A DNA stretch of 64,000 nt from Actinacidiphila bryophytorum (GTDB taxonomy: Bacteria > Actinomycetota > Actinomycetes > Streptomycetales > Streptomycetaceae), in assembly GCF_016916835.1 (NCBI RefSeq), contig NZ_JAFFIX010000003.1, positions 1-64,000 of the forward strand. Direction: 5' to 3'. Below are positions 1 through 64,000 of the stretch, one piece after another. How positions within the stretch are numbered: position 1 is the stretch's first letter; each line of letters opens with the position of its first letter. The position numbers and the translations under genes are program-made. Below the pieces are notes generated by a model. That model was given only the letters and a program-made list of their open reading frames with translations, did no database searches and was not told the DNA's origin.

Positions 1-166
1 TACCACCTCGCGCGCGGTCTGTAGACCCGGCAACCAGCCCCTCCCCAGGGGCCGCAGGGGCCGGAACCGGCCACCTGCGCCCCTGTGGCAGCCTCCATCC
101 GTCCTGTTACACTACGCGGGCTCCGTCTTACGGAGCGTCACGATGACCGGAGAGCTTGGAGGGGAC

Positions 167-1489
167 ATGAGTAGGCCGACCGTCCTGTTAGTCGGGGCCG
201 ACAGTTATGTGCTGAGGGCCTGCGAGCGCCACCAGGTGGACGCCGTCGTCATCAGCAACTCCGGTGCGTACGAGTCGGGCAGGATCAAACTGCCCCCCGG
301 CGGACGGGTGATACGCGTCGACGAGGTCACCAACGTCGAGGACATACTCGGAGCCCTGCACCGCGAGGGACTGGGCGGCCAGAAGTTCGACGCGGTGCAG
401 ACCACCTGGGAGTACGCCGCCGTCACCACCGCGGTCCTCGCCCGCGCACTGGGCTGTCGCACCATCGACCCGGTCACCGCACTGCACTTCCGCGACAAGT
501 CGCTCCAGAAGGCCCGCCTCAGGGACGCCGGCGTCCCCGTCACGCGGGCCGTCGTCGTTCCCGACGTCTTCGACGTCTCCGAGGTCCCCTTCGACTTCGA
601 GCGCGCCGTCCTCAAGCCCATCGCGGGCGGCGGCACCACCTCCACCAGCGTCGTGACCTCCCGCAAGGACCTGGAGGACGCCAGCCGGGCCTTCCGCGAG
701 CAGAAGGAGACCAACCGCACCTTCCTGCTGGAGGAGTTCGTCGAGGGCGACGAGTGGATGGCCGAGGGCATCGTCTTCGGCGGCGAGGTCATCTTCTTCG
801 GCCTCGGCGCCTACACCGAGCCGTGCCTCGAAGCCGTCACCGGCCAGGTGCCCATCTCCCTGCGGCGGTTGGACCCCACCAAGGAGGCGGAGGCGTACGC
901 GAGCGCCGAGCCCGTGGTGCGTGCGGCCATCGCCGCGCTCGGCCTGCAGGACAGCGTCTTCCACATGGAGCTGTTCCGCGAACCGGGCACCGGACGGATC
1001 GTCTTCAGCGAGTGCGCCGCCCGCCGCGGCGGTGCCCTCACCCAGGAGCAGGTGCACGCGAAGTTCAACGTCGACCTCGCCGAGGCCGCGCTGCTGTGCG
1101 CGCTGGGCCGCCGCCCCGAGCTGAAGGTCAGCGTCACCCCCGACGTCATCGGCTGCGTCGGCTTCTACGGCAGCGCGGGCACGGTCATCAGCTACCCGAC
1201 GCCCGACGAGCTGATCGCCGAGCCCAACGTGATCTTCGCCCAGACGTACGTGCCGCCGGGTGCGACCCTCTCCACGAAGTTCTCCGCCTCCGCCGACATG
1301 CTCGGCGCGATCCTGCTGGCGACCGAGACCGTCGAGGACTTCGACAACCGGGTGGTGGAGCTGCGCGACTGGATCGACGAGCGGCTCGTCGTCGCCCGCC
1401 CGCACCTCAACAGCGGCCAGCGCTGGGCCTGGCAGGCGGCCACCTGGCCCGACCGCGAGTACCGCGACTGGCTGTACGAGGGCCGGTGA
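167..1489 (+). CDS. ATP-grasp carboxylate-amine ligase-like protein
   Basis: Likely ligase that activates a carboxylate as an acyl phosphate with ATP and joins it to an amine. The 440-residue protein has an N-terminal Rossmann-like half, then ATP-grasp features: 'VLKPIAGGGTTST' (about 147-159), the hinge-like 'FLLEEFVEGDEWMAEGI' (about 186-202) and the metal-binding 'VFSECAARRGG' (about 280-290). An ATG at 143 is in frame, but ATG 167 has an ideal GGAGGGG at 158-164, so I chose 167. Codon 8 is a rare TTA (188-190), which predicts dependence on the bldA tRNA. The stop overlaps the GTG of the downstream MFS gene by 4 nt, so the two are translationally coupled. A short hairpin (121-135) lies just upstream. 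Substrates cannot be read from the sequence; a dipeptide or amide bond in the locus product is an inference. Confidence 0.85.
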   Translation: MSRPTVLLVGADSYVLRACERHQVDAVVISNSGAYESGRIKLPPGGRVIRVDEVTNVEDILGALHREGLGGQKFDAVQTTWEYAAVTTAVLARALGCRTIDPVTALHFRDKSLQKARLRDAGVPVTRAVVVPDVFDVSEVPFDFERAVLKPIAGGGTTSTSVVTSRKDLEDASRAFREQKETNRTFLLEEFVEGDEWMAEGIVFGGEVIFFGLGAYTEPCLEAVTGQVPISLRRLDPTKEAEAYASAEPVVRAAIAALGLQDSVFHMELFREPGTGRIVFSECAARRGGALTQEQVHAKFNVDLAEAALLCALGRRPELKVSVTPDVIGCVGFYGSAGTVISYPTPDELIAEPNVIFAQTYVPPGATLSTKFSASADMLGAILLATETVEDFDNRVVELRDWIDERLVVARPHLNSGQRWAWQAATWPDREYRDWLYEGR

Positions 1490-2883
1490 GGCGCAAGGCC
1501 GCCGCCGCGCGCGACCTCTCCCGCCCGCGGGCCGGCGGCACGCCCGCCGCGCCCGCGGGCGGCGGGCCGGCGGCCGGGGCGCCCCGGGCGCCGGGACCTG
1601 AGGCCGCGCCGCCCGCGCCCCCCGAGCCGCCGCGATTAGCGGACCCGCGGCCCGGCCGGCTGCGGGCCGCCGTGCGGCGGACGCTGCCCGAGCCCGGGCC
1701 GCAGCGGCTGCTGGCCGGGGCATCCTTCGCCGTCACCGTCGGCGGCGGGATGCTCGCCGGCACCACGATGCTCTACCTGACCCGGGTCGTCGGGATGTCG
1801 GCGGTACGCGTCGGGCTCGGGCTGACCGTCGGGGCCGTGCTCGGGCTGGTCTTCGGGCCGTACATCGGGCACCTCGCCGACCGGCGCGGCCCGCGCGAGG
1901 TGCACGTCGCGACGATGCTGTGCGGGGTTGCGGCCACCGCGGGCTTCGCGGTGGCCCGCACCTTCTGGGTGCTCGTGCTGGTCTCGCTGCTGACCACCGC
2001 GGTCGGCTCCGCGGGCCAGGCCAGCCGGGCGCCGCTGATCCGCGCGCTGGCCGGCGCCGACACGACCGCGTACCTGGCCTACCAGCGCGCCATCACCAAC
2101 GTGGCGATCATGGCCGGCGTCCTGATCGGCACCGTCGGCATCCAGCTGGACTCGGGACCGGTCTACGTGGGCCTGATCCTGGCCGCCGCCGGGACCTTCC
2201 TGGCCGCCGCGCTGATCCTCACCCGGCTGCCGCACGTGCCGCCGCTGCCCGCAGACCCGGCGCACAGCCGGTGGGCGGCCCTCACCGACCGCCCCTACCT
2301 GGCGGTGACGCTGATCAACGGCGGGATGTCGCTGCACCTGGCGGTGCCGACCTTCGCGCTGCCGCTGTGGATCGTGGAGAACACCTCCGCGCCGCGGGCG
2401 GCCATCACCGGGATCATGCTCGTCAACGGGGTGCTGGTGGTCGCCCTCCAGGTCCGGGTGAGCCGCGGTGTGACCGACCCGCGCACCGCGGGCGTACGGA
2501 TGCGCTGGGCCGGGGCCGCGCTGCTGGCCGCCAGCGTCCTGATCGGCGCCATGTCGGGGCTGGCCTGGTGGTCGGCGCTGCTGGTGCTGCTGGCCGCCAC
2601 CGTCGTGTACACCTTCGGCGAGCTGTGGCAGGCCGCCGCCTCCTTCGAACTGGCCTTCGGCCTGGCCCGGCCGCACCTGCAGGGGCAGTACGCCGGGGTC
2701 TTCGGGCTAGGCGCCGGCGGTGCCAACGCCGCGGCACCCGCGGTCCTGGCCGCGGTCTGCCTCGACCACGGGCAGGCCGGCTGGTGGGCGCTGGGCGTGC
2801 TGCTGCTCGGCTGCGGGGCGCTGACCCCGCGGGCGGTCGCATGGGCCGAGGCCACCAGGGGCCGGGCCGCGGCACCCGTCTGA
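1486..2883 (+). CDS. MFS exporter, 12-TM type
   Basis: Membrane transporter of the major facilitator superfamily, probably exporting the product of the adjoining locus. The 465-residue protein begins with about 70 Pro/Ala/Arg-rich residues. It then has repeated hydrophobic helices and the motif-A-like loop 'GHLADRRGPREV' (about 127-138) between helices 2 and 3. The start is GTG 1486, which overlaps the ligase stop (GTGA). Codon 51 is TTA (1636-1638), in the low-complexity leader before the first helix, another sign of bldA control. The family assignment is firm; the cargo is inferred only from context. Confidence 0.85.
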   Translation: MRRKAAAARDLSRPRAGGTPAAPAGGGPAAGAPRAPGPEAAPPAPPEPPRLADPRPGRLRAAVRRTLPEPGPQRLLAGASFAVTVGGGMLAGTTMLYLTRVVGMSAVRVGLGLTVGAVLGLVFGPYIGHLADRRGPREVHVATMLCGVAATAGFAVARTFWVLVLVSLLTTAVGSAGQASRAPLIRALAGADTTAYLAYQRAITNVAIMAGVLIGTVGIQLDSGPVYVGLILAAAGTFLAAALILTRLPHVPPLPADPAHSRWAALTDRPYLAVTLINGGMSLHLAVPTFALPLWIVENTSAPRAAITGIMLVNGVLVVALQVRVSRGVTDPRTAGVRMRWAGAALLAASVLIGAMSGLAWWSALLVLLAATVVYTFGELWQAAASFELAFGLARPHLQGQYAGVFGLGAGGANAAAPAVLAAVCLDHGQAGWWALGVLLLGCGALTPRAVAWAEATRGRAAAPV

Positions 2884-3011
2884 CGGTACGTCCGATCGGG
2901 TATGCTCGGGCTCCCCACAAGAACGCGCGCGGCGATTTCCCATTCGTCTTTTGTGCGGGGGCAATTCACCCGGCGGACCGGTATTTCTTCAGTCAGGGAG
3001 CAGTGGCACCG

Positions 3012-3500
3012 ATGGCCTCTGAGGACGTGTACGGCAAGCTGATCTCGCTCCTCGACGAGCACGGCGCCAGTTATCGGATCATCGAGCACGAGCCGGAAGG
3101 TGTCACCGAAGCGGTGAGCCGGCTGCGCGGCCACGATCCGCGGCAGGCCGCCAAGTGCATCGTCATCATGATGAAGATCGGAAAGAAGGAGAAGCGGTAC
3201 GTCGCCGCGGTCCTACCCGGCGACCGCCGGGTCGACTTCAACCGGCTCAAGGCCCTGTGCGGCGGCAGCTACGCCTCGTTCGCGACCCCCGAGGTCGCCG
3301 AGGAGCTGGCCGGCACACCGGTCGGCACGATCCCGCCGTTCTCCTTCGACGAGCGCATGGGCCTGTTCATGGACCCTGAACTACTGCAATTCGACGAGGT
3401 GTTCTTCAACGCCGGCCGGCTCGACCGCACCATCGCGCTGGCGACCAAGGACTACCTCGCCATTGCGAACCCCACGATCGAGCCGATCACCCAGGCCTGA
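3012..3500 (+). CDS. YbaK/ProX-type aminoacyl-tRNA deacylase
   Basis: A 162-residue protein of the YbaK/prolyl-tRNA-editing superfamily, which hydrolyses mis-charged aminoacyl-tRNAs in trans. Visible family features are 'AAKCIVIMMK' with the conserved Lys of the active-site pocket (about 44-53), 'YVAAVLPGDRRVDFNRLKAL' (about 60-79), the Gly/Pro-rich 'GTPVGTIPPFSF' (about 98-109) and 'VFFNAGRLDRTIAL' (about 125-138). ATG 3012 follows AGGGAG at 2995-3000 with 11-nt spacing; the in-frame GTG 3003 would be too close. The gene sits between the exporter and the megasynthase. A proofreading deacylase inside a cluster that appears to make an unusual amino acid could protect the producer from mis-incorporation; this role is inferred. 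Confidence 0.85.
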   Translation: MASEDVYGKLISLLDEHGASYRIIEHEPEGVTEAVSRLRGHDPRQAAKCIVIMMKIGKKEKRYVAAVLPGDRRVDFNRLKALCGGSYASFATPEVAEELAGTPVGTIPPFSFDERMGLFMDPELLQFDEVFFNAGRLDRTIALATKDYLAIANPTIEPITQA

Positions 3501-3529
3501 AGGCCGGAAACCGCTCCTTCTGGACGGCC

Positions 3530-3558
3530 TTGACGACATGTGTCAGCCGCTGTAAAAA
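3530..3558 (+). promoter_or_regulatory. sigma70-type promoter for the megasynthase operon
   Basis: TTGACG (3530-3535), a 17-nt spacer and TAAAAA (3553-3558) match the HrdB-type consensus well. Because transcription would start near 3565, translation of the megasynthase cannot begin at the upstream in-frame codon at 3540. A perfect TTGACA at 3640-3645 further down has no good -10 partner. Confidence 0.6.
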
Positions 3559-3662
3559 TTGGCGCCTGTTTCCGGCAAGAAGAGCGCCGCCCCCTTCTCG
3601 GGGCCTGGTGGTTTTGTTCTCCTGTGCATCCAGGGCATATTGACAGGTCAGGGGAAAGCGCT

Positions 3663-6600
3663 TTGCTGCGTTCCAGGAACTTCCAGAGTCCGACGGGCGG
3701 TGTCGAGCCTGTCGTCATCGCACGTCGTGAGGACGTGGCCTTACGGCTGTTCGCCTTTCCGCACGCGGGCGGAAACCACACCGCCTTCCAGGACTGGCCG
3801 GCCGGCCTGCCCGACGACGTGGAGGTCGTCAGCTACACGCTGCCCGGCCGCGGACGGCGCCGGGCGGAAGCCCCGTACGAGCACCTCACCGACCTGGTGG
3901 ACGACCTGGCCGCCATGGTCGCGCAGCACGACGACGGCGCCCCCTTCGCCTTCTTCGGCCACAGCTTCGGGGCGCTGGTCGCCTACGAGGTAACCCGCAA
4001 ACTGGTCGACCTGCGGGGCCGATGTCCCGGCCTGCTCGCGGTATCGGCGCACCGGGCGCCCCACCTGCCGCCGGACCGGCCCGCGCACCGGCTGCCGCAG
4101 GACGACTTCCTCGACCGGGTGCGATTATGGGGCCTGATCCCCGACGACCTCCTGCACGACGACGACCTGCTCGACCTCGTCCTCCCGCCGCTGCGCGCCG
4201 ACCTGCGGCTCGACGAGGAGTACGCCCCGCAGGCGCGCGGCCCGCTCCCCGTCCCCTGCGCCGTCTACGGCGGCAGCGGCGACCGTACGGTGGCCCCCGC
4301 CGAACTGGCCGCCTGGCGCGACCACTTCACGAGCGAGCCGGACCACGAGACCCTCCCCGGCGGCCACTTCTACACCGTCGAATCCCGGCCGGCCCTGCTG
4401 GCGGGCCTCACCCGGCAGTTGAACCGGCTGCGCACCGCCGCGCGACCGTCCGTGGCCGCCACCGGGGCCGCCTACCCGGCGCCGGTGCGGAGCTTATGGG
4501 CCAGATTCAGTGAGCAGGCGCACACCGCCCCCGACGCACCGGCCCTCAGCGACGGCCCCCGCAGCTGGACCTACCGCGAACTGCGCGACAGCGCCCTCGA
4601 CCTGGCAGCCGACCTCGCCGCCCGCGGCACCGCCAAGGGCGACGTCGTCGGCCTGCTGCTGCCGCACTCCGCCGAGTACTGCATCACCCTGCTGACCTGC
4701 TTCGCCGCCGGCACCCCCGCGTGCCTGCTGGAGAAGAACTGGCCGCCGTCGCTGCTCGCCGGCTTCCTCGCCAGCGCCGGCGTCACCACCGTCGTCACCA
4801 CCCCCGACCTCGTCGCACTGCTCCCCGACAGCCACACCGCCCCCGAGCGGCTGGTCGTGCTCACCCCCGACCGGTGGAGCCGGCGCAGCACCGCGGAGCC
4901 CGCGCAGCTCCCGGACGTCGCACCCGGCGACACCGCCCTGATCTCCATGACCAGCGGCACCTCCGGCACCCCCAAGGCGGTGCTCAACACCCACCTCGGC
5001 TGCCTGTACTGCTTCGACGCCCGCTACGCGCTCTACCCGTACGAGCCCGCCTCGCGCGACGGCCTCAACGTCTTCTTCGCCTGGGAGTGCCTGCGGCCGC
5101 TCCTGGAAGGCCGCCCCGCCGCCGTCGTCCCCGACGACCACGTCTTCGACCCGGTCCGGCTCGTCGGCACCCTGCGCCAGGAGCGGATCACCCGCATCGT
5201 GGTCCCGCCCTCGCTCTTCGAGAGCGTCCTCGACCACCCCGCCGCGGGACCCGAACTCGCCCACAGCCTGGCCCACATGGAGATCGTCTTCCTCATGGGC
5301 GAGGTCGTGCCCTCCCGCGTGGTCGACAAGGCCGCGGTCCTGCTGCCCCCGCACGTACGGCTCGTCAACGCGTACAGCACCTGGGAGAGCCTGGACGTCT
5401 CCTACGCCGACCTGCTGCCGCGCCCGCCCGGTGCGGCACCCGCGGCCCCCGCCGACTGCGCCCCCGTCGGGCGGGTCATCGACGGCACCGCGGCCGCCCT
5501 GCTGGACGAGGACGGCGCGGCTGTGCCCTACGGAGCCGTCGGCGAGCTGTACGTGGCAGGCCCCGGCGTCGCCACCGGCTACCTCGACGACCCCGCCAAG
5601 ACCGCGGAACGCTTCGTGCCCTGCCCGCCCGCACTGGCAGGTTCGGCCTTCGCCGGCCACGTCTTCTACCGCACCGGCGACCGCGCCCGCTTCCTGCCCG
5701 ACGGCGGGCTCGAACTCCTCGGCAGGACAGGCGACATCGTCAAACTGCGCGGCTTCAAGGTGTCGCTGCGGTCCGTCGAAGCCGCCCTGGAGGACCAGGA
5801 AGGCGTCGCCCGCGTCATCGTCCGCCCCGTCCAGGACCCGCACACAGGGCAGCCCGCATACCTGCTCGCCTACGTCCTCGGCGACGACGGCACCCCCTCG
5901 CCCACACTGCTCGCCCGCACCCGCAGCAAAGCCGCCCGCGACCTGCCCGCCTACGCCCGCCCCCGGCACGTCATCGGGCTCGACGCGCTGCCCTTCACCC
6001 GCAGCGACTCCCGCAAACTCGACCTGTCCGCGCTGCCCCCGCCGCCACCCGAAGAGCCCGACACCGCAGGGCCGCTCAGCACCGCAGAACAACGGGTCGC
6101 CGACGCCTGGACCGAAGTGCTCGGCCTGCGCACCGCCGCGCCCGACGACAACTTCTTCGACGCGGGCGGCGACTCCCTCAGCGCCGCCCGCCTCACCGGC
6201 CTGCTCGCCGAGCGGTACGGCATCGCGCTGCCCGTGGTCGACGTCTTCCAGTACGCCACCCTGCGCGAACTCGCCGCCCGCTGCTCGGGAGACCCGTCGG
6301 CCGCCGCCGAACCCGAACGCCCGCGCCCCGCCCGGCAGGACAACCCCAGGATCGCCGTCGTCGGCATGGCAGGACGCTTCCCCGGGGCGCCGGACATCAA
6401 CGCCTTCTGGCAGAACCTCAAAGACGGCACCGACTCGCTGACCGTCTTCACCCCGGACGAACTGCGGGCCAAAGGCGTGCCCGAGGAGGTCGTCACCCAC
6501 CCGCAGTGGGTCGCCGCCGCCCAACTCGTCGCCGACGCCGACGCCTTCGACGCCGAGATGTGGGGCATAGGGCAGCGCGAAGCCCTCCTCATGGACCCGC

Positions 6601-9600
6601 AGCACCGGCTCTTCGTCGAAGTCGCCGCCACCGCCATGGAACAGGCCGGCTACGCCCGCCGCGACAATCCCTACCGGCGGCGCACCGGGGTCTTCGCCGC
6701 CTGCGGCATCGACGGCTACCTCATCCACCACCTCGACGGCGGCGGCCTCACCCGCCCACTCGACCCGGCAGGGCTCTTCCTCACCGAGATCGGCAACGAG
6801 AAGGACTACATCGCCACCCGGGTCGCCTACCTCCTCGACCTCGGCGGACCCGCCGCCACCGTCACCTCCGCGTGCAGCAGCGCACTCGTCGCCGTCGCCC
6901 AGGCCGCGCAGGCGCTCGCCTCCGGCCAGTGCGACATGGCCCTCGCGGGTGCCTCGTCCCTCAACTTCCCCAACTTCGGCTACCGGTACGAAGAAGGCCT
7001 CGTCGGCAGCCCCGACGGGCGGGTCCGGCCCTTCGACCAGGCCGCCGACGGAACGCTCTTCGGTGACGCCGTCGGGGCGGTGGTGCTCAAACGGCTGGAG
7101 GACGCCGTCGCCGACGGCGACCACGTCTGGGCCGTACTCGCCGGATACGGCGTCTCCAACGACGGCCGCAGGAAAGCGGGTTACACCGCGCCCAGCGCCC
7201 GCGCGCAGGAGCAGTGCATCTCCGACGCCATCGGCATGGCGGGGGTGGGATCCGAGCAGATCTCGTACGTCGAGTGCCATGCGACGGCCACGCATGTCGG
7301 CGACGCGATCGAGGTCAGCGGGCTGAGCTCGGCCTTCGCCCGGCACCGGGCGGAGGCCGCAGGGGCGCCCGGCGCGGGCGAGTGCGCACTCGGGAGCGTG
7401 AAGGGGAACATCGGGCACGCCAACTGTGCTGCCGGGATAACCGGCTTCATCAAGACGGTGCTGTGCCTGCACCATCGGGAGCTGGTCCCGACGGTGCACT
7501 TCGAGGCGGTCAACCCCAAGCTCGTCGACTTCATCGACGCGGACGGCTCGCCCTTCACCGTCCAGACCCGGCACGAGCCGTGGTCCGTCCCGGCCGGTCG
7601 GCTGCCGCGCCGGGCGGGGGTGAGCAGCTTCGGGATCGGCGGGACCAATGCCCACGTCGTGCTGGAGGAGTTCCCGCAACGCGACGTGGCGTCGCCCCCG
7701 ACCGCGGGGGCTTCCTCGGCCCGCCCCGGACCCGCGGTGGGTGGTGGGTTGCGCGCGCCGTTCCCCGCGCCCCTTGGTGTGCCCTCTGGGGGAGAGGGTG
7801 CCCTTGCGGGGGGCGGTGCTTTTCAGGGGCGCGGGGAACTGCGCGACCAGCCACCGGCGGGGCGCGGGTCGTCACCGGCCGAAAGGGGCAGTTCGGATCG
7901 CTCCGGACCACCGGGCGCGCTGCGGCTTGTCGGCGCGTCGGCGCGGAGTGCGGGGGCCGTGGAGCGCGGGATGGGCGCGCTCAAGGCGGTGTTGGCGGGG
8001 CGGGGCGGCGAGGAGACGCGGGCGCTGGTGCGGGAGTGGCATCTGACGCGTGAGGCGCACCCGGTGCGGCAGGCGGCCGTGCTCGACACGGGGACGGGGG
8101 AGTGGTCCACCCCCCTCACCGGAAGCGGCAGCGGCGCCGGCACCGTCGCCTTCGTCTTCTCCGGGCAGGGCTCGCAGACCGCCGCGATGGCCCGCGGCCT
8201 GTACAGGGGGCGCTTCCGGCGGCACTTCGACGCCGCCTGCGCCGCCCTCGGCGGGCACCTGGGGGAGGACCCCGGTCCGCTCGTCCTGGGCGCGGACGAC
8301 ACCACCGTGCAGCGCCCCCTGGTCACGCAGTGCGGCCTGTTCGCCGTCGAGTACGCGCTCGCCCGCACCCTGGTGGACCTCGGGGTGCGGCCCGTCGCCG
8401 TCGCGGGGCACAGCATCGGGGAGTACGCGGCCGCCGCGATCTCGGGGCTGCTCACCCTGGACGAGGCGGCGCTGCTCGTCGCCGTACGGGCGGGCGCGAC
8501 CGAGGAATTGGCGGACGCGCACGGCGGCATGCTGAGCGTCCTGGGCGACGAGGACCGGCTGGCCGCCTGGCTCGCGGGCCGCGATGGCCTGTGGACCGCG
8601 GCCCGCAACGCCCCGGGCCGCACGGTGGTCTCGGGCACCCCCGAGGCCTTGCGCGCCGCGGCAGTGGAACTGCCGCCGCTCGGCTTCGGGTGCAAGCCCG
8701 TACCCGTCTCGCACCCCTTCCACAGCCCCCTGATGGCCCCGGTCGCCGCCCGGCTCGACGCCGCCGCCGCCGACCTGCCGGTACGGACGCCGGATGTGCC
8801 GACCGCGAGCAACCTGACCGGCACGTGGGTCGACGCCCGCCACCAGCCGCAGACGTACTGGGGCGAGCACGTGACCTCGGCGGTGCGCTGGAGCGAGGAC
8901 GTCGCCGCCCTGCTGAAGTGGGCGCCGGACGTGATCCTGGAGGTCGGACCCGGCGGGGTCCTGACCTCGCTCACCGCCAAGTGCCTGGACGCCGGGGCGG
9001 ATTCCGCCCCGCGGACCCTCGCGTGTATGCCGTACGCGGCGGACCCGGAGCAGGACGACGAACCGGCGCTGCTGTCGGTGCTGGGCGAACTGTGGTGCCA
9101 CGGCGTGGACCTGGACTTCGCCGCCCTGCACGAGGACGACCCCGTGGGCGACCCGGCGCTGCGGCTGCTGCTGCCGACGTACTCCTTCGAGCGCAGCCGC
9201 TACTGGACGAAGCCGGACGCCTCCCCGTACGCGGGGCGTGCGGAGCGCCAAGTCCCCACACCGGCACGTCCGTTGGTGCGGCACGTCGCCAAGCCGGGTG
9301 CGAGCACCCGGATGTACTGCTTCCCCTACGCGGGCGGCGACGCCGCCGCCTTCCGCTCGTGGGCGCACGCGGCGCCGCCGTGGCTGGACGTCGTGACGGT
9401 CGAACCGCCGGGCCGCGGCGGCCGGGCGGAGCTGCCCGTACCGGCCGACGACGGCGCCGACATGGCATGGCTCGACCAGGTCGCCGATGCCGTCAGGGCC
9501 GACGCGGGGCAGGCCGCGGTCGTCTTCTGCGGGTTGAGCTTCGGTGCCGGGCTGGCCCTGGACCTGCTCGGCGGGCCGCTCGCGGACTGGGCGGGCGACG

Positions 9601-11537
9601 GCAGGGTCGCCGCCTTCTGCGCGGTCGGCCGCGCCCCGCTGGGCCGGGGAGCAGCGGAGGAAGCGCAGGACGCCGACGCGTACCTGATGGCCCCTGACGA
9701 GGTCAGGGCGGACCCGCGGTGGCAGCGTACGGTGCTGCCGCTGCTGCACGCCGACCTCGCGTGGGACGCCCGCACCGAGGCCCGTGTCGCCGCCCGCCCC
9801 CCGGTCGGCGTCCCGCTCCAGGTGCACTGCGGCACCGCCGACCCGTCCTTCCCGCCGGACGCGGCCCCCTTGTGGGCCGCCGCCACGTCCAGCCCCGTCG
9901 TGGACGTCGAAGTCCACCCGGGCGCCCACGACTTCATGCTGCACGCCCGCGACGCGATCCTGGCCCGCGTCACCGCCTTCGTCGCCCGCCTCACCCCGCC
10001 GCCGCCCGCGCCCGCGGGCACATGGGACGGGCGGCTCCACGAGGTCACCTGGGTGCCGCTGCCCGCGGCGCAGGGCGGCGGCCGCCGGCGGGCCGTGGGC
10101 CGCTACAAGGGCGGCGACCCCCGCAGCGCCCTCGCCTTCCTGCGCCGGGAACTGACCGCGGCTGACCGGGAGGCCGTGCTCGTCTGCCCGCCGCCGCGCG
10201 GCATCGGAGCCGAGGCGTACTGCGCCGGGTGGCTGGACCTGCTCAAGGGCCTCGCCGGCGCCGAGGCCCGCGGCGGCCTGACCCTGGTGCTGCCCGCCCA
10301 GGAGAGCAGCGGCCTGGTCGCGGGGCTCACGCGGACCTTCGTGCTGGAGGAGGCGGGCGTGACGGTGCGGCGGGTGCACGTCGCCCCGTGGCCCGCGGGC
10401 GGCGTCGACGTCGAAGCGGTGCTCCGGCGGCCGGACGCGCACCCGGGGGAGCAGGACCTGCTGCTGCGCGGCGGGCACCTGCTCGCGCGGCGGCTCGCGC
10501 CCGCGGTGCTGCCGGAACTGCCGCCCGGGACGTTGGGCCAGGTCGGCGGGGGATACCTGCTGACCGGCGGGACGGGCGGGGTCGGGCGGGCCGTCACGGA
10601 CTGGCTGGTCCACCACCAGGGCGTACGGCCCGGGCAGGTGACCGTCACCGGGCGCACCGCACCCGCGGGGCTGCGGGAGGGTGTGCGCTTCCTGCCGCTG
10701 GACCTCGCGGAACCCTTCGACGCGGGAGCGGTCGCCGCGGAGACCGGGCCGCTCGCCGGGGTCTTCCACCTGGCCGGCGCCCTGGACGACGGCGTCCTGC
10801 GCAATCTGGACGCGGCCCGGCTGCCCGCGGTGCTCGCGCCGAAGCTGGCGCTGCCCCGGGTGATGGACCTGGCAGCGCGGGCCGGGGCCGCCTGGGTGAC
10901 CGCCTTCTCGTCCACCAGCTCCCTGCTGGGCGCGGCGGGGCAGGCCAACTACGCCGCCGCCAACGGCTGGACGGACGCCCACGCGGGACCGTTCCCGGAC
11001 GGCGGACCGCAGCTCGCGGTCGTCAGCTGGGGCACCTGGGAGGGCACCGGCATGGCCGCGGGGAACGCCAGAGCCGGTGACGCGGCCCGCTCCGGCGGGG
11101 AGACGCCGCTGCCCGCGGGCACCGCACTGGCCCTGCTGGGGAAGGTCGTGTCGGGCCTGCTCGCGGGCGCCCCGCCCCGCCACCTCGCCGCCTGCGACAT
11201 CGACTGGCCGGCCTCGCCCTGGGCGGGGGCGCCCCTGGTCGCGTCGCTTCCCGCGGGCCATGCCAGGCCCGCCGCCCCGGCCGGCGCCAACGCGGCCGCG
11301 GACGCGGACGCCCCGGCTGCGGACGGGCAGCCCGACGCCTTGCGCAGCTTCCTCGGCGCGTACGTCCACCGCTGGGACGAGTCGCGCCGGCTCGCCGAAC
11401 TCGGCCTGGACTCCCTGGACTTCGCCCGTATGCGGGGCGACTTCGCCCGCACCTTCGGAAAGGACGTGCCCTTGTCCGCCATCGCCCGGCCCGACCAGCG
11501 ACTCGGCCAGCTCTACGCCTTCCTGTCCGAGTGTTGA
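3663..11537 (+). CDS. Hybrid NRPS/type I PKS, TE-A-PCP-KS-AT-TE-KR-ACP
   Basis: About 2624 residues counted from the TTG at 3663 (AGGGG 8 nt upstream); the exact start is uncertain. Domains in order: type II-like thioesterase (25-260, 'GHSFGA' Ser101); adenylation domain (285-800, 'MTSGTSGTPKA' near 429); PCP ('GGDSLSA', Ser838); KS (897-1340, Cys1071, His1206, His1252); AT (about 1490-1790, 'GHSIGEY' Ser1584 and 'SHPFHS', malonyl-like by inference); a second thioesterase (about 1880-2110, 'GLSFGA' Ser1959, 'GAHDF'); KR (structural part from about 2120, catalytic part 2300-2520 with 'TGGTGGVG' and 'QANYAAAN'); ACP ('LGLDSLDF', Ser2584). There is no condensation domain and no terminal release domain. 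The adenylation domain would load a carboxylic acid, the KS-AT-KR would extend it once and reduce it to a beta-hydroxyacyl-ACP. The KS-AT linker contains an in-frame genomic repeat (see 7740-7900). TTA codons lie at 3741, 4125 and 4494. Confidence 0.9.
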   Translation: MLRSRNFQSPTGGVEPVVIARREDVALRLFAFPHAGGNHTAFQDWPAGLPDDVEVVSYTLPGRGRRRAEAPYEHLTDLVDDLAAMVAQHDDGAPFAFFGHSFGALVAYEVTRKLVDLRGRCPGLLAVSAHRAPHLPPDRPAHRLPQDDFLDRVRLWGLIPDDLLHDDDLLDLVLPPLRADLRLDEEYAPQARGPLPVPCAVYGGSGDRTVAPAELAAWRDHFTSEPDHETLPGGHFYTVESRPALLAGLTRQLNRLRTAARPSVAATGAAYPAPVRSLWARFSEQAHTAPDAPALSDGPRSWTYRELRDSALDLAADLAARGTAKGDVVGLLLPHSAEYCITLLTCFAAGTPACLLEKNWPPSLLAGFLASAGVTTVVTTPDLVALLPDSHTAPERLVVLTPDRWSRRSTAEPAQLPDVAPGDTALISMTSGTSGTPKAVLNTHLGCLYCFDARYALYPYEPASRDGLNVFFAWECLRPLLEGRPAAVVPDDHVFDPVRLVGTLRQERITRIVVPPSLFESVLDHPAAGPELAHSLAHMEIVFLMGEVVPSRVVDKAAVLLPPHVRLVNAYSTWESLDVSYADLLPRPPGAAPAAPADCAPVGRVIDGTAAALLDEDGAAVPYGAVGELYVAGPGVATGYLDDPAKTAERFVPCPPALAGSAFAGHVFYRTGDRARFLPDGGLELLGRTGDIVKLRGFKVSLRSVEAALEDQEGVARVIVRPVQDPHTGQPAYLLAYVLGDDGTPSPTLLARTRSKAARDLPAYARPRHVIGLDALPFTRSDSRKLDLSALPPPPPEEPDTAGPLSTAEQRVADAWTEVLGLRTAAPDDNFFDAGGDSLSAARLTGLLAERYGIALPVVDVFQYATLRELAARCSGDPSAAAEPERPRPARQDNPRIAVVGMAGRFPGAPDINAFWQNLKDGTDSLTVFTPDELRAKGVPEEVVTHPQWVAAAQLVADADAFDAEMWGIGQREALLMDPQHRLFVEVAATAMEQAGYARRDNPYRRRTGVFAACGIDGYLIHHLDGGGLTRPLDPAGLFLTEIGNEKDYIATRVAYLLDLGGPAATVTSACSSALVAVAQAAQALASGQCDMALAGASSLNFPNFGYRYEEGLVGSPDGRVRPFDQAADGTLFGDAVGAVVLKRLEDAVADGDHVWAVLAGYGVSNDGRRKAGYTAPSARAQEQCISDAIGMAGVGSEQISYVECHATATHVGDAIEVSGLSSAFARHRAEAAGAPGAGECALGSVKGNIGHANCAAGITGFIKTVLCLHHRELVPTVHFEAVNPKLVDFIDADGSPFTVQTRHEPWSVPAGRLPRRAGVSSFGIGGTNAHVVLEEFPQRDVASPPTAGASSARPGPAVGGGLRAPFPAPLGVPSGGEGALAGGGAFQGRGELRDQPPAGRGSSPAERGSSDRSGPPGALRLVGASARSAGAVERGMGALKAVLAGRGGEETRALVREWHLTREAHPVRQAAVLDTGTGEWSTPLTGSGSGAGTVAFVFSGQGSQTAAMARGLYRGRFRRHFDAACAALGGHLGEDPGPLVLGADDTTVQRPLVTQCGLFAVEYALARTLVDLGVRPVAVAGHSIGEYAAAAISGLLTLDEAALLVAVRAGATEELADAHGGMLSVLGDEDRLAAWLAGRDGLWTAARNAPGRTVVSGTPEALRAAAVELPPLGFGCKPVPVSHPFHSPLMAPVAARLDAAAADLPVRTPDVPTASNLTGTWVDARHQPQTYWGEHVTSAVRWSEDVAALLKWAPDVILEVGPGGVLTSLTAKCLDAGADSAPRTLACMPYAADPEQDDEPALLSVLGELWCHGVDLDFAALHEDDPVGDPALRLLLPTYSFERSRYWTKPDASPYAGRAERQVPTPARPLVRHVAKPGASTRMYCFPYAGGDAAAFRSWAHAAPPWLDVVTVEPPGRGGRAELPVPADDGADMAWLDQVADAVRADAGQAAVVFCGLSFGAGLALDLLGGPLADWAGDGRVAAFCAVGRAPLGRGAAEEAQDADAYLMAPDEVRADPRWQRTVLPLLHADLAWDARTEARVAARPPVGVPLQVHCGTADPSFPPDAAPLWAAATSSPVVDVEVHPGAHDFMLHARDAILARVTAFVARLTPPPPAPAGTWDGRLHEVTWVPLPAAQGGGRRRAVGRYKGGDPRSALAFLRRELTAADREAVLVCPPPRGIGAEAYCAGWLDLLKGLAGAEARGGLTLVLPAQESSGLVAGLTRTFVLEEAGVTVRRVHVAPWPAGGVDVEAVLRRPDAHPGEQDLLLRGGHLLARRLAPAVLPELPPGTLGQVGGGYLLTGGTGGVGRAVTDWLVHHQGVRPGQVTVTGRTAPAGLREGVRFLPLDLAEPFDAGAVAAETGPLAGVFHLAGALDDGVLRNLDAARLPAVLAPKLALPRVMDLAARAGAAWVTAFSSTSSLLGAAGQANYAAANGWTDAHAGPFPDGGPQLAVVSWGTWEGTGMAAGNARAGDAARSGGETPLPAGTALALLGKVVSGLLAGAPPRHLAACDIDWPASPWAGAPLVASLPAGHARPAAPAGANAAADADAPAADGQPDALRSFLGAYVHRWDESRRLAELGLDSLDFARMRGDFARTFGKDVPLSAIARPDQRLGQLYAFLSEC
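7740..7900. repeat. Streptomyces inverted-repeat element inserted in frame in the KS-AT linker
   Basis: One arm (7751-7773, 'gcgcgccgttccccgcgccc') and the opposite arm (7825-7852, 'aggggcgcggggaactgcgc') flank a spacer. A tail at 7862-7892 follows ('gcgcgggtcgtcaccggccg'). The same arms and, in reverse complement, the same tail occur in the intergenic DNA at 22774-23010. The reading frame stays open and encodes a Gly/Pro/Arg-rich linker (about residues 1360-1412) with no domain character. Confidence 0.8.
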
Positions 11538-11574
11538 CCTCGGCCGTACGACCTCAACCCGCGGGAGCCCGCCG

Positions 11575-12729
11575 ATGTCCGTGACCGACGGCCCCCCGCA
11601 GACCGACCGGGGAACCGCCGCGCCCGCCGAGGTCGCAGAGCGCGACGCCGCCGACCGGCGCCTCGCCCCCGTCCTGCACGACCTCGTCGCGGGCCGCAGC
11701 CCCGGGCCGAAGGAACTGGCCGAACTGGCCGCGGCGGCCCGGGCCGACGGCGTACAGCCCGCGTTCGACCCGCACGGACCCGCGGCGGAGCCCGGCGCCC
11801 TCGCCGCGGAACGCGCCGGGCTGCTGCCCCGGGTGTGGGAGCCCTTCGCCGCCTGGTGGCGCTCGTACTTCCCCGGCAGCGACCCCGCCGGCGCCCCGCT
11901 GGCGGACCTGTGGCGGCTGTATCTGCCGCTGGCGCAGTGGATCGTCCGCGAGAAGCGCAGCCGCCGCCCCGGCGAACTCTTCGTGATCGGCTTCAACGGC
12001 AGCCCGGGCGCCGGGAAGACCGTACTGACCAGCGCGGTCGCCGCCGTCCTCGACCGGCTGCTCGACCCGGTCGCCGAGGGGCGCGCGCTGGCCCGCAGCG
12101 GCGACGACTGGTACCTGCCCAGGAGCGCCCGCGAACCGCTGCGCGCCCGCGGCTGGGACCCGGGGGTGCCCGGTGTCACCAACCGCTCGCTGCCCGGCAC
12201 CCACGACATGGACTGGCTGCTGCGCAACCTGCGCGAACTGGAGCACAGCACCGCGGACAGCCGCCTGCTGCTCGGCAACTTCGACAAGAAGGCCGACGAC
12301 CAGCCGGAGGCGGCATTCCCGGTGCGCGGCAAGGTCGGCGTCCTGCTGTTCGACCTGTGGTTCGCCGGCGCCGAGACCGCCGTGGACCCGCTGGCGCTGC
12401 CCGAGGGCCTGCGGCGCCGGGTCGCCGAGCACCTGCCGTCGTGGGGGCCGGTGTTCGCGCGGATGGACGCGCTGTGGGCGTACCAGTGGCCGTCGTTCGA
12501 GCAGATGGTGACCGAACGCGAGGCGCAGGAGCGGCTGGTGGAGGCCCGGCACGGCCGCCGCGGCCTGACGCCCGACGGCATCCGCGCCTTCATGGCGTAC
12601 ATGACCGAGCAGAGCTGGGATTGGCGCACCACCTCGCCGATCCCCCCCGACCGGGTGGTCACCTTCCGCGCATGGCGGGACTCCGGCCACCGAGTGATCG
12701 CCGTCCGCAAAGGAGCCCGAGCAGCGTGA
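11575..12729 (+). CDS. D-glycerate 3-kinase-like P-loop kinase
   Basis: A 384-residue P-loop kinase that probably phosphorylates a small hydroxy acid or polyol. The Walker A motif 'GFNGSPGAGKTVLTSA' lies at about 139-154. 'SGDDWYLP' (about 176-183) and 'NRSLPGTHDMDWLL' (about 203-216) correspond to the 'ddFYL' and 'RGxPGTHD' motifs of plant and bacterial D-glycerate 3-kinases, and 'LFDLWFAGAE' (about 260-269) matches their 'EGWFxG' region. The ATG follows GGGAG at 11563-11567. The gene starts 37 nt after the megasynthase and overlaps the next gene by GTGA. With a GlpD-like dehydrogenase, SerC-like transaminase and phosphatase downstream, it may start a phosphorylated intermediate route. Uridine or pantothenate kinase relatives are alternatives. 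Confidence 0.7.
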   Translation: MSVTDGPPQTDRGTAAPAEVAERDAADRRLAPVLHDLVAGRSPGPKELAELAAAARADGVQPAFDPHGPAAEPGALAAERAGLLPRVWEPFAAWWRSYFPGSDPAGAPLADLWRLYLPLAQWIVREKRSRRPGELFVIGFNGSPGAGKTVLTSAVAAVLDRLLDPVAEGRALARSGDDWYLPRSAREPLRARGWDPGVPGVTNRSLPGTHDMDWLLRNLRELEHSTADSRLLLGNFDKKADDQPEAAFPVRGKVGVLLFDLWFAGAETAVDPLALPEGLRRRVAEHLPSWGPVFARMDALWAYQWPSFEQMVTEREAQERLVEARHGRRGLTPDGIRAFMAYMTEQSWDWRTTSPIPPDRVVTFRAWRDSGHRVIAVRKGARAA

Positions 12730-14654
12730 GCCAGGCCAGGGGATCGTCGTCCCGACACCACCAGCACCACGAGCAGCAACAGCACGCGGCGGACCGGGCG
12801 TTCGCCATGTCCGACGTCGTGCGCCAATACCGCGAACTCGTCGAGGAAGAGCGCAGCGGCAGCGCCCTCGTGCACGACACCGTGGTGATCGGCGGCGGGG
12901 CCGCGGGCGCCGGGGTGCTGCGCGACCTGGCCTCGCGCGGCAACGCCAGCGCCCTGCTGGTGGACCGCGGCCCCTTCGGCGGGCAGACGTCGAGCAAGAC
13001 CGGCAAGGCCATCCACCCCGGCATCCGCTACCTGCGGATGGCCTTCCACCGCATGCTGCTGGCCGCGCACCTGCGCAGGGACCCCAAGATCAAGCAGACC
13101 ACCGCACAGAACCTGCGCGGCGCGTGGCTGGACCTGCAACTGGTCTGGTACGGCACGCGGGAGCGCAAGATCCTGATCGAGACGGCCGACGACACCGTCG
13201 AGGAGATCCCCAACATCGTCTTCGTGCTGCCCGACAGCCCGGAGAAGAAGTGGGCGGTCTTCTTCGGGATCTCGCTGTATGACCTGTTCACCACCCTGTG
13301 GGCGTGGTGCGGGCTGCAGGCCAGGTTCAGCCGCGTCAAGCTGTTCCGCAACGGCAAGGCCCTGCACCGCGAACTGCCCAACCTGGACGCCGAGGACGTC
13401 GTCGGCGGCATCCTCTACTGGGACGGCAAGGCCAACAACGACAAGATCCTGGTGCTCAAGGCGATCAGGGACGCCTACTACCGGCGCAGCGCCGGCCACC
13501 CCATCCGCGCCCTGAGCCATGTCGAGGTCGTGCACCACGAGTGGCACGCGGACCGGGCCGCCCCCGGCGGCGGCCACTTCACGGTGACCCTGGCCCGCCG
13601 CTTCGACCACGACGACCTGCCCGAGCAGGTCACGGTCAAGGCGCACACCCTCACCAACGCGGCAGGCCCGTGGGTGGACCAGGTGCGCAACCGCACGGCG
13701 GAGCCCGACGGCAGGCAGTCGGTGGTGTACTCGCGCGGCACCCATCTGGAGGCCACCAACCGCTTCATCCACGAGGCGCTGACCGCCGACCCGCGCCTCC
13801 AGGTCGGCCTGGTGCCGCTGAACGCCGAACGCCAGCACTACCTGCGGCCCTTCCAGCAGCACGGCCTGTGGTACGTGCAGTGCACCACCACCGACCGGGC
13901 GCACACCGACCCGGACCTGGTGGTGCCGGAGGAGGACGAGATCGAGGAGCTGCTGCACTCCTACAACGCCCTCGTCGACGACCGCTGGAAGATCGGCCGC
14001 CGGGACATCTTCAACGTCTTCTGCGGCATCCGCCCGCTGGCCTCCGGCGACGGCGGCAAGATCGCGGTGCAGGACATCTCCCGGATGTTCCGCATCACCC
14101 GCAGGGAGCACGGCGGCGGCCCGGTCTTCGACATGGTCAACGTCAAGCTCACCGAATTCCGCTGGGCGGGCCGCGAGGTGGGCGAGCTGATCGCCAAGGA
14201 GGTGCGGCGCAGGACCTCCCGGGTGCTGGGCCGCTCCACCACTCGCACGCTGCCCTTCCTGAACGTGCCCGGCGAGCACCGCTACACCCCCGGTGGCGCG
14301 GAACGCCACTGGGGCGACCGGGAGTTCGTGGCCGAGAAGGTCGCCCACCACGTCCGCCACCAGATGGCGGGCAGCTACGCGGACTACCTGCTGAACACCG
14401 GCGCGGTCAGGGACGCCGTCGTCTTCGACGGCGAGGGGCGCTGCGACATCGACCTCGCCGTGCTCGAACTCGTCCTGGACGAGATGGCCGCGCTGCTGGG
14501 CTGGGACACCGACCGGCGGCGGGCCGAGTGGGAGGGCTTCGCCGAGGTGTACGGCCGCAACATGGCGTGGGCCGACCTCGGCGAGAAGGTCCGCGGCCAC
14601 AAACCGGCCGAGCCCTTCAGCGTGCCGGGCGCCGCGGCCGGCGCCACCGAATGA
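12726..14654 (+). CDS. GlpD-like FAD-dependent dehydrogenase
   Basis: A 642-residue flavoprotein of the FAD-dependent glycerol-3-phosphate dehydrogenase (DAO) family. The nucleotide-binding 'VVIGGGAAGAGVLRDLASRG' lies at about 53-72, with 'SSKTGKAIHPGIRYL' (about 88-102) resembling the substrate-side GlpD signature; a C-terminal GlpD-like cap follows. I chose GTG 12726, which overlaps the kinase stop and has GGAG 10 nt upstream; an in-frame ATG at 12807 would remove a His/Gln-rich leader. GlpD enzymes oxidise a secondary alcohol next to a phosphorylated carbon, so a product of the preceding kinase is an attractive substrate. That pairing is inference; the true substrate is unknown. Confidence 0.8.
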   Translation: MSQARGSSSRHHQHHEQQQHAADRAFAMSDVVRQYRELVEEERSGSALVHDTVVIGGGAAGAGVLRDLASRGNASALLVDRGPFGGQTSSKTGKAIHPGIRYLRMAFHRMLLAAHLRRDPKIKQTTAQNLRGAWLDLQLVWYGTRERKILIETADDTVEEIPNIVFVLPDSPEKKWAVFFGISLYDLFTTLWAWCGLQARFSRVKLFRNGKALHRELPNLDAEDVVGGILYWDGKANNDKILVLKAIRDAYYRRSAGHPIRALSHVEVVHHEWHADRAAPGGGHFTVTLARRFDHDDLPEQVTVKAHTLTNAAGPWVDQVRNRTAEPDGRQSVVYSRGTHLEATNRFIHEALTADPRLQVGLVPLNAERQHYLRPFQQHGLWYVQCTTTDRAHTDPDLVVPEEDEIEELLHSYNALVDDRWKIGRRDIFNVFCGIRPLASGDGGKIAVQDISRMFRITRREHGGGPVFDMVNVKLTEFRWAGREVGELIAKEVRRRTSRVLGRSTTRTLPFLNVPGEHRYTPGGAERHWGDREFVAEKVAHHVRHQMAGSYADYLLNTGAVRDAVVFDGEGRCDIDLAVLELVLDEMAALLGWDTDRRRAEWEGFAEVYGRNMAWADLGEKVRGHKPAEPFSVPGAAAGATE

Positions 14655-14724
14655 CCCCGGGCGGGAGCACGGCACCGCCGACGTGAGCCACGTGTGCACC
14701 ATCTCCAGGCGAGAGGGGTAAGGC

Positions 14725-15705
14725 GTGTACTTCGAGAAGGACGCGAGTCTGCACGACATCGAGGACGAGGTCGTCGCCGTCGTCGGCTACGGCATCCAGG
14801 GCAAGGCCTTCGCTGCGAACCTGCGCGACAGCGGGGTGCGCGTCGTCGTCGGCAACCGCGACGACGACTACCGCAAGGCGGCGCTCGCCGACGGCTTCGA
14901 CACCCGGCCGATCGCCGAGGCCGTCGCCGCCGCGACGACGGTGCTGCTGCTCATCCCCGACGAGGCCCACCAGGAGGTGTACGGCAGCCAGATCGCCCCC
15001 GGGCTGCGCGACGGCGACCTGTTCGTGCTGGCGCACGGCTTCTCGCTGCGCTACGACCGGATCGCGCTGCCGGACGGCATCGACGTGGCGCTGCTGGCGC
15101 CGAAGATGTTCGGCAAGCCCATCAGGCAGCGCTACACCGAGGGTTCCGGGGTGCTCGCCTTCCTCGACGTGGTCGAGGACCGCACCGGGCGGGCACTGCG
15201 GCGCACCCTCGGCATCGCCAAGGCCGTGGGCTTCACGCGCTACGGGGTGCTGCCGGTGCCGCTCGCCACCGAGACCGAACTCGACCTCTTCCAGGAGCAG
15301 TTCCTGACCCCGCTGCTGCTGGATGCCTTCCGCACCGCCTTCGAGGTGCTGGTCGGGGCGGGCTGCGACCCGGTGCCCGCGCTGCTGGACATGCACGCTT
15401 CCGGTGAGATGGCCGAGATGATGGTCGAGGCGGCGACCACCGGGATCTACGAGGTCATCGAGCAGCAGGGCTCGCCCACCTGCCGCTTCGGCGTCCAGAA
15501 GTACCTGGGCACCCTGCTCGGCCCCGACGTGCGCGCCAAGGGCGAGCGCATCCTCGGCGATATCAGGAACGGGGCCTTCGTCGAGGAGCTGAGCCGCGAG
15601 GCGCAGGCCGGCTACCCGAGCCTGGCCGACTACCGGACGGCGTACGAAGCAGGCGCGATGACCCGCACCCACGACACCTACCGCGCCATCCTCGGCCACC
15701 CGTGA
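14725..15705 (+). CDS. Ketol-acid reductoisomerase-like protein with altered metal site
   Basis: A 326-residue two-domain protein of class I IlvC size. The NAD(P)-binding motif 'VVGYGIQGKAFAANLRDSG' (19-37) and 'VLAHGFSLRYDRI' (101-113) are conserved. Lys127 in 'LAPKMFGK', Asp187 and Glu191 in 'TETELDLFQEQ' match catalytic and Mg ligands of KARI. The second pair of acidic residues (the 'AYFECLHE' segment of IlvC) reads 'ALLDMHAS' at 219-226, so one Glu is Asp and the other Ser. This argues for a changed reaction, such as a simple reduction or isomerisation of a pathway intermediate, rather than branched-chain amino acid synthesis. GTG start with GAGAGGGG upstream; a class III aminotransferase follows 10 nt after the stop. 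Confidence 0.8.
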   Translation: MYFEKDASLHDIEDEVVAVVGYGIQGKAFAANLRDSGVRVVVGNRDDDYRKAALADGFDTRPIAEAVAAATTVLLLIPDEAHQEVYGSQIAPGLRDGDLFVLAHGFSLRYDRIALPDGIDVALLAPKMFGKPIRQRYTEGSGVLAFLDVVEDRTGRALRRTLGIAKAVGFTRYGVLPVPLATETELDLFQEQFLTPLLLDAFRTAFEVLVGAGCDPVPALLDMHASGEMAEMMVEAATTGIYEVIEQQGSPTCRFGVQKYLGTLLGPDVRAKGERILGDIRNGAFVEELSREAQAGYPSLADYRTAYEAGAMTRTHDTYRAILGHP

Positions 15706-15715
15706 GGAGGGGGCA

Positions 15716-17143
15716 GTGACCGCACAGCAGCACTCCGCGTCCCGCGGCGGGCGCGACGACGCCGTCCACGGGCGGCTCCTGGCCGACGACACCCGGCACG
15801 TCCTGCACCCGTGGGCCGACCTGAGCACCCTGGGCAAGCAGGACCCGCTGGTCATCACCGGCGCCGAGGGCGTGGAGGTGGTCGACAGCCGCGGACGGCG
15901 CTACCTCGACGCGATCGGCGGCATGTGGTGCGTGACCGTCGGCTACGGGCGTGAGGAGATCGTCGAGGCGATGGCGGCGCAGGCGCGCGCGATGCCGTAC
16001 TTCACGCCCTTCGGCGACGTCGCCAACGAGCCGGCCATCGAACTGGCCGCGCAACTGGCCGCGTTGGCGCCCGGCGACCTGAACCGGGTGCACTTCACCA
16101 CCGGCGGCTCCACCGCCGTGGAGTCCGCGGTGCGGGTCGCCCACCTCTACCACGCGGCGCTCGGCCGCCCCGGCAGGCGCCATGTGCTCTCCCGCACCGA
16201 CGCCTACCACGGCAGCACCTACCTTGCCGCGTCGCTGTCGGGCAAGCAGGCCGACCGGGTCCGCTTCCGGTACGAGGACACCTGGGTGCACCACCTGGAA
16301 AGCCCCGGCCACGACGCCGACGACACCTCGGTGTCCGCCGCCGAGCGCCTCGCCGGGCTGATGGCCGGGATGGAGGCGGCGATCGACCGGATCGGCGCGG
16401 AGAACATCGCCTGCTTCGTCGCGGAACCCGTGCTCGCCTCCGGCGGTGTCCTGGTGCCGCCGCCCGGCTACCACCAGGCCACCCGGGAGCTGTGCGGGCG
16501 GCACGACATCCTCTACATCAGCGACGAGGTGGTCACCGGCTTCGGGCGGCTCGGCCACTTCTTCGCCTCGCAGGACAGGTTCGGCATCGTGCCGGACATG
16601 ATCACCACCGCCAAGGGCCTGACCTCCGGCTACCAGCCGCTGGGCGCCGTACTGATCTCCGACCGCATCGCGGGCACACTCGCCGAGACCGCCGACCCGG
16701 ACAAACCGGTGTTCTCCAACGGGTTCACCTACTCGGGGCACCCGGTGGCCTGCGCGGCGGCCCTGGCCAACATCGAGCTGATGCGCCGCGAGGACATCTG
16801 CGGCCATGTCCGCGACGTCGGCCCGTACTTCATGGACCGGCTGCGCGAGCTGCGCAGTTCGCCGATCGTCGCCGCGGTGCGCGGCGACCACCTGATGGCC
16901 TGCGTCGAGTGCCGGGTCCCCGGCGAGAGCGGGCCGACACCGCGCAACATGGCGCTCGCCCACCGCGTCGACACCTACTGCGAGGCGGGCGGGCTGCTGG
17001 TCAGGCCCTACGAGAACCTCTGCATCATGTCGCCGCCGCTGGTCGTCGGCGCAGCGGAGATCGACCGGATCGCCGGCGTCATGGCCGACGCCCTCGCCCG
17101 GGCGGAAGCGGACCTGCGGTCCGGGACCGCCGCCGCCGGATAG
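15716..17143 (+). CDS. Class III PLP-dependent aminotransferase
   Basis: A 475-residue fold type I transaminase of the omega-amino acid:pyruvate group. Supporting segments are 'YLDAIGGMWCVTVGYG' (about 63-78), 'HFTTGGSTAVESAVR' (about 124-138), 'DAYHGSTYLAASLSG' (about 162-176), the cofactor Asp in 'ISDEVVTGFGRLG' (about 268-280) and the PLP lysine in 'TTAKGLTSGYQPLGA' (about 299-313). Start GTG 15716 is preceded by GAGGAGGGG. It probably swaps an amino group and a carbonyl at a terminal or beta position of a pathway intermediate. Gene order suggests it acts with the KARI-like enzyme and the decarboxylase; the substrate is unknown. Confidence 0.88.
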   Translation: MTAQQHSASRGGRDDAVHGRLLADDTRHVLHPWADLSTLGKQDPLVITGAEGVEVVDSRGRRYLDAIGGMWCVTVGYGREEIVEAMAAQARAMPYFTPFGDVANEPAIELAAQLAALAPGDLNRVHFTTGGSTAVESAVRVAHLYHAALGRPGRRHVLSRTDAYHGSTYLAASLSGKQADRVRFRYEDTWVHHLESPGHDADDTSVSAAERLAGLMAGMEAAIDRIGAENIACFVAEPVLASGGVLVPPPGYHQATRELCGRHDILYISDEVVTGFGRLGHFFASQDRFGIVPDMITTAKGLTSGYQPLGAVLISDRIAGTLAETADPDKPVFSNGFTYSGHPVACAAALANIELMRREDICGHVRDVGPYFMDRLRELRSSPIVAAVRGDHLMACVECRVPGESGPTPRNMALAHRVDTYCEAGGLLVRPYENLCIMSPPLVVGAAEIDRIAGVMADALARAEADLRSGTAAAG

Positions 17144-17179
17144 TGCCGCGCGCACCCAACACACCGTGGGAGAAGACGT

Positions 17180-18649
17180 ATGGAAGCACTCCAGGCCGTC
17201 CTGGACTGCCGTGGACTCAGCACGGCCCTGACGGTGTTACGGGTCAAGCAGGCCGCCAGCTCCGGCACGGCACCCGACGGCCCGCTGCACGTCCTGCTGG
17301 GCGAGCACTGCCGCCGCGAGGAGGTCTCGCGCGCGCTCGGCGACGTCGCCGACCGCGTACGCTACGTCGGCCCGCCCGGCGAGGAGCCCTCGGCGCTGCC
17401 GCAGAGCGACGGGCCGCAGCACCCGCCGGAGGACCCCTGGTGGAAGCGCCGCGACCTGCGCTACGACCGGGGCCGGCTGCACCTGGGCGGGGTGGACATG
17501 GACCAGCTCGCCCGCCAGGTCGGCACACCCGCGTACGTGTGCAGGGCAGGCCGGGTGCGGGAGAACATCGAGCGGATCTCCGCGGCACTGGCCGCGGCGG
17601 GCCTCGACCACCGCATCTACTACGCCATCAAGGCCAACAGGTCGCCCGCGCTGCTGTCCTACCTGCGCACCTCCGGGCTGTGCGGTGTCGACGTGTGCTC
17701 CACGGGGGAGTTGACGCACGCACTGGGCTGCGGCTTCCCACCCGGCATGATCTCCTTCACCGGCACCTCGCTGTCCCGCCACGACATCGAGGTGCTGGCC
17801 CGCTTCACCGACCTGCGGGTCAACTTCGACTCGGTGTCGGCCCTCGACCGCTTCGGCCGCTCCTGTCCCGGCCGCGACGTCGGCCTGCGCATCAACCCGG
17901 CCGTCGGCGTCGGCTACCAGGGCGACGAGCGGCTGAGCTACAGCGGCGCCGCCACCACGAAGTTCGGCATCTACCGCGAGCACCTGGCCGAGGCCAAGGC
18001 GGTCGCGGAGAAGTGGGGCCTGCGCGTCGTCCGGCTGCACCTGCACGCCGGGTGCGGCTACCTCGACGGCCAACTCGACCAGCTGGAAGCCGCGTTGGAC
18101 GCCGCCGACGCCTTCACCGGCGAGCTGCCCGACCTGGCGGAGGTCAACATCGGCGGCGGCCTCGGCGTCCCGCACACCCCGACCGACGCCCCGCTGGACC
18201 TGGAGCGCTGGGCCGCGGCCGTCGCCCGGCGCTTCGCCGGCCGCGGCCTGACCGTCGCGGTCGAGCCCGGCGACTACCTGGTCAAGGACGCGGGCCTGCT
18301 GCTCACCACCGCCACCTACGTCGAACGACGCCGGGAGGTGCTCTTCGCCGGGCTCGACGCGGGCTTCAACCTCGCCGTGGAACCCGCCTTCTACGGGCTG
18401 CCCTGCGAACCGGTCCCGGTCGTGCCGCGCTGGGAGGAGGGCACCGAGACGTACACCGTCGTCGGCAACATCAACGAGGCGCTCGACCAGTGGGCGGTCG
18501 GCCACCGCATGACCCGGCTGCGCGAGGGCGACCGCGTCGCCCTGATCAACTCCGGCGGCTACGCGGCCTCGATGCGCTCCGACCACTGCCTGCGCGGCGA
18601 GGCGGGCGAGGTGCTGCTGATCGACGAGCAGCCGCCGCCGGCGCCGTAG
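17180..18649 (+). CDS. LysA-like PLP decarboxylase with N-terminal TusA-like extension
   Basis: A 489-residue protein. Residues about 100-480 are a fold type III alanine-racemase-like decarboxylase of the diaminopimelate/ornithine type: 'YYAIKANRSPALL' with the PLP lysine (about 134-146), 'LHLHAGCGYLDG' (about 284-295), 'VNIGGGLGVPH' (about 320-330), 'VEPGDYLV' (about 359-366) and a late 'INSGGYAAS'. The first about 75 residues are extra: 'VLDCRGLSTALTVLRVKQAA' and 'GPLHVLLGEHCRREEVSRAL' resemble a TusA/SirA fold, but the usual CPxP is replaced. The extension may be a docking or carrier module. ATG 17180 follows GGGAGAAG. It would decarboxylate an amino-dicarboxylate-type intermediate; the substrate is unknown. 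Confidence 0.85.
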   Translation: MEALQAVLDCRGLSTALTVLRVKQAASSGTAPDGPLHVLLGEHCRREEVSRALGDVADRVRYVGPPGEEPSALPQSDGPQHPPEDPWWKRRDLRYDRGRLHLGGVDMDQLARQVGTPAYVCRAGRVRENIERISAALAAAGLDHRIYYAIKANRSPALLSYLRTSGLCGVDVCSTGELTHALGCGFPPGMISFTGTSLSRHDIEVLARFTDLRVNFDSVSALDRFGRSCPGRDVGLRINPAVGVGYQGDERLSYSGAATTKFGIYREHLAEAKAVAEKWGLRVVRLHLHAGCGYLDGQLDQLEAALDAADAFTGELPDLAEVNIGGGLGVPHTPTDAPLDLERWAAAVARRFAGRGLTVAVEPGDYLVKDAGLLLTTATYVERRREVLFAGLDAGFNLAVEPAFYGLPCEPVPVVPRWEEGTETYTVVGNINEALDQWAVGHRMTRLREGDRVALINSGGYAASMRSDHCLRGEAGEVLLIDEQPPPAP

Positions 18650-18759
18650 ACACCGACTGCCGCACGGGGACGACGGCGTCCCCGCCCGCACCACCCACGC
18701 CAGCACACCCCACGGCCCCGCCACCGGCCCGGCCGCGTCCCCACACGGAGGAACCCGGA

Positions 18760-19695
18760 ATGCATCTGGTCAACGACAGGCCCGTGAGGGCACCCCTGGG
18801 GGCCGACTCCCCCGAGCCGGTGCCGAGTTACGCCTTCGACCCCGCCGACCCCTGGACGCAGGTCTTCCAGGCGGGGCTGCGCCGAGCGGGCCTGCGCGGC
18901 CGCCGGGTCTACGAGGTCGGCGTCGGCAGCGGCGCCAACGTGCTGTTCATGCTCCGCGAATGCGACGCATCACGGGTGGCGGGCAGCGACCTGGACCGCC
19001 GGCTGCCCGAGGTCGCCCACAGCCTGCTGGCCAGGACCGCACCCGAACTCGCCGACCGCTTCCGGCCCGTGCACGGCCCGGTGAACCTGCTCGACGTCCA
19101 CGAGGCCGTCACCGAGGCCGCCGCGGCCGACGTCGTCGTCGCCTGTCTGCCCCAGGTGCCCGACCCCTACGACCCCCTCTACGACCGCTTCCGCACCGCC
19201 CAGCTGCGGACCGCCGCCCACCGAGGCGACCCCGGCGAGGACCACGTGGCGCACTACTACCCGTGGACCGCCTTCAACGACCAGCCCTTCAACTCGGTCG
19301 GCATGGGCCTGATCGAGGCGCTGCTGACCCGGCTCAAGACCGTCGCGCCGCAGGCCGAAGTGGTGCTCAACCTCGGCTGCCGGATCGGCAAGGCGACCCT
19401 GGTGCAGGTCCTCCGCTCCTACGGCTACCGCACCGAGGAACTCGCCTCGCGGATCGTGCGGCAGCACGCGGGCACCGACATCTCCTTCTTCGCCGCCCTG
19501 GAGAACGCCATGCGCGGCACCGGCTACGAGCACGACGTCCGCTGCGAGTTCTACGCCGACCCCCAGGGCCGCACCCGGCTGTCCGCACGGGAGGCCACGT
19601 CGCTGCTCGACGCCGACCCGTCCGCGCCGGTCTACCACGAGATCTGCGTCCTGCGCGGCCACCCGCAGGCGGCGGCGACCGGGGCGACACGGTGA
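18760..19695 (+). CDS. Class I SAM-dependent methyltransferase-like protein
   Basis: A 311-residue protein with the SAM-binding motif I 'VYEVGVGSGANVLFML' (about 48-63), an acidic 'GSDLDRRLPEVA' (about 74-85) as motif II and 'ADVVVACLPQVPDPYDPLY' (about 122-140) as the post-II/motif IV region, similar to the small-domain (PrmC-like) methyltransferases. A canonical GGAG precedes ATG 18760. The stop overlaps the next gene (GTGA). It may methylate the nascent product, though I do not recognise a precise subfamily; an atypical methyltransferase fold doing another reaction cannot be excluded. Confidence 0.65.
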   Translation: MHLVNDRPVRAPLGADSPEPVPSYAFDPADPWTQVFQAGLRRAGLRGRRVYEVGVGSGANVLFMLRECDASRVAGSDLDRRLPEVAHSLLARTAPELADRFRPVHGPVNLLDVHEAVTEAAAADVVVACLPQVPDPYDPLYDRFRTAQLRTAAHRGDPGEDHVAHYYPWTAFNDQPFNSVGMGLIEALLTRLKTVAPQAEVVLNLGCRIGKATLVQVLRSYGYRTEELASRIVRQHAGTDISFFAALENAMRGTGYEHDVRCEFYADPQGRTRLSAREATSLLDADPSAPVYHEICVLRGHPQAAATGATR

Positions 19696-20741
19696 CCGGC
19701 CTTCCCGGTGCGCCGCGCTTCCGGCAGGCGGATCCCGGCGCCCCCTTCAGCCTGCCCATCAGGAACCGCCCCTTCCTGGCCGGCTCCGCCCACCCCAGCT
19801 TCCCCGAACGCATCGGCGACGCGGGGGAGATGATCCCGGTCCTGGAGGCCGACGTGCCCGGCGGCCTCGCCGACGGTCTGCTCGCGGGCGCGGTCCGCGA
19901 GGTCGTGGACGCGGAACTGCCACTCAGCGGCGGGGTGCTGATCCGCGGCCTGCCGCTCACCGACCGGCCCGGCTTCGAAAAGCTCGTCACCGGTCTCGGC
20001 TACGAGGCGCTCGGCTACCGCGGCGGCATCGCCGTCCGCAAGAACGACTCCGGCGTCGCCCTCAAGGCCAGCGAGGAGGACCCCAGGATCACGCTGTCAC
20101 CGCACAACGAGATGGCCTACCTGCCCGACTTCCCCCGCCGGGTGTTCTTCTTCTGCGAGACCGCCGCCCCCAGCGGCGGCGAAGTCCCGGTCAACGACAT
20201 CCGCGAGACCGCAGCGGCCATCCCGGACGACGTCAAAGCCGCCTTCCGCACCCGCGGGGTGCGCTACCACCGCACCCTCGCCATGTCGTCCGGCCCCGGC
20301 GCCACCGGCTGGGCCGACACCTTCGGCACCACCGACCGCGGACAACTCGCCGACCACCTCGCCGCGTCGGGCTACACCTCCGAGTGGGACGGCGACGTCC
20401 TGCGCTACCACTACCGGCGCGAGGCGTTCACCACCCATCCCGAGAGCGATGAGGAGCTGTGGTTCAACCAGGTGACCGAACTGCACTGCTCCTACTGGCG
20501 CTCCCACCCCGACTTCGCCGCCGACCTGCCCGCGTACGACTACCCGGCGACCACCACCTACGGCGACGGCACGCCCTTCGAGGACGACGAGATCTCCTTC
20601 CTGCGCGGGGTGCTGTGGCGTACCACCAAGGCGGTACGCATGCTCCCCGGCGACCTGCTGGTGCTCGACAACCAGGTCGTGCAGCACGGCCGGATGGCCT
20701 ACCGGGGCACCCGCCGCCACTACGTCAGCCTCAGCCGCTGA
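19692..20741 (+). CDS. TauD/SyrP-like Fe(II)/2-oxoglutarate-dependent oxygenase
   Basis: A 349-residue non-heme iron oxygenase of the TauD/TfdA superfamily. The facial triad is visible: His and Glu in 'LSPHNEMAYLPDFP' (about 135-148) and the distal His in 'VVQHGRMAYRGTRR' (about 329-342), the latter followed by the Arg that binds 2-oxoglutarate. SyrP-type members hydroxylate amino acids, often while tethered to a carrier protein, so a substrate held on the PCP of the megasynthase is possible. Start GTG 19692 overlaps the methyltransferase stop. Desaturation or ring formation are alternatives to hydroxylation. Confidence 0.85.
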   Translation: MTGLPGAPRFRQADPGAPFSLPIRNRPFLAGSAHPSFPERIGDAGEMIPVLEADVPGGLADGLLAGAVREVVDAELPLSGGVLIRGLPLTDRPGFEKLVTGLGYEALGYRGGIAVRKNDSGVALKASEEDPRITLSPHNEMAYLPDFPRRVFFFCETAAPSGGEVPVNDIRETAAAIPDDVKAAFRTRGVRYHRTLAMSSGPGATGWADTFGTTDRGQLADHLAASGYTSEWDGDVLRYHYRREAFTTHPESDEELWFNQVTELHCSYWRSHPDFAADLPAYDYPATTTYGDGTPFEDDEISFLRGVLWRTTKAVRMLPGDLLVLDNQVVQHGRMAYRGTRRHYVSLSR

Positions 20742-20792
20742 GCCGCACTCCCACCAGCTGAGACATTCCAACCGACTTGGGAAAGGCGACCC

Positions 20793-21956
20793 TTGGCCAC
20801 CCGCAAACCCCGAGACCGGCCCCTGCGGCCGTGGTTCTCGTCCGGGCCGTGCGCCAAACGGCCCGGCTGGGACCCCGGCGACCTCAAGGGCGCCTTCGTC
20901 GGCCGCTCCCACCGCCACCCCGACGGGCGGGCACGGCTGCGGGAGGTGATCGAGCGGTCCGCACACCTGCTGGGGCTGCCGCCCGGCTACCGCCTCGCCG
21001 TCGTGCCCGGCTCCGACACCGGCGCCATCGAGTGCGCGATGTGGAACCTGCTCGGCCCGCGCGGCGTCGACGTCTGCGCCTGGGAGAACTTCGGCCACAC
21101 CTGGCTCGCCGACGTCACCGACCAACTGCGGCTGCCCGACGTGACCGTCCACCGCGCCGACTACGGCCGGCTGCCGGACCTCACCCGGGTCGACTTCACC
21201 CACGACGTCGTCTTCCCCTGGAACGGCACCACCTCCGGCGTCCGCGTCCCCGACGCCGAGTGGATCCCCCGCGACCGCACCGGGCTCACCCTGTGCGACG
21301 CGACCTCCGCCGTCTTCGGCATGGACGTCGACTTCGGCAAGCTCGACGCCGTCACCTGGTCCTGGCAGAAAGCACTCGGCGGTGAAGGCGCCCACGGCAT
21401 GCTCGCCCTCTCCCCGGCCGCCGCCGACCGCATCGCCACCCACCGGCCCGAGCGCCCGCTGCCCAAGATCTTCCGCATCGCCCGCGAAGGGCGGCTGCTG
21501 GACGACGTCTTCGACGGCTTCTTCATCAACTCGCCCTCGATGCTCGCCGTCGAGGACGTGCTCGGCGCCCTCGACTGGTGCGAACAGGCAGGCGGGCTCC
21601 CCGAGATGACCGCCCGCTCCCGGCGCAACCTCGCCACCGTCGCCGCATGGGTCGCAGACCGCCCCCACGTCCGCTTCCTCGCCACCGACCCGGCGACCGT
21701 CTCCCCGACCAGCATCTGCCTCACCTTCACCTCACCCACGCTCGACGCGCTGCCACCGCAGGGGCGCCACGACTTCGTGGCGCGGCTGTGCGCCAAGGTC
21801 GAGGCGGAAGGCGCCGGTTACGACATCGCCGGGCACCGCGAGGCGCCCCCCGGCATCCGCGTCTGGGGCGGGCCGACCGTCGACACCGAGGACATCGCCC
21901 TGCTGCTGCCCTGGATCGACTGGGCCTACGCCGAGACCGAGAAGGAGTTCGCATGA
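20793..21956 (+). CDS. SerC-like phosphoserine aminotransferase paralogue
   Basis: A 387-residue class V aminotransferase of the phosphoserine transaminase type. Diagnostic segments are 'FSSGPCAKRPGW' (about 15-26), 'GRSHRHPDGRARL' (about 38-50), 'VPGSDTGAIECAMWNL' (about 72-87), 'LCDATSAVFGM' (about 168-178) and the PLP lysine in 'WSWQKALGGEGAHG' (about 189-202). The start is TTG 20793, with AAAGG 6 nt upstream. SerC acts on 3-phosphohydroxypyruvate and also on 2-oxo-3-hydroxy-4-phosphobutanoate. Together with the locus kinase, dehydrogenase and phosphatase, it suggests transamination of a phosphorylated keto acid to make a dedicated amino acid. The stop overlaps the phosphatase start (ATGA). 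Confidence 0.88.
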   Translation: MATRKPRDRPLRPWFSSGPCAKRPGWDPGDLKGAFVGRSHRHPDGRARLREVIERSAHLLGLPPGYRLAVVPGSDTGAIECAMWNLLGPRGVDVCAWENFGHTWLADVTDQLRLPDVTVHRADYGRLPDLTRVDFTHDVVFPWNGTTSGVRVPDAEWIPRDRTGLTLCDATSAVFGMDVDFGKLDAVTWSWQKALGGEGAHGMLALSPAAADRIATHRPERPLPKIFRIAREGRLLDDVFDGFFINSPSMLAVEDVLGALDWCEQAGGLPEMTARSRRNLATVAAWVADRPHVRFLATDPATVSPTSICLTFTSPTLDALPPQGRHDFVARLCAKVEAEGAGYDIAGHREAPPGIRVWGGPTVDTEDIALLLPWIDWAYAETEKEFA

Positions 21957-22753
21957 CCGAGCCCGGCGCGGACCCGCACACCCGCGAACTGCTCACCTTC
22001 GCGGAACGCCTCGCCGACGAGGCCCGCAAACTCCTCACGGCAGCCGCCGACGTCGGGGCGGACGCCGTCCGCCCCGACATCAAGGCCGACAACAGCTACG
22101 TCACCGCCACCGACCGGGCCATCGAGTACCGGCTGCGCGAACTCGTCGCCGACGCCTACCCGGGACACGGTGTCCTGGGCGAGGAGTTCGGGGCGCACGG
22201 CCTCGACGCGGACCATGTGTGGGTCCTCGACCCGCTCGACGGCACCGCTGCCTTCGTCGCCGGCGTGCCCGTCTACGGCACCCTCATCGGCCTTGCCCGG
22301 CACGGCAGTCCATGGCTCGGCGTCATGGACTACCCCGCCACCGCCGAACGCTGGACCGGCGTCCACGGCGCCTTCGCCCGGCGCAACGGGGCGCCCGTCC
22401 GCACGAGGCCGAGTACGGACCTGGGGTCCGCGCTCGCCACCTGTTCCAACCCCGACTTCTTCGCCGCGTCCGACGCGGATCGGCTCGCGCGGGTCCGGGA
22501 GCGGGTCCAGTACACGCTGTACGGCGCCAGCTCCTACGCCTTCGGCCTTCTTGCGGCCGGACGCACCGACCTGGCCGTCGACTGCGGCCTCAAGCCGTAT
22601 GACGTCTTCGCGCCCGCGGCCGTCATCTCGGGCGCAGGCGGCCACGTGTCCGACTGGGCCGGCGCCCCGCCCTCCCTGACCCCGACGTCCACCACCTACC
22701 TCTCCACCTCCACCCCCGCCCTCCACCGGGAGGTCCTCCCCCTCCTGCGCTGA
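21953..22753 (+). CDS. Inositol monophosphatase-family phosphatase
   Basis: A 266-residue Mg-dependent phosphatase of the IMPase/HisN family. The metal-binding motifs are 'LGEEFG' (about 68-73), 'WVLDPLDGTAAF' (about 83-94) and the late 'CGLKPYDVFAPAAVISGAGG' (about 208-227), where the usual W-D reads Y-D. It overlaps the SerC-like gene by 4 nt. Members remove phosphate from inositol phosphates, histidinol phosphate or similar compounds; here it probably removes the phosphate added by the glycerate-kinase-like enzyme after transamination. Last gene of the operon; a hairpin and repeats follow. Confidence 0.87.
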   Translation: MTEPGADPHTRELLTFAERLADEARKLLTAAADVGADAVRPDIKADNSYVTATDRAIEYRLRELVADAYPGHGVLGEEFGAHGLDADHVWVLDPLDGTAAFVAGVPVYGTLIGLARHGSPWLGVMDYPATAERWTGVHGAFARRNGAPVRTRPSTDLGSALATCSNPDFFAASDADRLARVRERVQYTLYGASSYAFGLLAAGRTDLAVDCGLKPYDVFAPAAVISGAGGHVSDWAGAPPSLTPTSTTYLSTSTPALHREVLPLLR

Positions 22754-22768
22754 CCCGCACGCACGGGT

Positions 22769-22785
22769 GCGCCCCCCAGGGGCGC
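22769..22785 (+). terminator. Hairpin after the phosphatase gene
   Basis: A 7-bp GC stem (22769-22775 with 22779-22785) around a 3-nt loop lies 15 nt after the phosphatase stop. It merges into the first repeat arm. No T-run follows, as is usual for Streptomyces terminators. Confidence 0.45.
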
Positions 22786-23010
22786 GGGGAACTGCGCGCC
22801 CAGCCCCCACCGGCCGGTGGTCCGTCTTCGACAGAAACGGCCCCTTCGGGTCGGTGACGACCCGCGCGTGGGTGGTGGGCTGGTCGCGCAGTTCCCCGCG
22901 CCCCTGGGGTGGTGGCGGTGCGTTGCCACGGGGCGGTGGTTGGGGGTTGGTCGCGCAGTTCCCCGCGCCCCCGGGGGGCGGTGGGTGGGGGTCCCCGCGC
23001 CCCCGGGGCG
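22774..23010. repeat. Cluster of Streptomyces intergenic inverted-repeat arms
   Basis: One forward arm (22778-22805, core 'ggggcgcggggaactgcgcg') faces two reverse arms (22878-22905 and 22945-22971, core 'cgcgcagttccccgcgcccc') and a shortened fragment (22991-23008). The spacer at 22820-22868 contains the segment found in reverse complement in the megasynthase linker at 7862-7892. No convincing gene is present. Long open frames here are by-products of GC-rich repeats. Confidence 0.85.
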
Positions 23011-23105
23011 GTGCCCGGGAAGGGGGCGGGGCGGAGCCCCGGGGAGGGGGTGGCGGGGGTGCGTCAGGGGCCACCGGCCTGTGAAGGCCATTTTTGCGCA
23101 ACGTC

Positions 23106-23133
23106 TTGACGGGTCCTCAGTGAACGCTAACAT
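23106..23133 (+). promoter_or_regulatory. Promoter with overlapping LacI-type operator (sugar ABC operon)
   Basis: TTGACG (23106-23111) and TAACAT (23128-23133) are 16 nt apart. The operator-like 'agtgaacgctaaca' (23119-23132) overlaps the spacer and the -10. Its core resembles the half-sites of LacI-family sugar repressors and recurs near the gene start at 23387-23400. Confidence 0.55.
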
Positions 23134-23386
23134 TCTCGGAAGACGACGGAGTCCAGGGACCGCACGAACCGCTGAAACCCCCTGGTACCCCGGACGCCAG
23201 CGTGTTGCGAATGTGTACGCGTGGGCGTCAAAGAGACGCGGGAGAAGTCGGCGCCGCCGCAACGGCACCGATTCTCCCGTCGTGATCACCGTGGGCACCC
23301 CGCCCGCCGGGCTGGATCCGGGTCGCGCCGACCCGCCCCCCGGCACAGCGGGAAGCCCGAGAACGGCATTTTCTGCGCGATCTGTA

Positions 23387-23400
23387 TGTGAGCGCTAACA
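23387..23400. promoter_or_regulatory. Second LacI-type operator-like site
   Basis: 'tgtgagcgctaaca' has the palindromic core AGCGCT and differs by two bases from the site at 23119-23132. It lies 37 nt before the binding-protein gene. Two such sites about 268 bp apart would allow looping or roadblock repression. Between them (23140-23380) I see no gene. Confidence 0.55.
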
Positions 23401-23437
23401 ACTGGCTGCGAGGCCTTTCCGGACGGGATGTTGGGTC

Positions 23438-24625
23438 ATGGGTGCAGTGCGGAGTGGGCGGGTCGGACGAGCCGGGCTGGGGCGCCGCTGCGGCGCCGCG
23501 GCCGTCGTGCTCGCGGTGGTGGTCGGCGCGGCGGCGTGCAGCAAGAGCGGCGCGGGCTCGTCGTCGAACGACAATTCCGGCAGCGGTGCCGGCTCCTCGG
23601 GCGGTTCGTCGTCGAACGCGCCCGCGGTGACGATCCAGGGCGACATCACCTTCAACGACGCCAACCTCGCGAAGCTGGACGCGGCGCTGAAGCAGGCCCT
23701 CCAGGGCAAGGACCTGTCGAAGCTGGACGAGGCGATGGTCGTGAACGTCGCCGTCGACTACTGGAACGCCGGAAAGATCGGCTTCAACAAGGGCCTGAAG
23801 GACCTCGGCGTCAAGGGCACCTACCAGGCCCCGGCGAACGGCCGCCTCGACCAGCAGCTGTCGATCATCCAGACGCTGCGCGGCCAGGGGATCACGGGAC
23901 TGAGCGTCTCGGCGATCGACCCGACCGCCATCAAGGCCCCGATCGCGTCGGCGAACAGCGCGGGCATCCCGGTGCTGGCGATCGACTCGCCGCTGCCGAA
24001 GGAGGACGGCGCCGCCCTCTACCTGGGCACCCCGAACTACCAGGCGGGCCAGAAGGCCGGCGAGGCGATGAAGCAGGCGCTGAACGGCAAGGGCCAGGTC
24101 GTGATCCTGGTCGGCTCGCTGACCACGTCGAACGCCGTCGAGCGCATCCAGGGCTTCGAGGACGCGTTGAAGGGCACCGACATCAAGGTCGCGCAGAAGC
24201 TCAGCGACGGCATGGACGCGGCCAAGGCCCTCACCAACGCGCAGACCGCGATCCAGACCAACCCCAACATCAACGGCCTGTACGGGGTGTACTCCTACGA
24301 CGGCCCGTCCGCGGGCCAGGCCGTGCAGGCCGCGGGCAAGTCCGGCAAGGTCAAGATCATCTCGGACGACTCGGACCCGCAGACGCTGAAGTTCGTGCAG
24401 TCGGGCGTCATCCAGGCCACCGTCCTGCAGCAGCCGTACCAGCAGGGCTACACCGGCGCGTACCTGCTGGCGGCACTCAAGGTGCTCGGCAAGCAGGCCA
24501 CCTTGGACCTGGTCAAGCCGTACCTGGAGTCGGACGGCAGCACGATCAGCTCGGGCGTGGGCCTGGTCACGCAGGCCAACCTCAGTGACTACCAGGCCAA
24601 GCTGACCTCGCTGGGCATCGGCTGA
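23438..24625 (+). CDS. Sugar ABC transporter substrate-binding lipoprotein
   Basis: A 395-residue periplasmic-type binding protein of the ribose/pentose (Peripla_BP_4) group, anchored as a lipoprotein. The signal sequence ends in 'VGAAAC', with Cys34 as the lipid-modified residue, followed by a Ser/Gly-rich tether. Features such as 'SVSAIDPTAIKAPIASANSA', 'IPVLAIDSPLP', 'GTPNYQAGQKAGEAMKQAL' and 'LYGVYSYDGPSAGQAVQAAG' are typical of the fold. It captures a sugar, likely a pentose, for the ATPase and permease that follow with 1-nt and 4-nt overlaps. The downstream secreted arabinofuranosidase suggests L-arabinose. Operator-like sites upstream imply induction by the sugar. Confidence 0.88.
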   Translation: MGAVRSGRVGRAGLGRRCGAAAVVLAVVVGAAACSKSGAGSSSNDNSGSGAGSSGGSSSNAPAVTIQGDITFNDANLAKLDAALKQALQGKDLSKLDEAMVVNVAVDYWNAGKIGFNKGLKDLGVKGTYQAPANGRLDQQLSIIQTLRGQGITGLSVSAIDPTAIKAPIASANSAGIPVLAIDSPLPKEDGAALYLGTPNYQAGQKAGEAMKQALNGKGQVVILVGSLTTSNAVERIQGFEDALKGTDIKVAQKLSDGMDAAKALTNAQTAIQTNPNINGLYGVYSYDGPSAGQAVQAAGKSGKVKIISDDSDPQTLKFVQSGVIQATVLQQPYQQGYTGAYLLAALKVLGKQATLDLVKPYLESDGSTISSGVGLVTQANLSDYQAKLTSLGIG

Positions 24626-26241
24626 TGGCTGAGCCGAAGAGCACGCCGGCCGGCGAACGGGCGGGCACCGCAGCCGACATCGCCGTCTCGCTCCGCGACG
24701 TGAGCAAGGTCTACGGCCCGGTGAAGGTGCTCGACATCCCGCGACTCGACCTGGCGCGCGGTCAGATCGTCGCGGTGGTGGGCGAGAACGGGGCCGGCAA
24801 GTCCACGCTGATGGGCGTGCTCTCCGGCACCGTCACCCCCACCACCGGCACTATCGAGATCGCCGGGCAGCCGTTGCAGCCCGGCCGCCCCGACCACTCC
24901 CGCGACATGGGAGTGGCCCTGGTGGCACAGGAGTTCCCGCTGGTGGGGCAGCTGAGCGTGGCGGAGAACCTGCTGCTCGGCCGCCGCCCCCAGCGGGCCG
25001 ACGCCCGCCCGCTCGGCCGGGTGGTGGTCGATCGGGCGGGCACCCGGGCGGAGGCGCGGGCGCTGCTGGCCGAGGTGGGGGTCCGCGGTGTGGACGTCGA
25101 CCGCCCGGTCGGCCGGTTCCCGGTGCCCGTACGGCAGATGATCGAGATCGCCAAGGCCTGGGGCCACCGCCCGGTCGTGCTGATCCTGGACGAGCCGACG
25201 TCCTCGCTCGGCCCGGTCGAGGCGGAACGTGTACTGGACCTGGCCCGTACGCATGCCGCCGCCGGGGGAGCGGTGCTCTTCATCGGGCACCGGCTCGACG
25301 AGGTGCGCTCGGTCGCGGACCGGGTGGTGGTCCTGCGCAGCGGGCGGCTGGTCGCCGACCTGACGCCCGACGAGGCCAGCGAGGAGCGGATGATCCGCGA
25401 GATGGTCGGCAGCGAGCTGGCCCGCGCCGACCTCGCACCGCCGTCGTCGGTCGAGCGCAAGGCGACGCTGAGCGTGCGCGGGCTGACCGCGGACGGCCTC
25501 GGGCCGGTCGACCTGGACGTGCACGCCGGCGAGATCGTCGGCGTGGCGGGCCTGATGGGCTCGGGCCGCAGCCGGCTGCTGCACACCGTGATGGGCGCCC
25601 AGCCGCGTACCGGCGGCCAGGTCGCCTTCGAGGGCGCGGACTTCCGTCCGCGGCACCCGGCGGACTCGGTCGCGGCCGGCATCGGCCTGGTGCCCGAGGA
25701 CCGCAAGGTCCAGTCGCTGCTGCCGGCGCACTCGGTGCGCTGGAACGTCACGCTCACCACGCTGCGCCGGATCAGCCGCCGCGGTGTGCTGCGGCCCCGG
25801 CACGACAAGGAGCACGCGGCCCGCATCGTCAAGGACCTCGGGGTGCGGCTGCACAGCAACGAGCAGCCGATCAGCTCGCTGTCCGGCGGTAACCAGCAGA
25901 AGGCGGTGTTCGGCCGCTGGCTGGCGACCGAGCCCAAGCTGCTGCTGCTCGACGAGCCGACCCGCGGGGTCGACGTCGGGGCCAAGGCCGAGATCTACAG
26001 CCTGATCGACACGGCCGCGCAGGACGGCCTGGCCGTCCTGGTCGCCTCCTCCGAGCTGGAGGAGCTGCTCTGGATCTGCCACCGCATCGTGGTGATGGCC
26101 CGCGGCCGGGTCGTCGCGGACATCCCGCGGGAGCGGTTCGGCAAGGAAGTGATCATGACCGCGGCGGCCGGCACGCAGGCCGCCCCCGGCGGCGGCACGG
26201 AGGAAGCCGGCACGCCCGGCGAAGGGAAGGCTCGCGCATGA
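24625..26241 (+). CDS. Sugar ABC transporter, duplicated ATP-binding protein
   Basis: A 538-residue ATPase with two ABC cassettes, as in RbsA/AraG. Cassette 1 has Walker A 'GENGAGKST' (about 53-61) and Walker B 'VLILDEPTSSLG'. Cassette 2 has the degenerate Walker A 'GLMGSGRSR', an intact signature 'LSGGNQQK' and Walker B 'LLLLDEPTRGVDVG'. It drives import through the permease encoded next. The ATG overlaps the stop of the binding-protein gene (TGATG) and its own stop overlaps the permease start (ATGA), so all three are one translational unit. Confidence 0.93.
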   Translation: MAEPKSTPAGERAGTAADIAVSLRDVSKVYGPVKVLDIPRLDLARGQIVAVVGENGAGKSTLMGVLSGTVTPTTGTIEIAGQPLQPGRPDHSRDMGVALVAQEFPLVGQLSVAENLLLGRRPQRADARPLGRVVVDRAGTRAEARALLAEVGVRGVDVDRPVGRFPVPVRQMIEIAKAWGHRPVVLILDEPTSSLGPVEAERVLDLARTHAAAGGAVLFIGHRLDEVRSVADRVVVLRSGRLVADLTPDEASEERMIREMVGSELARADLAPPSSVERKATLSVRGLTADGLGPVDLDVHAGEIVGVAGLMGSGRSRLLHTVMGAQPRTGGQVAFEGADFRPRHPADSVAAGIGLVPEDRKVQSLLPAHSVRWNVTLTTLRRISRRGVLRPRHDKEHAARIVKDLGVRLHSNEQPISSLSGGNQQKAVFGRWLATEPKLLLLDEPTRGVDVGAKAEIYSLIDTAAQDGLAVLVASSELEELLWICHRIVVMARGRVVADIPRERFGKEVIMTAAAGTQAAPGGGTEEAGTPGEGKARA

Positions 26242-27254
26242 AGACCAGCACCGCCCCGGCACTCGCGGACCCGGGCGCCGCGGAGCAGCCGCGCACGTCC
26301 CTGCTCCGGCGGCTGGCCGAGACCCCGGAGGTCGGCGTCGTCGCGGCCTGCGTGGTCGTCTTCGTCTCGCTGGCGATCGACAAGTCCACCTTCGCCAGCG
26401 CCGTCAACCTGCAGGGCATGGGCTTCGACCTGGCGCAGTACGGCCTCATCGCCATCGGCGAGTCGCTGGTGATCCTCACCGGCGGCATCGACCTGTCGGT
26501 GGGCGCGCTGCTGGGAACCAGCGTGATCCTGATGTCCTGGTTCAACGTACGGGCCGGGCTGCCGCCGATCCTCGCGGTCCTGGTCACCATGGTCATCGCC
26601 GGCACGGTCGGCCTCATCCACGGGCTCGCCGTCACCCGGCTGAAGATGCCGCCCTTCGTGGTCACCCTGGTCACCTACACCGTCGCCCAGGGCGTCACGC
26701 TCGCCATCACCTCGGGCACCTCGATCACCGGCATCGGCGGCTTCTTCGGCGACGTCGGGCAGACGTACGTGGCCCAGGTCCCGCTGCCGCTGATCCTGTT
26801 CGTCATCGTGGCGCTCTGCGCCTGGTTCTTCCTGGAGCGCACCTACGCCGGCCGCCAGGTCTACGCGGTCGGCGGCAACGCGGAGGCGGCCAGGCTCGCC
26901 GGTATCCGCGGCGACCGGCGGATCGTGTCGATGTACGTGACCAGTTCGCTGCTGTCCGCCTTCGCCGGGATCATGGTGCTGGGCCGGATGGGCGTCGGCT
27001 CGGCCAGCGGCGTCGGTGTCGGGTGGGAGCTGTCGGCGATCGCCGCGGCCGTCATCGGCGGGGTGAGCCTGGTCGGCGGGCAGGGCCGCATCATCGGGAT
27101 CGTGGCCGGCACGATCCTGCTCGAACTGATCAACAACGGCCTCACCACACTGCAGATCAACTCCAACTACACCAACATCGTGCTCGGTTGCGTCCTCGGC
27201 CTGGCCATCACCGCCGACCGGCTGCGCGCCAGAAGCGTCGCCAGACGCGGCTGA
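26238..27254 (+). CDS. Sugar ABC transporter permease
   Basis: A 338-residue membrane protein of the RbsC/AraH (BPD_transp_2) family with about 8-10 hydrophobic helices. Family hallmarks are 'ILTGGIDLSVGALLG' (about 79-93) and the EAA-like 'AVGGNAEAARLAGI' (about 210-223), with 'INNGLTTLQINSNY' near the C-terminus. It forms the translocation channel with the duplicated ATPase. A hairpin downstream separates it from the GH54 gene. Confidence 0.92.
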   Translation: MKTSTAPALADPGAAEQPRTSLLRRLAETPEVGVVAACVVVFVSLAIDKSTFASAVNLQGMGFDLAQYGLIAIGESLVILTGGIDLSVGALLGTSVILMSWFNVRAGLPPILAVLVTMVIAGTVGLIHGLAVTRLKMPPFVVTLVTYTVAQGVTLAITSGTSITGIGGFFGDVGQTYVAQVPLPLILFVIVALCAWFFLERTYAGRQVYAVGGNAEAARLAGIRGDRRIVSMYVTSSLLSAFAGIMVLGRMGVGSASGVGVGWELSAIAAAVIGGVSLVGGQGRIIGIVAGTILLELINNGLTTLQINSNYTNIVLGCVLGLAITADRLRARSVARRG

Positions 27255-27305
27255 GCCCCGGGGCGCAGCCGCGCCCCCGCTCCACCCCGCTCCGCCCCCG
27301 CAGGT

Positions 27306-27332
27306 CCCGGCGCCCCTCCCACGGGCGCCGGG
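27306..27332 (+). terminator. Hairpin between permease and GH54 gene
   Basis: A perfect 10-bp stem (27306-27315 with 27323-27332, 'cccggcgccc') around a 7-nt loop. It lies 52 nt after the permease stop and could end the transporter transcript or reduce read-through into the secreted enzyme gene. Confidence 0.55.
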
Positions 27333-27419
27333 CCGGTCTTCGGCCTGCCCGCGTAACGCCCGCGTGCGGGCCTGCTTCTTCCCCCCACCCCCCACCCCCC
27401 ACATCACAGGAGGACCCCC

Positions 27420-28988
27420 GTGTCCGTACCCGTGTTCGCCCATCTGCAACGGCACGTCAGAAAGTGGGCGCTGGCCTTCACCGCGGTCGCGGCCCTGATC
27501 GCCGGTGTGCTGGCCGGCACCTCGCCGGCGTCACAGGCGGCCGGCTCGCTGCCCTGCGACATCTACCAGTCCGCCGGCACCCCCTGCGTGGCCGCGCACA
27601 GCACGACCCGCGCGCTGTACAGCTCCTACAACGGCTCGCTGTACCAGGTGCGGCGGGCGAAGGACAACGCGACGCAGAACATCGGGGTGCTGAGCACCGG
27701 CGGTTACGCCGACGCCGCCGCGCAGGACTCCTTCTGCTCCGGCACCAGCTGCGTGATCACGGTCATCTACGACCAGTCGGGCCGCGGCAACAACCTCACC
27801 CAGGCCCCGGGCGGCGGTGCGGCGGGCGGCCCCGACAACCTGGCCAACGCCACCGCGGCACCGACCACGGTCGGCGGCCACAAGGCCTACGGCGTCTTCG
27901 TCGCCCCCGGCACCGGCTACCGCAACGACCACACCAGCGGTATCGCCACCGGTGACGCGGCCGAGGGCATGTACGCCATCTTCGACGGCACCCACTACAA
28001 CGGCGGCTGCTGCTTCGACTACGGCAACGCGGAGACGAACAACAACGACGACGGCAACGGCACGATGGAGGCCATCTACTTCGGCAACATCAAGGTCTGG
28101 GGCTACGGCAGCGGCAACGGCCCGTGGATCATGGCCGACCTGGAGAACGGCCTGTTCTCCGGCGTCAACCAGCACTACAACGCCAACGACCCGACGATCA
28201 ACTACCGCTACACCACCGCCATCATCAAGGGCGAGCCCAACCACTGGGCCATCCGCGGCGGCAACGCCCAGTCCGGTGGCCTGTCCACCTTCTACAACGG
28301 TGTACGGCCCAACGTGTCGGGCTACAACCCGATGAAGAAGCAGGGCGCGATCATCCTCGGCATCGGCGGCGACAACAGCAAGGGAGCGCAGGGCACCTTC
28401 TACGAGGGCGTCATGACCTCCGGTTACCCCTCGGACGCCACCGAGAACGCCGTCCAGGCCAACATCAACTCCGTCGGCTACGGCAACGGCTCCAGCGGCG
28501 GCACCGGCTTCCCGGCCGTCGGGTCCAAGACGTCGCTGCGCGCCACCACCTCCTGCTGCACCGGCGACTACATCAAGCACGACGACGCCGACAGCAACGT
28601 GGTGATCGCCGCGGTCAACTCGTCCAGCTCCAGCACCGACAAGGGCGACTCGACCTGGATCGTCCGCGCGGGCCTGGCCAACAGCGCCTGCGTGTCCTTC
28701 GAGTCGGCGAACTCCTCGGGCAAGTACCTGCGCCACTACAACTACAAGCTCCAACTCGCGTCCAGCGACGGCAGCACCACCTTCCAGCAGGACGCCACCT
28801 TCTGCCCGCAGAGCGGCCAGAACGGCCAGGGCTTCTCGCTCCAGTCGGTCAACTACCCCGACAAGTACCTGCGCCACTACAACTACACCGTCTACATCGC
28901 CTCGAACGGCGGCTCCAACGCCTGGGACTCCGCCACCTCCTGGGCCGACGACGTGAGCTGGGTCCCCGCGTCCCCCTGGGCGCCCTGA
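27420..28988 (+). CDS. Secreted GH54-type alpha-L-arabinofuranosidase with CBM42
   Basis: A 522-residue exported enzyme that releases L-arabinofuranose from arabinoxylan or arabinan. A signal peptide (Arg/Lys then a hydrophobic core ending 'TSPASQAAG', about 1-41) precedes the AbfB catalytic domain (about 42-355). That domain has 'SLPCDIYQSAGTPCVAAHST', 'ITVIYDQSGRGNNLTQAP' and the Cys-rich 'YNGGCCFDYGNAE', all typical of GH54. The C-terminal AbfB (CBM42) beta-trefoil has repeated 'YLRHYNYKLQ' / 'YLRHYNYTVY' blocks. GTG 27420 follows a strong AGGAGG. Placement behind a pentose-type ABC transporter links extracellular hydrolysis to uptake. Confidence 0.9.
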   Translation: MSVPVFAHLQRHVRKWALAFTAVAALIAGVLAGTSPASQAAGSLPCDIYQSAGTPCVAAHSTTRALYSSYNGSLYQVRRAKDNATQNIGVLSTGGYADAAAQDSFCSGTSCVITVIYDQSGRGNNLTQAPGGGAAGGPDNLANATAAPTTVGGHKAYGVFVAPGTGYRNDHTSGIATGDAAEGMYAIFDGTHYNGGCCFDYGNAETNNNDDGNGTMEAIYFGNIKVWGYGSGNGPWIMADLENGLFSGVNQHYNANDPTINYRYTTAIIKGEPNHWAIRGGNAQSGGLSTFYNGVRPNVSGYNPMKKQGAIILGIGGDNSKGAQGTFYEGVMTSGYPSDATENAVQANINSVGYGNGSSGGTGFPAVGSKTSLRATTSCCTGDYIKHDDADSNVVIAAVNSSSSSTDKGDSTWIVRAGLANSACVSFESANSSGKYLRHYNYKLQLASSDGSTTFQQDATFCPQSGQNGQGFSLQSVNYPDKYLRHYNYTVYIASNGGSNAWDSATSWADDVSWVPASPWAP

Positions 28989-29004
28989 CCCCCGGCCGCA
29001 CCGT

Positions 29005-29045
29005 GAAGCGCCGTACCGCCGGCCCCACCGGCGGTACGGCGCTTC
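29005..29045. terminator. Bidirectional terminator between GH54 and chitinase genes
   Basis: A perfect 18-bp inverted repeat (29005-29022 with 29028-29045) around a 5-nt loop, between two convergent genes. This is one of the strongest hairpins in the window. Confidence 0.85.
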
Positions 29046-29070
29046 GCCGTTCAGCGAAGGCCGGCCCGGG

Positions 29071-31404
29071 TCAGGGTGTCAGGCCCGTGGAGAGGGTGTT
29101 CAGGAGGGTGCCGGAGGGGGTGTCGCCGGACATCTCCCAGATCATCGCGCCCAGCAGGTGTTTGGACTTGATGTAGGCGGCCTTCTCGGCGATCGACCAG
29201 GAGTCGTCGAAGGACCACCACTGGCCACCGTTGCCGGTGTAGCCGTAGGTCGCCACCGACTGGTCGTCGTGGTAGACGGTCAGGCCGGGCACCGAGGTGA
29301 CCAGGTTGTTGTAGCCGCGGGTGCCGGCCTCCTCGGCGAATTGGCCGGGGGCCGCGCCGTTCGCCGGCTGCCAGACGCCGTGCGCTCCGCCGTCGGTGAC
29401 CTGCTGCCAGCCGCGGCCGTAGAAGGGCAGGCCGATGGTCAGCTTGCGCGGGCTGATGCCGGCGTCCAGGTAGAGCTGGACGGCGCCGTCGACGCTGAAG
29501 TCGTGCGGGTAGGGGGAGGCGGGGTCGGGGTAGAGGTTGGCCTGGCTGCCGGTGCGGGCCGGCTCCCAGGAGTTGTCGCTGCCCGAGCCGTGGAAGTCGT
29601 AGCCCTGGATGTTCTCGATGTCCAGGGACTTCGAGACCTGGGGCAGGTCCCAGCCGGCGGCGATCTTGTTCGGGTCGGCCGGGGTGAAGGCGGTGAGCAG
29701 CTTGTGCTCGCCGCCCAGCGCGTCGAGCTGCCGGCGGAACTCGGCCAGCAGCGCGGTCAGGTCGGCCTTGTCGGCCGCGGCGTAGTGGTTGCCGGGGTGG
29801 CCGTCGGGCGAGCCGGGCCACTCCCAGTCGATGTCGAAGCCGTCGAAGATGCCGGCCGCGACACCGGGGCCGCCCGCGCCCTCGTAGGAGGGCAGATTGC
29901 CCTTGATGTACATGTCGATGCAGGACGACACGAACTTCTTGCGGGACGCGTCGGTGGCGGCGACGTCCGAGAAGTACTTGGAGTACGTCCAGCCCCCCAG
30001 CGACATCACGACCTTGAGCTCGGGGTACTTCGCCTTCAGCTCCTTGAGCTGGTTGAAGTTGCCGCGCAGCTTGCCCCAGCCGTCGTCGGCCTGGCCGTTG
30101 ACGGACTGCGAGGCGGGGAAGGCCCGGCCGTAGTCCGCCTCGGCGTCACCGGCCCCGTCGCCCTGGTCCGGGTCCTCGGGATCGGCGGTGGTGCCCTTGG
30201 TCACGCCGTTCAGGCACGTGAGGTTGACCGGGTCGACGTTGCCGAAGGCGTAGTTGATGACGTCCAGCTTGGCCGCGGCGCCCGAGGTGTCCAGGTTCCT
30301 GACGAAGTACTGCCGGCCGTAGATGCCCCACTGCACGAAGTAACCGACCTTCGCGTAGCCGCCGTTGCCGACCGCCTCCAGGGTCGTCACCGTGACCGCG
30401 CCGCTCGCCGGCGAGGGATTGTCGGCGAGGTCGCGGGCCTTGACGGTGAAGGTGTAGGCGGTGGCGGGCGCCAGGCCCGTGAGGGTGGCCGTCCGGGTGT
30501 CGGCCGGGGTCGTCGCGACCGGTGTGGAGCCCTGGTAGATGTCGTAGGCGGCGACCCGGTTGTTGTCGGTGGCCGCGTCCCACGACAGTTGGACGGTGCT
30601 CGACGTGACCGCGCCCGCCCGCAGGTTGGGCGGGGCGGTCGGCGGGACCGTGTCGGACGCCGGGTCGAAGGTGGTCGCGGTGACCGGGGCGCTGGGCTCA
30701 CCGGTGTTGCCGCGGGAGTCCTTCGCCCTGACCGTGAACTGGTAGGCCGTCGCGGGCGACAGGCCCTGGACGGTCGCCGACGTGGTCGCGCTCGATGCCA
30801 CGACGGCCCCGGCGCGCAGCACGTCGTAGGAGGCCACGGGGAAGTCGCCGACGGCCGCGGCCGTCCAGCGCAGGGTCACCGTGTGGGCGGTGGCGTCCGC
30901 GACGGTGACACCGGTCGGCGCGTGCGGCGGCACCGCGGGGCTGCCGTCGCACTTGTCGCCGTTGACCAGGCAGCCCGTCGGGGTGCCCATCGGCCCCGAC
31001 GCGGTGAAGGTGTAGCTGTAGGGGTACGTCGAACCGCCCGCCGGGATCGTGGAGTTGTAGTAGGCGGGGGAGGCCACGACATGCGAGCCGCTGACGGTCG
31101 AGGTGCCGTACGTCTCGCCGGTGATCGTCACGCCGGCCGGCAGGTCGAACTCCAGGGTCCAGCCGCTCACCGCGGCGGCGGTGCCGTTCTTGACGACGTA
31201 GGTGCCCGTCCAGGACGAGCCGCTGCCGGTGCTGCTGAACTCCGCGGTGACCGCGCCCGCGGCCTGCGCCGCGGGCGCGCCCAGGCCGGCGAGCCCGGCC
31301 AGTGCGAGCGCCATGGCGGCGACGCCGGCGACCGCGCCGGCCAGCCGCCTGCGGGTGCGGTCGAGGGTGCGGGGTGATCTCCGTAATCTTGGTCCGGTGG
31401 ACAC
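29071..31404 (-). CDS. Secreted GH18 chitinase with CBM2 and two FnIII domains
   Basis: A 777-residue chitin hydrolase. After the signal peptide (hydrophobic stretch ending 'GAPAAQAAG', about residue 50) come a CBM2 chitin/cellulose-binding domain (about 51-155), two fibronectin type III repeats (about 160-250 and 258-345) and a family 18 barrel (about 355-777). The catalytic motif is 'FDGFDIDWEWPGSPDG' (DxxDxDxE; last Glu is the acid). The GTG at 31404 was chosen because GGAG lies 4-8 nt upstream; an in-frame ATG at 31476 would add 24 non-signal residues. The paired direct repeats upstream indicate chitin/GlcNAc-type regulation. Convergent with the GH54 gene. Confidence 0.92.
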   Translation of the reverse strand: MSTGPRLRRSPRTLDRTRRRLAGAVAGVAAMALALAGLAGLGAPAAQAAGAVTAEFSSTGSGSSWTGTYVVKNGTAAAVSGWTLEFDLPAGVTITGETYGTSTVSGSHVVASPAYYNSTIPAGGSTYPYSYTFTASGPMGTPTGCLVNGDKCDGSPAVPPHAPTGVTVADATAHTVTLRWTAAAVGDFPVASYDVLRAGAVVASSATTSATVQGLSPATAYQFTVRAKDSRGNTGEPSAPVTATTFDPASDTVPPTAPPNLRAGAVTSSTVQLSWDAATDNNRVAAYDIYQGSTPVATTPADTRTATLTGLAPATAYTFTVKARDLADNPSPASGAVTVTTLEAVGNGGYAKVGYFVQWGIYGRQYFVRNLDTSGAAAKLDVINYAFGNVDPVNLTCLNGVTKGTTADPEDPDQGDGAGDAEADYGRAFPASQSVNGQADDGWGKLRGNFNQLKELKAKYPELKVVMSLGGWTYSKYFSDVAATDASRKKFVSSCIDMYIKGNLPSYEGAGGPGVAAGIFDGFDIDWEWPGSPDGHPGNHYAAADKADLTALLAEFRRQLDALGGEHKLLTAFTPADPNKIAAGWDLPQVSKSLDIENIQGYDFHGSGSDNSWEPARTGSQANLYPDPASPYPHDFSVDGAVQLYLDAGISPRKLTIGLPFYGRGWQQVTDGGAHGVWQPANGAAPGQFAEEAGTRGYNNLVTSVPGLTVYHDDQSVATYGYTGNGGQWWSFDDSWSIAEKAAYIKSKHLLGAMIWEMSGDTPSGTLLNTLSTGLTP

Positions 31405-31492
31405 GGCTCTCCTCGGGGTGTGGGGGAAGCGCGAGGGCGGCTCTCCCAGGACAGCCGAGACCGGCGGCGACGGCAATGCGCCGGACGAGAAT

Positions 31493-31552
31493 TGGACTGG
31501 ACCAATTTGGGGTGGCGGGTGGCGTCGCCGCTGATGAAGTGGACTGGACCAA
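31493..31552 (-). promoter_or_regulatory. Paired chitinase-type direct repeats
   Basis: The 13-mer 'ttggtccagtcca' (read on the chitinase strand) occurs twice, at 31540-31552 and 31493-31505, in direct orientation 47 bp apart. It matches the TGGTCYAGWCC-like repeats known in front of Streptomyces chitinase genes and resembles DasR-responsive elements. It predicts chitin/chitobiose-inducible, glucose-repressible expression. Confidence 0.75.
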
Positions 31553-31553
31553 C

Positions 31554-31573
31554 GGCCGGGATTTTACCCGGCC
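31554..31573 (-). terminator. Terminator of the PQQ-like protein gene
   Basis: A perfect 7-bp GC stem (31554-31560 'ggccggg' with 31567-31573) around the loop 'atttta', 7 nt after the stop of the minus-strand gene at 31580. It also separates that gene from the chitinase promoter. Confidence 0.65.
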
Positions 31574-31579
31574 TTGACC

Positions 31580-33532
31580 CTACTGGGAGAAGCGCACGCC
31601 GACGCCCGTGCCCTGCGCGTCCAGTTCCAGCACCCCGCCGGCGGCGGTCACGTACACCGTGCCCGCCGTGAAGACCCGTTTCCCGGTCGCCGCGGGAAGC
31701 GCCGCGACGGCGGTGGCGTGCCCCGTGCGCGGGTCGAGCGCGACCACCTGCGGGGCGCTCGGCGACCCCGCGAGCGCGTAGACGCGGTCGCTGTCCCCGG
31801 CGGAAGTGGCCAGTGCCGTGGCCGGGTAGCTCCACAGCTTCGCCCCGGTGGCGGTGTCGAAGGCGTCGACCTCGCTGCCGGCGGCGGTCGTCGCCGGGGT
31901 GACCAGGACGCCGCCCACCAGCCTTGCCGAGTGGTCGGCGGCGCTGTCGTTGCCCGGCAGCAGCTCGGTGTTGCCCACCGCCAGCTTGCGGCTCGCGCCG
32001 GACGGCGCGACCACCCGCACGCTGTCCTCGCCCGCCTTGTGCTCGGAGACGATCAGCGGGGCGCCGGAGAAGACGTGCGCGATGTCGGTGTGGGCGTCCT
32101 GGGTCTGGCTCCACAGCGTCCTGCCGGTGGCGCCGTCGTACGCGGTGAGGGTGAAGTGGGTGCCGCTGTCGGCGCAGTAGTCGTCCACGAGGACCACTCC
32201 CGGGCCGCCCCAGGTGTAGGCGTTGCAGTAGTAGCCGCGGGACTTGAAGCCCCACACGCGGTGGCCCGTGCGGACGTCGAGGCCGCCGAGGAAGTTCTCG
32301 CCGACGACGGTGGCGACGTCGCCCTGCAGGAAGGTCTGCGCGCCCATCGCGGTCTTGTGGCCCGCGTCCACCAGCGGCACCGTCCACAGCACCGTGCCGG
32401 TCGCCGCGTCGATGCCGGCCAGCGAGGTGCAGGTGTGGCCGTCCCTGCCGAAGGCGACGGTGCCGAGGCCTGCGGCGGTCAGGGTGGGCGACATGGCGCA
32501 CGGCTGCGTGCCGGCGGCCGCCGCCTTGGCCGGCAGCGCGGCCGTCCACGCGGTGCTGCCGTCGGCCAGCGAGTACGCGGTCACGCCGCCGCGGGTGCTC
32601 GCCCGCACCAGCAGCTTGTCCGTGACCCAGCTCCCGACCAGCTCGTCGTCCGCGGCGGGCGAGGCCACCTGCCACACCTGTACCAGGTGCCGCGACGCGG
32701 AGGGCGCCGCGTCCTCCCGGTGCAAGGCCACGGCGGCCCCCCCGCCGACCGCCCCTACCACGGCCAACGCGGCCAGCACCCGCCCCGGCCCCCGCTTGCG
32801 CCCGGCCCGCCGATCGGTCCGATGCTGAACCGGTACCGCCTGCGGCGGGATCGCCGAGCGCGCATCGGCCTCCTGGGAGCCGCCCCGCGGCTGCCCGGCC
32901 TGACGTGTGCTCAGCCGCTGCAATCCGGGCAGCGGCGTGTCCGCGCTCGCGGCCCCCGCCCGCCGCCCGCCGGGCAGCGGCCCGCCCGTCTGCCGCGCCT
33001 CCGGCCCCCGGCCCTCCGCCCGTGGCGCCGGGCGCCCCGGGCCGTGCTGCGGCGCATGGGTGCGCTCCGGCTGCGGGGCCTCCGCCCGCCGCGCGTCGGG
33101 CTGCCGGCCGCCGGCCTGCGGTGCCGGGTGCCTCGGGCCGTGCTGGGACGCCTGCATGTGGTCCCGCCGCGGCATGCCCGCCCGCGGCGTGTCCGCGCGT
33201 GGGGCCTCCGGCGGCGGCGCGTCCGGCTGCCGCCATTCCGGCCGGCGCGCGTCGGGCTGCGGTGCCGGGTGCTTCGGGGCGTGCTGGGGCGTGTGGGCGC
33301 GCTCCGGCTGCGGCCCGTCCGGCCGTGGGGCCTCCGGTCGCCGTGCGTCGGGCAGCGCCTCCGCGCGCGCGGCCGCCGGTCGCCGTGCGTCGGGCGGTGG
33401 CGCGTCCGGGCGTGGGGCCTCCGGGTCCCGGGCGTCCGGCCGGGGGGTTGCAGGCATGGGGCGGCGGGGGGTGAAGGCCCAGCCGGTGGGTTGTTGGGGC
33501 GCGGTCTCGCCCGGCGACGGTTCCGTCGTCAT
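31580..33532 (-). CDS. Membrane-anchored PQQ-like beta-propeller protein with Pro-rich cytoplasmic region
   Basis: About 650 residues. The first about 245 are Pro/Arg/Ala-rich, with degenerate repeats around 'PDARRPEAPRPD' and 'PERTHAPQHGPG'. One membrane helix ('VLAALAVVGAVGGGAAVAL', about 264-282) is followed by an extracellular domain of repeated blades such as 'SLADGSTAWTAALPA', 'DAATGTVLWTVPLV', 'DVRTGHRVWGFKS' and 'DTATGAKLWSYPA', as in PQQ/BamB-like propellers. I chose ATG 33532 (MTTEPS) with a G-run before it; an ATG at 33565 is in frame. The function is unknown: a surface sensor or scaffold is possible, and no catalytic PQQ enzyme signature is seen. Confidence 0.7.
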   Translation of the reverse strand: MTTEPSPGETAPQQPTGWAFTPRRPMPATPRPDARDPEAPRPDAPPPDARRPAAARAEALPDARRPEAPRPDGPQPERAHTPQHAPKHPAPQPDARRPEWRQPDAPPPEAPRADTPRAGMPRRDHMQASQHGPRHPAPQAGGRQPDARRAEAPQPERTHAPQHGPGRPAPRAEGRGPEARQTGGPLPGGRRAGAASADTPLPGLQRLSTRQAGQPRGGSQEADARSAIPPQAVPVQHRTDRRAGRKRGPGRVLAALAVVGAVGGGAAVALHREDAAPSASRHLVQVWQVASPAADDELVGSWVTDKLLVRASTRGGVTAYSLADGSTAWTAALPAKAAAAGTQPCAMSPTLTAAGLGTVAFGRDGHTCTSLAGIDAATGTVLWTVPLVDAGHKTAMGAQTFLQGDVATVVGENFLGGLDVRTGHRVWGFKSRGYYCNAYTWGGPGVVLVDDYCADSGTHFTLTAYDGATGRTLWSQTQDAHTDIAHVFSGAPLIVSEHKAGEDSVRVVAPSGASRKLAVGNTELLPGNDSAADHSARLVGGVLVTPATTAAGSEVDAFDTATGAKLWSYPATALATSAGDSDRVYALAGSPSAPQVVALDPRTGHATAVAALPAATGKRVFTAGTVYVTAAGGVLELDAQGTGVGVRFSQ

Positions 33533-33578
33533 CCCCCGTACTTCCGCTCTGCTCGCACCGTGCACATGGTCTGTCGGG

Positions 33579-34595
33579 TCAGCTCTTACCGAAGGGGTGG
33601 CCGAAACCGTAGCGTTGGGACTCCGCGCGGAAGGCGGCCTGCGACCCGAGTGAGGTGTCGATCCGCCAGTCCATCATCTGGGTGCTGCCCGGCCAGTCCT
33701 TGCGCTGGTCGTACCAGACCAGGCCGATCACGCCGGCCTTCGCCGCGCCCTTGAAGAGGTCGCGCACCTGCTGCTCCTTGCGGCTGCTCTCGGCCACCCC
33801 GGTCTCGGTGATCAGCACCGGTTTGTCGGAGAAGCGGGAGATCTCCTTGAGCGTCGGGGTGAACAGGCTGGAGAAGGCCGCCCCGTCGATCGGGCCGTAG
33901 TAGCCGATCAGGCCGACCCAGTCGACGTACGCGTCGCCCGGGTAGTACGGGCGCAGCTTCGCCTTGGTGCCGCTGTCGACGACATGCGGGCTCCAGGTCC
34001 ATATGACGTTGGTGACCTTGAGTTCGCGGAAGACGTCGTGCACGTGCTTCCAGGCGGTCACGAAGTCGGCCGCCTTGGCGTGGCCCGGCCCCCAGGAGTT
34101 CCAGGGGCCGTTCATCTCGCCGGCAAAGGAGAGCACGAGCGGCCCGTGGTAGCTCGCGACCTGCCGCGCGAGCTTGCGCACGTACGCGTCGTCGTAGCCG
34201 CCGCCGATGTCGGCGAGCGCGGTGTCGGACGGCACGAGCGAGAGCATCGGCAGCTGCCCGTGCTGCCACAGGAAGGTGTTGCCCTCGGCGTCGAAGTCGT
34301 CGCCCCACGAGTCGTAGTACTCGCGGATGTCGGGCGCCCGGCCGGCCTGCGTGCCGAAGGCCTTGACGATGTCGTACTGCCACGGCGACTTGTCGTCCAC
34401 CACGCCGAGCATCCGCCCGGCCGGGTGCAGCAGCGGCGCGACGTCGAAGGGCGCGGTCGGCGTGCTGGTGGTGGCCGCCGCGTCGGACGGCCCGCCGCCG
34501 GAGCCGCCGCGGCTGCTGCAGGCGTACGCCACGAGCAGCACGACCGCGGTGAGCACGACGGCAGCCGAGCAACCGGAGCGGCGGTTTCTGGCCAT
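33579..34595 (-). CDS. GH26-like secreted glycoside hydrolase
   Basis: About 338 residues from ATG 34595 (an in-frame ATG at 34667 gives 362). An N-terminal hydrophobic segment 'AAVVLTAVVLLVAYAC' is followed by a Gly/Ser-rich linker, so the protein is exported, possibly as a lipoprotein although the lipobox is poor. The barrel shows 'FAGEMNGPWNSWGPGH' with the presumed acid/base Glu, 'NVIWTWSPHVV', 'YVDWVGLIGYYGP' and 'PVLITETGVAE' with the presumed nucleophile Glu, matching the GH26 mannanase/glucanase layout. The His normally before the acid/base Glu is Gly. The substrate is unknown; a role in remodelling its own surface glycan is possible given the glycan-synthesis genes next door. Confidence 0.7.
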   Translation of the reverse strand: MARNRRSGCSAAVVLTAVVLLVAYACSSRGGSGGGPSDAAATTSTPTAPFDVAPLLHPAGRMLGVVDDKSPWQYDIVKAFGTQAGRAPDIREYYDSWGDDFDAEGNTFLWQHGQLPMLSLVPSDTALADIGGGYDDAYVRKLARQVASYHGPLVLSFAGEMNGPWNSWGPGHAKAADFVTAWKHVHDVFRELKVTNVIWTWSPHVVDSGTKAKLRPYYPGDAYVDWVGLIGYYGPIDGAAFSSLFTPTLKEISRFSDKPVLITETGVAESSRKEQQVRDLFKGAAKAGVIGLVWYDQRKDWPGSTQMMDWRIDTSLGSQAAFRAESQRYGFGHPFGKS

Positions 34596-34806
34596 GTACG
34601 GGAGTCCGTTCGGGCGGGCGGCGAGGTTCGCGACCAGGATCCTATGCCGGGCGAGGCGCCCGGACATATTTTCATCTCAATATGGTCACGTAGGCCGGGA
34701 AAATGGGGATAAGTAGGTCAACCGTTCGGACATGTGCCGCTTACCGGCGCTATTTTCGACTCCCGGAGCAGTGGCGGCACCATCCTAGGAAAGCCCGAGG
34801 CCCTCG

Positions 34807-35370
34807 GTGACGAGCACCCTGACGGAGGTCGAGACCTCACCGGTCTTCGTGGACCAGACGGGCAAGCGCGGCCGGCGGCTGCGCGGCCTCGGCTGGGTCT
34901 TCGGCGCCGCCTTCGTCGGCATGACGCTGGCGATGGTCTCAGGCCTGCTCGGCACCCAGTCCGACGCCCCCTCCTTCCTTGTCCCCGGCACCGCCGACAC
35001 CCTGCCGCCGGGACAGTACGTCAACGCGCCCCTCCCCTCGCCGCCCGGCAAGGCCGACCGCAGCAAGGGCGTACCCCACAAGGGCGCCACGACCCCCGCC
35101 GGCACCCCCACGCCGAGCACGACCGCCACCGGCACCGCGGACCCCACGGGCACGGCCACCCCCACCGGCTCCACCCGGGCGACCGGCAAGCCGCCGGCCC
35201 ACTCCACCAGCAGCCCCCCGCAGCACACAACGCCGAGCACCCCCGCCAAGTCCACGGCGGGGACCAGCACTCCGCCGCCGGTGCACTCCACCCCCACCGG
35301 GAGTGCCGCGCCCCCTCCGACGCAGAGCAGCACCACCGCGCCCCCCGCCGCGCCGGACACCTCCTCGTAG
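34807..35370 (+). CDS. Small membrane protein with Thr/Pro-rich extracellular tail
   Basis: A 187-residue protein. A short basic N-terminus and one helix ('LGWVFGAAFVGMTLAMVSGL', about 38-57) are followed by about 120 residues that are almost only Thr, Pro, Ser, Ala and Gly, a likely extended extracellular tail. GTG 34807 has GAGG 7 nt upstream. It lies 45 nt before the deacetylase/glycosyltransferase gene on the same strand and could be an accessory of that glycan machine, in the place where matA would be expected. No catalytic domain is seen. Confidence 0.65.
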   Translation: MTSTLTEVETSPVFVDQTGKRGRRLRGLGWVFGAAFVGMTLAMVSGLLGTQSDAPSFLVPGTADTLPPGQYVNAPLPSPPGKADRSKGVPHKGATTPAGTPTPSTTATGTADPTGTATPTGSTRATGKPPAHSTSSPPQHTTPSTPAKSTAGTSTPPPVHSTPTGSAAPPPTQSSTTAPPAAPDTSS

Positions 35371-35415
35371 CACCGCTCCCCGCTCAGCCCGCGCTCGCGC
35401 AAGAACCAGGAAGAC

Positions 35416-37587
35416 ATGTCCCGCCACCAACGCCCACGGCAGTCAGTGCTGCGCCCGCGCAGACTCGCGGCACCGCCGCTGCGCTTCTTCCTGCCGCTGT
35501 CCGTGCTGGTCACCCTGCTGGCGCTGATGGTGCTGCGCGGCATGGCCAACAACGAGGTCTTCCACGACGAGAAGGTCGCCGTCTCGGTCGACAAGACCAC
35601 CGTGCCCAAGAGCGTGCTGGAAGGCGGCCCCGTCGTGGACAGCCGCGGCGACAAGCAGGACGCCCCGGTCAGCTACACCGTCCCCGACAAGACCGTGGTG
35701 CTGACCTTCGACGACGGCCCCTCGACCGACTGGACGCCGAAGATCCTCGACGTGCTCGCCAAGGAGCACATCCAGGCGGACTTTTTCGTCACCGGCTCGA
35801 TGACCACCCGCAACCCCGCGCTGATCCGGCGGATCGTCGCCGAGGGCCACGAGATCGGCGTGCACACCTACACCCACCCCGACCTCGCCCTGCACAACAA
35901 CATGCGGCTCGGCTGGGAGCTGGGCGAGACGCAGCTGGCGCTGGCCGGCGTCGCGGGCATCCACAGCAGCCTCTTCCGCCCGCCCTACTCCTCCACCGCC
36001 GACGCGCTGGACGACTGGTCGTGGCCGGTGACCAAGGAGGTCGGCAAGGACGGTTACCTGGTCGCCTTCATCGACAAGGACACCGACGACTGGAAGCGCC
36101 CCGGCGTCAACGCCATCGTCAAGGCCGCGATGCCGGACCTGGCGGGCCAGGGCGAGATGATCCTGCTGCACGACGCGGGCGGCAACCGGGCGCAGACCCT
36201 GGCGGCGCTGCCGATCATCATCGACAAGCTCAAGGCCGAGGGCTACACCTTCAAGACCATCGGCCAGGCGCTCGGCGCGGGCTCCGCCAACACCAAGGTC
36301 ACCGGCTCCACCCTGTGGGCGGGCAAGGCCTTCGTGTGGGCGACGACCTTCTCGGTCGGGCTGATGCCGTGGCTGGTGGTGGTGCTCGCCGTGGTCGGCG
36401 TGCTGGTCTTCGGCCGCTTCGCGCTGATGCTGGTGCTGTCGCTGATCCATGTGCGCCGCACCAGGAAGCCCGGCTTCTCCTGGGGCGCGCCGGTCACCGA
36501 GCCGGTCAGCGTGATCGTGCCGGCCTACAACGAGCAGGAGTGCATCGCCAACACCCTGCTGTCGCTGGCCGCGAGCGACCACCCGATCGAGGTGATCGTC
36601 GTGGACGACGGGTCGAGCGACGACACCGCCGCGCTGGTCGAGGAGATGGACCTGCCGATGGTCCGGCTGATCCGGCAGCCCAACAGCGGCAAGCCGGCCG
36701 CGCTCAACACCGGTGTGGCGGCGGCCTCCTACGACCTGATCGTGATGATGGACGGCGACACCGTCTTCGAACCGGCCACCGTGCGCGAGCTGGTGCAGCC
36801 CTTCGGCGACCCCAGGATCGGCGCGGTCGCCGGCAATGCCAAGGTCGGCAACCGCGACACCCTGATCGGCGCCTGGCAGCACATCGAGTACGTCATGGGC
36901 TTCAACCTCGACCGGCGGATGTACGACGTGCTGGACTGCATGCCGACCATCCCCGGCGCGGTCGGCGCCTTCCGCCGCGAGGCGCTCCACCAGGTGGGCG
37001 GCATGAGCGACGACACGCTCGCCGAGGACACCGACGTGACGATGGCCCTGCACCGGGCCGGCTGGAAGATCGTCTACGCCGAGAACGCCCGCGCCTGGAC
37101 CGAGGCGCCCGGCAGCATGAGCCAGTTGTGGTCGCAGCGCTACCGCTGGAGCTACGGCACCATGCAGGCGATGTGGAAGCACCGCCACGCGTTCTTCGAG
37201 CGCGGCCCCGGCGGGCGCTTCGGGCGCATCGGGCTGCCGTTCGTGGCGCTCTTCATGGTCTTCACGCCGCTGCTGGCGCCGGCCATCGACATCGCCATGG
37301 TCTACGGCGTCTTCTTCGTCGACCCCTACAAGAGCCTGCTGGCCTGGTTCGCGGTGCTCGCCCTGCAGGGCTTCTGCGCCTGGTGGTCCTTCCGGCTCGA
37401 CCGCGAGAAGGCCTGGTACCTGATCACGCTGCCGGTGCAGCAGGTGGTCTACCGGGTGCTGATGTACATGGTCCTGCTGCAGTCCTGGATCACCGCGCTC
37501 ACCGGCGGCCGGCTGCGCTGGCAGAAGCTGCGGCGCACCGGCGAGGTCGGGCTGGACGTCACCACGACGGAGGCGGTGCAGTCATGA
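35416..37587 (+). CDS. matB: Bifunctional polysaccharide deacetylase / family 2 glycosyltransferase (MatB-like)
   Basis: A 723-residue membrane enzyme joining an extracellular NodB-type deacetylase to a processive GT2 synthase. After one N-terminal helix, the NodB domain (about 85-285) has 'VVLTFDDGPSTDW', 'HEIGVHTYTHPD' and 'LFRPPYSS'. Two helices follow near 315-345, then the synthase (about 360-610) with 'VSVIVPAYNEQE', 'VIVVDDGSSDD', 'DLIVMMDGDTVFEP', 'LAEDTDVTMALHRAG' and 'SQRYRWSYG' (QxxRW), and C-terminal helices. This is the architecture of Streptomyces MatB, linked to poly-beta-1,6-GlcNAc-like surface glycan and mycelial aggregation; the name rests on architecture only. The ATG follows CAGGAAG; the acyltransferase gene overlaps its stop by 4 nt. 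Confidence 0.85.
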   Translation: MSRHQRPRQSVLRPRRLAAPPLRFFLPLSVLVTLLALMVLRGMANNEVFHDEKVAVSVDKTTVPKSVLEGGPVVDSRGDKQDAPVSYTVPDKTVVLTFDDGPSTDWTPKILDVLAKEHIQADFFVTGSMTTRNPALIRRIVAEGHEIGVHTYTHPDLALHNNMRLGWELGETQLALAGVAGIHSSLFRPPYSSTADALDDWSWPVTKEVGKDGYLVAFIDKDTDDWKRPGVNAIVKAAMPDLAGQGEMILLHDAGGNRAQTLAALPIIIDKLKAEGYTFKTIGQALGAGSANTKVTGSTLWAGKAFVWATTFSVGLMPWLVVVLAVVGVLVFGRFALMLVLSLIHVRRTRKPGFSWGAPVTEPVSVIVPAYNEQECIANTLLSLAASDHPIEVIVVDDGSSDDTAALVEEMDLPMVRLIRQPNSGKPAALNTGVAAASYDLIVMMDGDTVFEPATVRELVQPFGDPRIGAVAGNAKVGNRDTLIGAWQHIEYVMGFNLDRRMYDVLDCMPTIPGAVGAFRREALHQVGGMSDDTLAEDTDVTMALHRAGWKIVYAENARAWTEAPGSMSQLWSQRYRWSYGTMQAMWKHRHAFFERGPGGRFGRIGLPFVALFMVFTPLLAPAIDIAMVYGVFFVDPYKSLLAWFAVLALQGFCAWWSFRLDREKAWYLITLPVQQVVYRVLMYMVLLQSWITALTGGRLRWQKLRRTGEVGLDVTTTEAVQS

Positions 37588-38852
37588 CCAGCACGGCAGA
37601 GCACGAGGGGTACGCGTCGGGCACCGACCCGACGGCGACCCTGAAGCTGCGCACCATCACCGTCCCCGAGCCCTTCGTGCACCCCCCGGAGGAGGCCGAG
37701 CCCGCCCCGGTCGTCCGGCGGGGCGTCCGCGACCGCTACCTCGACCTGCTGCGGGCGCTCGCCCTGGTCCGCGTGGTGATCTACCACAACTTCGGCTGGA
37801 CCTGGCTGCCGCTGCTCTTCCCGTCCATGGGCGTGATGTTCGCGCTGGCGGGCTCGCTGATGGCCCGCTCGCTCAACCGCCCCGCGTGGAGCGTCATCAG
37901 GGGCCGTATGCGCCGCCTGCTGCCGCCGATGTGGATGTTCGGCGCGGTCGTGCTGACCGCGATGATCGCCGACGGCTGGGGTCCGCACGCCGAGGGCCAC
38001 CCCAACTGGTGGTGGGGCAAACTCGCCTTCTGGGTGCTGCCGCTGAGCACCCCGCCCTTCGCCGACACCGTCCACGGCTTCAGCGGGCACCTGCCGACCA
38101 GCTGGGCCGAGCAGTGCGTCGTCCCGCTGTGGTACCTGCGCGCCTACCTCTGGTACGTGCTGCTGTCGCCGCTGATGCTCAAGGCCATACGCCGGCTGCC
38201 GTGGGTCACGCTCGCGGTGCCGCTGGTGCTCTCCGCGGTGCTCAACTCCGGCCTCGTCGACCAGTCGGGCCGGATCATGGAGACCGCCACCGACTTCACC
38301 ACCTTCGGCTCATGCTGGCTGCTGGGCATGGCCCACCAGGAGGGCCTGCTGCGCCGCATACCCCAGTACGTCGTGCCGTCGCTGGCGCCGCTGGTGCTCG
38401 CGGCCGGCTTCTGGTGGCTCCAGCAGGCGCCGGTCGACGACCCCAGGGTCGGCCCCGACCTGGAGGCGGTGCCGCTGGCCCAGGCCATCTGGTCCTTCGG
38501 CTGCGTCATGCTGCTGCTGCACCTGAGCCCGTCGTGGGAGCGCTGGCCCAAACCGCTGGAGCGGTTCAACGGGGTCATCACGCTGCTCAACTCCCGTGCG
38601 GTCACCGTCTACCTGTGGCACTGCGTCGCCCTGGTGCTGACCGAGCCGCTGATCAACCCGCTGTGGGACAACCCCTTCATCTACGCGCACTTCCGCGGTG
38701 TGCTGACCAGCCAGTGGCTGCCGCTCTTCGTGGCGGTCCCGCTGATCGCGGTGGCGCTGCTGCTCTTCGGCTGGGTCGAGGACACCGCCGCCAAACGCAG
38801 CCCGCGCCTGTTCCCGTACCCGCGCAGGTCGAAGGGCCGCCGCCGGGCGTAG
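37584..38852 (+). CDS. Acyltransferase 3 family membrane protein
   Basis: A 422-residue integral membrane acyltransferase with about 10 helices after a 45-residue cytoplasmic leader. The family start 'RDRYLDLLRALALVRVVIYH' (about 47-66) carries the conserved Arg and His, and 'VMFALAGSLMARSL' and 'YLWHCVALVLTEPL' follow. Such proteins O-acylate surface glycans. Overlap with the MatB-like gene (ATGA) suggests it acylates the same polymer. A palindromic GC hairpin (38853-38868) follows immediately. Confidence 0.82.
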   Translation: MTSTAEHEGYASGTDPTATLKLRTITVPEPFVHPPEEAEPAPVVRRGVRDRYLDLLRALALVRVVIYHNFGWTWLPLLFPSMGVMFALAGSLMARSLNRPAWSVIRGRMRRLLPPMWMFGAVVLTAMIADGWGPHAEGHPNWWWGKLAFWVLPLSTPPFADTVHGFSGHLPTSWAEQCVVPLWYLRAYLWYVLLSPLMLKAIRRLPWVTLAVPLVLSAVLNSGLVDQSGRIMETATDFTTFGSCWLLGMAHQEGLLRRIPQYVVPSLAPLVLAAGFWWLQQAPVDDPRVGPDLEAVPLAQAIWSFGCVMLLLHLSPSWERWPKPLERFNGVITLLNSRAVTVYLWHCVALVLTEPLINPLWDNPFIYAHFRGVLTSQWLPLFVAVPLIAVALLLFGWVEDTAAKRSPRLFPYPRRSKGRRRA

Positions 38853-38907
38853 CGGCGGCGCGCCGCCGTCGCCCTCGGGGTGCTCGCCGTCCCCGCGGTG
38901 CTCGGCG

Positions 38908-40692
38908 TCAGGAGGCGTACCAGACCTGTGCGGGCTGCCTGCTGTCGCACGTGCGGCTCGCGACGCTCTTCCCCGACGCCGTCAGGCACTGCCCCGTCGA
39001 GACGTTCTGGTAGGTGCCGCCCGCCGCCGTCGACGTACCGATACGCCACTGCTGGCCCGCGGAGCCGTCGCAGGCGCCGAGGGTGGTGGAGCCGCCGAGG
39101 GCGCCGCCGGTCAGGCAGGACCCGGCTTTCTGGCTGACCAGCAGGAAGGTTCCGCCGGGGGCGGCCTGGAAGGTCCAGGAGTAGCTGACGGAGACCGCCA
39201 GTCCCGGCGGCGCCCCGCACGTGCCGACCGTCGGGGTGTGGCTGCCGACGAAGGAGGTGTCGGCCAGGCAGCGCGCGTCGGCGGAGCTGCGCAACTGCCC
39301 CTGCCCGGTGGGCGGCCCGGCCGTGGCAGGGGGCGTCGCGGCCCCGCCGCCGGTGCCGGCCGTGGCGGGCGCCGTGCTCGCGGGCGTACCGCCGTCCGAT
39401 GCCGGGTTCTTCGTAGCGTCGCCCGCCCGGTTCGCGGGGGTGCGGGCCGCAGGGGGCGCGGGGGAGGAGGGGAGGGACGCGGAGGGCGCCGGTGACGTAC
39501 GGGACGGGCCGTGCGGGGCGGGCGCCGACGGGTCGGCGGACGCGGAGACCGACGTGCCGTGCGGGGCGGAACTGTCGGCGCTGCCGCTGCCCGGCGCCAG
39601 CAGCAGCGGCAGGGCCGCACCGCCGCCCACGATCAGCAGCGGCAGCGCGACCAGCAGCACCTTCTTGCGCCGCCCCGGCCGCCGTTCGGTCTCCGGCGCG
39701 GCCGGCGGTGGGTCCTCGGGGGCGCCGGCACCGCCCTCCGCGGGCGCCGTCGCGGCGAAGCCGGCCCGCAGCGCTATCCGGTCGCGGACGGCCGCGGGCC
39801 ACAGGTCCGCCGCCTCGCCCTCGCCGTCCGGCACGTGCCCGCCGGCCAGTTCTGCCAGCTCCGCCGCCGCGGGCCGGGCCTGCGGGTCCTTGTCCAGGCA
39901 GGACGCCAGGACCCCGGCCAGGTCCGCGTCCACCGCCCGTACCGGCCCCAGCTCGGGGCCGTCGTTGACGACCCGGTGCAGCACGTCGGGGCCCGCTCCC
40001 TCACCGAAGGGCGGTGCGCCGATCGCCGCGTAGCAGAGCACCGCGGCGAGCGCGAAGACGTCCGCCGCGCCCGTCACCGGCCCTTCCCCCGCGGCCTGTT
40101 CCGGCGCCATGTACGCCGGGGTGCCCGCGGCCGCACCGGCCCTGGAGGGGCTGGCGGGGTCGGCCGCACGGGCCACGCCGAAGTCGATGAGGGCGACGCC
40201 GCCGGGGGTCAGCATCACGTTGGAGGGCTTGAGGTCGCGGTGGACCAGGTCCAGCGCGTGCACCTGCGCCAGTCCCGCGGCGGCCTCCCGCAGCAGCACC
40301 CACAGGGCGCCGACCGGCAGCGGCCCGCCGTGCGCCCTGAGCGCCTCGGCCAGCGTGAGCCCGGGTATGTACGCGGTCGCGAACCACGGCGGGCGGGCCT
40401 CGCGGTCGCTGTCCAGGAGTTCGGCGCCGACCCCCGCGGGCAGCCGGCCGAGGCTGTCCAGCTCCGCGCCGAACTGCCGCAGGAAGCCCTCGTCCTCCGC
40501 GAGCACCGGCAGCACCTGCTTGACGGCCGCGTAGCGCCCCTGCGCGGTCACCCCGAGGTAGACCCGGCCCGTCGCGCCGGAACCCAGCACTCCGACCACC
40601 GGGAACGGCCCGATCCGCCGCGGGTCGCGCTCACCGAGCGGGAGCGCGCCGCTCCCGCCGAGATCCACGTCCAGGTTCCAACCCCCGTGCAT
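38908..40692 (-). CDS. Membrane Ser/Thr protein kinase with extracellular ricin-like domain
   Basis: About 594 residues from ATG 40692 (an upstream GTG at 40719 is possible; neither has a clear ribosome site). The kinase domain (about 20-275) has the glycine loop 'LGSGATGRVYLG', Lys in 'YAAVKQVLP', 'HRDLKPSNVM', 'DFGVARA' and 'GTPAYMAPEQ'. A helix ('VLLVALPLLIVGGGAALPLL', about 340-359) and a Pro/Ser/Thr-rich stalk lead to an extracellular beta-trefoil-like domain with 'CLADTSFVG', 'AGSCLTGGALGG' and 'TGQCLTASG'. This resembles RICIN carbohydrate-binding repeats, suggesting sensing of glycans. It lies convergent with the surface-glycan genes. Confidence 0.82.
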   Translation of the reverse strand: MHGGWNLDVDLGGSGALPLGERDPRRIGPFPVVGVLGSGATGRVYLGVTAQGRYAAVKQVLPVLAEDEGFLRQFGAELDSLGRLPAGVGAELLDSDREARPPWFATAYIPGLTLAEALRAHGGPLPVGALWVLLREAAAGLAQVHALDLVHRDLKPSNVMLTPGGVALIDFGVARAADPASPSRAGAAAGTPAYMAPEQAAGEGPVTGAADVFALAAVLCYAAIGAPPFGEGAGPDVLHRVVNDGPELGPVRAVDADLAGVLASCLDKDPQARPAAAELAELAGGHVPDGEGEAADLWPAAVRDRIALRAGFAATAPAEGGAGAPEDPPPAAPETERRPGRRKKVLLVALPLLIVGGGAALPLLLAPGSGSADSSAPHGTSVSASADPSAPAPHGPSRTSPAPSASLPSSPAPPAARTPANRAGDATKNPASDGGTPASTAPATAGTGGGAATPPATAGPPTGQGQLRSSADARCLADTSFVGSHTPTVGTCGAPPGLAVSVSYSWTFQAAPGGTFLLVSQKAGSCLTGGALGGSTTLGACDGSAGQQWRIGTSTAAGGTYQNVSTGQCLTASGKSVASRTCDSRQPAQVWYAS

Positions 40693-40927
40693 GCGCGTCA
40701 GGTTACCCACACGCACCACGAGAGGTCGACTGCTGCCCTGGCCGCCCCCGCACCAGCGCCCACAGGGGGGACGCCGTGTCGCCGTACGGGCACGCCCCGT
40801 ATCGTCGGGGGTGTGGTGAGCGGATGCGCGGGCGGCGGGAGGGGCGGCCTTGTGTGCATCCTCCCGTCACATCGCGCGGCTTTCAGCTGTCATGTTCTGG
40901 CAGGCACCGGTGGGAGAATGTGACGCG

Positions 40928-41857
40928 ATGAACGAACACGACTGGCTGGTCGAGCGTTTCGAGACCGACCGGCCCCGCTTGCGCGCCGTGGCGTACCGCA
41001 TGCTCGGCTCGCTGCCAGAGGCTGACGACGCCGTCCAGGAGGCCTGGATCCGGCTCAGCCGCGCCGACGTCGACGCCGTGGAGAACCTGAGCGGCTGGCT
41101 CACCACGATCGTCGCCCGGGTGTCCCTCAACATGCTCAAGTCCCGCAGATCGCGCCGCGAGGACCTGGTCGACGCCCCCGAGAACAGCGGGGCGCACGCC
41201 TCGGAGGTGAGCGCCGATCCCGAGCAGGAGGCGGTGCTCGCCGACTCGGTCGGCCTGGCCCTGCTCGTCGTCCTCGACACGCTGACCCCCGCGGAGCGGC
41301 TCGCCTTCGTGCTGCACGACATGTTCGCCGTGCCGTACGAGGAGATCGCGCCCATCGTCGACCGCACCCCCACCGCGGCCCGCCAGCTGGCCAGCCGCGC
41401 CCGCCGCCGCGTCCAGCAGGCGGGCGCCGGCGGGCAGGCGGCCGAGGCAGCGGCCAGGGGCGCGGCCGAGGACGCCGTGGACCCCGCGCAGCAGGCGGCC
41501 GACCGGGCGGAGATCGTACGGGCCTTCCTCGCCGCCTCCCGCGAGGGCGAGTTCGAGGCCCTGCTGACGGTGCTCGACCCGGACATCGTGCTGCGCACCG
41601 ACTCGTCCGCCATCAAGATGGCCGACGCGGCCGAGTGGAACACCGCGCCCGAGGTGCACGGCGCCGACGCCGTCACGCGGGCCTTCCTCAACCGCACCTG
41701 GTCCCCGGTCCCCGCCGTCATCGAGGGCGCCCCCGGCCTGGTGTGGAACTACCGCGGCCAGCCCCGGGTGGTCTTCCGCTTCACCTTCGACGGCGACCTG
41801 ATCACCGCCATCGACGTCCAGGCGGACCTGACCGGCCTCGACATCGACCTCACCTGA
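40928..41857 (+). CDS. ECF sigma factor with C-terminal SnoaL-like domain (SigJ/ECF41 type)
   Basis: A 309-residue sigma factor. Region 2 is 'RLRAVAYRMLGSLPEADDAV' onward (about 16-80), region 4 is 'LTPAERLAFVLHDMFAVPYE' with its helix-turn-helix (about 119-165), and the extra SnoaL-like domain (about 195-309) is 'IVRAFLAASREGEFEALLTV' through 'RFTFDGDLITAIDVQADL'. In this group the C-terminal domain regulates the factor in place of a separate anti-sigma. ATG 40928 has GGGAG 11 nt upstream. The usual WLPEP linker motif of ECF41 is not seen. The target promoters are unknown. Confidence 0.87.
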   Translation: MNEHDWLVERFETDRPRLRAVAYRMLGSLPEADDAVQEAWIRLSRADVDAVENLSGWLTTIVARVSLNMLKSRRSRREDLVDAPENSGAHASEVSADPEQEAVLADSVGLALLVVLDTLTPAERLAFVLHDMFAVPYEEIAPIVDRTPTAARQLASRARRRVQQAGAGGQAAEAAARGAAEDAVDPAQQAADRAEIVRAFLAASREGEFEALLTVLDPDIVLRTDSSAIKMADAAEWNTAPEVHGADAVTRAFLNRTWSPVPAVIEGAPGLVWNYRGQPRVVFRFTFDGDLITAIDVQADLTGLDIDLT

Positions 41858-41868
41858 GACGCGCGACA

Positions 41869-41910
41869 CGCGTGTGGGGCGGCCCCCTTCGAGGGGCCGC
41901 CCCACACGCG
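41869..41910. terminator. Strong bidirectional terminator at the left edge of the meroterpenoid cluster
   Basis: A perfect 18-bp stem (41869-41886 with 41893-41910) around the loop 'cttcga', lying between the convergent sigma factor and prenyltransferase genes. It makes a natural cluster boundary. Confidence 0.9.
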
Positions 41911-41929
41911 CACCGGCGGTGCGCAGGAG

Positions 41930-42847
41930 CTAGTCGGTCAGGGCGTCGAAGGCCTTCAGCAGCTTCCGCTGGATATCGCTGATCTGGTAGTACGAGCCGA
42001 GCTTGTAGTATTCCTCGCTCGGCGAGAGCGTCAGACCGTAGACCAGGGTGCGCTTCTCACCCGCGTACGCGTACGGCGCATTGTTGGCGTAGGTCGAGAA
42101 CAGGTCGAGGTCCGACTGCTCCGTCGAGGGCGCCAGCGTCGGGTCGGTGGAGATCACCGCGTAGCACAGCCGCTCGATCTTCGCCGACTCCCAGCTGAGC
42201 GTCGGGTAGAGCGCGAACGACCGCCGGGCGAAGGTCAGCCCCTTCTCGCCCGGCTGCACCAGGCCCGTCTCGCGGACCAGCGCCTTCACCGGTTCGGGTT
42301 CGAGGAATTCCGGCTGCAGATTGCTGAAGTACAGATTCACCTGGTTCTTCTTGTAGTCCAGCGAGATCATCTGCACTTTGTCCAGCCCGTAGCGGGCGAA
42401 CAGCTCGGCGTTCTGCGCCACGCTCGGCGGCATCGACGGGATGTCCATCAGCTGCGCGACACCCGGCATGTCGTCGGTCGGGAAGAAGGCGTAGGTCTTC
42501 TTGAATCCGCTGGTGACTTCGCCGTCCACCGCGAACATCGAGACCGGCAGCGCCTTCTGCGTGTCGGCGAGCAGGTCGCCCACCGGGTGGCCGGTCTCAG
42601 GGATGAGCCCGTGCGCGAGCGCCGCGGCATACGGGTCGCCGTACCCGGCCGGCACCGAGATGCTGAAGTCCAGCTCGGTCGCGTGCCGGCCGCTGGCCAT
42701 CGAGTAGACAATCACGCCGTCGGCGAGTACGTCCTGGAACGCGTTCAGAATCGGCCGGATCTTCTCGGGTGAGCAGGCGACATCGAGCAGTCCGGCCGCT
42801 TCCTCCATGGCCGAATACACGCGCTCGACTTCAGCGGCTCCGGACAT
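41930..42847 (-). CDS. nphB: NphB-type ABBA aromatic prenyltransferase
   Basis: A 305-residue soluble prenyltransferase that attaches a geranyl (or related) group to an aromatic polyketide by Friedel-Crafts alkylation. It is recognisable as an NphB (Orf2 of naphterpin biosynthesis) orthologue along its whole length: 'VERVYSAMEEAAGLLDVACS', 'SMASGRHATELDFSISVP', 'SMFAVDGEVTSGFKKTYAFF', 'YGLDKVQMISLDYKKNQVNL', 'SFALYPTLSWE' and 'YAGEKRTLVYGLTLSPSEEY', same size and no gaps. The Asp of 'ELDFSI' and the Lys/Tyr residues that hold the diphosphate are kept. The acceptor is probably flaviolin or an amino-flaviolin made through RppA in this cluster. A SARP-type repeat array precedes it (42902-42950). 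Confidence 0.96.
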   Translation of the reverse strand: MSGAAEVERVYSAMEEAAGLLDVACSPEKIRPILNAFQDVLADGVIVYSMASGRHATELDFSISVPAGYGDPYAAALAHGLIPETGHPVGDLLADTQKALPVSMFAVDGEVTSGFKKTYAFFPTDDMPGVAQLMDIPSMPPSVAQNAELFARYGLDKVQMISLDYKKNQVNLYFSNLQPEFLEPEPVKALVRETGLVQPGEKGLTFARRSFALYPTLSWESAKIERLCYAVISTDPTLAPSTEQSDLDLFSTYANNAPYAYAGEKRTLVYGLTLSPSEEYYKLGSYYQISDIQRKLLKAFDALTD

Positions 42848-42901
42848 TCAATCCTCCACGCATAGATCGTGACGGTCTGTCGCCCAAGCATTGGCCACCC
42901 G

Positions 42902-42950
42902 CCTTGGGCAGGACTGTTCTGCCGCTTGGCGCCGGCTTGGCGGCAGCTTG
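42902..42950 (-). promoter_or_regulatory. SARP-box A upstream of nphB
   Basis: Read on the minus strand, CAAGC occurs at 42950-42946, 42939-42935 and 42928-42924, then ACAGT (42917-42913) and CAAGG (42906-42902). All units start exactly 11 bp apart. The array is nearly identical to the one upstream of the ScyD-like gene and sits about 55-100 nt before the prenyltransferase start. Confidence 0.8.
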
Positions 42951-42988
42951 TGCCGCCCGCCGAGCCGGCGCCGTCTCCCCGCGGCCTT

Positions 42989-44899
42989 TCAGCGCGAGCC
43001 GACGACGGAGTCCTCGCTGCCGCGCTCGGACACCGCCTCGGTGACCGACCTGGCGATGTCCCGCCCGGTCAGGCCGGCCCGCTTGAGGATGTCGCCCCTG
43101 GTGTCGTGGGTGAGGAACTCCTGCGGCAGCCCGAAGGGCACCACCGGGGTGGTGACGCCCGCCTCGCGCAGCGCGCGGGCCACCGCGTCGCCGAAGCCGC
43201 CCGATATGCCGTTGTCCTCGACGGTGACCACCAGCCGCGCGTCCCGCGCCGCCGGGGCCAGCGCCGGGTCCACCGGCTTGACCCAGCGCGGGTCGAGGGC
43301 GAGCGCCCCGATGCCCTGGTCGGCCAGCCGGGAGGCCGCGTCGGCGCAGACCCCCGCCATCACGCCGGCGCCGACCAGCAGCACGTCCACCGCGGCGCCG
43401 GCCTGCGGCCTGGCCACGACGTCCATGCCGCCGAGCGTGCCGAGCCCCGGGACCTCGTCGCCTGCCGGGGCCTTGGGGAAGCGCAGCAGCGTCGGCCCGT
43501 CGTCGTCCAGCGCCTCGGCCAGCAGCTCGGCCAGCCGTGCCGCGTCCCGGGGCGCGGCGATCCGCAGGCCCGGCACCAGCTGGCTGATGGACCCGTCCCA
43601 CATGCCGTTGTGGCTGGCGCCGTCGGGGCCGGTCACCCCGGCCCTGTCCAGCACGAAGGTGACCGGCAGCCGGTGCAGGGCGACGTCCATCAGCAGCTGG
43701 TCGAAGGCCCGGTTGAGGAAGGTCGAGTAGAGCGCCACCACCGGGTGCAGGCCGCCCATGGCCAGGCCCGCCGCGCTGGTCACCGCGTGCTGCTCGGCGA
43801 TGCCGACGTCGAAAACCCGGTCGGGGTAGGCCTCGGCGAAGGGGGCCAGCCCGGTCGGGTGCAGCATCGCCGCGGTGATCGCGACGACGTCCTCGCGCTT
43901 GTGCCCGATCTCCAGGATCTCGTCGGCGAAGACGTGCGACCAGGTGCGGGCCGCCGCCTTGAAGGTGGTGCCGGTCAGGGGATCGGTGCCGGCCGCGACC
44001 TGGTGCAGGTGGTCCTCGTTGTTGTTCTCCGCCGGCGGGTAGCCGTGGCCCTTGCGGGTCAGCACGTGCACGATCACCGGCCCGCCGAAGCCCCGGGCGT
44101 GCGCCAGCGCCCGCTCGACGGCGGCCTGGTCGTGGCCGTCGATGGGGCCGACGTACTTCAGGCCCAGGTCCTCGAACATCACCTGCGGCTGGAGTACGTC
44201 CTTGATGCCCTTCTTGATGCCGTGCAGCGTCTCGTAGAGCGGGGCGCCGACCAGCGGGGTCCTGGGCAGCGCCGACTTGACGGTGTCGAGCACGTTCTCG
44301 TAGCGCCGGGTGGTGCGCACCTGCGCCAGGTGGGCGGCGATGGCGCCGTGGGTGGGGGCGTAGGAGCGGCCGTTGTCGTTGACGACGATGACCACGCGGT
44401 TGGTCCGGTCGGCTGCGATGTTGTTGAGCGCCTCCCACGCCATCCCGCCGGTCAGGGCGCCGTCGCCGATCACGGCGACAGCCGTGCGGTCGTGCTCGCC
44501 GCGCAGCCGGAAGGCCTTCGCGAGCCCGTCGGCGTACGACATCGAGGTCGAGGCGTGCGAGTTCTCCACGTGGTCGTGCGGGGACTCGGCCCTGCTGGGG
44601 TAGCCGGACATGCCGCCGGGCTGCCGCAGCGTGCCGAAGTCGGCCTGCCGCCCGGTCAGCAGCTTGTGCACGTAGGACTGGTGGCCGGTGTCGAAGACCA
44701 GCGGGTCGCGCGGCGAGTCGAACACCCGGTGCAGGGCGATGGTCAGCTCCACCACCCCGAGGTTGGGTCCCAGGTGCCCGCTGTTCGCGGACACCGTCGA
44801 GATCAGGCGGCTCCTGATCTCCGCGGCCAGGGACGTCAGCTCATTCGGCCCGAGATCCTTCAGATCCTGGGGACCGCGGAGCGAATCAAGGAGTGTCAT
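42989..44899 (-). CDS. dxs: 1-deoxy-D-xylulose-5-phosphate synthase
   Basis: A 636-residue TPP enzyme that condenses pyruvate and glyceraldehyde 3-phosphate, the first step of the MEP isoprenoid pathway. Visible are '[20 protein letters not shown]' with the active-site His (about 38-57), the TPP motif '[20 protein letters not shown]' (about 145-164), the transketolase pyrimidine domain '[13 protein letters not shown]' (about 360-372) and a C-terminal transketolase domain. ATG 44899 ([10 protein letters not shown]) is the family start, though the ribosome site is weak. It is probably a second, cluster-dedicated copy raising isopentenyl diphosphate supply for prenylation; that a housekeeping copy exists elsewhere is assumed. 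Confidence 0.93.
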
Positions 44900-45104
44900 A
44901 CGGCAACAGTCCTGGCGATGGTGAAATACCGTCAACCCGTCGCCAGGGGCAACATATTGCCGCCGTTCCGCCGGATGACAGTTTCCTGTCACTGTACGGA
45001 CCCCCGGCGGGTACGCTGCGGGGGGCGGCGGGTGCAAGCAAGGAATAAGCCATTGCACCGGTTAAGTGCCTATTTGGCGCACCGCTACGGATTGTAGCCC
45101 ACCC

Positions 45105-45133
45105 TTGACTCTCTATCAGCGGAGGGCTAGACT
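45105..45133 (+). promoter_or_regulatory. Promoter upstream of the SARP gene
   Basis: TTGACT (45105-45110), a 17-nt spacer and TAGACT (45128-45133) fit an HrdB-type promoter. It leaves a leader of about 325 nt before the SARP start. The rest of 44900-45465 holds no gene I can support, apart from the hairpin at 45250-45278. Confidence 0.6.
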
Positions 45134-45249
45134 CCCCGGAGCAGACTGGAATAAATCTTTAGCGCAGCGGGGGCGCGAAGTGAAATTATTTGGCGCGAGC
45201 ACCAGTACTCCAGTCGTGATTGCCGCTTCCGGCGACACATCGTATCAAG

Positions 45250-45278
45250 ATCACGCATTCCCGGTCGGAATGCGTGAT
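45250..45278 (+). promoter_or_regulatory. Perfect 12-bp inverted repeat in the SARP leader
   Basis: 'atcacgcattcc' (45250-45261) pairs perfectly with 45267-45278 around the 5-nt loop 'cggtc'. It is AT-richer than its surroundings and lies between the predicted promoter and the SARP start. It may be an attenuator or terminator in the leader, or a dimeric repressor operator. Confidence 0.5.
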
Positions 45279-45465
45279 TTCTGGCGTTCCCCGGCGTGTT
45301 TGTGAACGCGCTCTGAAAAGTCGTCTCATGTAGGCCGTTCGCGCACGCTACACAGAGCGTTCGGTGACCGGATACTGCCTGGCCGAGTCGCCCGGCAGCC
45401 CGCCAGGGCCGCAACCCGGTCCGGTCGGGCGCCCGGAACAGGCGGTGAGATGTTGGGAGTTCGGG

Positions 45466-46623
45466 ATGGCGAACGAGGAAATCAAGGTGGATAGCCCTGC
45501 CATCGGCGCCGAGTTAGCCGGCGGCCGCTCCGCGCTGACCGAAGGCGGACGGCCGCCGGCCGGGAACGCCGATGCGCGGCGTATCGCCGAGCTGGAACGC
45601 GAAGTGTGGGAACTTCGGCGCACCAACGAGTTTTTGAAAGAGTATTTCGCTAAAGATCTCGATGCTGATCCATTGCCACCACCCGCACCACCCCGAGTCG
45701 TCGGCACAATCGGTGAGCGAAGTCATCCGGAAGTCGTCGCGGCTGCACCCGCGGGACCGCCGGGCGCCGCCCGCTGGACACCCGGGCAGTCACCGCAGAT
45801 CCAGGACACACCGCAGCCGATGGCCGTCTTCCGGGCACTCGGCCCGATAGAGGCGGTGGTGGGCGGCCGGCTGGTCGACCCGGGAGCCCCCAAACAGCGT
45901 GCACTGCTGGCCCTGCTGGTCAGCAAGGTGGGCCAGCCGGTGGCCGTCGACATGATCGTCGAGGAGCTGTGGACCGGGAATCCGCCACCGTCGGCCATCA
46001 CTTCCCTGCAGGCGTACGTGGCCAATTTACGACGGGTGCTCGAACCGGACCGCGCGCCCAGGACCCCGGCGACCGTGCTGCGGACCTACGGCCGCGGCTA
46101 CCTGCTGGACAGCCGGGTGGTCGAGGTCGACGTGCACCGCTTCAGCGAGCGCGCCACCGCCGGCTGGCAGGCCCTGGACTGGGGCGAACCCCAGCAGGCG
46201 GTGCGGGAATTCGAGGCGGGTCTCGCGCTGTGGCGCGGGCAGGCCTACGCCGAGGTCGCCGACACCACGTATGTGCGGCCCGACGTGGCCCGGCTCGAGG
46301 AACTGCGGCTCTCGGTCGTCGAGGGGCGGTGCGCCGCGCTGCTCGCGGTCGGCGCCCACGAGATGGCCGTCGCGGAACTGGAGGCCTTCACCCGTGCGCA
46401 CCCCTTGCGCGAGTACGGCTGCGAACTGCTGAGCCTGGCCCTGTACCGGGCGGGACGGCAGGCCGACGCCCTGGGGGTGCTGCGCACCAACCAGAAACGG
46501 CTCGCGGAGGAGCTGGGCATCGACCCGAGACCCGCACTGCAGCACCTGGAGAACGAGATACTCAACCACGCCCCCGCCCTCGACTGGCGCCCCCACCCCC
46601 GGGTGATCGCGAAGTCCGCCTGA
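45466..46623 (+). CDS. SARP-family activator with IS3 OrfA-like coiled-coil N-terminus
   Basis: A 385-residue pathway regulator. The winged-helix DNA-binding domain (about 121-215) has 'RALGPIEAVVGGRLVDPGAP', 'KQRALLALLVSKVGQPVAVD' and 'LQAYVANLRRVLEP'. The BTAD all-helical domain (about 222-370) includes 'DVHRFSERATAGWQALDWGE' and 'LRTNQKRLAEELGIDPRPAL'. Unusually, about 120 residues precede it, and 37-66 ('RRIAELEREVWELRRTNEFL' and onward) closely resemble the leucine-zipper tail of IS3-family OrfA transposase proteins. ATG 45466 has GGGAG 6 nt upstream. Leu17 and Leu188 are encoded by TTA (45514, 46027), so bldA tRNA should limit translation. It probably activates the cluster through the CAAGC repeat arrays. 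Confidence 0.9.
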   Translation: MANEEIKVDSPAIGAELAGGRSALTEGGRPPAGNADARRIAELEREVWELRRTNEFLKEYFAKDLDADPLPPPAPPRVVGTIGERSHPEVVAAAPAGPPGAARWTPGQSPQIQDTPQPMAVFRALGPIEAVVGGRLVDPGAPKQRALLALLVSKVGQPVAVDMIVEELWTGNPPPSAITSLQAYVANLRRVLEPDRAPRTPATVLRTYGRGYLLDSRVVEVDVHRFSERATAGWQALDWGEPQQAVREFEAGLALWRGQAYAEVADTTYVRPDVARLEELRLSVVEGRCAALLAVGAHEMAVAELEAFTRAHPLREYGCELLSLALYRAGRQADALGVLRTNQKRLAEELGIDPRPALQHLENEILNHAPALDWRPHPRVIAKSA

Positions 46624-46684
46624 CCAAGGCCCGACCCCTCCGCCGGCCGGCTCGCGGCGGTGCGCCGCAAACGCGTACGGCCGC

Positions 46685-46722
46685 CAAGCCGGCCCCAAGT
46701 GGCCGACCAGTGCCGGCCAATT
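46685..46722 (+). promoter_or_regulatory. SARP-box B upstream of the FAD monooxygenase
   Basis: CAAGC (46685), CAAGT (46696), CCAGT (46707) and CAATT (46718), each starting 11 bp after the last, in the direction of the monooxygenase gene. Same register and order as box C. Confidence 0.75.
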
Positions 46723-46766
46723 CCCGCGGCCGATGCTGGGTGCCCTCAGCATCGGCCGTGATACGT

Positions 46767-46791
46767 CGGCCCGGGCCTCGTGCCCGGGCCG
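46767..46791 (+). terminator. Hairpin between SARP-box B and the monooxygenase
   Basis: A 10-bp GC stem (46767-46776 'cggcccgggc' with 46782-46791) and a 5-nt loop. It could end the SARP transcript, but it lies downstream of box B, so any transcript started there must pass through it. Confidence 0.5.
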
Positions 46792-46812
46792 TCATATGAG
46801 GGAAGGCAGAAC

Positions 46813-48591
46813 ATGGAGGCTATCGAGGTTCCGGTTCTGATCGTCGGCGGCGGCGGGTGCGGGTTGTCCGCGTCCTGCTTCCTGTCCGACCACGGAGTCG
46901 ACCACCTCCTGGTGGAACGGCACACGGACACGTCGAAACTGCCGAAGGCGCACTACCTCAACCAGCGCACGATGGAGATCTTCCGGCAGCACGGCCTGTA
47001 CGACGCGGCCGTCGAGAAGTCGGCGCCGCTGGAGAAGTTCGGCAGGGTCCGCTGGCAGACCACGCTCACCGGCGGCGGGCCGCTGGACACCCGGGTGATC
47101 CACGAGATGGACGCCTTCGGCGGCGGCGCACTCACCCCGGTCTACGCGGCGGCGGGACCCGTGCTGCCGATCAAGCTGCCGCAGCTGCGCCTTGAGCCGA
47201 TCCTGCGCAGCCAGGCCGAGCAGCGCAACCCCGGGCGGGTGCTGTTCGGCCACGAGCTGGCCGCCTTCACCGAGGACGGCGACCACGTGGCCGCCGAGAT
47301 CCGCGACATCGCGACCGGCGAGATCACCACCGTCACCGCCCGCTACGTCATCGCCGCCGACGGCGGCCGCACCCTCGGCCCGCAGCTGGGCGTCGAGATG
47401 CAGGGCGTGCCCAAGATGGTCGACGTCACCACCGCGTACTTCTCCGCCGACCTCTCGCAGTGGTGGCACGAGGGCACCATCATCACCTGGTTCCTCAACC
47501 CCTACCGCCCCGACCTGTCCAGCACCCTGCTGGAGATGGGGCCGAGCTGGGGCAAGGCCTGCGAGGAGTGGGGCCTGCACTTCATCCCCGGGGACGCCGA
47601 CCGCGACGACCACGAGGCGATCTCCGCCCGTATCCGCGAGGTGCTGGGCCTGCCGGGCCTGGACCTGACGCTGCACAAGGTGTCGCACTGGAGCGTGGAA
47701 GGCGTGCTCGCCGACCGCTACCGCGACGGCCGGGTGCTGATCGTCGGCGACGCCGCGCACCGGCAGCCGCCGACCACCGGGCTCGGCCTCAACGGCGGCA
47801 TCCAGGACGTGCACAACCTGGCGTGGAAGCTCGCCGCGGTCGTCTCGGGCCGCGCCGACGACAGCCTGCTGGACACCTACGAGGCCGAGCGGCGCCCGCT
47901 GGGCAAACGCAACGTCGAGTGGGGCCTTTCCACCTGGTTCCACCACCGGATGATGACCGAGGCCGCGGTGGGCCTGGGCGCGCACATCCCGCCGCACGCC
48001 CGCTCGTCGGCCTTCACCACCTACTTCGACGCCTCACCGGTCGGTGAGGTCGTCAGGGCGCGGGCCGCCGAGATCTTCGCCACCCACCGGGCCGAGTGCC
48101 AGGCGCACGACCTGGAGATCGGCTTCGGCTACGAGGACGGAGCGGTCCTTCCCGACGGTAGCGAGCCGCCCGCCCGCTCCCCGATGGGCACCGACTACCG
48201 CCCCACCACCCGCCCCGGGCACCGGCTGCCGCACGCCTGGGTCGAGCGCGACGGCGACCGGCTGTCCACGCACGACCTGGCGGGAACGGGCTTCGCGCTG
48301 ATCGCGGGCCCGCAGGGCGCGGCCTGGTGCGAGGCTGCGGCGCAGGTCGCGGAGAAGTTCGCGGTCCCGATCACCACGGCACGCATCGGGGAGGGCGCCG
48401 AGTACGCCGACGCCGACGGGCGGTGGGCGCAGGTACGGGAGTTCGGCGACGCCGGCGCGGTCCTGGTACGCCCCGACAACCACGTGGCCTGGCGGTCCAC
48501 GGGCGGCAGCGACACCCCCGCCGACGTCCTGAGCCAGGCGGTCGCGCACATCCTCGACCAGCGGGCCGCCGCCGCAGCAGCAGAGCGCTAG
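46813..48591 (+). CDS. FAD-dependent aromatic monooxygenase (PheA/TfdB type)
   Basis: A 592-residue class A flavoprotein hydroxylase. Motifs: the dinucleotide-binding 'VLIVGGGGCGLSASCFLSDH' (about 7-26), the DG motif 'YVIAADGGRTLGPQLGVEM' (about 178-196), the GD motif 'LIVGDAAHRQPPTTGLGLNG' (about 312-331) and a C-terminal thioredoxin-like domain ending in 'VAWRSTG' (about 562-568), as in polyketide hydroxylases. It probably oxidises tetrahydroxynaphthalene, flaviolin or the prenylated product to a quinone or hydroxyquinone. ATG 46813 follows GAGGGAAGG. The SARP-type array upstream (46685-46722) puts it in the cluster regulon. Confidence 0.9.
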   Translation: MEAIEVPVLIVGGGGCGLSASCFLSDHGVDHLLVERHTDTSKLPKAHYLNQRTMEIFRQHGLYDAAVEKSAPLEKFGRVRWQTTLTGGGPLDTRVIHEMDAFGGGALTPVYAAAGPVLPIKLPQLRLEPILRSQAEQRNPGRVLFGHELAAFTEDGDHVAAEIRDIATGEITTVTARYVIAADGGRTLGPQLGVEMQGVPKMVDVTTAYFSADLSQWWHEGTIITWFLNPYRPDLSSTLLEMGPSWGKACEEWGLHFIPGDADRDDHEAISARIREVLGLPGLDLTLHKVSHWSVEGVLADRYRDGRVLIVGDAAHRQPPTTGLGLNGGIQDVHNLAWKLAAVVSGRADDSLLDTYEAERRPLGKRNVEWGLSTWFHHRMMTEAAVGLGAHIPPHARSSAFTTYFDASPVGEVVRARAAEIFATHRAECQAHDLEIGFGYEDGAVLPDGSEPPARSPMGTDYRPTTRPGHRLPHAWVERDGDRLSTHDLAGTGFALIAGPQGAAWCEAAAQVAEKFAVPITTARIGEGAEYADADGRWAQVREFGDAGAVLVRPDNHVAWRSTGGSDTPADVLSQAVAHILDQRAAAAAAER

Positions 48592-48602
48592 CTCCCGCCG
48601 CC

Positions 48603-48644
48603 CCGGCGCCCGGTGCACGCCGACATCACGGCACCGGGCGCCGG
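48603..48644 (+). terminator. Terminator after the monooxygenase gene
   Basis: A perfect 14-bp stem (48603-48616 'ccggcgcccggtgc' with 48631-48644) and a 14-nt loop, 11 nt after the stop. Confidence 0.75.
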
Positions 48645-48740
48645 ACTTCGGGTAGTCCCCGGCTGCGGTCACATCACGTCCCCGGGGCCTGTCAATACGA
48701 GCGGAGCCTGATGCTCGTTCACTGCGACTAGGAGATGAAC

Positions 48741-50276
48741 ATGTCAGCACGGAGCGCAGCCCCCGCGGCCGGACCTGGGCCGGGGGCGGCCGGGACAGCG
48801 GCCGGGGATTCCAGGCGGTGGCTGATCCTCACCGTCATCTGCACCGCCTACCTGATGATCACCCTCGACGTGACGGTGATGAACCTGGCGCTGCCGTCCG
48901 CCCAGGAGGCGCTGGACTTCTCCAACGCCGACAAGCAGTGGATCCTCACCGCCTACGCGCTCTGCTTCGGCAGCCTGCTGCTCTTCTGCGGGCGGCTCGC
49001 CGACCTCGTCGGCCGCAAGGAGACCTTCCTCATCGGCCTGAGCGGCTTCGCGATCGCCTCCGCCGTCGGCGGCGCCTCCACCAGCTTCGGCATGCTGGTC
49101 GCCGCCCGCGCCTGCCAGGGCGCCTTCGCCGCGCTGCTGGCGCCGACCGCCCTGTCGCTGCTCGCCACGACCTTCACCGACCCCAAGGAGCGCGGCAAGG
49201 CCTTCGGCGTCTTCAGCGCCGTCGCCGCCAGCGGCGGCGGCATAGGCCTGCTGATCGGCGGCGCACTGACCTCCGGCCTGTCCTGGCGCTGGTGCATGTA
49301 CGTCAACCTGGTCTTCGCCGCCGTAGCGCTGGCCGGCGGGCTGATGCTGCTGGCCCGGCAGCCCAGGTCCGGCGCCAAGATGGACGTGCCCGGCGTGGTC
49401 GTGGTCTCCGGCGGCATGTTCTGCGTCGTCTACGGCTTCTCCAACGCCGCCACCCACAGCTGGCACGCGACCTCCACCTGGGCCGTCCTGGCGGCCGGCG
49501 GCGTCCTGCTGGTCACCTTCGCCTTCTGGATGTTCCGCGCACCGCAGCCGCTGCTGCCGCCCCGCGTCGTCCTGGACCGCAACCGCGGCGGCTCCTACGT
49601 GACCGCGCTGATCGTCGGCATGGGCAGCTTCGGCGTCCTGCTCTTCCTCATCTACTACATGCAGACCGACCTGGGCTACTCGGCGATCACCTCGGGTGTG
49701 GCGCTGCTGCCGATGGTCGTGGTCACCGCGGTGGCGAGCAACGTGGGCAACATCATCGTGATGCCCACGTTCGGCCCGCGGCCGCTGGTCGCAGGCGGCA
49801 TGCTGATCAACGCCGGCGGCATGGCCTGGCTGACCCGTATCGGCCCCGACTCCTCGTACGCGGCGGCCCTGCTCGGCCCGACCGTCGTGATCGGCCTGGG
49901 CATGGGCCTGATCTACGCGGCGGCGCTGCGTACCGGCACCTCGGGGGTCGCACCGCAGGACGCGGGCATCGCCTCCGCCGCGATCAGCACCGGGCAGCAG
50001 CTCGGCGGCGCCATCGGCACCGCGCTGCTCAACACGATCGCGGCCAGCGCCGCCACCGACTACCTCAGCGGCCACGCGCACGGCAAGCCGAGCCCGGTGC
50101 AGATCCACCTGGCCACCATCCACGGGTACACCACCGTCTTCTGGTGGTGCACCGCCATCTTCGCCGCCGGTGCCGTCGTCTGCGGGGCGATGCTGCGCGG
50201 CGGCCCGCTGCCGGCGCCCGCGCACGGCCCCGGCGCCAAGAAGCCGGCCGTCCCGGCGGAAAAGGCCCGTTCCTGA
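48741..50276 (+). CDS. DHA2-type MFS drug transporter (14 TM)
   Basis: A 511-residue proton-driven exporter. DHA2 signatures: 'MITLDVTVMNLALPSAQEAL' (motif D1, about 38-57), 'GRLADLVGRKETFLIG' (motif A, about 82-97) and the motif C-like 'GVFSAVAASGGGIGLLIGGA' (about 154-173). An ATG at 48735 abuts the AGGAG, so ATG 48741 with 6-nt spacing was preferred. It lies between the monooxygenase and the ScyD-like gene, bounded by strong terminators, and is the obvious candidate for exporting the cluster product and for self-resistance. Confidence 0.92.
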   Translation: MSARSAAPAAGPGPGAAGTAAGDSRRWLILTVICTAYLMITLDVTVMNLALPSAQEALDFSNADKQWILTAYALCFGSLLLFCGRLADLVGRKETFLIGLSGFAIASAVGGASTSFGMLVAARACQGAFAALLAPTALSLLATTFTDPKERGKAFGVFSAVAASGGGIGLLIGGALTSGLSWRWCMYVNLVFAAVALAGGLMLLARQPRSGAKMDVPGVVVVSGGMFCVVYGFSNAATHSWHATSTWAVLAAGGVLLVTFAFWMFRAPQPLLPPRVVLDRNRGGSYVTALIVGMGSFGVLLFLIYYMQTDLGYSAITSGVALLPMVVVTAVASNVGNIIVMPTFGPRPLVAGGMLINAGGMAWLTRIGPDSSYAAALLGPTVVIGLGMGLIYAAALRTGTSGVAPQDAGIASAAISTGQQLGGAIGTALLNTIAASAATDYLSGHAHGKPSPVQIHLATIHGYTTVFWWCTAIFAAGAVVCGAMLRGGPLPAPAHGPGAKKPAVPAEKARS

Positions 50277-50296
50277 CACCTGGCTCCACCATCGAG

Positions 50297-50341
50297 GCGG
50301 CGGCGGGCCGCCCGGCACAGCGCCGGGCGGCCCGCCGCCGC
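50297..50341 (+). terminator. Terminator after the DHA2 transporter
   Basis: A perfect 20-bp stem (50297-50316 with 50322-50341) around a 5-nt loop, 21 nt after the stop. It insulates box C, which starts 16 nt later. Confidence 0.88.
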
Positions 50342-50356
50342 TTTCCGCGCCGGCAC

Positions 50357-50394
50357 CAAGCCGGCGCCAAGCAGGCGAACAGTCCGGGCCAAGC
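50357..50394 (+). promoter_or_regulatory. SARP-box C upstream of the ScyD/ScyE-like gene
   Basis: CAAGC (50357), CAAGC (50368), ACAGT (50379) and CAAGC (50390), all in 11-bp register. Box A read on its own strand has the same order CAAGC-CAAGC-ACAGT-CAAG, separated by the same 6-nt spacers. Confidence 0.8.
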
Positions 50395-50526
50395 CGGCTG
50401 ATCAATGCTGAGGCGCCTGGAGCAGTTGGGACAACTCGCCGGTCACCACCGTGACGGGCGGTTTCTCATGTGCGCCATGCCATCCATGCAATCAGATCAC
50501 CCGAACCCGGAGGAGATGAGGCCAAG

Positions 50527-51711
50527 ATGTGGCGTCTCAAAACGAGTCGGTTGCTGTTCGCCGGCGTGGCGGCGGCGACAGCACTCGTCGGCGTGGGTGC
50601 AGGACCCTCGGCAGGGGCGGAGGCCCACTCGGCCCACCACCCCGGCCATCTGACCAGCAACGCACCGGTCACCGTCGTGGCCAGTGGCCTGAACTCACCG
50701 CGGAGCCTGGTCTGGGGGCCGCGCGGACACCTCATCGTCTCCGAGGCCGGCGAAACCCCGCCGACCTGTGTGGGCACCGGCTTCCCGACCAAGTGCTTCG
50801 GCTTCACCGGTTCGCTCGCGGACGTCTCCTCGGGCACCCCGGTGCGGATCGTCGACGGCCTGGCGTCGAACTTCAACCAGGAGGAGGTGGTCGGCGCCAA
50901 CGGCCTGACCTACTCCAACGGTCACCTGTACGTCCTGGAGACCGGTTCCGAGCAGCAGATCCCGGACACCATCCCGGCCGACCTCACCGCGCAGCTCACC
51001 AAGCAGTACGGCGGCCTGCTCAAGGTCTCCGGCACCTCGGTGCGCTCGGTCGCCAACGTCGGCTCCGTCGACTACGAGTGGACCGTCGCCCACAAGGACA
51101 TGGGCAGCAGCTACCCCGAGTCCAACCCGTACGCGGTGACCAACAAGCCCGGTGGCGGCTTCTACACCGTCAACGCGGCCTCCAACACCCTGGACTCCGT
51201 GGACCGCTGGGGCAACGTCAAGGTCCTCAAGTGGATCCCGAAGACCTCGACCGGTGTGGACTCCGTCCCCTCCTGCGTCGCGGTCGGCCCGGACCAGTCG
51301 GTCTACGTCGGTGAGATCACCGGCAAGCCCAGCTCGAACACCGAGGCCAAGATCTTCAAGTACAACCCGCGCACCGGCGACCTGTCGGTGTGGCAGTCGG
51401 GCTTCAGCGCCATCAGCGGCTGCGGCTTCGGCGCCAACGGCGACTTCTACGTCACCGAGTTCGACACCACCGGCTTCCTGCCGACCGGTGACCCGATCGG
51501 CGACGTCATCCAGATCAACCACCACACCAACGAGCGCACCGTCCTGGCGTCGGGCAAGCTCTTCGCGCCCACCGGCTTCCTGGCCGGCCGCGACGGCTCG
51601 ATCTACGTCGCCAGCAAGACGATGATGTGGCCCGCCTGCGACGACGCGCCGGCCTGCACCACGTCGTCGACCGTCACCGCACACGACGGAGAGATCATCA
51701 AGATCGGCTGA
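50527..51711 (+). CDS. Secreted ScyD/ScyE-family beta-propeller protein
   Basis: A 394-residue exported protein. The signal peptide ('RLLFAGVAAATALVGVGAGP' to 'AGAEA', about 8-32) is followed by an NHL/SMP-like propeller with 'SGLNSPRSLVWGPRGHLIVS', 'GANGLTYSNGHLYVLETG', 'NVKVLKWIPKTS' and 'APTGFLAGRDGSIYVASKT'. This is the family of ScyD and ScyE, which accompany the Ebo genes in cyanobacterial scytonemin clusters. ATG 50527 has GGAGGAG about 12 nt upstream. It is the first gene before an Ebo-like operon here and has its own SARP-type array, so a role in handling the pigment outside the membrane is a fair inference. The molecular activity is unknown. Confidence 0.75.
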   Translation: MWRLKTSRLLFAGVAAATALVGVGAGPSAGAEAHSAHHPGHLTSNAPVTVVASGLNSPRSLVWGPRGHLIVSEAGETPPTCVGTGFPTKCFGFTGSLADVSSGTPVRIVDGLASNFNQEEVVGANGLTYSNGHLYVLETGSEQQIPDTIPADLTAQLTKQYGGLLKVSGTSVRSVANVGSVDYEWTVAHKDMGSSYPESNPYAVTNKPGGGFYTVNAASNTLDSVDRWGNVKVLKWIPKTSTGVDSVPSCVAVGPDQSVYVGEITGKPSSNTEAKIFKYNPRTGDLSVWQSGFSAISGCGFGANGDFYVTEFDTTGFLPTGDPIGDVIQINHHTNERTVLASGKLFAPTGFLAGRDGSIYVASKTMMWPACDDAPACTTSSTVTAHDGEIIKIG

Positions 51712-51730
51712 CCCTGGCCGGTCACCTCCT

Positions 51731-51780
51731 GTTGCGGGCCGCGGCCGCGTGGCCCAAGGCCACGGGCCGCGGCCCGCAAC
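51731..51780 (+). terminator. Terminator after the ScyD/ScyE-like gene
   Basis: A long stem (51731-51746 'gttgcgggccgcggcc' with 51765-51780, extended by an inner cgtggcc/ggccacg stem) with a one-base bulge. It begins 20 nt after the stop, so the Ebo-like operon needs either read-through or its own promoter. Confidence 0.85.
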
Positions 51781-51835
51781 GGGAACCGCACCATCCGTTC
51801 GCTGTGCCTGTGACCCGTGATCGGAGGACAAGAAC

Positions 51836-53017
51836 GTGCGTGCTGGCATCTGGCTCATCGGCGCCCGCGGATCCGTCGCCACCACCAGCGTGGTCGGCGC
51901 CCTCGCGCTGCGCGCAGGACTGACAGACCCCGTGGGCTGCGCGACCGCCCACCCCGACATGAACAGCGCCGCACTTCCCGGCTTCGGCGACCTCCGGTTC
52001 GGCGGCCACGACGTGACCACGGGACCGCTGGCCAAGAAGGCCGAGCAGCTGGCCGCCGCCGGTGTCGTACCGGCCCGCCTGGTGCAGGCCGTCGCGTCCG
52101 AGCTGGACGAGGTCGACGCCGACCTGCGGCACGCCCCCGAGGGCGCCACCCAGGCCGAGACCGCCGCGCTCATCGCCCGCGACATCACCGACTTCCGCAC
52201 CCGCCACGGACTGGACCGGGTCGTGGTGGTCAACGTCTCCTCCACCGAGGCCGCGCCCCCCGAGCACCCCGCGCACGGCAGTCTCGACGCGCTGGCCGCC
52301 GCCCTCGCCGAGCCCGGCGAGGTGCTGCCGCCCAGCTCGCTCTACGCCTACGCGGCCTTCACCGCCGGCTGCCCCTACGTGGACTTCACCCCCTCCACCG
52401 GCGCCCGGCTGCCCGCGCTGGCCGAACTCGCCGATCAGCAGGCCCTGCCGTACGGCGGGCACGACGGCAAGACCGGCGAGACGCTGCTGAAGTCGGTGCT
52501 CGCCCCGATGTTCGCCATGCGCAACCTGGCGGTACGCACCTGGTCCGGCGTCAACCTGCTCGGCGGCGGCGACGGCGCCAACCTCGTCGACCCGGGCGCC
52601 AACGCCGCCAAGTCCGTCAGCAAGCAGCGGGTGCTGCACGAGACCCTCGGCTACGCGCCGGAGGGCGACACCCGCATCGACTACGTCGCCGACATCGGCG
52701 ACTTCAAGACCTCCTGGGACCTGGTCACCTTCGCCGGCTTCCTCGGCACCGGCATGTGCCTGCAGTTCACCTGGCAGGGCTGCGACTCCGCGCTCGCCGC
52801 CCCGCTCGTCCTGGACCTGGCCAGGATCACGCTGGCCGCGCACGAGGCGGGCCGCAGCGGGCCGCTGGAGCAGCTGGCGTACTTCTTCAAGGACCCGATG
52901 GGCGACGTCGACCACGCGCTGCACGCCCAGTGGGAGACGCTGCGCACCTTCGTCGGCGAGCTGAGCGCGGCCGGCGCGCCGAGCGGGCAGGCCGCCGAGG
53001 GCGGCGGCGGGCGGTGA
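51836..53017 (+). CDS. myo-Inositol-1-phosphate synthase-like sugar-phosphate cyclase
   Basis: A 393-residue NAD-dependent cyclase that should turn glucose 6-phosphate or a related sugar phosphate into a cyclitol phosphate. Supporting motifs: 'GIWLIGARGSVATTSVVG' (about 4-21), 'VVVVNVSSTEA' (about 129-139), 'DGKTGETLLKSVLAPMF' with the catalytic-type Lys (about 209-225), 'GVNLLGGGDGANLVDPG' (about 236-252) and 'VADIGDFKTSWDLVTFAGFL' (about 283-302). GTG 51836 follows CGGAGG. It is the first gene of a chain of overlapping Ebo-type genes and occupies the place where other Ebo clusters carry the dehydroquinate-synthase-like EboD. Its product may enter the Ebo-dependent carrier or lipid. Confidence 0.85.
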   Translation: MRAGIWLIGARGSVATTSVVGALALRAGLTDPVGCATAHPDMNSAALPGFGDLRFGGHDVTTGPLAKKAEQLAAAGVVPARLVQAVASELDEVDADLRHAPEGATQAETAALIARDITDFRTRHGLDRVVVVNVSSTEAAPPEHPAHGSLDALAAALAEPGEVLPPSSLYAYAAFTAGCPYVDFTPSTGARLPALAELADQQALPYGGHDGKTGETLLKSVLAPMFAMRNLAVRTWSGVNLLGGGDGANLVDPGANAAKSVSKQRVLHETLGYAPEGDTRIDYVADIGDFKTSWDLVTFAGFLGTGMCLQFTWQGCDSALAAPLVLDLARITLAAHEAGRSGPLEQLAYFFKDPMGDVDHALHAQWETLRTFVGELSAAGAPSGQAAEGGGGR

Positions 53018-53889
53018 CCGGGCTGCGCGACCTCGCGGAGCTGGTCCGCGCGCCCGCAGCCCTGTCCGTACCCGGCGACGCCGTCGCAGGCGCCGCAGCC
53101 GCCGGTGTGCTGGGCACCAGGACGGCGGGGCTCGCCGCGTCCGCGGTGTGCCTGTACTGGGCGGGCATGGCCGCCAACGACTGGGCCGACCGCGAACTGG
53201 ACGCCAAGGAGCGCCCCGAGCGGCCGATACCGTCCGGCCGCGTCCCCGCCGCCGCGGCCCTCGGCGTCGCCGCCGGCCTGAGCGCGGCAGGGCTCGCGCT
53301 CGCGGGCCTCGCCGGCGGCCGGCGGGCGCTCGCGGTGGCCGCACCGCTGACCGCGGCGGTGTGGGCGTACGACGTCCGCTTCAAGGGCACGGACGCGGGA
53401 CCGGCCGCCATGGCCGCCTGCCGCGGCCTCGACGTCCTGCTCGGCGCGACCTCCCGCCCGGGCCGCTGGTGGCGTGCGGCCGTGCCCGCGCTGACGGTGG
53501 CCGCCCACACCTACACCGTCACCGCGCTGTCCCGCCGCGAGGTCAGCGGCGCAGGCCGCCGGCTGCCCGCGGCCACACTGGCCGCCACCGCGGGCGTCGC
53601 ACTGGCCGCCTGCGAGATCCCGGCCGCCGCCCCCGTACTCCCGCAGCGGACCTGGCTGGCCCGCGGACTTGCCGGCTGGTACGCGGCCGGCTACGGGGCG
53701 CCGCAGGCCAGGGCGCTGGCCACCCCGGACGCCGCCAGTGTGCGGGCCGCGGTCGGCGCCGGGATCACCGGACTGCCCGCGCTCCAGGGCTCGCTGGTCG
53801 CCCGCTCCGGGGGAGTGCTGCCCGCCGCTGCCGTCGCCGCCTGCGCCCCGCTGGGCCGGGCACTGGCAAGGAGGATGTCACCGACATGA
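53014..53889 (+). CDS. eboC: UbiA-family prenyltransferase, EboC-like
   Basis: A 291-residue integral membrane prenyltransferase with about 8 hydrophobic helices. The prenyl-diphosphate-binding motif is 'NDWADRELDAKERPERPI' (about 55-72, NDxxDxxxD), and a second acidic region is 'VWAYDVRFKGTDAG' (about 112-125). GTG 53014 overlaps the cyclase stop. In Ebo clusters this protein is thought to make a prenylated carrier or quinol-like compound, not the end metabolite. Joining a prenyl chain to the cyclitol phosphate from the preceding gene is a specific possibility, but inferred. Confidence 0.8.
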   Translation: MTGLRDLAELVRAPAALSVPGDAVAGAAAAGVLGTRTAGLAASAVCLYWAGMAANDWADRELDAKERPERPIPSGRVPAAAALGVAAGLSAAGLALAGLAGGRRALAVAAPLTAAVWAYDVRFKGTDAGPAAMAACRGLDVLLGATSRPGRWWRAAVPALTVAAHTYTVTALSRREVSGAGRRLPAATLAATAGVALAACEIPAAAPVLPQRTWLARGLAGWYAAGYGAPQARALATPDAASVRAAVGAGITGLPALQGSLVARSGGVLPAAAVAACAPLGRALARRMSPT

Positions 53890-54764
53890 GCGTGCGCTTC
53901 GGCTACGGCACCAACGGCTTCGCCAACCACCGCCTGGAGGACGCCCTCACCATCATCGCCGACCTCGGCTACGAGGGTGTCGCCCTGACCCTGGACCACC
54001 AGCACCTCGACCCCTACGGCCCCGACCTGCCGCGCCGGATCGACGCCCTCGCGGCCCGGCTCGACCGGCTCGGGCTCGCCGTGGTCGTCGAGACCGGCGC
54101 CCGCTACCTGCTCGACCCCCGGCACAAGCACGCCCCGACCCTGCTGGACGACGAGCCCGCGCTGCGTCTTGACTTCCTGCGGCGGGCGGTGCGCATCGGG
54201 GCCGACCTCGGCGCCGAGGCCGTCTCCTTCTGGGCCGGGATCCGCCCCTCCGACGTGCCCGAGGCGGCGGCCTGGGACCGGCTGGTACGCGGCTGCGCCG
54301 AGATCACCGCGGCCGCGGACGCCGCCGGTGTGCTGCTGGGCTTCGAACCGGAACCCGGCATGCTCGTGCAGACCATCGACGACTGGTTCACCCTGCAGGG
54401 CCGGCTCGGCGCCCCCGACTGCTTCGGCCTGACCCTCGACATCGGGCACTGCCGCTGCATCGAGCCCTGGCCGGTGGCCGAGTGCGTGGCCAAGGCGGGC
54501 CCGCACCTGGTCAACGTGCAGATCGACGACATGCGCAGGGACGTCCACGAGCACCTGGAGTTCGGCACCGGCGAGGTCGACTTCCCCGCCGCGCTCGGCG
54601 CGCTGGCCGCCACCGGCTACGGCGGGCTCACCGCCGTGGAGCTGCCCCGGCACTCCCATGCCGCACCGGGCGTCGCCGCGTCGTCGCTGGCCTTCCTCAC
54701 CGACGCACTGGCCACCGCCCGGGCCGCGGGCGCACACCGCGAAGCCAAGGAGGCCGCACGATGA
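53886..54764 (+). CDS. Sugar phosphate isomerase/epimerase-like TIM barrel
   Basis: A 292-residue xylose-isomerase-like barrel (AP endonuclease 2 superfamily). Metal-ligand-type residues are seen in 'GVLLGFEPEPGM' (about 150-161), 'GLTLDIGHCRCIEP' (about 180-193), 'VNVQIDDMRRDVHEHLEFG' (about 206-224) and 'AVELPRHSH' (about 251-259). It starts inside the UbiA stop codon (ATGA) and ends inside the EboA start. It could isomerise the sugar or cyclitol made by the first gene. It is distinct from the EboE barrel encoded three genes later. Confidence 0.8.
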   Translation: MSVRFGYGTNGFANHRLEDALTIIADLGYEGVALTLDHQHLDPYGPDLPRRIDALAARLDRLGLAVVVETGARYLLDPRHKHAPTLLDDEPALRLDFLRRAVRIGADLGAEAVSFWAGIRPSDVPEAAAWDRLVRGCAEITAAADAAGVLLGFEPEPGMLVQTIDDWFTLQGRLGAPDCFGLTLDIGHCRCIEPWPVAECVAKAGPHLVNVQIDDMRRDVHEHLEFGTGEVDFPAALGALAATGYGGLTAVELPRHSHAAPGVAASSLAFLTDALATARAAGAHREAKEAAR

Positions 54765-55411
54765 CCGCAGGACAGCTCGCCGACCTGCTCGACGGCCGGG
54801 TGGCCGACCCGGACTGGCTGGCCGGCGCGGTGGACCGGGTGGCGCGCGACCCCGACGCGCTCGCCGCCCTCTTCCCCGCGGCGGGCCGCCGCTGCGGCCG
54901 CGGCCCGCTGTCCGGGACCGCCCCGCGGTCCGAGACCGGCGGCACCGACCCGGCCGGCTGGACCGTGGACGACGCGGCCCGCGTCCTGCTGCTGACCGCC
55001 CTGCCGCTGAGCGGGGCCGCACTGGCCGAGCAGGTCGAGGCCGTGTACCGGTACGGCAGCGCCGACGAGAAGCGGGCGGTGCTGCGCGCGCTGCCGCTGC
55101 TGGACATCGGCGCCGGCGGCGTGGAGATCCTGCACGACGCGATCCGTACCAACGACACCCGGCTGGTCGCCGCAGCCGTCGGCCCCTACGCCCGCCACCT
55201 GGACGCGGCCATGTGGCGGCAGGCCGTGCTCAAGTGCGTCTTCATGGACATCCCGCTGACCGCGGTGGACGGGCTCGACCGCCGTGCCGACGGCGAACTG
55301 GGCCGGATGCTCGGCGACCTGGCCGACGAGCGGCGGGCCGCGGGCCGCACCATGCCCGCCGACGCCGACATCCTGCTGGCGCTCATCGGCGACCTGCCGC
55401 CCGAGGGATGA
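54761..55411 (+). CDS. eboA: EboA-domain protein
   Basis: A 216-residue helical protein with no enzyme motif. The EboA hallmark block is 'VEAVYRYGSADEKRAVLRAL' onward with 'DAIRTNDTRLVAAAVGPYAR' and 'VLKCVFMDIPLTAVDGLDRR' (about 88-175), which looks like short HEAT-type helices. The ATG overlaps the TIM-barrel stop. The family is only known from Ebo clusters, where it is required for moving a metabolite precursor across the inner membrane in cyanobacteria. The molecular role is unknown. Confidence 0.82.
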   Translation: MTAGQLADLLDGRVADPDWLAGAVDRVARDPDALAALFPAAGRRCGRGPLSGTAPRSETGGTDPAGWTVDDAARVLLLTALPLSGAALAEQVEAVYRYGSADEKRAVLRALPLLDIGAGGVEILHDAIRTNDTRLVAAAVGPYARHLDAAMWRQAVLKCVFMDIPLTAVDGLDRRADGELGRMLGDLADERRAAGRTMPADADILLALIGDLPPEG

Positions 55412-55449
55412 CCACAGTCAAGGAACAACGCGAGGGGAAGGCAGGCTGA
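55408..55449 (+). CDS. Possible 13-codon coupling ORF between eboA and the TatD gene
   Basis: An ATG overlapping the EboA stop (ATGA at 55408) opens 13 codons that end in a TGA overlapping the next ATG (TGATG, 55447-55451). It contains the GAGGGGAAGG ribosome site of the TatD-like gene. It may serve only to keep ribosomes moving across the 37-nt gap; a functional peptide is unlikely. Confidence 0.25.
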   Translation: MTTVKEQREGKAG

Positions 55450-56300
55450 TGCGCATCTTCGACCCGCACATCCACATGACCTCACGCACCACCGACGACT
55501 ACGAGCGCATGGCGGCCGCCGGGGTGCGGGCGCTGGTCGAGCCGGCCTTCTGGCTCGGCCAGCCGCGTACCAACGCGGGCGCCTTCACCGACTACTTCGA
55601 CTCGCTGATCGGCTGGGAGCCCTTCCGCGCGGCCCAGTTCGGCATCCGCCACCACTGCACCATCGGCCTGAACCCCAAGGAGGCCAACGACCCGCGCTGC
55701 CGCGAGGTGCTCGGCCTGCTGCCCCGCTACCTGGCCAAGGACGGCGTCGTCGCGGTCGGCGAACTCGGCTACGACTCCATGACGCCCGAGGAGGACGAGG
55801 TCTTCGCGGCGCAACTCGCCCTCGCCGTCGAGCACGAGCTGCCCGCCCTGGTCCACACCCCGCACCGCGACAAGCACCGCGGCACCCTGCGCACCCTGGA
55901 CGTCGTCAAGGAGTCCGGCATCGACGCCGGCATGGTCGTCGTGGACCACCTCAACGAGGTGACCGTCGGCTCGGTCGCCGGCAGCGGCTGCTGGATGGGC
56001 TTCTCCATCTACCCCGGCACCAAGATGTCACCCGACCGGATGGCCGCGGTGCTGCGCGAGTACGGCCCCGAGCGGATGCTGGTCAACTCCGCCGCCGACT
56101 GGGGCCGCAGCGACCCGCTGCTGACCCTGGCCACCGGGCAGGCCATGCTGGCGGCCGGCTTCGGCGACGACGACGTCGACCGGGTGCTGTGGCGCAACCC
56201 CGTCGAGTTCTACGCCCAGTCCGGGCGGCTCGACCTGTCCGCGACCGACGGGCAGCCCGCGGCCTTCGCCGGCAACTCCATCGCCCGCGGGGGCAACTGA
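55449..56300 (+). CDS. eboB: TatD-family metal-dependent hydrolase, EboB-like
   Basis: A 283-residue TIM-barrel hydrolase of the TatD/amidohydrolase superfamily. Metal ligands: 'FDPHIHMTSR' (His-x-His, about 4-13), 'AVGELGYDSMT' (Glu, about 100-110), 'PALVHTPHRDKHRGT' (about 128-142), 'MVVVDHLNEVTV' (about 157-168) and 'NSAADWG' (about 214-220). ATG 55449 follows GAGGGGAAGG. In Ebo clusters a TatD-like protein is constant; its substrate is not known. The next ATG overlaps this stop (TGATG). Confidence 0.82.
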   Translation: MRIFDPHIHMTSRTTDDYERMAAAGVRALVEPAFWLGQPRTNAGAFTDYFDSLIGWEPFRAAQFGIRHHCTIGLNPKEANDPRCREVLGLLPRYLAKDGVVAVGELGYDSMTPEEDEVFAAQLALAVEHELPALVHTPHRDKHRGTLRTLDVVKESGIDAGMVVVDHLNEVTVGSVAGSGCWMGFSIYPGTKMSPDRMAAVLREYGPERMLVNSAADWGRSDPLLTLATGQAMLAAGFGDDDVDRVLWRNPVEFYAQSGRLDLSATDGQPAAFAGNSIARGGN

Positions 56301-57469
56301 TGCGGCTGCGGCACCGCGACGGGCAGACCGTCCACCTCGGCTACTGCACCAACGTCCACGCCGGCGAGCAGCTCGCGGAGATCGTCGGCCAGCTGGACAC
56401 CTACGCGGTCACCGCCCGCCGCATGCTCGGCGGCGACCTGCTCGGCGTCGGGCTGTGGCTGGCCGCGCCCGTCGCCGCCCAGCTCGCCGCCGACCCCGGG
56501 CAGGTCGAGCAGCTGCGGCACGACCTGGAGGCGCGCGGCCTGGAAGTGGTCACCCTCAACGGCTTCCCCTACCGCTCCTTCCACGCCCCCGTCGTCAAGC
56601 ACGCCGTCTACCAGCCGGACTGGCTGACCGACGCGCGCATGGACTACACCGCGGACCTGGCCCTGGTGCTCGCCGGGCTGCTCCCCGACGACGCCGCCCG
56701 CGGCTCGGTCTCCACCCTGCCGCTGGCCTGGCGCACCCCCTGGACCGCCGAGCACCGGGACGCGGGCCGCAGGCGGCTGGCCGAACTCGCCGACCGGCTC
56801 GCCGCGGTGCACGACCGCACCGGGCGCCTGGTGCGGGTCGGCTTCGAGGCCGAGCCCGGCTGCGTCATGGAGACCACCGGGCAGCTCGCCGCGGAACTGG
56901 CCGGCGCCGACACCCGCTACCTGGGGGTGTGCCTGGACCTGGCGCACCTGGCCTGCGCCTGGGAGGAGCCCGCGGCCGCGCTCGCCCGGCTGGCCGCGGT
57001 GGGCCTTCCGGTGGTCAAGGTGCAGGTGTCCGCGGCACTCCAGGCCGAGGACCCGCAGGACCCGGCCACCGCCGCGGCGCTGCGCCGCTACGCCGAGCCC
57101 CGCTTCCTGCACCAGACCCGCTCGGCGGCAGGCCCGGCCGCCGACGACCTCGCCGAGGCCCTCGACGCCGACCTGCCAGGGCCGCTGCGGGTCCACTACC
57201 ACGTGCCGGTGCACGCCGCCCCGCAGCCGCCGCTGCGCTCCACCACCGGCGTGCTGCGCAGCGCGCTGGCCGAACTCGTCGGCGGCGAGCAGGCCGTGTG
57301 CGACCACCTGGAGGTGGAGACGTACACCTGGAACGTGCTCCCGCCGGGGCAGCGCCCCGAGGGACCCGACCGGCTCGCCGAGGGCATCGCCGCCGAACTC
57401 GCCTTCACCCGGGGCGAACTGCACGCCCTGGGCCTGCGCGACCAACCCGTGAGGGAGATGACCCGGTGA
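56300..57469 (+). CDS. eboE: EboE, xylose-isomerase-like metabolite-traffic protein
   Basis: A 389-residue TIM-barrel protein. It opens with the EboE signature 'HLGYCTNVHAGEQLAEIVGQ' (about 12-31). It continues with 'LNGFPYRSFHAPVVKHAVYQ' (about 88-107), 'RVGFEAEPGCVMETTGQLAA' (about 178-197), 'LGVCLDLAHLACAWEEP' (about 209-225) and 'VHYHVPVHA' (about 299-307), whose His/Glu/Asp residues suit a divalent-metal site. It overlaps the TatD stop and its own stop overlaps the phosphodiesterase start. Known only from Ebo clusters; reaction unknown. Confidence 0.85.
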   Translation: MRLRHRDGQTVHLGYCTNVHAGEQLAEIVGQLDTYAVTARRMLGGDLLGVGLWLAAPVAAQLAADPGQVEQLRHDLEARGLEVVTLNGFPYRSFHAPVVKHAVYQPDWLTDARMDYTADLALVLAGLLPDDAARGSVSTLPLAWRTPWTAEHRDAGRRRLAELADRLAAVHDRTGRLVRVGFEAEPGCVMETTGQLAAELAGADTRYLGVCLDLAHLACAWEEPAAALARLAAVGLPVVKVQVSAALQAEDPQDPATAAALRRYAEPRFLHQTRSAAGPAADDLAEALDADLPGPLRVHYHVPVHAAPQPPLRSTTGVLRSALAELVGGEQAVCDHLEVETYTWNVLPPGQRPEGPDRLAEGIAAELAFTRGELHALGLRDQPVREMTR

Positions 57470-58854
57470 ACCGACCACCGACCCCGCTCGTCGTCCTCGA
57501 CGTCGTCGGGCTGACCCCGCGGCTGCTGCGGCACATGCCGCGGCTCGCCTCGATCGCCGACACCGGCTGGCAGTCCGGGCTCACCCCGGTGCTGCCCGCC
57601 GTCACCTGCTCGGTGCAGGCCACCCTGCTCACCGGCGCACCGCCGAGCGAGCACGGCATCGTCGGCAACGGCTGGTACTTCCGCGACCTCGGCGAAGTCC
57701 TGCTGTGGCGGCAGCACAACAAGCTCATGGGCGGCGACAAGCTGTGGGACGCGGCCCGCCGCGAGCACCCCGGCTACACCGTCGCCAACATCTGCTGGTG
57801 GTACGCGATGGGCGCCGACACCGACTGGACGGTCACCCCGCGCCCCATCTACTACGCCGACGGCCGCAAGGAACCCGACTGTTACACCGACCCGCCCGAG
57901 CTGCACGACGAACTGACCGCGGCCCTCGGCCCCTTCCCGCTGTTCACCTACTGGGGACCCACCGCGGGACTGCCCTCGTCCGCGTGGATCGCCGGCGCCG
58001 CGCAGCAGGTCATGGCCAGGCACGACCCCGACCTGACGCTGGTCTACGTCCCGCACCTGGACTACGACCTGCAGCGCTTCGGCCCCTCGGGTCCGCAGGC
58101 CGCGGCCGCCGCCGCCGAACTGGACGCGGTGCTCGCCCCGCTGCTCGACCACGCACGCGAGCGCGGCGCGACCGTCGTCGCCCTGTCCGAGTACGGCATC
58201 ACGCGGGCCACCCGCCCGGTCGACGTCAACCGGCTGCTGCGCCGCGAGGGCCTGCTGCGGGTCCACACCCAGGACGGCATGGAGTACCTGGACCCGTGGA
58301 CCTCACGGGCCTTCGCCGTCGCCGACCACCAGGTCGCGCACGTCTACGTCGACGACCCCGCCGACCTGCCGCTGGTCCGCAAGCTGTGCGCGGAGCTGCC
58401 CGGCGTCGCCGAGGTGCTCGGCGAGCAGGAGAAGGCGGCGTACGGCCTGGACCACGAGCGGGCCGGCGAACTGGTCCTGGTCGCCGAGGACGACGCGTGG
58501 TTCACGTACTACTACTGGCTGGACGACGCCCGCGCCCCGGACTTCGCCCGGCTGGTGGAGATCCACCGCAAACCCGGCTACGACCCCGCCGAGCTGTTCT
58601 TCGACCCGGCCGCCCCTGCCGCGGCCAAGCGCAGGGCGGGTGTGGCGCTGGCCCGCAAGAAGCTCGGCATGCGCTACCTGATGAGCGCCATCGGCCTGGA
58701 CGCCGGCGCCGCCGCCGTCCGCGGCAGCCACGGACGGCTGCCCGCCGACCCGCAGGACGGCCCCGTCCTGCTGTGCTCGCAGCCGTACGGCGCCCGCGAG
58801 CGGTACCGGGCCACCGAGGTCAAGCAGCTGCTGCTCGACCTCGCCTCGCGGTAG
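57466..58854 (+). CDS. eboF: Alkaline phosphatase-fold phosphodiesterase, EboF-like
   Basis: A 462-residue protein of the type I phosphodiesterase/nucleotide pyrophosphatase family. Metal and nucleophile features: 'PLVVLDVVGLTPRLLRHMP' (about 7-25), the nucleophile-type Thr in 'PAVTCSVQATLLTGAPPSEH' (about 43-62), 'VYVPHLDYDLQRFGP' (about 190-204), 'VVALSEYGIT' (about 238-247) and 'FAVADHQVAH' (about 281-290). Unlike many relatives it has no signal peptide. Last gene of the Ebo-type operon, convergent with ispG. It may cleave a phosphoanhydride or phosphate ester on the Ebo-dependent carrier. Confidence 0.83.
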   Translation: MNRPPTPLVVLDVVGLTPRLLRHMPRLASIADTGWQSGLTPVLPAVTCSVQATLLTGAPPSEHGIVGNGWYFRDLGEVLLWRQHNKLMGGDKLWDAARREHPGYTVANICWWYAMGADTDWTVTPRPIYYADGRKEPDCYTDPPELHDELTAALGPFPLFTYWGPTAGLPSSAWIAGAAQQVMARHDPDLTLVYVPHLDYDLQRFGPSGPQAAAAAAELDAVLAPLLDHARERGATVVALSEYGITRATRPVDVNRLLRREGLLRVHTQDGMEYLDPWTSRAFAVADHQVAHVYVDDPADLPLVRKLCAELPGVAEVLGEQEKAAYGLDHERAGELVLVAEDDAWFTYYYWLDDARAPDFARLVEIHRKPGYDPAELFFDPAAPAAAKRRAGVALARKKLGMRYLMSAIGLDAGAAAVRGSHGRLPADPQDGPVLLCSQPYGARERYRATEVKQLLLDLASR

Positions 58855-58870
58855 CCGCGGGCTGCACCTC

Positions 58871-58900
58871 GCCTCGCGGCGGCCGCGGCCACCGCGAGGC
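58871..58900. terminator. Terminator between the Ebo operon and ispG
   Basis: A 9-bp stem 'gcctcgcgg' (58871-58879) with 58892-58900 and a GC-rich loop. A second 9-bp inverted repeat (58907-58915 with 58931-58939) spans the ispG stop codon. Together they separate two convergent transcription units. Confidence 0.65.
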
Positions 58901-58927
58901 TCCGGCGTCACACCCCGGCCGCACCGG

Positions 58928-60085
58928 TCAGGGTGTGACGACCACCGGCTTTCCCGTCGCGCCCTCGTCGCCCGCCTCCTCGGCCAGCCGCATGGCCTCG
59001 TCGATCAGCGTCTCCACGATCTTCGACTCGGGCACCGTCGCGACGACCTTGCCCTTGACGAAGATCTGCCCCTTGCCGTTGCCAGAGGCCACACCGAGGT
59101 CCGCGTCGCGCGCCTCGCCGGGGCCGTTGACGACGCAGCCCATCACCGCGACCCGCAGCGGCACTTCGAGCCCGTCAAGACCCGCGGTGACCTCCTCGGC
59201 CAGCTTGTAGACGTCGACCTGCGCCCGGCCGCAGGAGGGGCAGGAGACGATCTCCAGCCGGCGCTGGCGCAGGTTCAGCGACTCCAGGATCGCGATGCCG
59301 ACCTTGGCCTCCTCGGCGGGCGGCGCCGACAGCGACACCCGGATGGTGTCGCCGATGCCCTCGGCCAGCAGCACCCCGAAGGCCACCGAGGACTTCACCG
59401 TGCCCTGGAAGAACGGCCCGGCCTCGGTCACCCCCAGGTGCAGCGGGTAGTCGCAGGCCGCCGCGAGCTTGCGGTAGGCCGAGACCATCACCACCGGGTC
59501 GTGGTGCTTGACGGAGATCTTGATGTCGCGGAAGCCGTGCTCCTCGAACAGCGAGCACTCCCACAGCGCCGACTCCACCAGCGCGTCGGGCGTGGCGCTG
59601 CCGTGCTTGGCCAGCAGCCGCTTGTCCAGCGAACCGGCGTTGACGCCGATCCTGATCGGCACCTGCGCGTCGGCCGCGGCCTTCGCGATCTCGGCGACCT
59701 TGTCGTCGAACTCCTTGATGTTGCCCGGGTTCACCCGGACCGCCGCGCATCCCGCGTCGATCGCCGCGAAGACGTACCGGGGCTGGAAGTGGATGTCGGC
59801 GATCACCGGGATCTGCGACTTGCGGGCGATCTGCGGCAGCGCCTCCGCGTCATCGGCGGACGGCACCGCCACCCGTACGATCTGGCAGCCGGACGCGGTC
59901 AGTTCGGCGATCTGCTGGAGCGTGGCGTTCACGTCCGCGGTCACCGTCGTGGTCATCGACTGCACGCTCACCGGCGCCCCGCCGCCCACCAGCACGGCGC
60001 GGTCGTCGTGGCCCAGCTTCAGCTGCCGGCTCACCCGGCGCGGGGCGAGGGTCGGGGGTATCTGGGGTATGCCGAGATCCACCAT
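58928..60085 (-). CDS. ispG: 4-hydroxy-3-methylbut-2-enyl-diphosphate synthase (IspG)
   Basis: A 385-residue iron-sulfur enzyme that converts MEcPP to HMBPP in the MEP pathway. The TIM-barrel part has '[20 protein letters not shown]' (about 37-56), '[18 protein letters not shown]' (about 93-110) and '[16 protein letters not shown]' (about 115-130). The [4Fe-4S] cysteines are in '[17 protein letters not shown]' (about 276-292) and '[18 protein letters not shown]' (about 315-332). It lies 75 nt downstream of the IspH-fusion gene on the same strand and is probably co-transcribed with it. GGAGAGG precedes the ATG. It adds a second MEP enzyme to the cluster. Confidence 0.94.
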
Positions 60086-60160
60086 CTGTGATCATCCTCT
60101 CCGTTCGGTCGTGCCGGGCCGGCCACATCGGGTGCCCCGCCCCCTCTTTCCTGTGCGCCG

Positions 60161-62173
60161 TCAGCGGTCCCGGTAGGCCACCTGCGTGGCCATCTCGCCG
60201 AGCCGCTCCCGCCAGCCGTCCGCCAGCGGCGCCGCGTCCAGTGCCGTACGGGCGGTCGTCACCAGCTCGTCGATCCGCTTCTCGATCTCCTCGCGCACCC
60301 CGGAGGCCAGCAGCGCCGCACGCAGCGCCGCCGGGTCGAAGTCGCCTTCCGCGCCCTGCTCCAGCAGCCGTGCCACCTCGGCGTCCTCGGTGGCCGCCAG
60401 CGCCAGCAGCAGGTTCATCTTGTGCTCGCTGACGTCGAGCCCGGCGGGCTTGCCGGTCGCCGCCGAGTCGCCGAACGCGTCCAGCAGGTCGTCGCGCAGC
60501 TGGAAGGCCTCGCCGGCCGCGAGCCCGTACGCCTCGAAGGCCTTCTGCAGGTCGTCGCGCCCGGCCAGGGCCGCGCCGAGCGACAGCGGGCGCTGGATGG
60601 TGTACCGGCCGGACTTGCCCACCGCGATCCAGCGCGCCAGGTCGGCGTCCGGCACGGCCTCGGCGGCCAGCGCGATGTCCAGGTGCTGGCCGACCAGCAT
60701 CTCGGTGCCCAGGTGCATCCAGATCGCCCGGGCGTGCGCGGGCAGCCCGCCGGCCAGCCGGTGGGCGTAGCCGAAGGCCAGGTCGCCGGCCAGGATCGCC
60801 ACGCCTTCGCCGAAGCGGCGGGCCTCGCCGGCCCAGCCGGACTCCTCGTGGACGGCCGCGTGCCTGGCGTGCACGGTCGGCTCGCCGCGCCGGGTGGGGG
60901 AGTTGTCCAGCACGTCGTCGTGGATGAGGGCGTGCGCGTGCAGCAGTTCCAGGCCCGCGGCCGCCGCGACGACCGCGTCCACGCCCTCGGCGTCCTCCAG
61001 GGTGCCGCCCGCGGCCAGGTAGCCGGAGATGCAGAAGGTCGGGCGCAGCCGCTTGCCGCCCGCCGCGACCAGTTCCCTGACCGCCTCGACCGGCACCGCG
61101 GCGCGCGCGTCGACCGCGCCCCAGTGGGCGATCTCGGCGGACAGCAGCTCCTCGATCCTGGCGCTGACCTGCTCCAGCAGTTCCGCGGTCGCGTCGACGG
61201 CCCGCGCCGCGGGCGGCTCCAGGCCCAGCGGCGGCCGGAAGACCACCGTCTCGACCGCGGTGACCTCGGTCTCGACGTCGGCGTAGCCCAGTTCGGCGAG
61301 CCGCTGCACGACCTGCTCCACCAGGAGTTCCGGCGCGCTGGCGCCGGCGCTCAGGCCCACGGTGCCGACCCCGGCCAGCCAGTCGGGGTCCAGGTGCCCG
61401 GCGTCGGGCAGCAGATACGCCCGGGTGCCGGCGTCCTCGGCGACCTCCACCATCCGCACGGTGTTGCTGGAGTTGGCCGAGCCGACCACCAGCACCAGGT
61501 CGCTGCGGGCGGCGATCGACTTCACCGAGTTCTGCCGGTTCTGGCTGGCGTAGCAGACGTCGTCGGTGCCGGGACCGGTCAGGCGGGGGAAGCGCTCGTG
61601 CAGGATCCCGACGATCTCCTCGGTGTCGTCGAGGGAGAGCGTGGTCTGGGTGAGGTAACTGACGTCGGCGTCCGCGGGCAGGTCCAGCTGCCTGGCCTCG
61701 TCCGCGTCCTGCACGATGACCGTGCGGTCGGGCGCCTCGCCGAAGGTGCCCTCGATCTCCTCGTGGTCGGCGTGCCCGACCAGGATCAGGGTGCGCCCGT
61801 CGCGGGCGTACCTGCGCGCCTCCTGGTGGACCTTCGCCACCAGCGGGCACGTCGCGTCGATGACGGTCAGGTTGCGTTCGGCCGCGTTGCCGCGCACCTG
61901 GGGGGAGACGCCGTGCGCGGAGAAGATGCACACCGCGCCGTCCGGAACCTCGGTCTCGGAGTCGACGAAGACCGCGCCGCGCCCCTCCAGTTCGCGCACC
62001 ACGTGCTCGTTGTGCACGATCTGCTTGCGTACGTAGACGGGGGCCCCGTGCAGCTCGAGCGCGCGCTCCACGATCTCAATGGCCCTGCGCACACCGGCGC
62101 AGAAGCCGCGCGGCTCTGCCAGAATGACCTTCTTGCCGCCCGATTGCCGCCTGTTGTCCAGTGTGGTAGCCAT
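60161..62173 (-). CDS. Fusion of IspH (HMBPP reductase) and polyprenyl diphosphate synthase
   Basis: A 670-residue two-enzyme protein. Residues about 12-318 are IspH, which reduces HMBPP to IPP and DMAPP. The three cluster cysteines are Cys25 ('AEPRGFCAGV'), Cys109 ('VIDATCPLVAKVH') and Cys207 ('DVCYASQNRQNSVK'), and 'LVVGSANSSNT' is present. Residues about 325-670 are a trans-isoprenyl diphosphate synthase with both Asp-rich motifs, 'LIHDDVLDNSPTRRGEPTVH' (from 417) and 'FQLRDDLLDAFGD' (from 557). The fusion makes C5 units and couples them in one polypeptide, presumably giving GPP for the NphB-like enzyme; the chain length is inferred. ATG 62173 was chosen as the IspH start (MATTLD), with no clear ribosome site; an in-frame TTG at 62209 is the alternative. 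Confidence 0.92.
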   Translation of the reverse strand: MATTLDNRRQSGGKKVILAEPRGFCAGVRRAIEIVERALELHGAPVYVRKQIVHNEHVVRELEGRGAVFVDSETEVPDGAVCIFSAHGVSPQVRGNAAERNLTVIDATCPLVAKVHQEARRYARDGRTLILVGHADHEEIEGTFGEAPDRTVIVQDADEARQLDLPADADVSYLTQTTLSLDDTEEIVGILHERFPRLTGPGTDDVCYASQNRQNSVKSIAARSDLVLVVGSANSSNTVRMVEVAEDAGTRAYLLPDAGHLDPDWLAGVGTVGLSAGASAPELLVEQVVQRLAELGYADVETEVTAVETVVFRPPLGLEPPAARAVDATAELLEQVSARIEELLSAEIAHWGAVDARAAVPVEAVRELVAAGGKRLRPTFCISGYLAAGGTLEDAEGVDAVVAAAAGLELLHAHALIHDDVLDNSPTRRGEPTVHARHAAVHEESGWAGEARRFGEGVAILAGDLAFGYAHRLAGGLPAHARAIWMHLGTEMLVGQHLDIALAAEAVPDADLARWIAVGKSGRYTIQRPLSLGAALAGRDDLQKAFEAYGLAAGEAFQLRDDLLDAFGDSAATGKPAGLDVSEHKMNLLLALAATEDAEVARLLEQGAEGDFDPAALRAALLASGVREEIEKRIDELVTTARTALDAAPLADGWRERLGEMATQVAYRDR

Positions 62174-62287
62174 ATGGAAAAGGGTGCGGAACCGCGGGGG
62201 CGAACACAAGGATCCCGGTGGGGCAGATTATTGTCACGCCGTCACAATGAGGTGCCCGCAAAGCAGCCGTGCAGCCCGGCTTCTGCG

Positions 62288-62314
62288 ACTGTTCATCGAG
62301 TTGGCGGTGGCTTG
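62288..62314 (-). promoter_or_regulatory. SARP-box D1 upstream of the IspH fusion
   Basis: On the minus strand: CAAGC (62314-62310), CAACT (62303-62299) and ACAGT (62292-62288), in 11-bp register. The unit order matches boxes A and C. It lies about 115-140 nt before the fusion gene. Confidence 0.65.
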
Positions 62315-62427
62315 GCGTCCTGCGGGACCGACGTTCGGGAAGCCGTGTGCCGGGAGGCCTGTGATGCCTATCGGAACGGCTGTGACCTGCGCTGACCTGA
62401 TCACCCGGGCATTCTGCGCGCCCTCCC

Positions 62428-62454
62428 AAGTCGCCACCAAGCCGATCGCAAGTT
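62428..62454 (+). promoter_or_regulatory. SARP-box D2 upstream of rppA
   Basis: CAAGT (62428), CAAGC (62439) and CAAGT (62450), exactly 11 bp apart, about 76-102 nt before the rppA start. The 356-nt intergenic stretch 62174-62529 holds D1 and D2 back to back and no gene I can support. Confidence 0.75.
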
Positions 62455-62529
62455 AAATGGGCAACGATATGGCGTACTGCGTCGGGATGTTTCGGGGAAA
62501 TCTCAACCCACAGAAGGCGGATGCCAGGT

Positions 62530-63633
62530 ATGGCAACTCTGTGCAAGCCAGCGGTGAGCGTGCCGGAATACGTCATCACCATGGAAGACACCCTTGAATT
62601 CGCCAAGAAGGTGCACAAGGGAAAGCCACAGCTTCCGTTGGCGCTTCGACTGATCCAGAAGACCGGGGTCAGGAAGCGGCATATCGTCCAGCCCATCGAG
62701 AAGACCCTTCTCCACCCGGGCTTCGAGGAGCGGAACCGGATCTACGAGCTGGAGTCCAAGAAGAGGTGCCCTGAGGTCATCGAGAACGCACTGGCCAACG
62801 CCGGCCTGACGGCACAGGACATCGACGCCATCATCTACGTGTCCTGCACCGGCTTCATGATGCCGTCGCTGACCGCGTGGCTCATCAACACGATGGGCTT
62901 CCGCTACGACACCCGGCAGATCCCCATCGCGCAGCTGGGCTGCGCCGCGGGCGGCGCCGCGATCAACCGCGCCTTCGACTTCTGCGAGGCGCACCCGGAC
63001 TCCAACGTCCTGATCGTCTCCTGCGAACTGTGCTCGCTGTGCTACCAGCCGGTCGACGACAACGTCGGCTCGCTGCTGTCCGACGGCCTGTTCGGCGACG
63101 CGGTCGCCGCCGCGGTCGTCCGCGGCAACGGCGGCACCGGGGTGCGCCTGGAGCGCAACGCCTCCTACCTGATCCCCAACACCGAGGACTGGATCTCCTA
63201 CGCGGTCCGCTCCACCGGCTTCCACTTCCAGCTGGACCGCCGGGTGCCCGGCACCATGGAGCCGCTCGCGCCCATCCTGCGCCAGCTCGCGGCCGACCAC
63301 GGCTGGAACGTCGCCAACCTGGACTTCTACATCATCCACGCCGGCGGCCCGCGCATCCTCGACGACCTGTGCAAGTACCTCAACGTCGACCGCGGCATGT
63401 TCCGGCACAGCTGGTCCACCCTCAGCGAGTACGGGAACATCGCCAGCGCCGTCGTACTCGAAGCGCTGCGCAGGCTGTTCGAGGAGGACGAGATGCTGCC
63501 CGGCGGCAGCGGGATCATCGCCGGCTTCGGCCCGGGCATCACCGCCGAGATGGCGGTGGGCAGCTGGGTCACCGACGTACCGCGCAGCCGGCAGGCGACA
63601 CCGATCGCCGCTTCCGCGACCCCCCTGGTGTGA
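62530..63633 (+). CDS. rppA: RppA-type 1,3,6,8-tetrahydroxynaphthalene synthase (type III PKS)
   Basis: A 367-residue chalcone-synthase-fold enzyme that builds tetrahydroxynaphthalene from five malonyl-CoA. It is nearly colinear with Streptomyces RppA: start 'MATLCKPAVSVPEYVITM', 'RHIVQPIEKTLLHPGFEERN', 'YVSCTGFMMPSLTAW', the catalytic Cys138 in 'IAQLGCAAGGAAINRA', the His of 'IIHAGGPRILDDL' and the Asn of 'EYGNIASA'. An ATG at 62521 abuts the AAGGCGG, so ATG 62530, matching the family start, was chosen. THN oxidises to flaviolin, the scaffold expected for prenylation by the NphB-like enzyme. A SARP-type array lies upstream. Confidence 0.96.
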   Translation: MATLCKPAVSVPEYVITMEDTLEFAKKVHKGKPQLPLALRLIQKTGVRKRHIVQPIEKTLLHPGFEERNRIYELESKKRCPEVIENALANAGLTAQDIDAIIYVSCTGFMMPSLTAWLINTMGFRYDTRQIPIAQLGCAAGGAAINRAFDFCEAHPDSNVLIVSCELCSLCYQPVDDNVGSLLSDGLFGDAVAAAVVRGNGGTGVRLERNASYLIPNTEDWISYAVRSTGFHFQLDRRVPGTMEPLAPILRQLAADHGWNVANLDFYIIHAGGPRILDDLCKYLNVDRGMFRHSWSTLSEYGNIASAVVLEALRRLFEEDEMLPGGSGIIAGFGPGITAEMAVGSWVTDVPRSRQATPIAASATPLV

Positions 63634-63792
63634 CGCGCGCACTGCCCCGCGCACCGCGTTCGCGCCCGCCGCGTCCGCGCACACCGGGTTCCGAGGCGTC
63701 GTCACGCGCGCTCGGCAAGCCGCATGTTCGTCCCGACCGCAGGTCCGCCCCCGGGCCGCAGGTCTCCGCAAGCGTCGCCGGAGGTGGCCACG

Positions 63793-64000
63793 TTGGACCC
63801 GATCCCCTTGGTTCACGCGAGTTTGGGCAAGCAGGAACTGGCCGCTGTCGAGGAGGTGTTCGCCTCCGAGTGGACGGCAGGCCAGGGGCCGCGCGGCAAG
63901 GCCCTGGAGAAGGAGCTTGCCGAGCGCTACGGCGTCGCTGACGCCGTCACCCTCAGCAGCTGCGCCGCCGCCCTGCACCTGGCGCTGCTCGCACTGGGCG
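63793..64000 (+). CDS. DegT/DnrJ/EryC1 aminotransferase (5' part, cut by window end)
   Basis: Only the first 69 codons are present. 'PLVHASLGKQELAAVEEVFA' and 'GKALEKELAERYGVADAVTL' followed by 'SSCAAALHLALLALG' are the standard N-terminus of PLP-dependent DegT-family aminotransferases, with the cofactor-phosphate-binding Ser/Ala loop. The start is TTG 63793, with GGAGG 9 nt upstream. A transaminase of this family beside a THN synthase is known from furaquinocin-type pathways, where it aminates the naphthoquinone to 8-amino-flaviolin. That role is plausible here but cannot be judged from a fragment. Confidence 0.8.
   Translation, partial: MDPIPLVHASLGKQELAAVEEVFASEWTAGQGPRGKALEKELAERYGVADAVTLSSCAAALHLALLALG

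Follow-up and report, generated by a model that had tools for sequence, protein, structure and literature searches.

ScyE-family and ebo genes with an inositol-phosphate-synthase-like enzyme in an NphB/RppA cluster of Actinacidiphila bryophytorum

The window analyzed here, a stretch of 64,000 nucleotides from the soil bacterium Actinacidiphila bryophytorum (Streptomycetaceae), holds a ScyE-family gene and an ebo operon embedded in an NphB/RppA meroterpenoid cluster, and a gene related to myo-inositol-phosphate synthase (MIPS) lies in the place of EboD. We propose, with a probability of about 0.45, that a ScyE plus Ebo module was recruited into this flaviolin-type cluster, where a prenylated cyclitol lipid would aid the exit of aromatics for secreted oxidation. 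The ebo operon ranges from cyanobacteria to algal plastids, and cyanobacteria rely on Ebo together with ScyE to complete their sunscreen outside the cytoplasm.

The genes between positions 50527 and 58854 run in the order ScyE, MIPS-like, EboC, TIM-barrel isomerase (TIMx), EboA, EboB, EboE, and EboF (Table 1). EboA, EboB, EboC, EboE, and EboF are co-directional in one tight operon, with overlaps of 1–4 nt except for a 37-nt gap before EboB. A sequence-only reading had named EboA, EboC (UbiA), EboB (TatD), EboE, and EboF, and all five were borne out by scores above curated cut-offs where such exist; its outline of the operon was right in these parts and in placing the ScyE-family gene first, but it overlooked the genes for the MIPS-like protein and the isomerase and passed over the lack of EboD. 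EboC passes the SCO3242-family cut-off and stays below that of the canonical EboC model (123 bits, cut-off 250), just as EboA passes the EboA-domain cut-off and not that of the full EboA-family model (82 bits, cut-off 320). The EboE model matches one place in the whole genome of this strain. The N-terminus of ScyE, judged by eye, resembles a Sec signal peptide. Structure searches yielded no PDB relative of ScyE and no solved relative of EboC at E 0.01, and no convincing one for EboA.

Table 1. Features of the cluster within the window, with strand and supporting evidence.
Feature	Position	Strand	Evidence
NphB-type ABBA aromatic prenyltransferase	41930..42847	-	PF11468 176 bits
Sister SARP-type site, NphB	42924-42950	-	
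Dxs (ORF as called; true start possibly internal)	42989..45058	-	PF13292 362 bits
AfsR/SARP regulator	45364..46623	+	PF03704, PF00486
Sister SARP-type site, monooxygenase	46685	+	
FAD aromatic monooxygenase	46780..48591	+	PF01494, PF21274
MFS exporter	48735..50276	+	PF07690 156.8 bits
SARP-type direct repeat CAAG-N7-CAAG, 11-bp period, upstream of ScyE	50357..50372	+	
ScyD/ScyE-family protein	50527..51711	+	NF033206 234.8 bits, cut-off 80
Strong hairpin in the gap from ScyE to the MIPS-like gene, perhaps a terminator or processing element	51727..51784	+	folding
MIPS-like, archaeal-type inositol-1-phosphate synthase relative	51836..53017	+	PF07994 171 bits, PF01658 98 bits; best PDB 1u1i 237 bits
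EboC / SCO3242-family UbiA prenyltransferase	53014..53889	+	NF045897 361.8 bits, cut-off 260
Xylose-isomerase-like TIM barrel (TIMx)	53886..54764	+	PF01261 116.8 bits
EboA	54761..55411	+	EboA domain NF035938 165.2 bits, cut-off 50
EboB, TatD-like hydrolase	55449..56300	+	PF01026 48.4 bits; PDB relative 3guw 117 bits
EboE	56300..57469	+	NF035939 (equivalog) 406.4 bits, cut-off 250
EboF, phosphodiesterase/phosphatase family	57466..58854	+	PF01663 213.3 bits
IspG	58928..60085	-	PF04551 462 bits
IspH fused to polyprenyl diphosphate synthase	60161..62209	-	PF02401 and PF00348
RppA-type type III PKS	62521..63633	+	PF00195, PF02797
Sister SARP-type sites, RppA	62427-62453	+	

The ebo block is flanked by NphB and Dxs on one side and by IspG, IspH, and RppA on the other, which confirms the earlier placement of ebo and ScyE between nphB and rppA. 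A PF11468 prenyltransferase, a type III PKS, and an aromatic monooxygenase, the genes that define an NphB/RppA meroterpenoid cluster, are all present; downstream of RppA on the contig follow a DegT aminotransferase and then an O-methyltransferase. Together with the FAD monooxygenase and the NphB-type prenyltransferase, this set is consistent with the 8-amino-flaviolin route as outlined in an excerpt of PMC7463872. A search of the window for a multicopper oxidase found none. An MFS exporter already belongs to the cluster, which is a point against Ebo-dependent exit.

The MIPS-like protein carries both Pfam domains of a myo-inositol-phosphate synthase and keeps the lysine-bearing active-site motifs, whose lysines we take to be catalytic, and its match to 1u1i is full-length. 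The actinomycete mycothiol Ino1 (1gr0) gives 33.8 bits only, and against the mycothiol inositol-3-phosphate synthase model TIGR03450 the MIPS-like protein scores 31.5 bits, far below the equivalog cut-off of 638; another PF01658 gene of the genome lies on contig C88. An EboD query (L067) detected none of these DHQS-like sugar phosphate cyclases in the window. The exchange extends across actinomycetes: in 63 of their complete named ebo loci, MIPS occurs in 54, TIMx in 62, and EboD in none. On plasmids, EboD is annotated in 7/7 non-actinomycete loci viewed (MIPS 0/7), whereas the actinomycete loci viewed have MIPS (6/6) and no EboD (0/6). In a phylum sample, 19/396 genomes have ebo; ten of these lie outside the family, of which nine were examined (eight of the MIPS type, one of the EboD type) and G664, below the cut-off, was left out. 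When the class of G763 was searched for further EboD-type operons, G763 itself was the sole match (1/149); IDI2 adjoins the EboD-type locus. Known ebo operons use EboD, for which the MIPS-like enzyme and an additional isomerase are the proposed substitutes in the window.

Isoprenoid genes accompany the operon repeatedly. A polyprenyl synthase lies −12 to +132 nt from EboF in 21 loci and is fused into the ebo operon in Micromonosporaceae, while in Nonomuraea typhae ebo adjoins a PPS-IspH-IspG-Dxs set and neither NphB nor RppA is matched. The Nonomuraea arrangement and the polyprenyl synthase at EboF would fit a prenylated cyclitol product, to which the EboD-to-MIPS exchange and the polyprenyl synthase in the operon also point, and the enzymes concerned are easy to assay. 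An isoprenoid-cyclitol product was proposed for Ebo from sequence by Yurchenko et al., according to an excerpt of that paper (PMC5133447).

These same observations lend some weight to a possible, if somewhat unlikely, explanation in which Ebo has an end product of its own (a prenylated cyclitol, as metabolite or membrane lipid) and neighbors NphB only through a common dxs/ispG/ispH/polyprenyl-synthase supply, with no role in naphthoquinone export. In keeping with it, ebo is common without NphB: EboE occurs in 198/394 family genomes, and 168/394 have EboE without a PF11468 match. Against it, ScyE directly precedes MIPS-ebo in several unrelated aromatic clusters, which together with the Nostoc phenotypes suggests an aromatic link. 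Moreover, rearranged clusters on plasmids and in G327 keep ebo with no Dxs, IspG, or IspH match, which speaks against a shared supply as the sole reason.

The genome of G327, from another genus, holds a rearranged cluster with the same gene content as the window. Common to both and to three Streptomyces plasmids are ScyE, MIPS, the ebo core, MFS, monooxygenase, and SARP genes, as well as NphB, type III PKS, aminotransferase, and methyltransferase. Such rearranged recurrence indicates that ebo is part of the cluster and not a chance neighbor. The association of ebo with naphthoquinone clusters suggested earlier was surveyed and holds in part: the same cluster recurs in G327 and the three plasmids, but without significant family-wide co-occurrence. 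Co-located EboE/NphB pairs are counted among the matches listed, and further ones are possible (e.g., G220, G274, and G350).

Two broader associations were abandoned. A general ebo–NphB association was dropped because the genome-level test was not significant (2 × 2 table 30/17/168/179 in 394 family genomes, p = 0.06; p = 0.29 outside the genus), ebo being simply common. An ebo lineage dedicated to NphB was likewise dropped, as close relatives of this lineage occur in G009 and G013 of the same genus and in Micromonosporaceae without an NphB or RppA match in the stretches examined.

The ScyE-family gene goes with both partners. With genomes treated as independent, it co-occurs across the family's genomes with ebo (p = 6e-4) and even more strongly with NphB-type genes (p = 3e-8), although EboE is without a match in 4 of the 25 genomes that carry a ScyE-family gene. 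By eye, an NphB-type gene was counted within 40 kb of 17/34 ScyE genes, about half being without one. In G126, ScyE lies directly 5′ of MIPS-ebo among Pfam-assigned ketosynthase, FAD monooxygenase, and O-methyltransferase genes, a type II PKS cluster whose gene set presumably resembles the known kinamycin/fluostatin clusters. ScyE also directly precedes MIPS-ebo in clusters with a multicopper oxidase. Such aromatic clusters offer a Gram-positive system for asking whether Ebo moves aromatics across the membrane.

A shared SARP-type array had also been suggested. The pattern CAAG[CT]-N6-CAAG[CT] occurs 6 times in the window, each time ahead of NphB, the FAD monooxygenase, ScyE, or RppA; 60 first-order Markov simulations gave 0.2 (maximum 1). 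The comparison is post hoc, since the pattern was composed after viewing those gaps. In sister clusters of the genus, the array recurs before ScyE in 4/5 (not G024) and before RppA in 5/5, and this recurrence is independent support for the putative element; before NphB it is found in G004 only, and before the monooxygenase in none. The exact pattern is absent from G327 and from 2/4 plasmid clusters scanned. The hairpin between ScyE and the MIPS-like gene (−80 kcal/mol, z −7.0) has a comparable counterpart folded in 7/7 clusters (the window plus 6) and in 4/4 plasmid clusters, and may set ScyE, with its array, apart from the ebo genes. Thus, the array is indeed present on ScyE, but shared regulation of ebo is weakened because the array precedes ScyE and a conserved hairpin parts it from ebo.

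Second copies and split loci bear on whether the module works as a unit. In G024 and G027, an additional ebo copy lies at an unrelated position. The NphB cluster of G030 keeps MIPS, ScyE, and the rest without the six core ebo genes, and the core lies elsewhere in that genome without MIPS, so that with one ebo-type MIPS and one core the two loci look as if they complement each other. Within the G030 MIPS match there is a TAG, whose position puts it near residue 377 of 393, past the conserved domain. Where a second ebo copy lacks MIPS, the genome still has an ebo-type MIPS somewhere in 39/39 genomes, which were chosen, not sampled (33 others with at least two EboE matches listed, plus six of the genus). 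MIPS lies within 8 kb of about 49–50 of 71 EboE places, fragments of split EboE genes being excluded; the count is 50 with G329:C14, a 60-residue fragment (29.9 bits) among 59 MIPS matches, and 49 without it. Of the 21 EboE places left without a MIPS partner, three or more (G004, two in G290) seem to be due to contig breaks. The natural splits (G030, G004, and G010) and the second copies are ready-made genetic tests.

Persistence of the G030 cluster without a local core indicates that local Ebo is dispensable there, where the remote core may serve. It also agrees with the very improbable idea that ebo genes are passengers carried with the cluster on plasmids and functionless in it, as does the wide spread of ebo on Streptomyces plasmids, which make up 28/51 plasmid records with an EboF match. 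This idea fits poorly with a ScyE-MIPS-core kept alongside these pigment genes in the rearranged clusters of a second genus and of three plasmids, and with seven core-plus-MIPS frames that are all open in the window.

In the recruited-module reading that we favor, RppA, the monooxygenase, aminotransferase, methyltransferase, and NphB would form a prenylated (amino)naphthoquinone in the cytoplasm, while the Ebo enzymes would build a separate membrane lipid. The MIPS-like enzyme would convert a sugar phosphate into a cyclitol phosphate, in EboD's role; the TIM barrel, EboB, and EboE would modify the cyclitol, and EboF would take off the phosphate. EboC would add a polyprenyl chain drawn from the MEP/polyprenyl-synthase supply encoded alongside. 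It is improbable that EboC instead prenylates the naphthoquinone itself, making the operon a tailoring branch of the pigment pathway. Its homologue Ubi-297 does farnesylate 8-hydroxyquinoline-2-carboxylic acid and, moderately, 1,3-dihydroxynaphthalene in membrane assays, as described in an excerpt of PMC9235831; however, NphB is already in the cluster, the conserved cyclitol-type genes would be left unexplained, and ebo cores adjoin many unrelated clusters.

Under the recruited-module reading, the aromatic product or one of its intermediates would depend on the Ebo lipid to exit the cytoplasm, by analogy with Nostoc, where Ebo is needed for export of an aromatic intermediate (PMC6282210); Ebo-dependent passage of a naphthoquinone across the membrane is extrapolated from that organism. 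Secreted ScyE would oxidize or couple the aromatic outside, with the MFS exporter acting in parallel. An unlikely extension is a scytonemin-like logic in actinomycetes, whereby a cytoplasmic prenylated naphthoquinone would be released via an inositol-based Ebo lipid and oxidatively coupled on the outside by ScyE, joined in sister clusters by a multicopper oxidase, to give a pigment bound to the wall or sheath; Ebo would make a prenylated cyclitol whose ring comes from either of two unrelated cyclases, EboD or MIPS.

The closest solved relative of the ebo-linked enzyme is the archaeal myo-inositol-1-phosphate synthase 1u1i. SCO3242, from the CDA region of Streptomyces coelicolor, gives its name to the NCBIfam family of the window's EboC, and presumably no NphB or RppA gene lies near it or SCO3243. 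The flaviogeranin and furaquinocin clusters share type III PKS, monooxygenase, aminotransferase, and prenyltransferase genes with the window, which differs in its embedded ScyE and ebo genes and in isoprenoid genes of the MEP, not the mevalonate, pathway. SCO3243 itself is described as a myo-inositol phosphate synthase of the CDA region in an excerpt of PMC3610822. Compared with the ebo operon and scyE of Nostoc punctiforme (scytonemin), the window has no EboD, having a MIPS-like enzyme and a TIM-barrel isomerase instead, and belongs to an actinomycete without an outer membrane and with another product class, transport being known from Nostoc alone. Common to both are EboA, EboB, EboC, EboE, EboF, and a ScyE-family secreted protein, and in both an aromatic, redox-active product is expected.

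Profile searches of the window identified eight genes, all in one direction, within 50527-58854. The sequence-only reading had placed a ScyE-family gene and ebo genes here; those it named are present, but it overlooked two, a relative of archaeal-type inositol-1-phosphate synthases (MIPS-like) and an isomerase. Upstream lie genes for NphB (a PF11468 aromatic prenyltransferase), Dxs, a SARP regulator, an FAD monooxygenase and an MFS exporter, and downstream those for IspG, an IspH-polyprenyl-synthase fusion and the type III polyketide synthase RppA, past which the contig carries DegT aminotransferase and O-methyltransferase genes. A hybrid AMP-binding/ketosynthase/acyltransferase/ketoreductase megasynthase at 3540-11537, with transport genes beyond, belongs to a separate cluster.

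Genes of the ScyE-ebo stretch and their positions in the window
Gene	Position
ScyE family	50527-51711
MIPS-like	51836-53017
EboC	53014-53889
Xylose-isomerase-like TIM barrel	53886-54764
EboA	54761-55411
EboB	55449-56300
EboE	56300-57469
EboF	57466-58854

The MIPS-like gene stands in the place of EboD, for which tblastn gave no match anywhere in the 64-kb window. Its product scored 237 bits against the Archaeoglobus-type Ino1 1u1i, only 33.8 bits against the actinomycete Ino1 structure 1gr0 and 31.5 bits with the mycothiol Ino1 model (cut-off 638), and it retains the lysine-bearing motifs in alignment. Named genomes were scanned by EboF alignment; among the best 80 of 581 confirmed candidates, a set biased to close relatives, 63 loci extended 7 kb or more upstream of EboF; of these, 54 carried MIPS, 62 the isomerase, 61 EboA and none EboD. 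Outside the Streptomycetaceae, 8/9 loci fetched from a phylum sample were of the MIPS type, the sole EboD-type locus (genome G763) being without EboA, isomerase and MIPS. EboF also matched 51 plasmid records. Thirteen were viewed: inositol-3-phosphate synthase is annotated in 6/6 Streptomyces and 0/7 non-actinomycete loci, and 3-dehydroquinate synthase in 0/6 and 7/7, respectively, with the EboD assignment supported by tblastn in four of the seven.

Polyprenyl synthase starts -12 to +132 nt from the EboF end in at least 21 loci among the best 80 of 581, all Micromonosporaceae by taxon name, and in Nonomuraea typhae ebo is followed by a polyprenyl synthase-IspH-IspG-Dxs run; neither NphB nor RppA matched in the 19-kb locus. 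The window's MEP genes may thus supply Ebo, NphB or both. The N. typhae locus also shows an unusual ebo gene order and a SARP-like gene.

EboE occurs in 14/35 Actinacidiphila genomes and 198/394 of the family, PF11468 in 47/394, and the ScyE family as 34 genes in 25/394. Co-occurrence was tabulated over the 394 genomes (both/first only/second only/neither), with p-values that are too small because genomes are not independent: NphB and EboE, 30/17/168/179, p=0.06; ScyE and EboE, 21/4/177/192, p=6e-4 (outside the genus p=0.07); ScyE and NphB, 14/11/33/336, p=3e-8 (outside, p=0.002). A general association of ebo with nphB is not supported; for NphB and EboE, p was 0.004 inside the genus and 0.29 outside it. 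By eye, a PF11468 gene lies within 40 kb of 17/34 ScyE genes, several such pairs being without local ebo (e.g., on contig C34 of the window's genome, G000, and in G340). On C34 (195000-234999; L134/L135), a second NphB-type gene of this genome lies about 10 kb from a ScyE-family gene, with no local ebo match and a SARP-type repeat preceding the NphB gene.

The SARP-type array reported on the ScyE gene consists of real repeats, their pattern having been defined post hoc and their conservation being uneven across clusters. A hairpin separates ScyE from MIPS in 11/11 clusters folded, so ebo may lie outside the control of the array.

Clusters of the window type are also present in G010, G024, G027 and, spread across two contigs, G004; that of G030 lacks the ebo core. 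A member of another genus, G327, has a rearranged version, as do plasmids of Streptomyces sp. NBC_00019, NBC_00028 and NBC_00663. Dxs, IspG and IspH had no match in the G327 or plasmid clusters, and the latter add multicopper oxidase and cyd genes. In S. camelliae, ScyE-MIPS-ebo is directly followed by an aromatic prenyltransferase gene; a multicopper oxidase is present and no type III polyketide synthase is annotated in the stretch. Cytochrome bd genes (cydA/B, cydD/C) adjoin ScyE-ebo-prenyltransferase clusters at loci L235, L236, L242, L234 and L117, possibly for tolerance of a quinone product. At L234:25291-25614, a 2Fe-2S protein gene is labelled tet(W/32/O) in the plasmid table; its product name suggests a false prediction. 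In G002 and G012, some 22-25 kb separate ebo and ScyE from a different NphB (41-42% identity) with mevalonate genes. By Pfam, ScyE-MIPS-ebo of G126 lies among ketosynthase, ketoreductase, FAD monooxygenase, O-methyltransferase, glutamine-synthetase and lyase genes; G343 and G290 resemble it by translated ORFs, the Pfam scan there covering the G343 amidase alone. Glutamine-synthetase, amidase and adenylosuccinate-lyase-like genes accompany ebo in these aromatic clusters (L137-L141), as in one of the same kind on a Streptomyces sp. AMCC400023 plasmid (L244), a set like that of kinamycin/fluostatin-type clusters.

In an EboF tree (148 rows, quick method, SH-aLRT support only), the copies that accompany NphB in five genus members and in G327 group together as a clade (99) inside a 39-row set (98) mostly of Micromonosporaceae and Streptosporangiaceae. 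The other copies of G024, G027 and G030 stand apart, and G002 and G012 take a third position; by these separate positions, ebo was recruited into NphB-bearing clusters on at least two occasions.

Ebo-type MIPS (at least 299 bits) was found in 39/39 chosen, not sampled, genomes, and lies within 8 kb of EboE at 50/71 EboE places. In G030, the single EboE, at 598 kb, has no MIPS beside it, and the single ebo-type MIPS sits in the NphB cluster, which lacks EboC to EboF between MIPS and IspG. Conversely, in G004 and G010 the NphB cluster is the only place with EboE, and a second MIPS stands alone at another locus; G024 and G027 have two complete ebo loci. The split arrangements can be read as two loci feeding one pathway, and random loss of redundant genes would look no different. 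In a further group of ebo copies (11 + 3 loci, two locus sets), genes for an IMPase-family protein and an FAD oxidoreductase take the upstream place of MIPS; a GGT gene is also upstream in Streptomyces copies (L084, L086, L095, L121, L123-L126, L128, L131 and L132).

Searches of open-licence literature listed no report of MIPS in ebo operons, or of ebo with NphB. PMC5133447 describes EboD as a sugar phosphate cyclase, proposes an isoprenoid-cyclitol product and notes actinobacterial EboA fused to a xylose-isomerase-like domain; the word "inositol" occurs neither there nor in PMC6282210. That the Ebo product, taken alone, is an isoprenoid-cyclitol seems quite probable, and the main rival to the export reading below is that this prenyl-cyclitol is a stand-alone product. 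By analogy with Nostoc, and at a probability of about 0.45, an Ebo prenyl-cyclitol lipid would let the aromatic product or an intermediate leave the cytoplasm, and secreted ScyE would oxidise or couple it outside.
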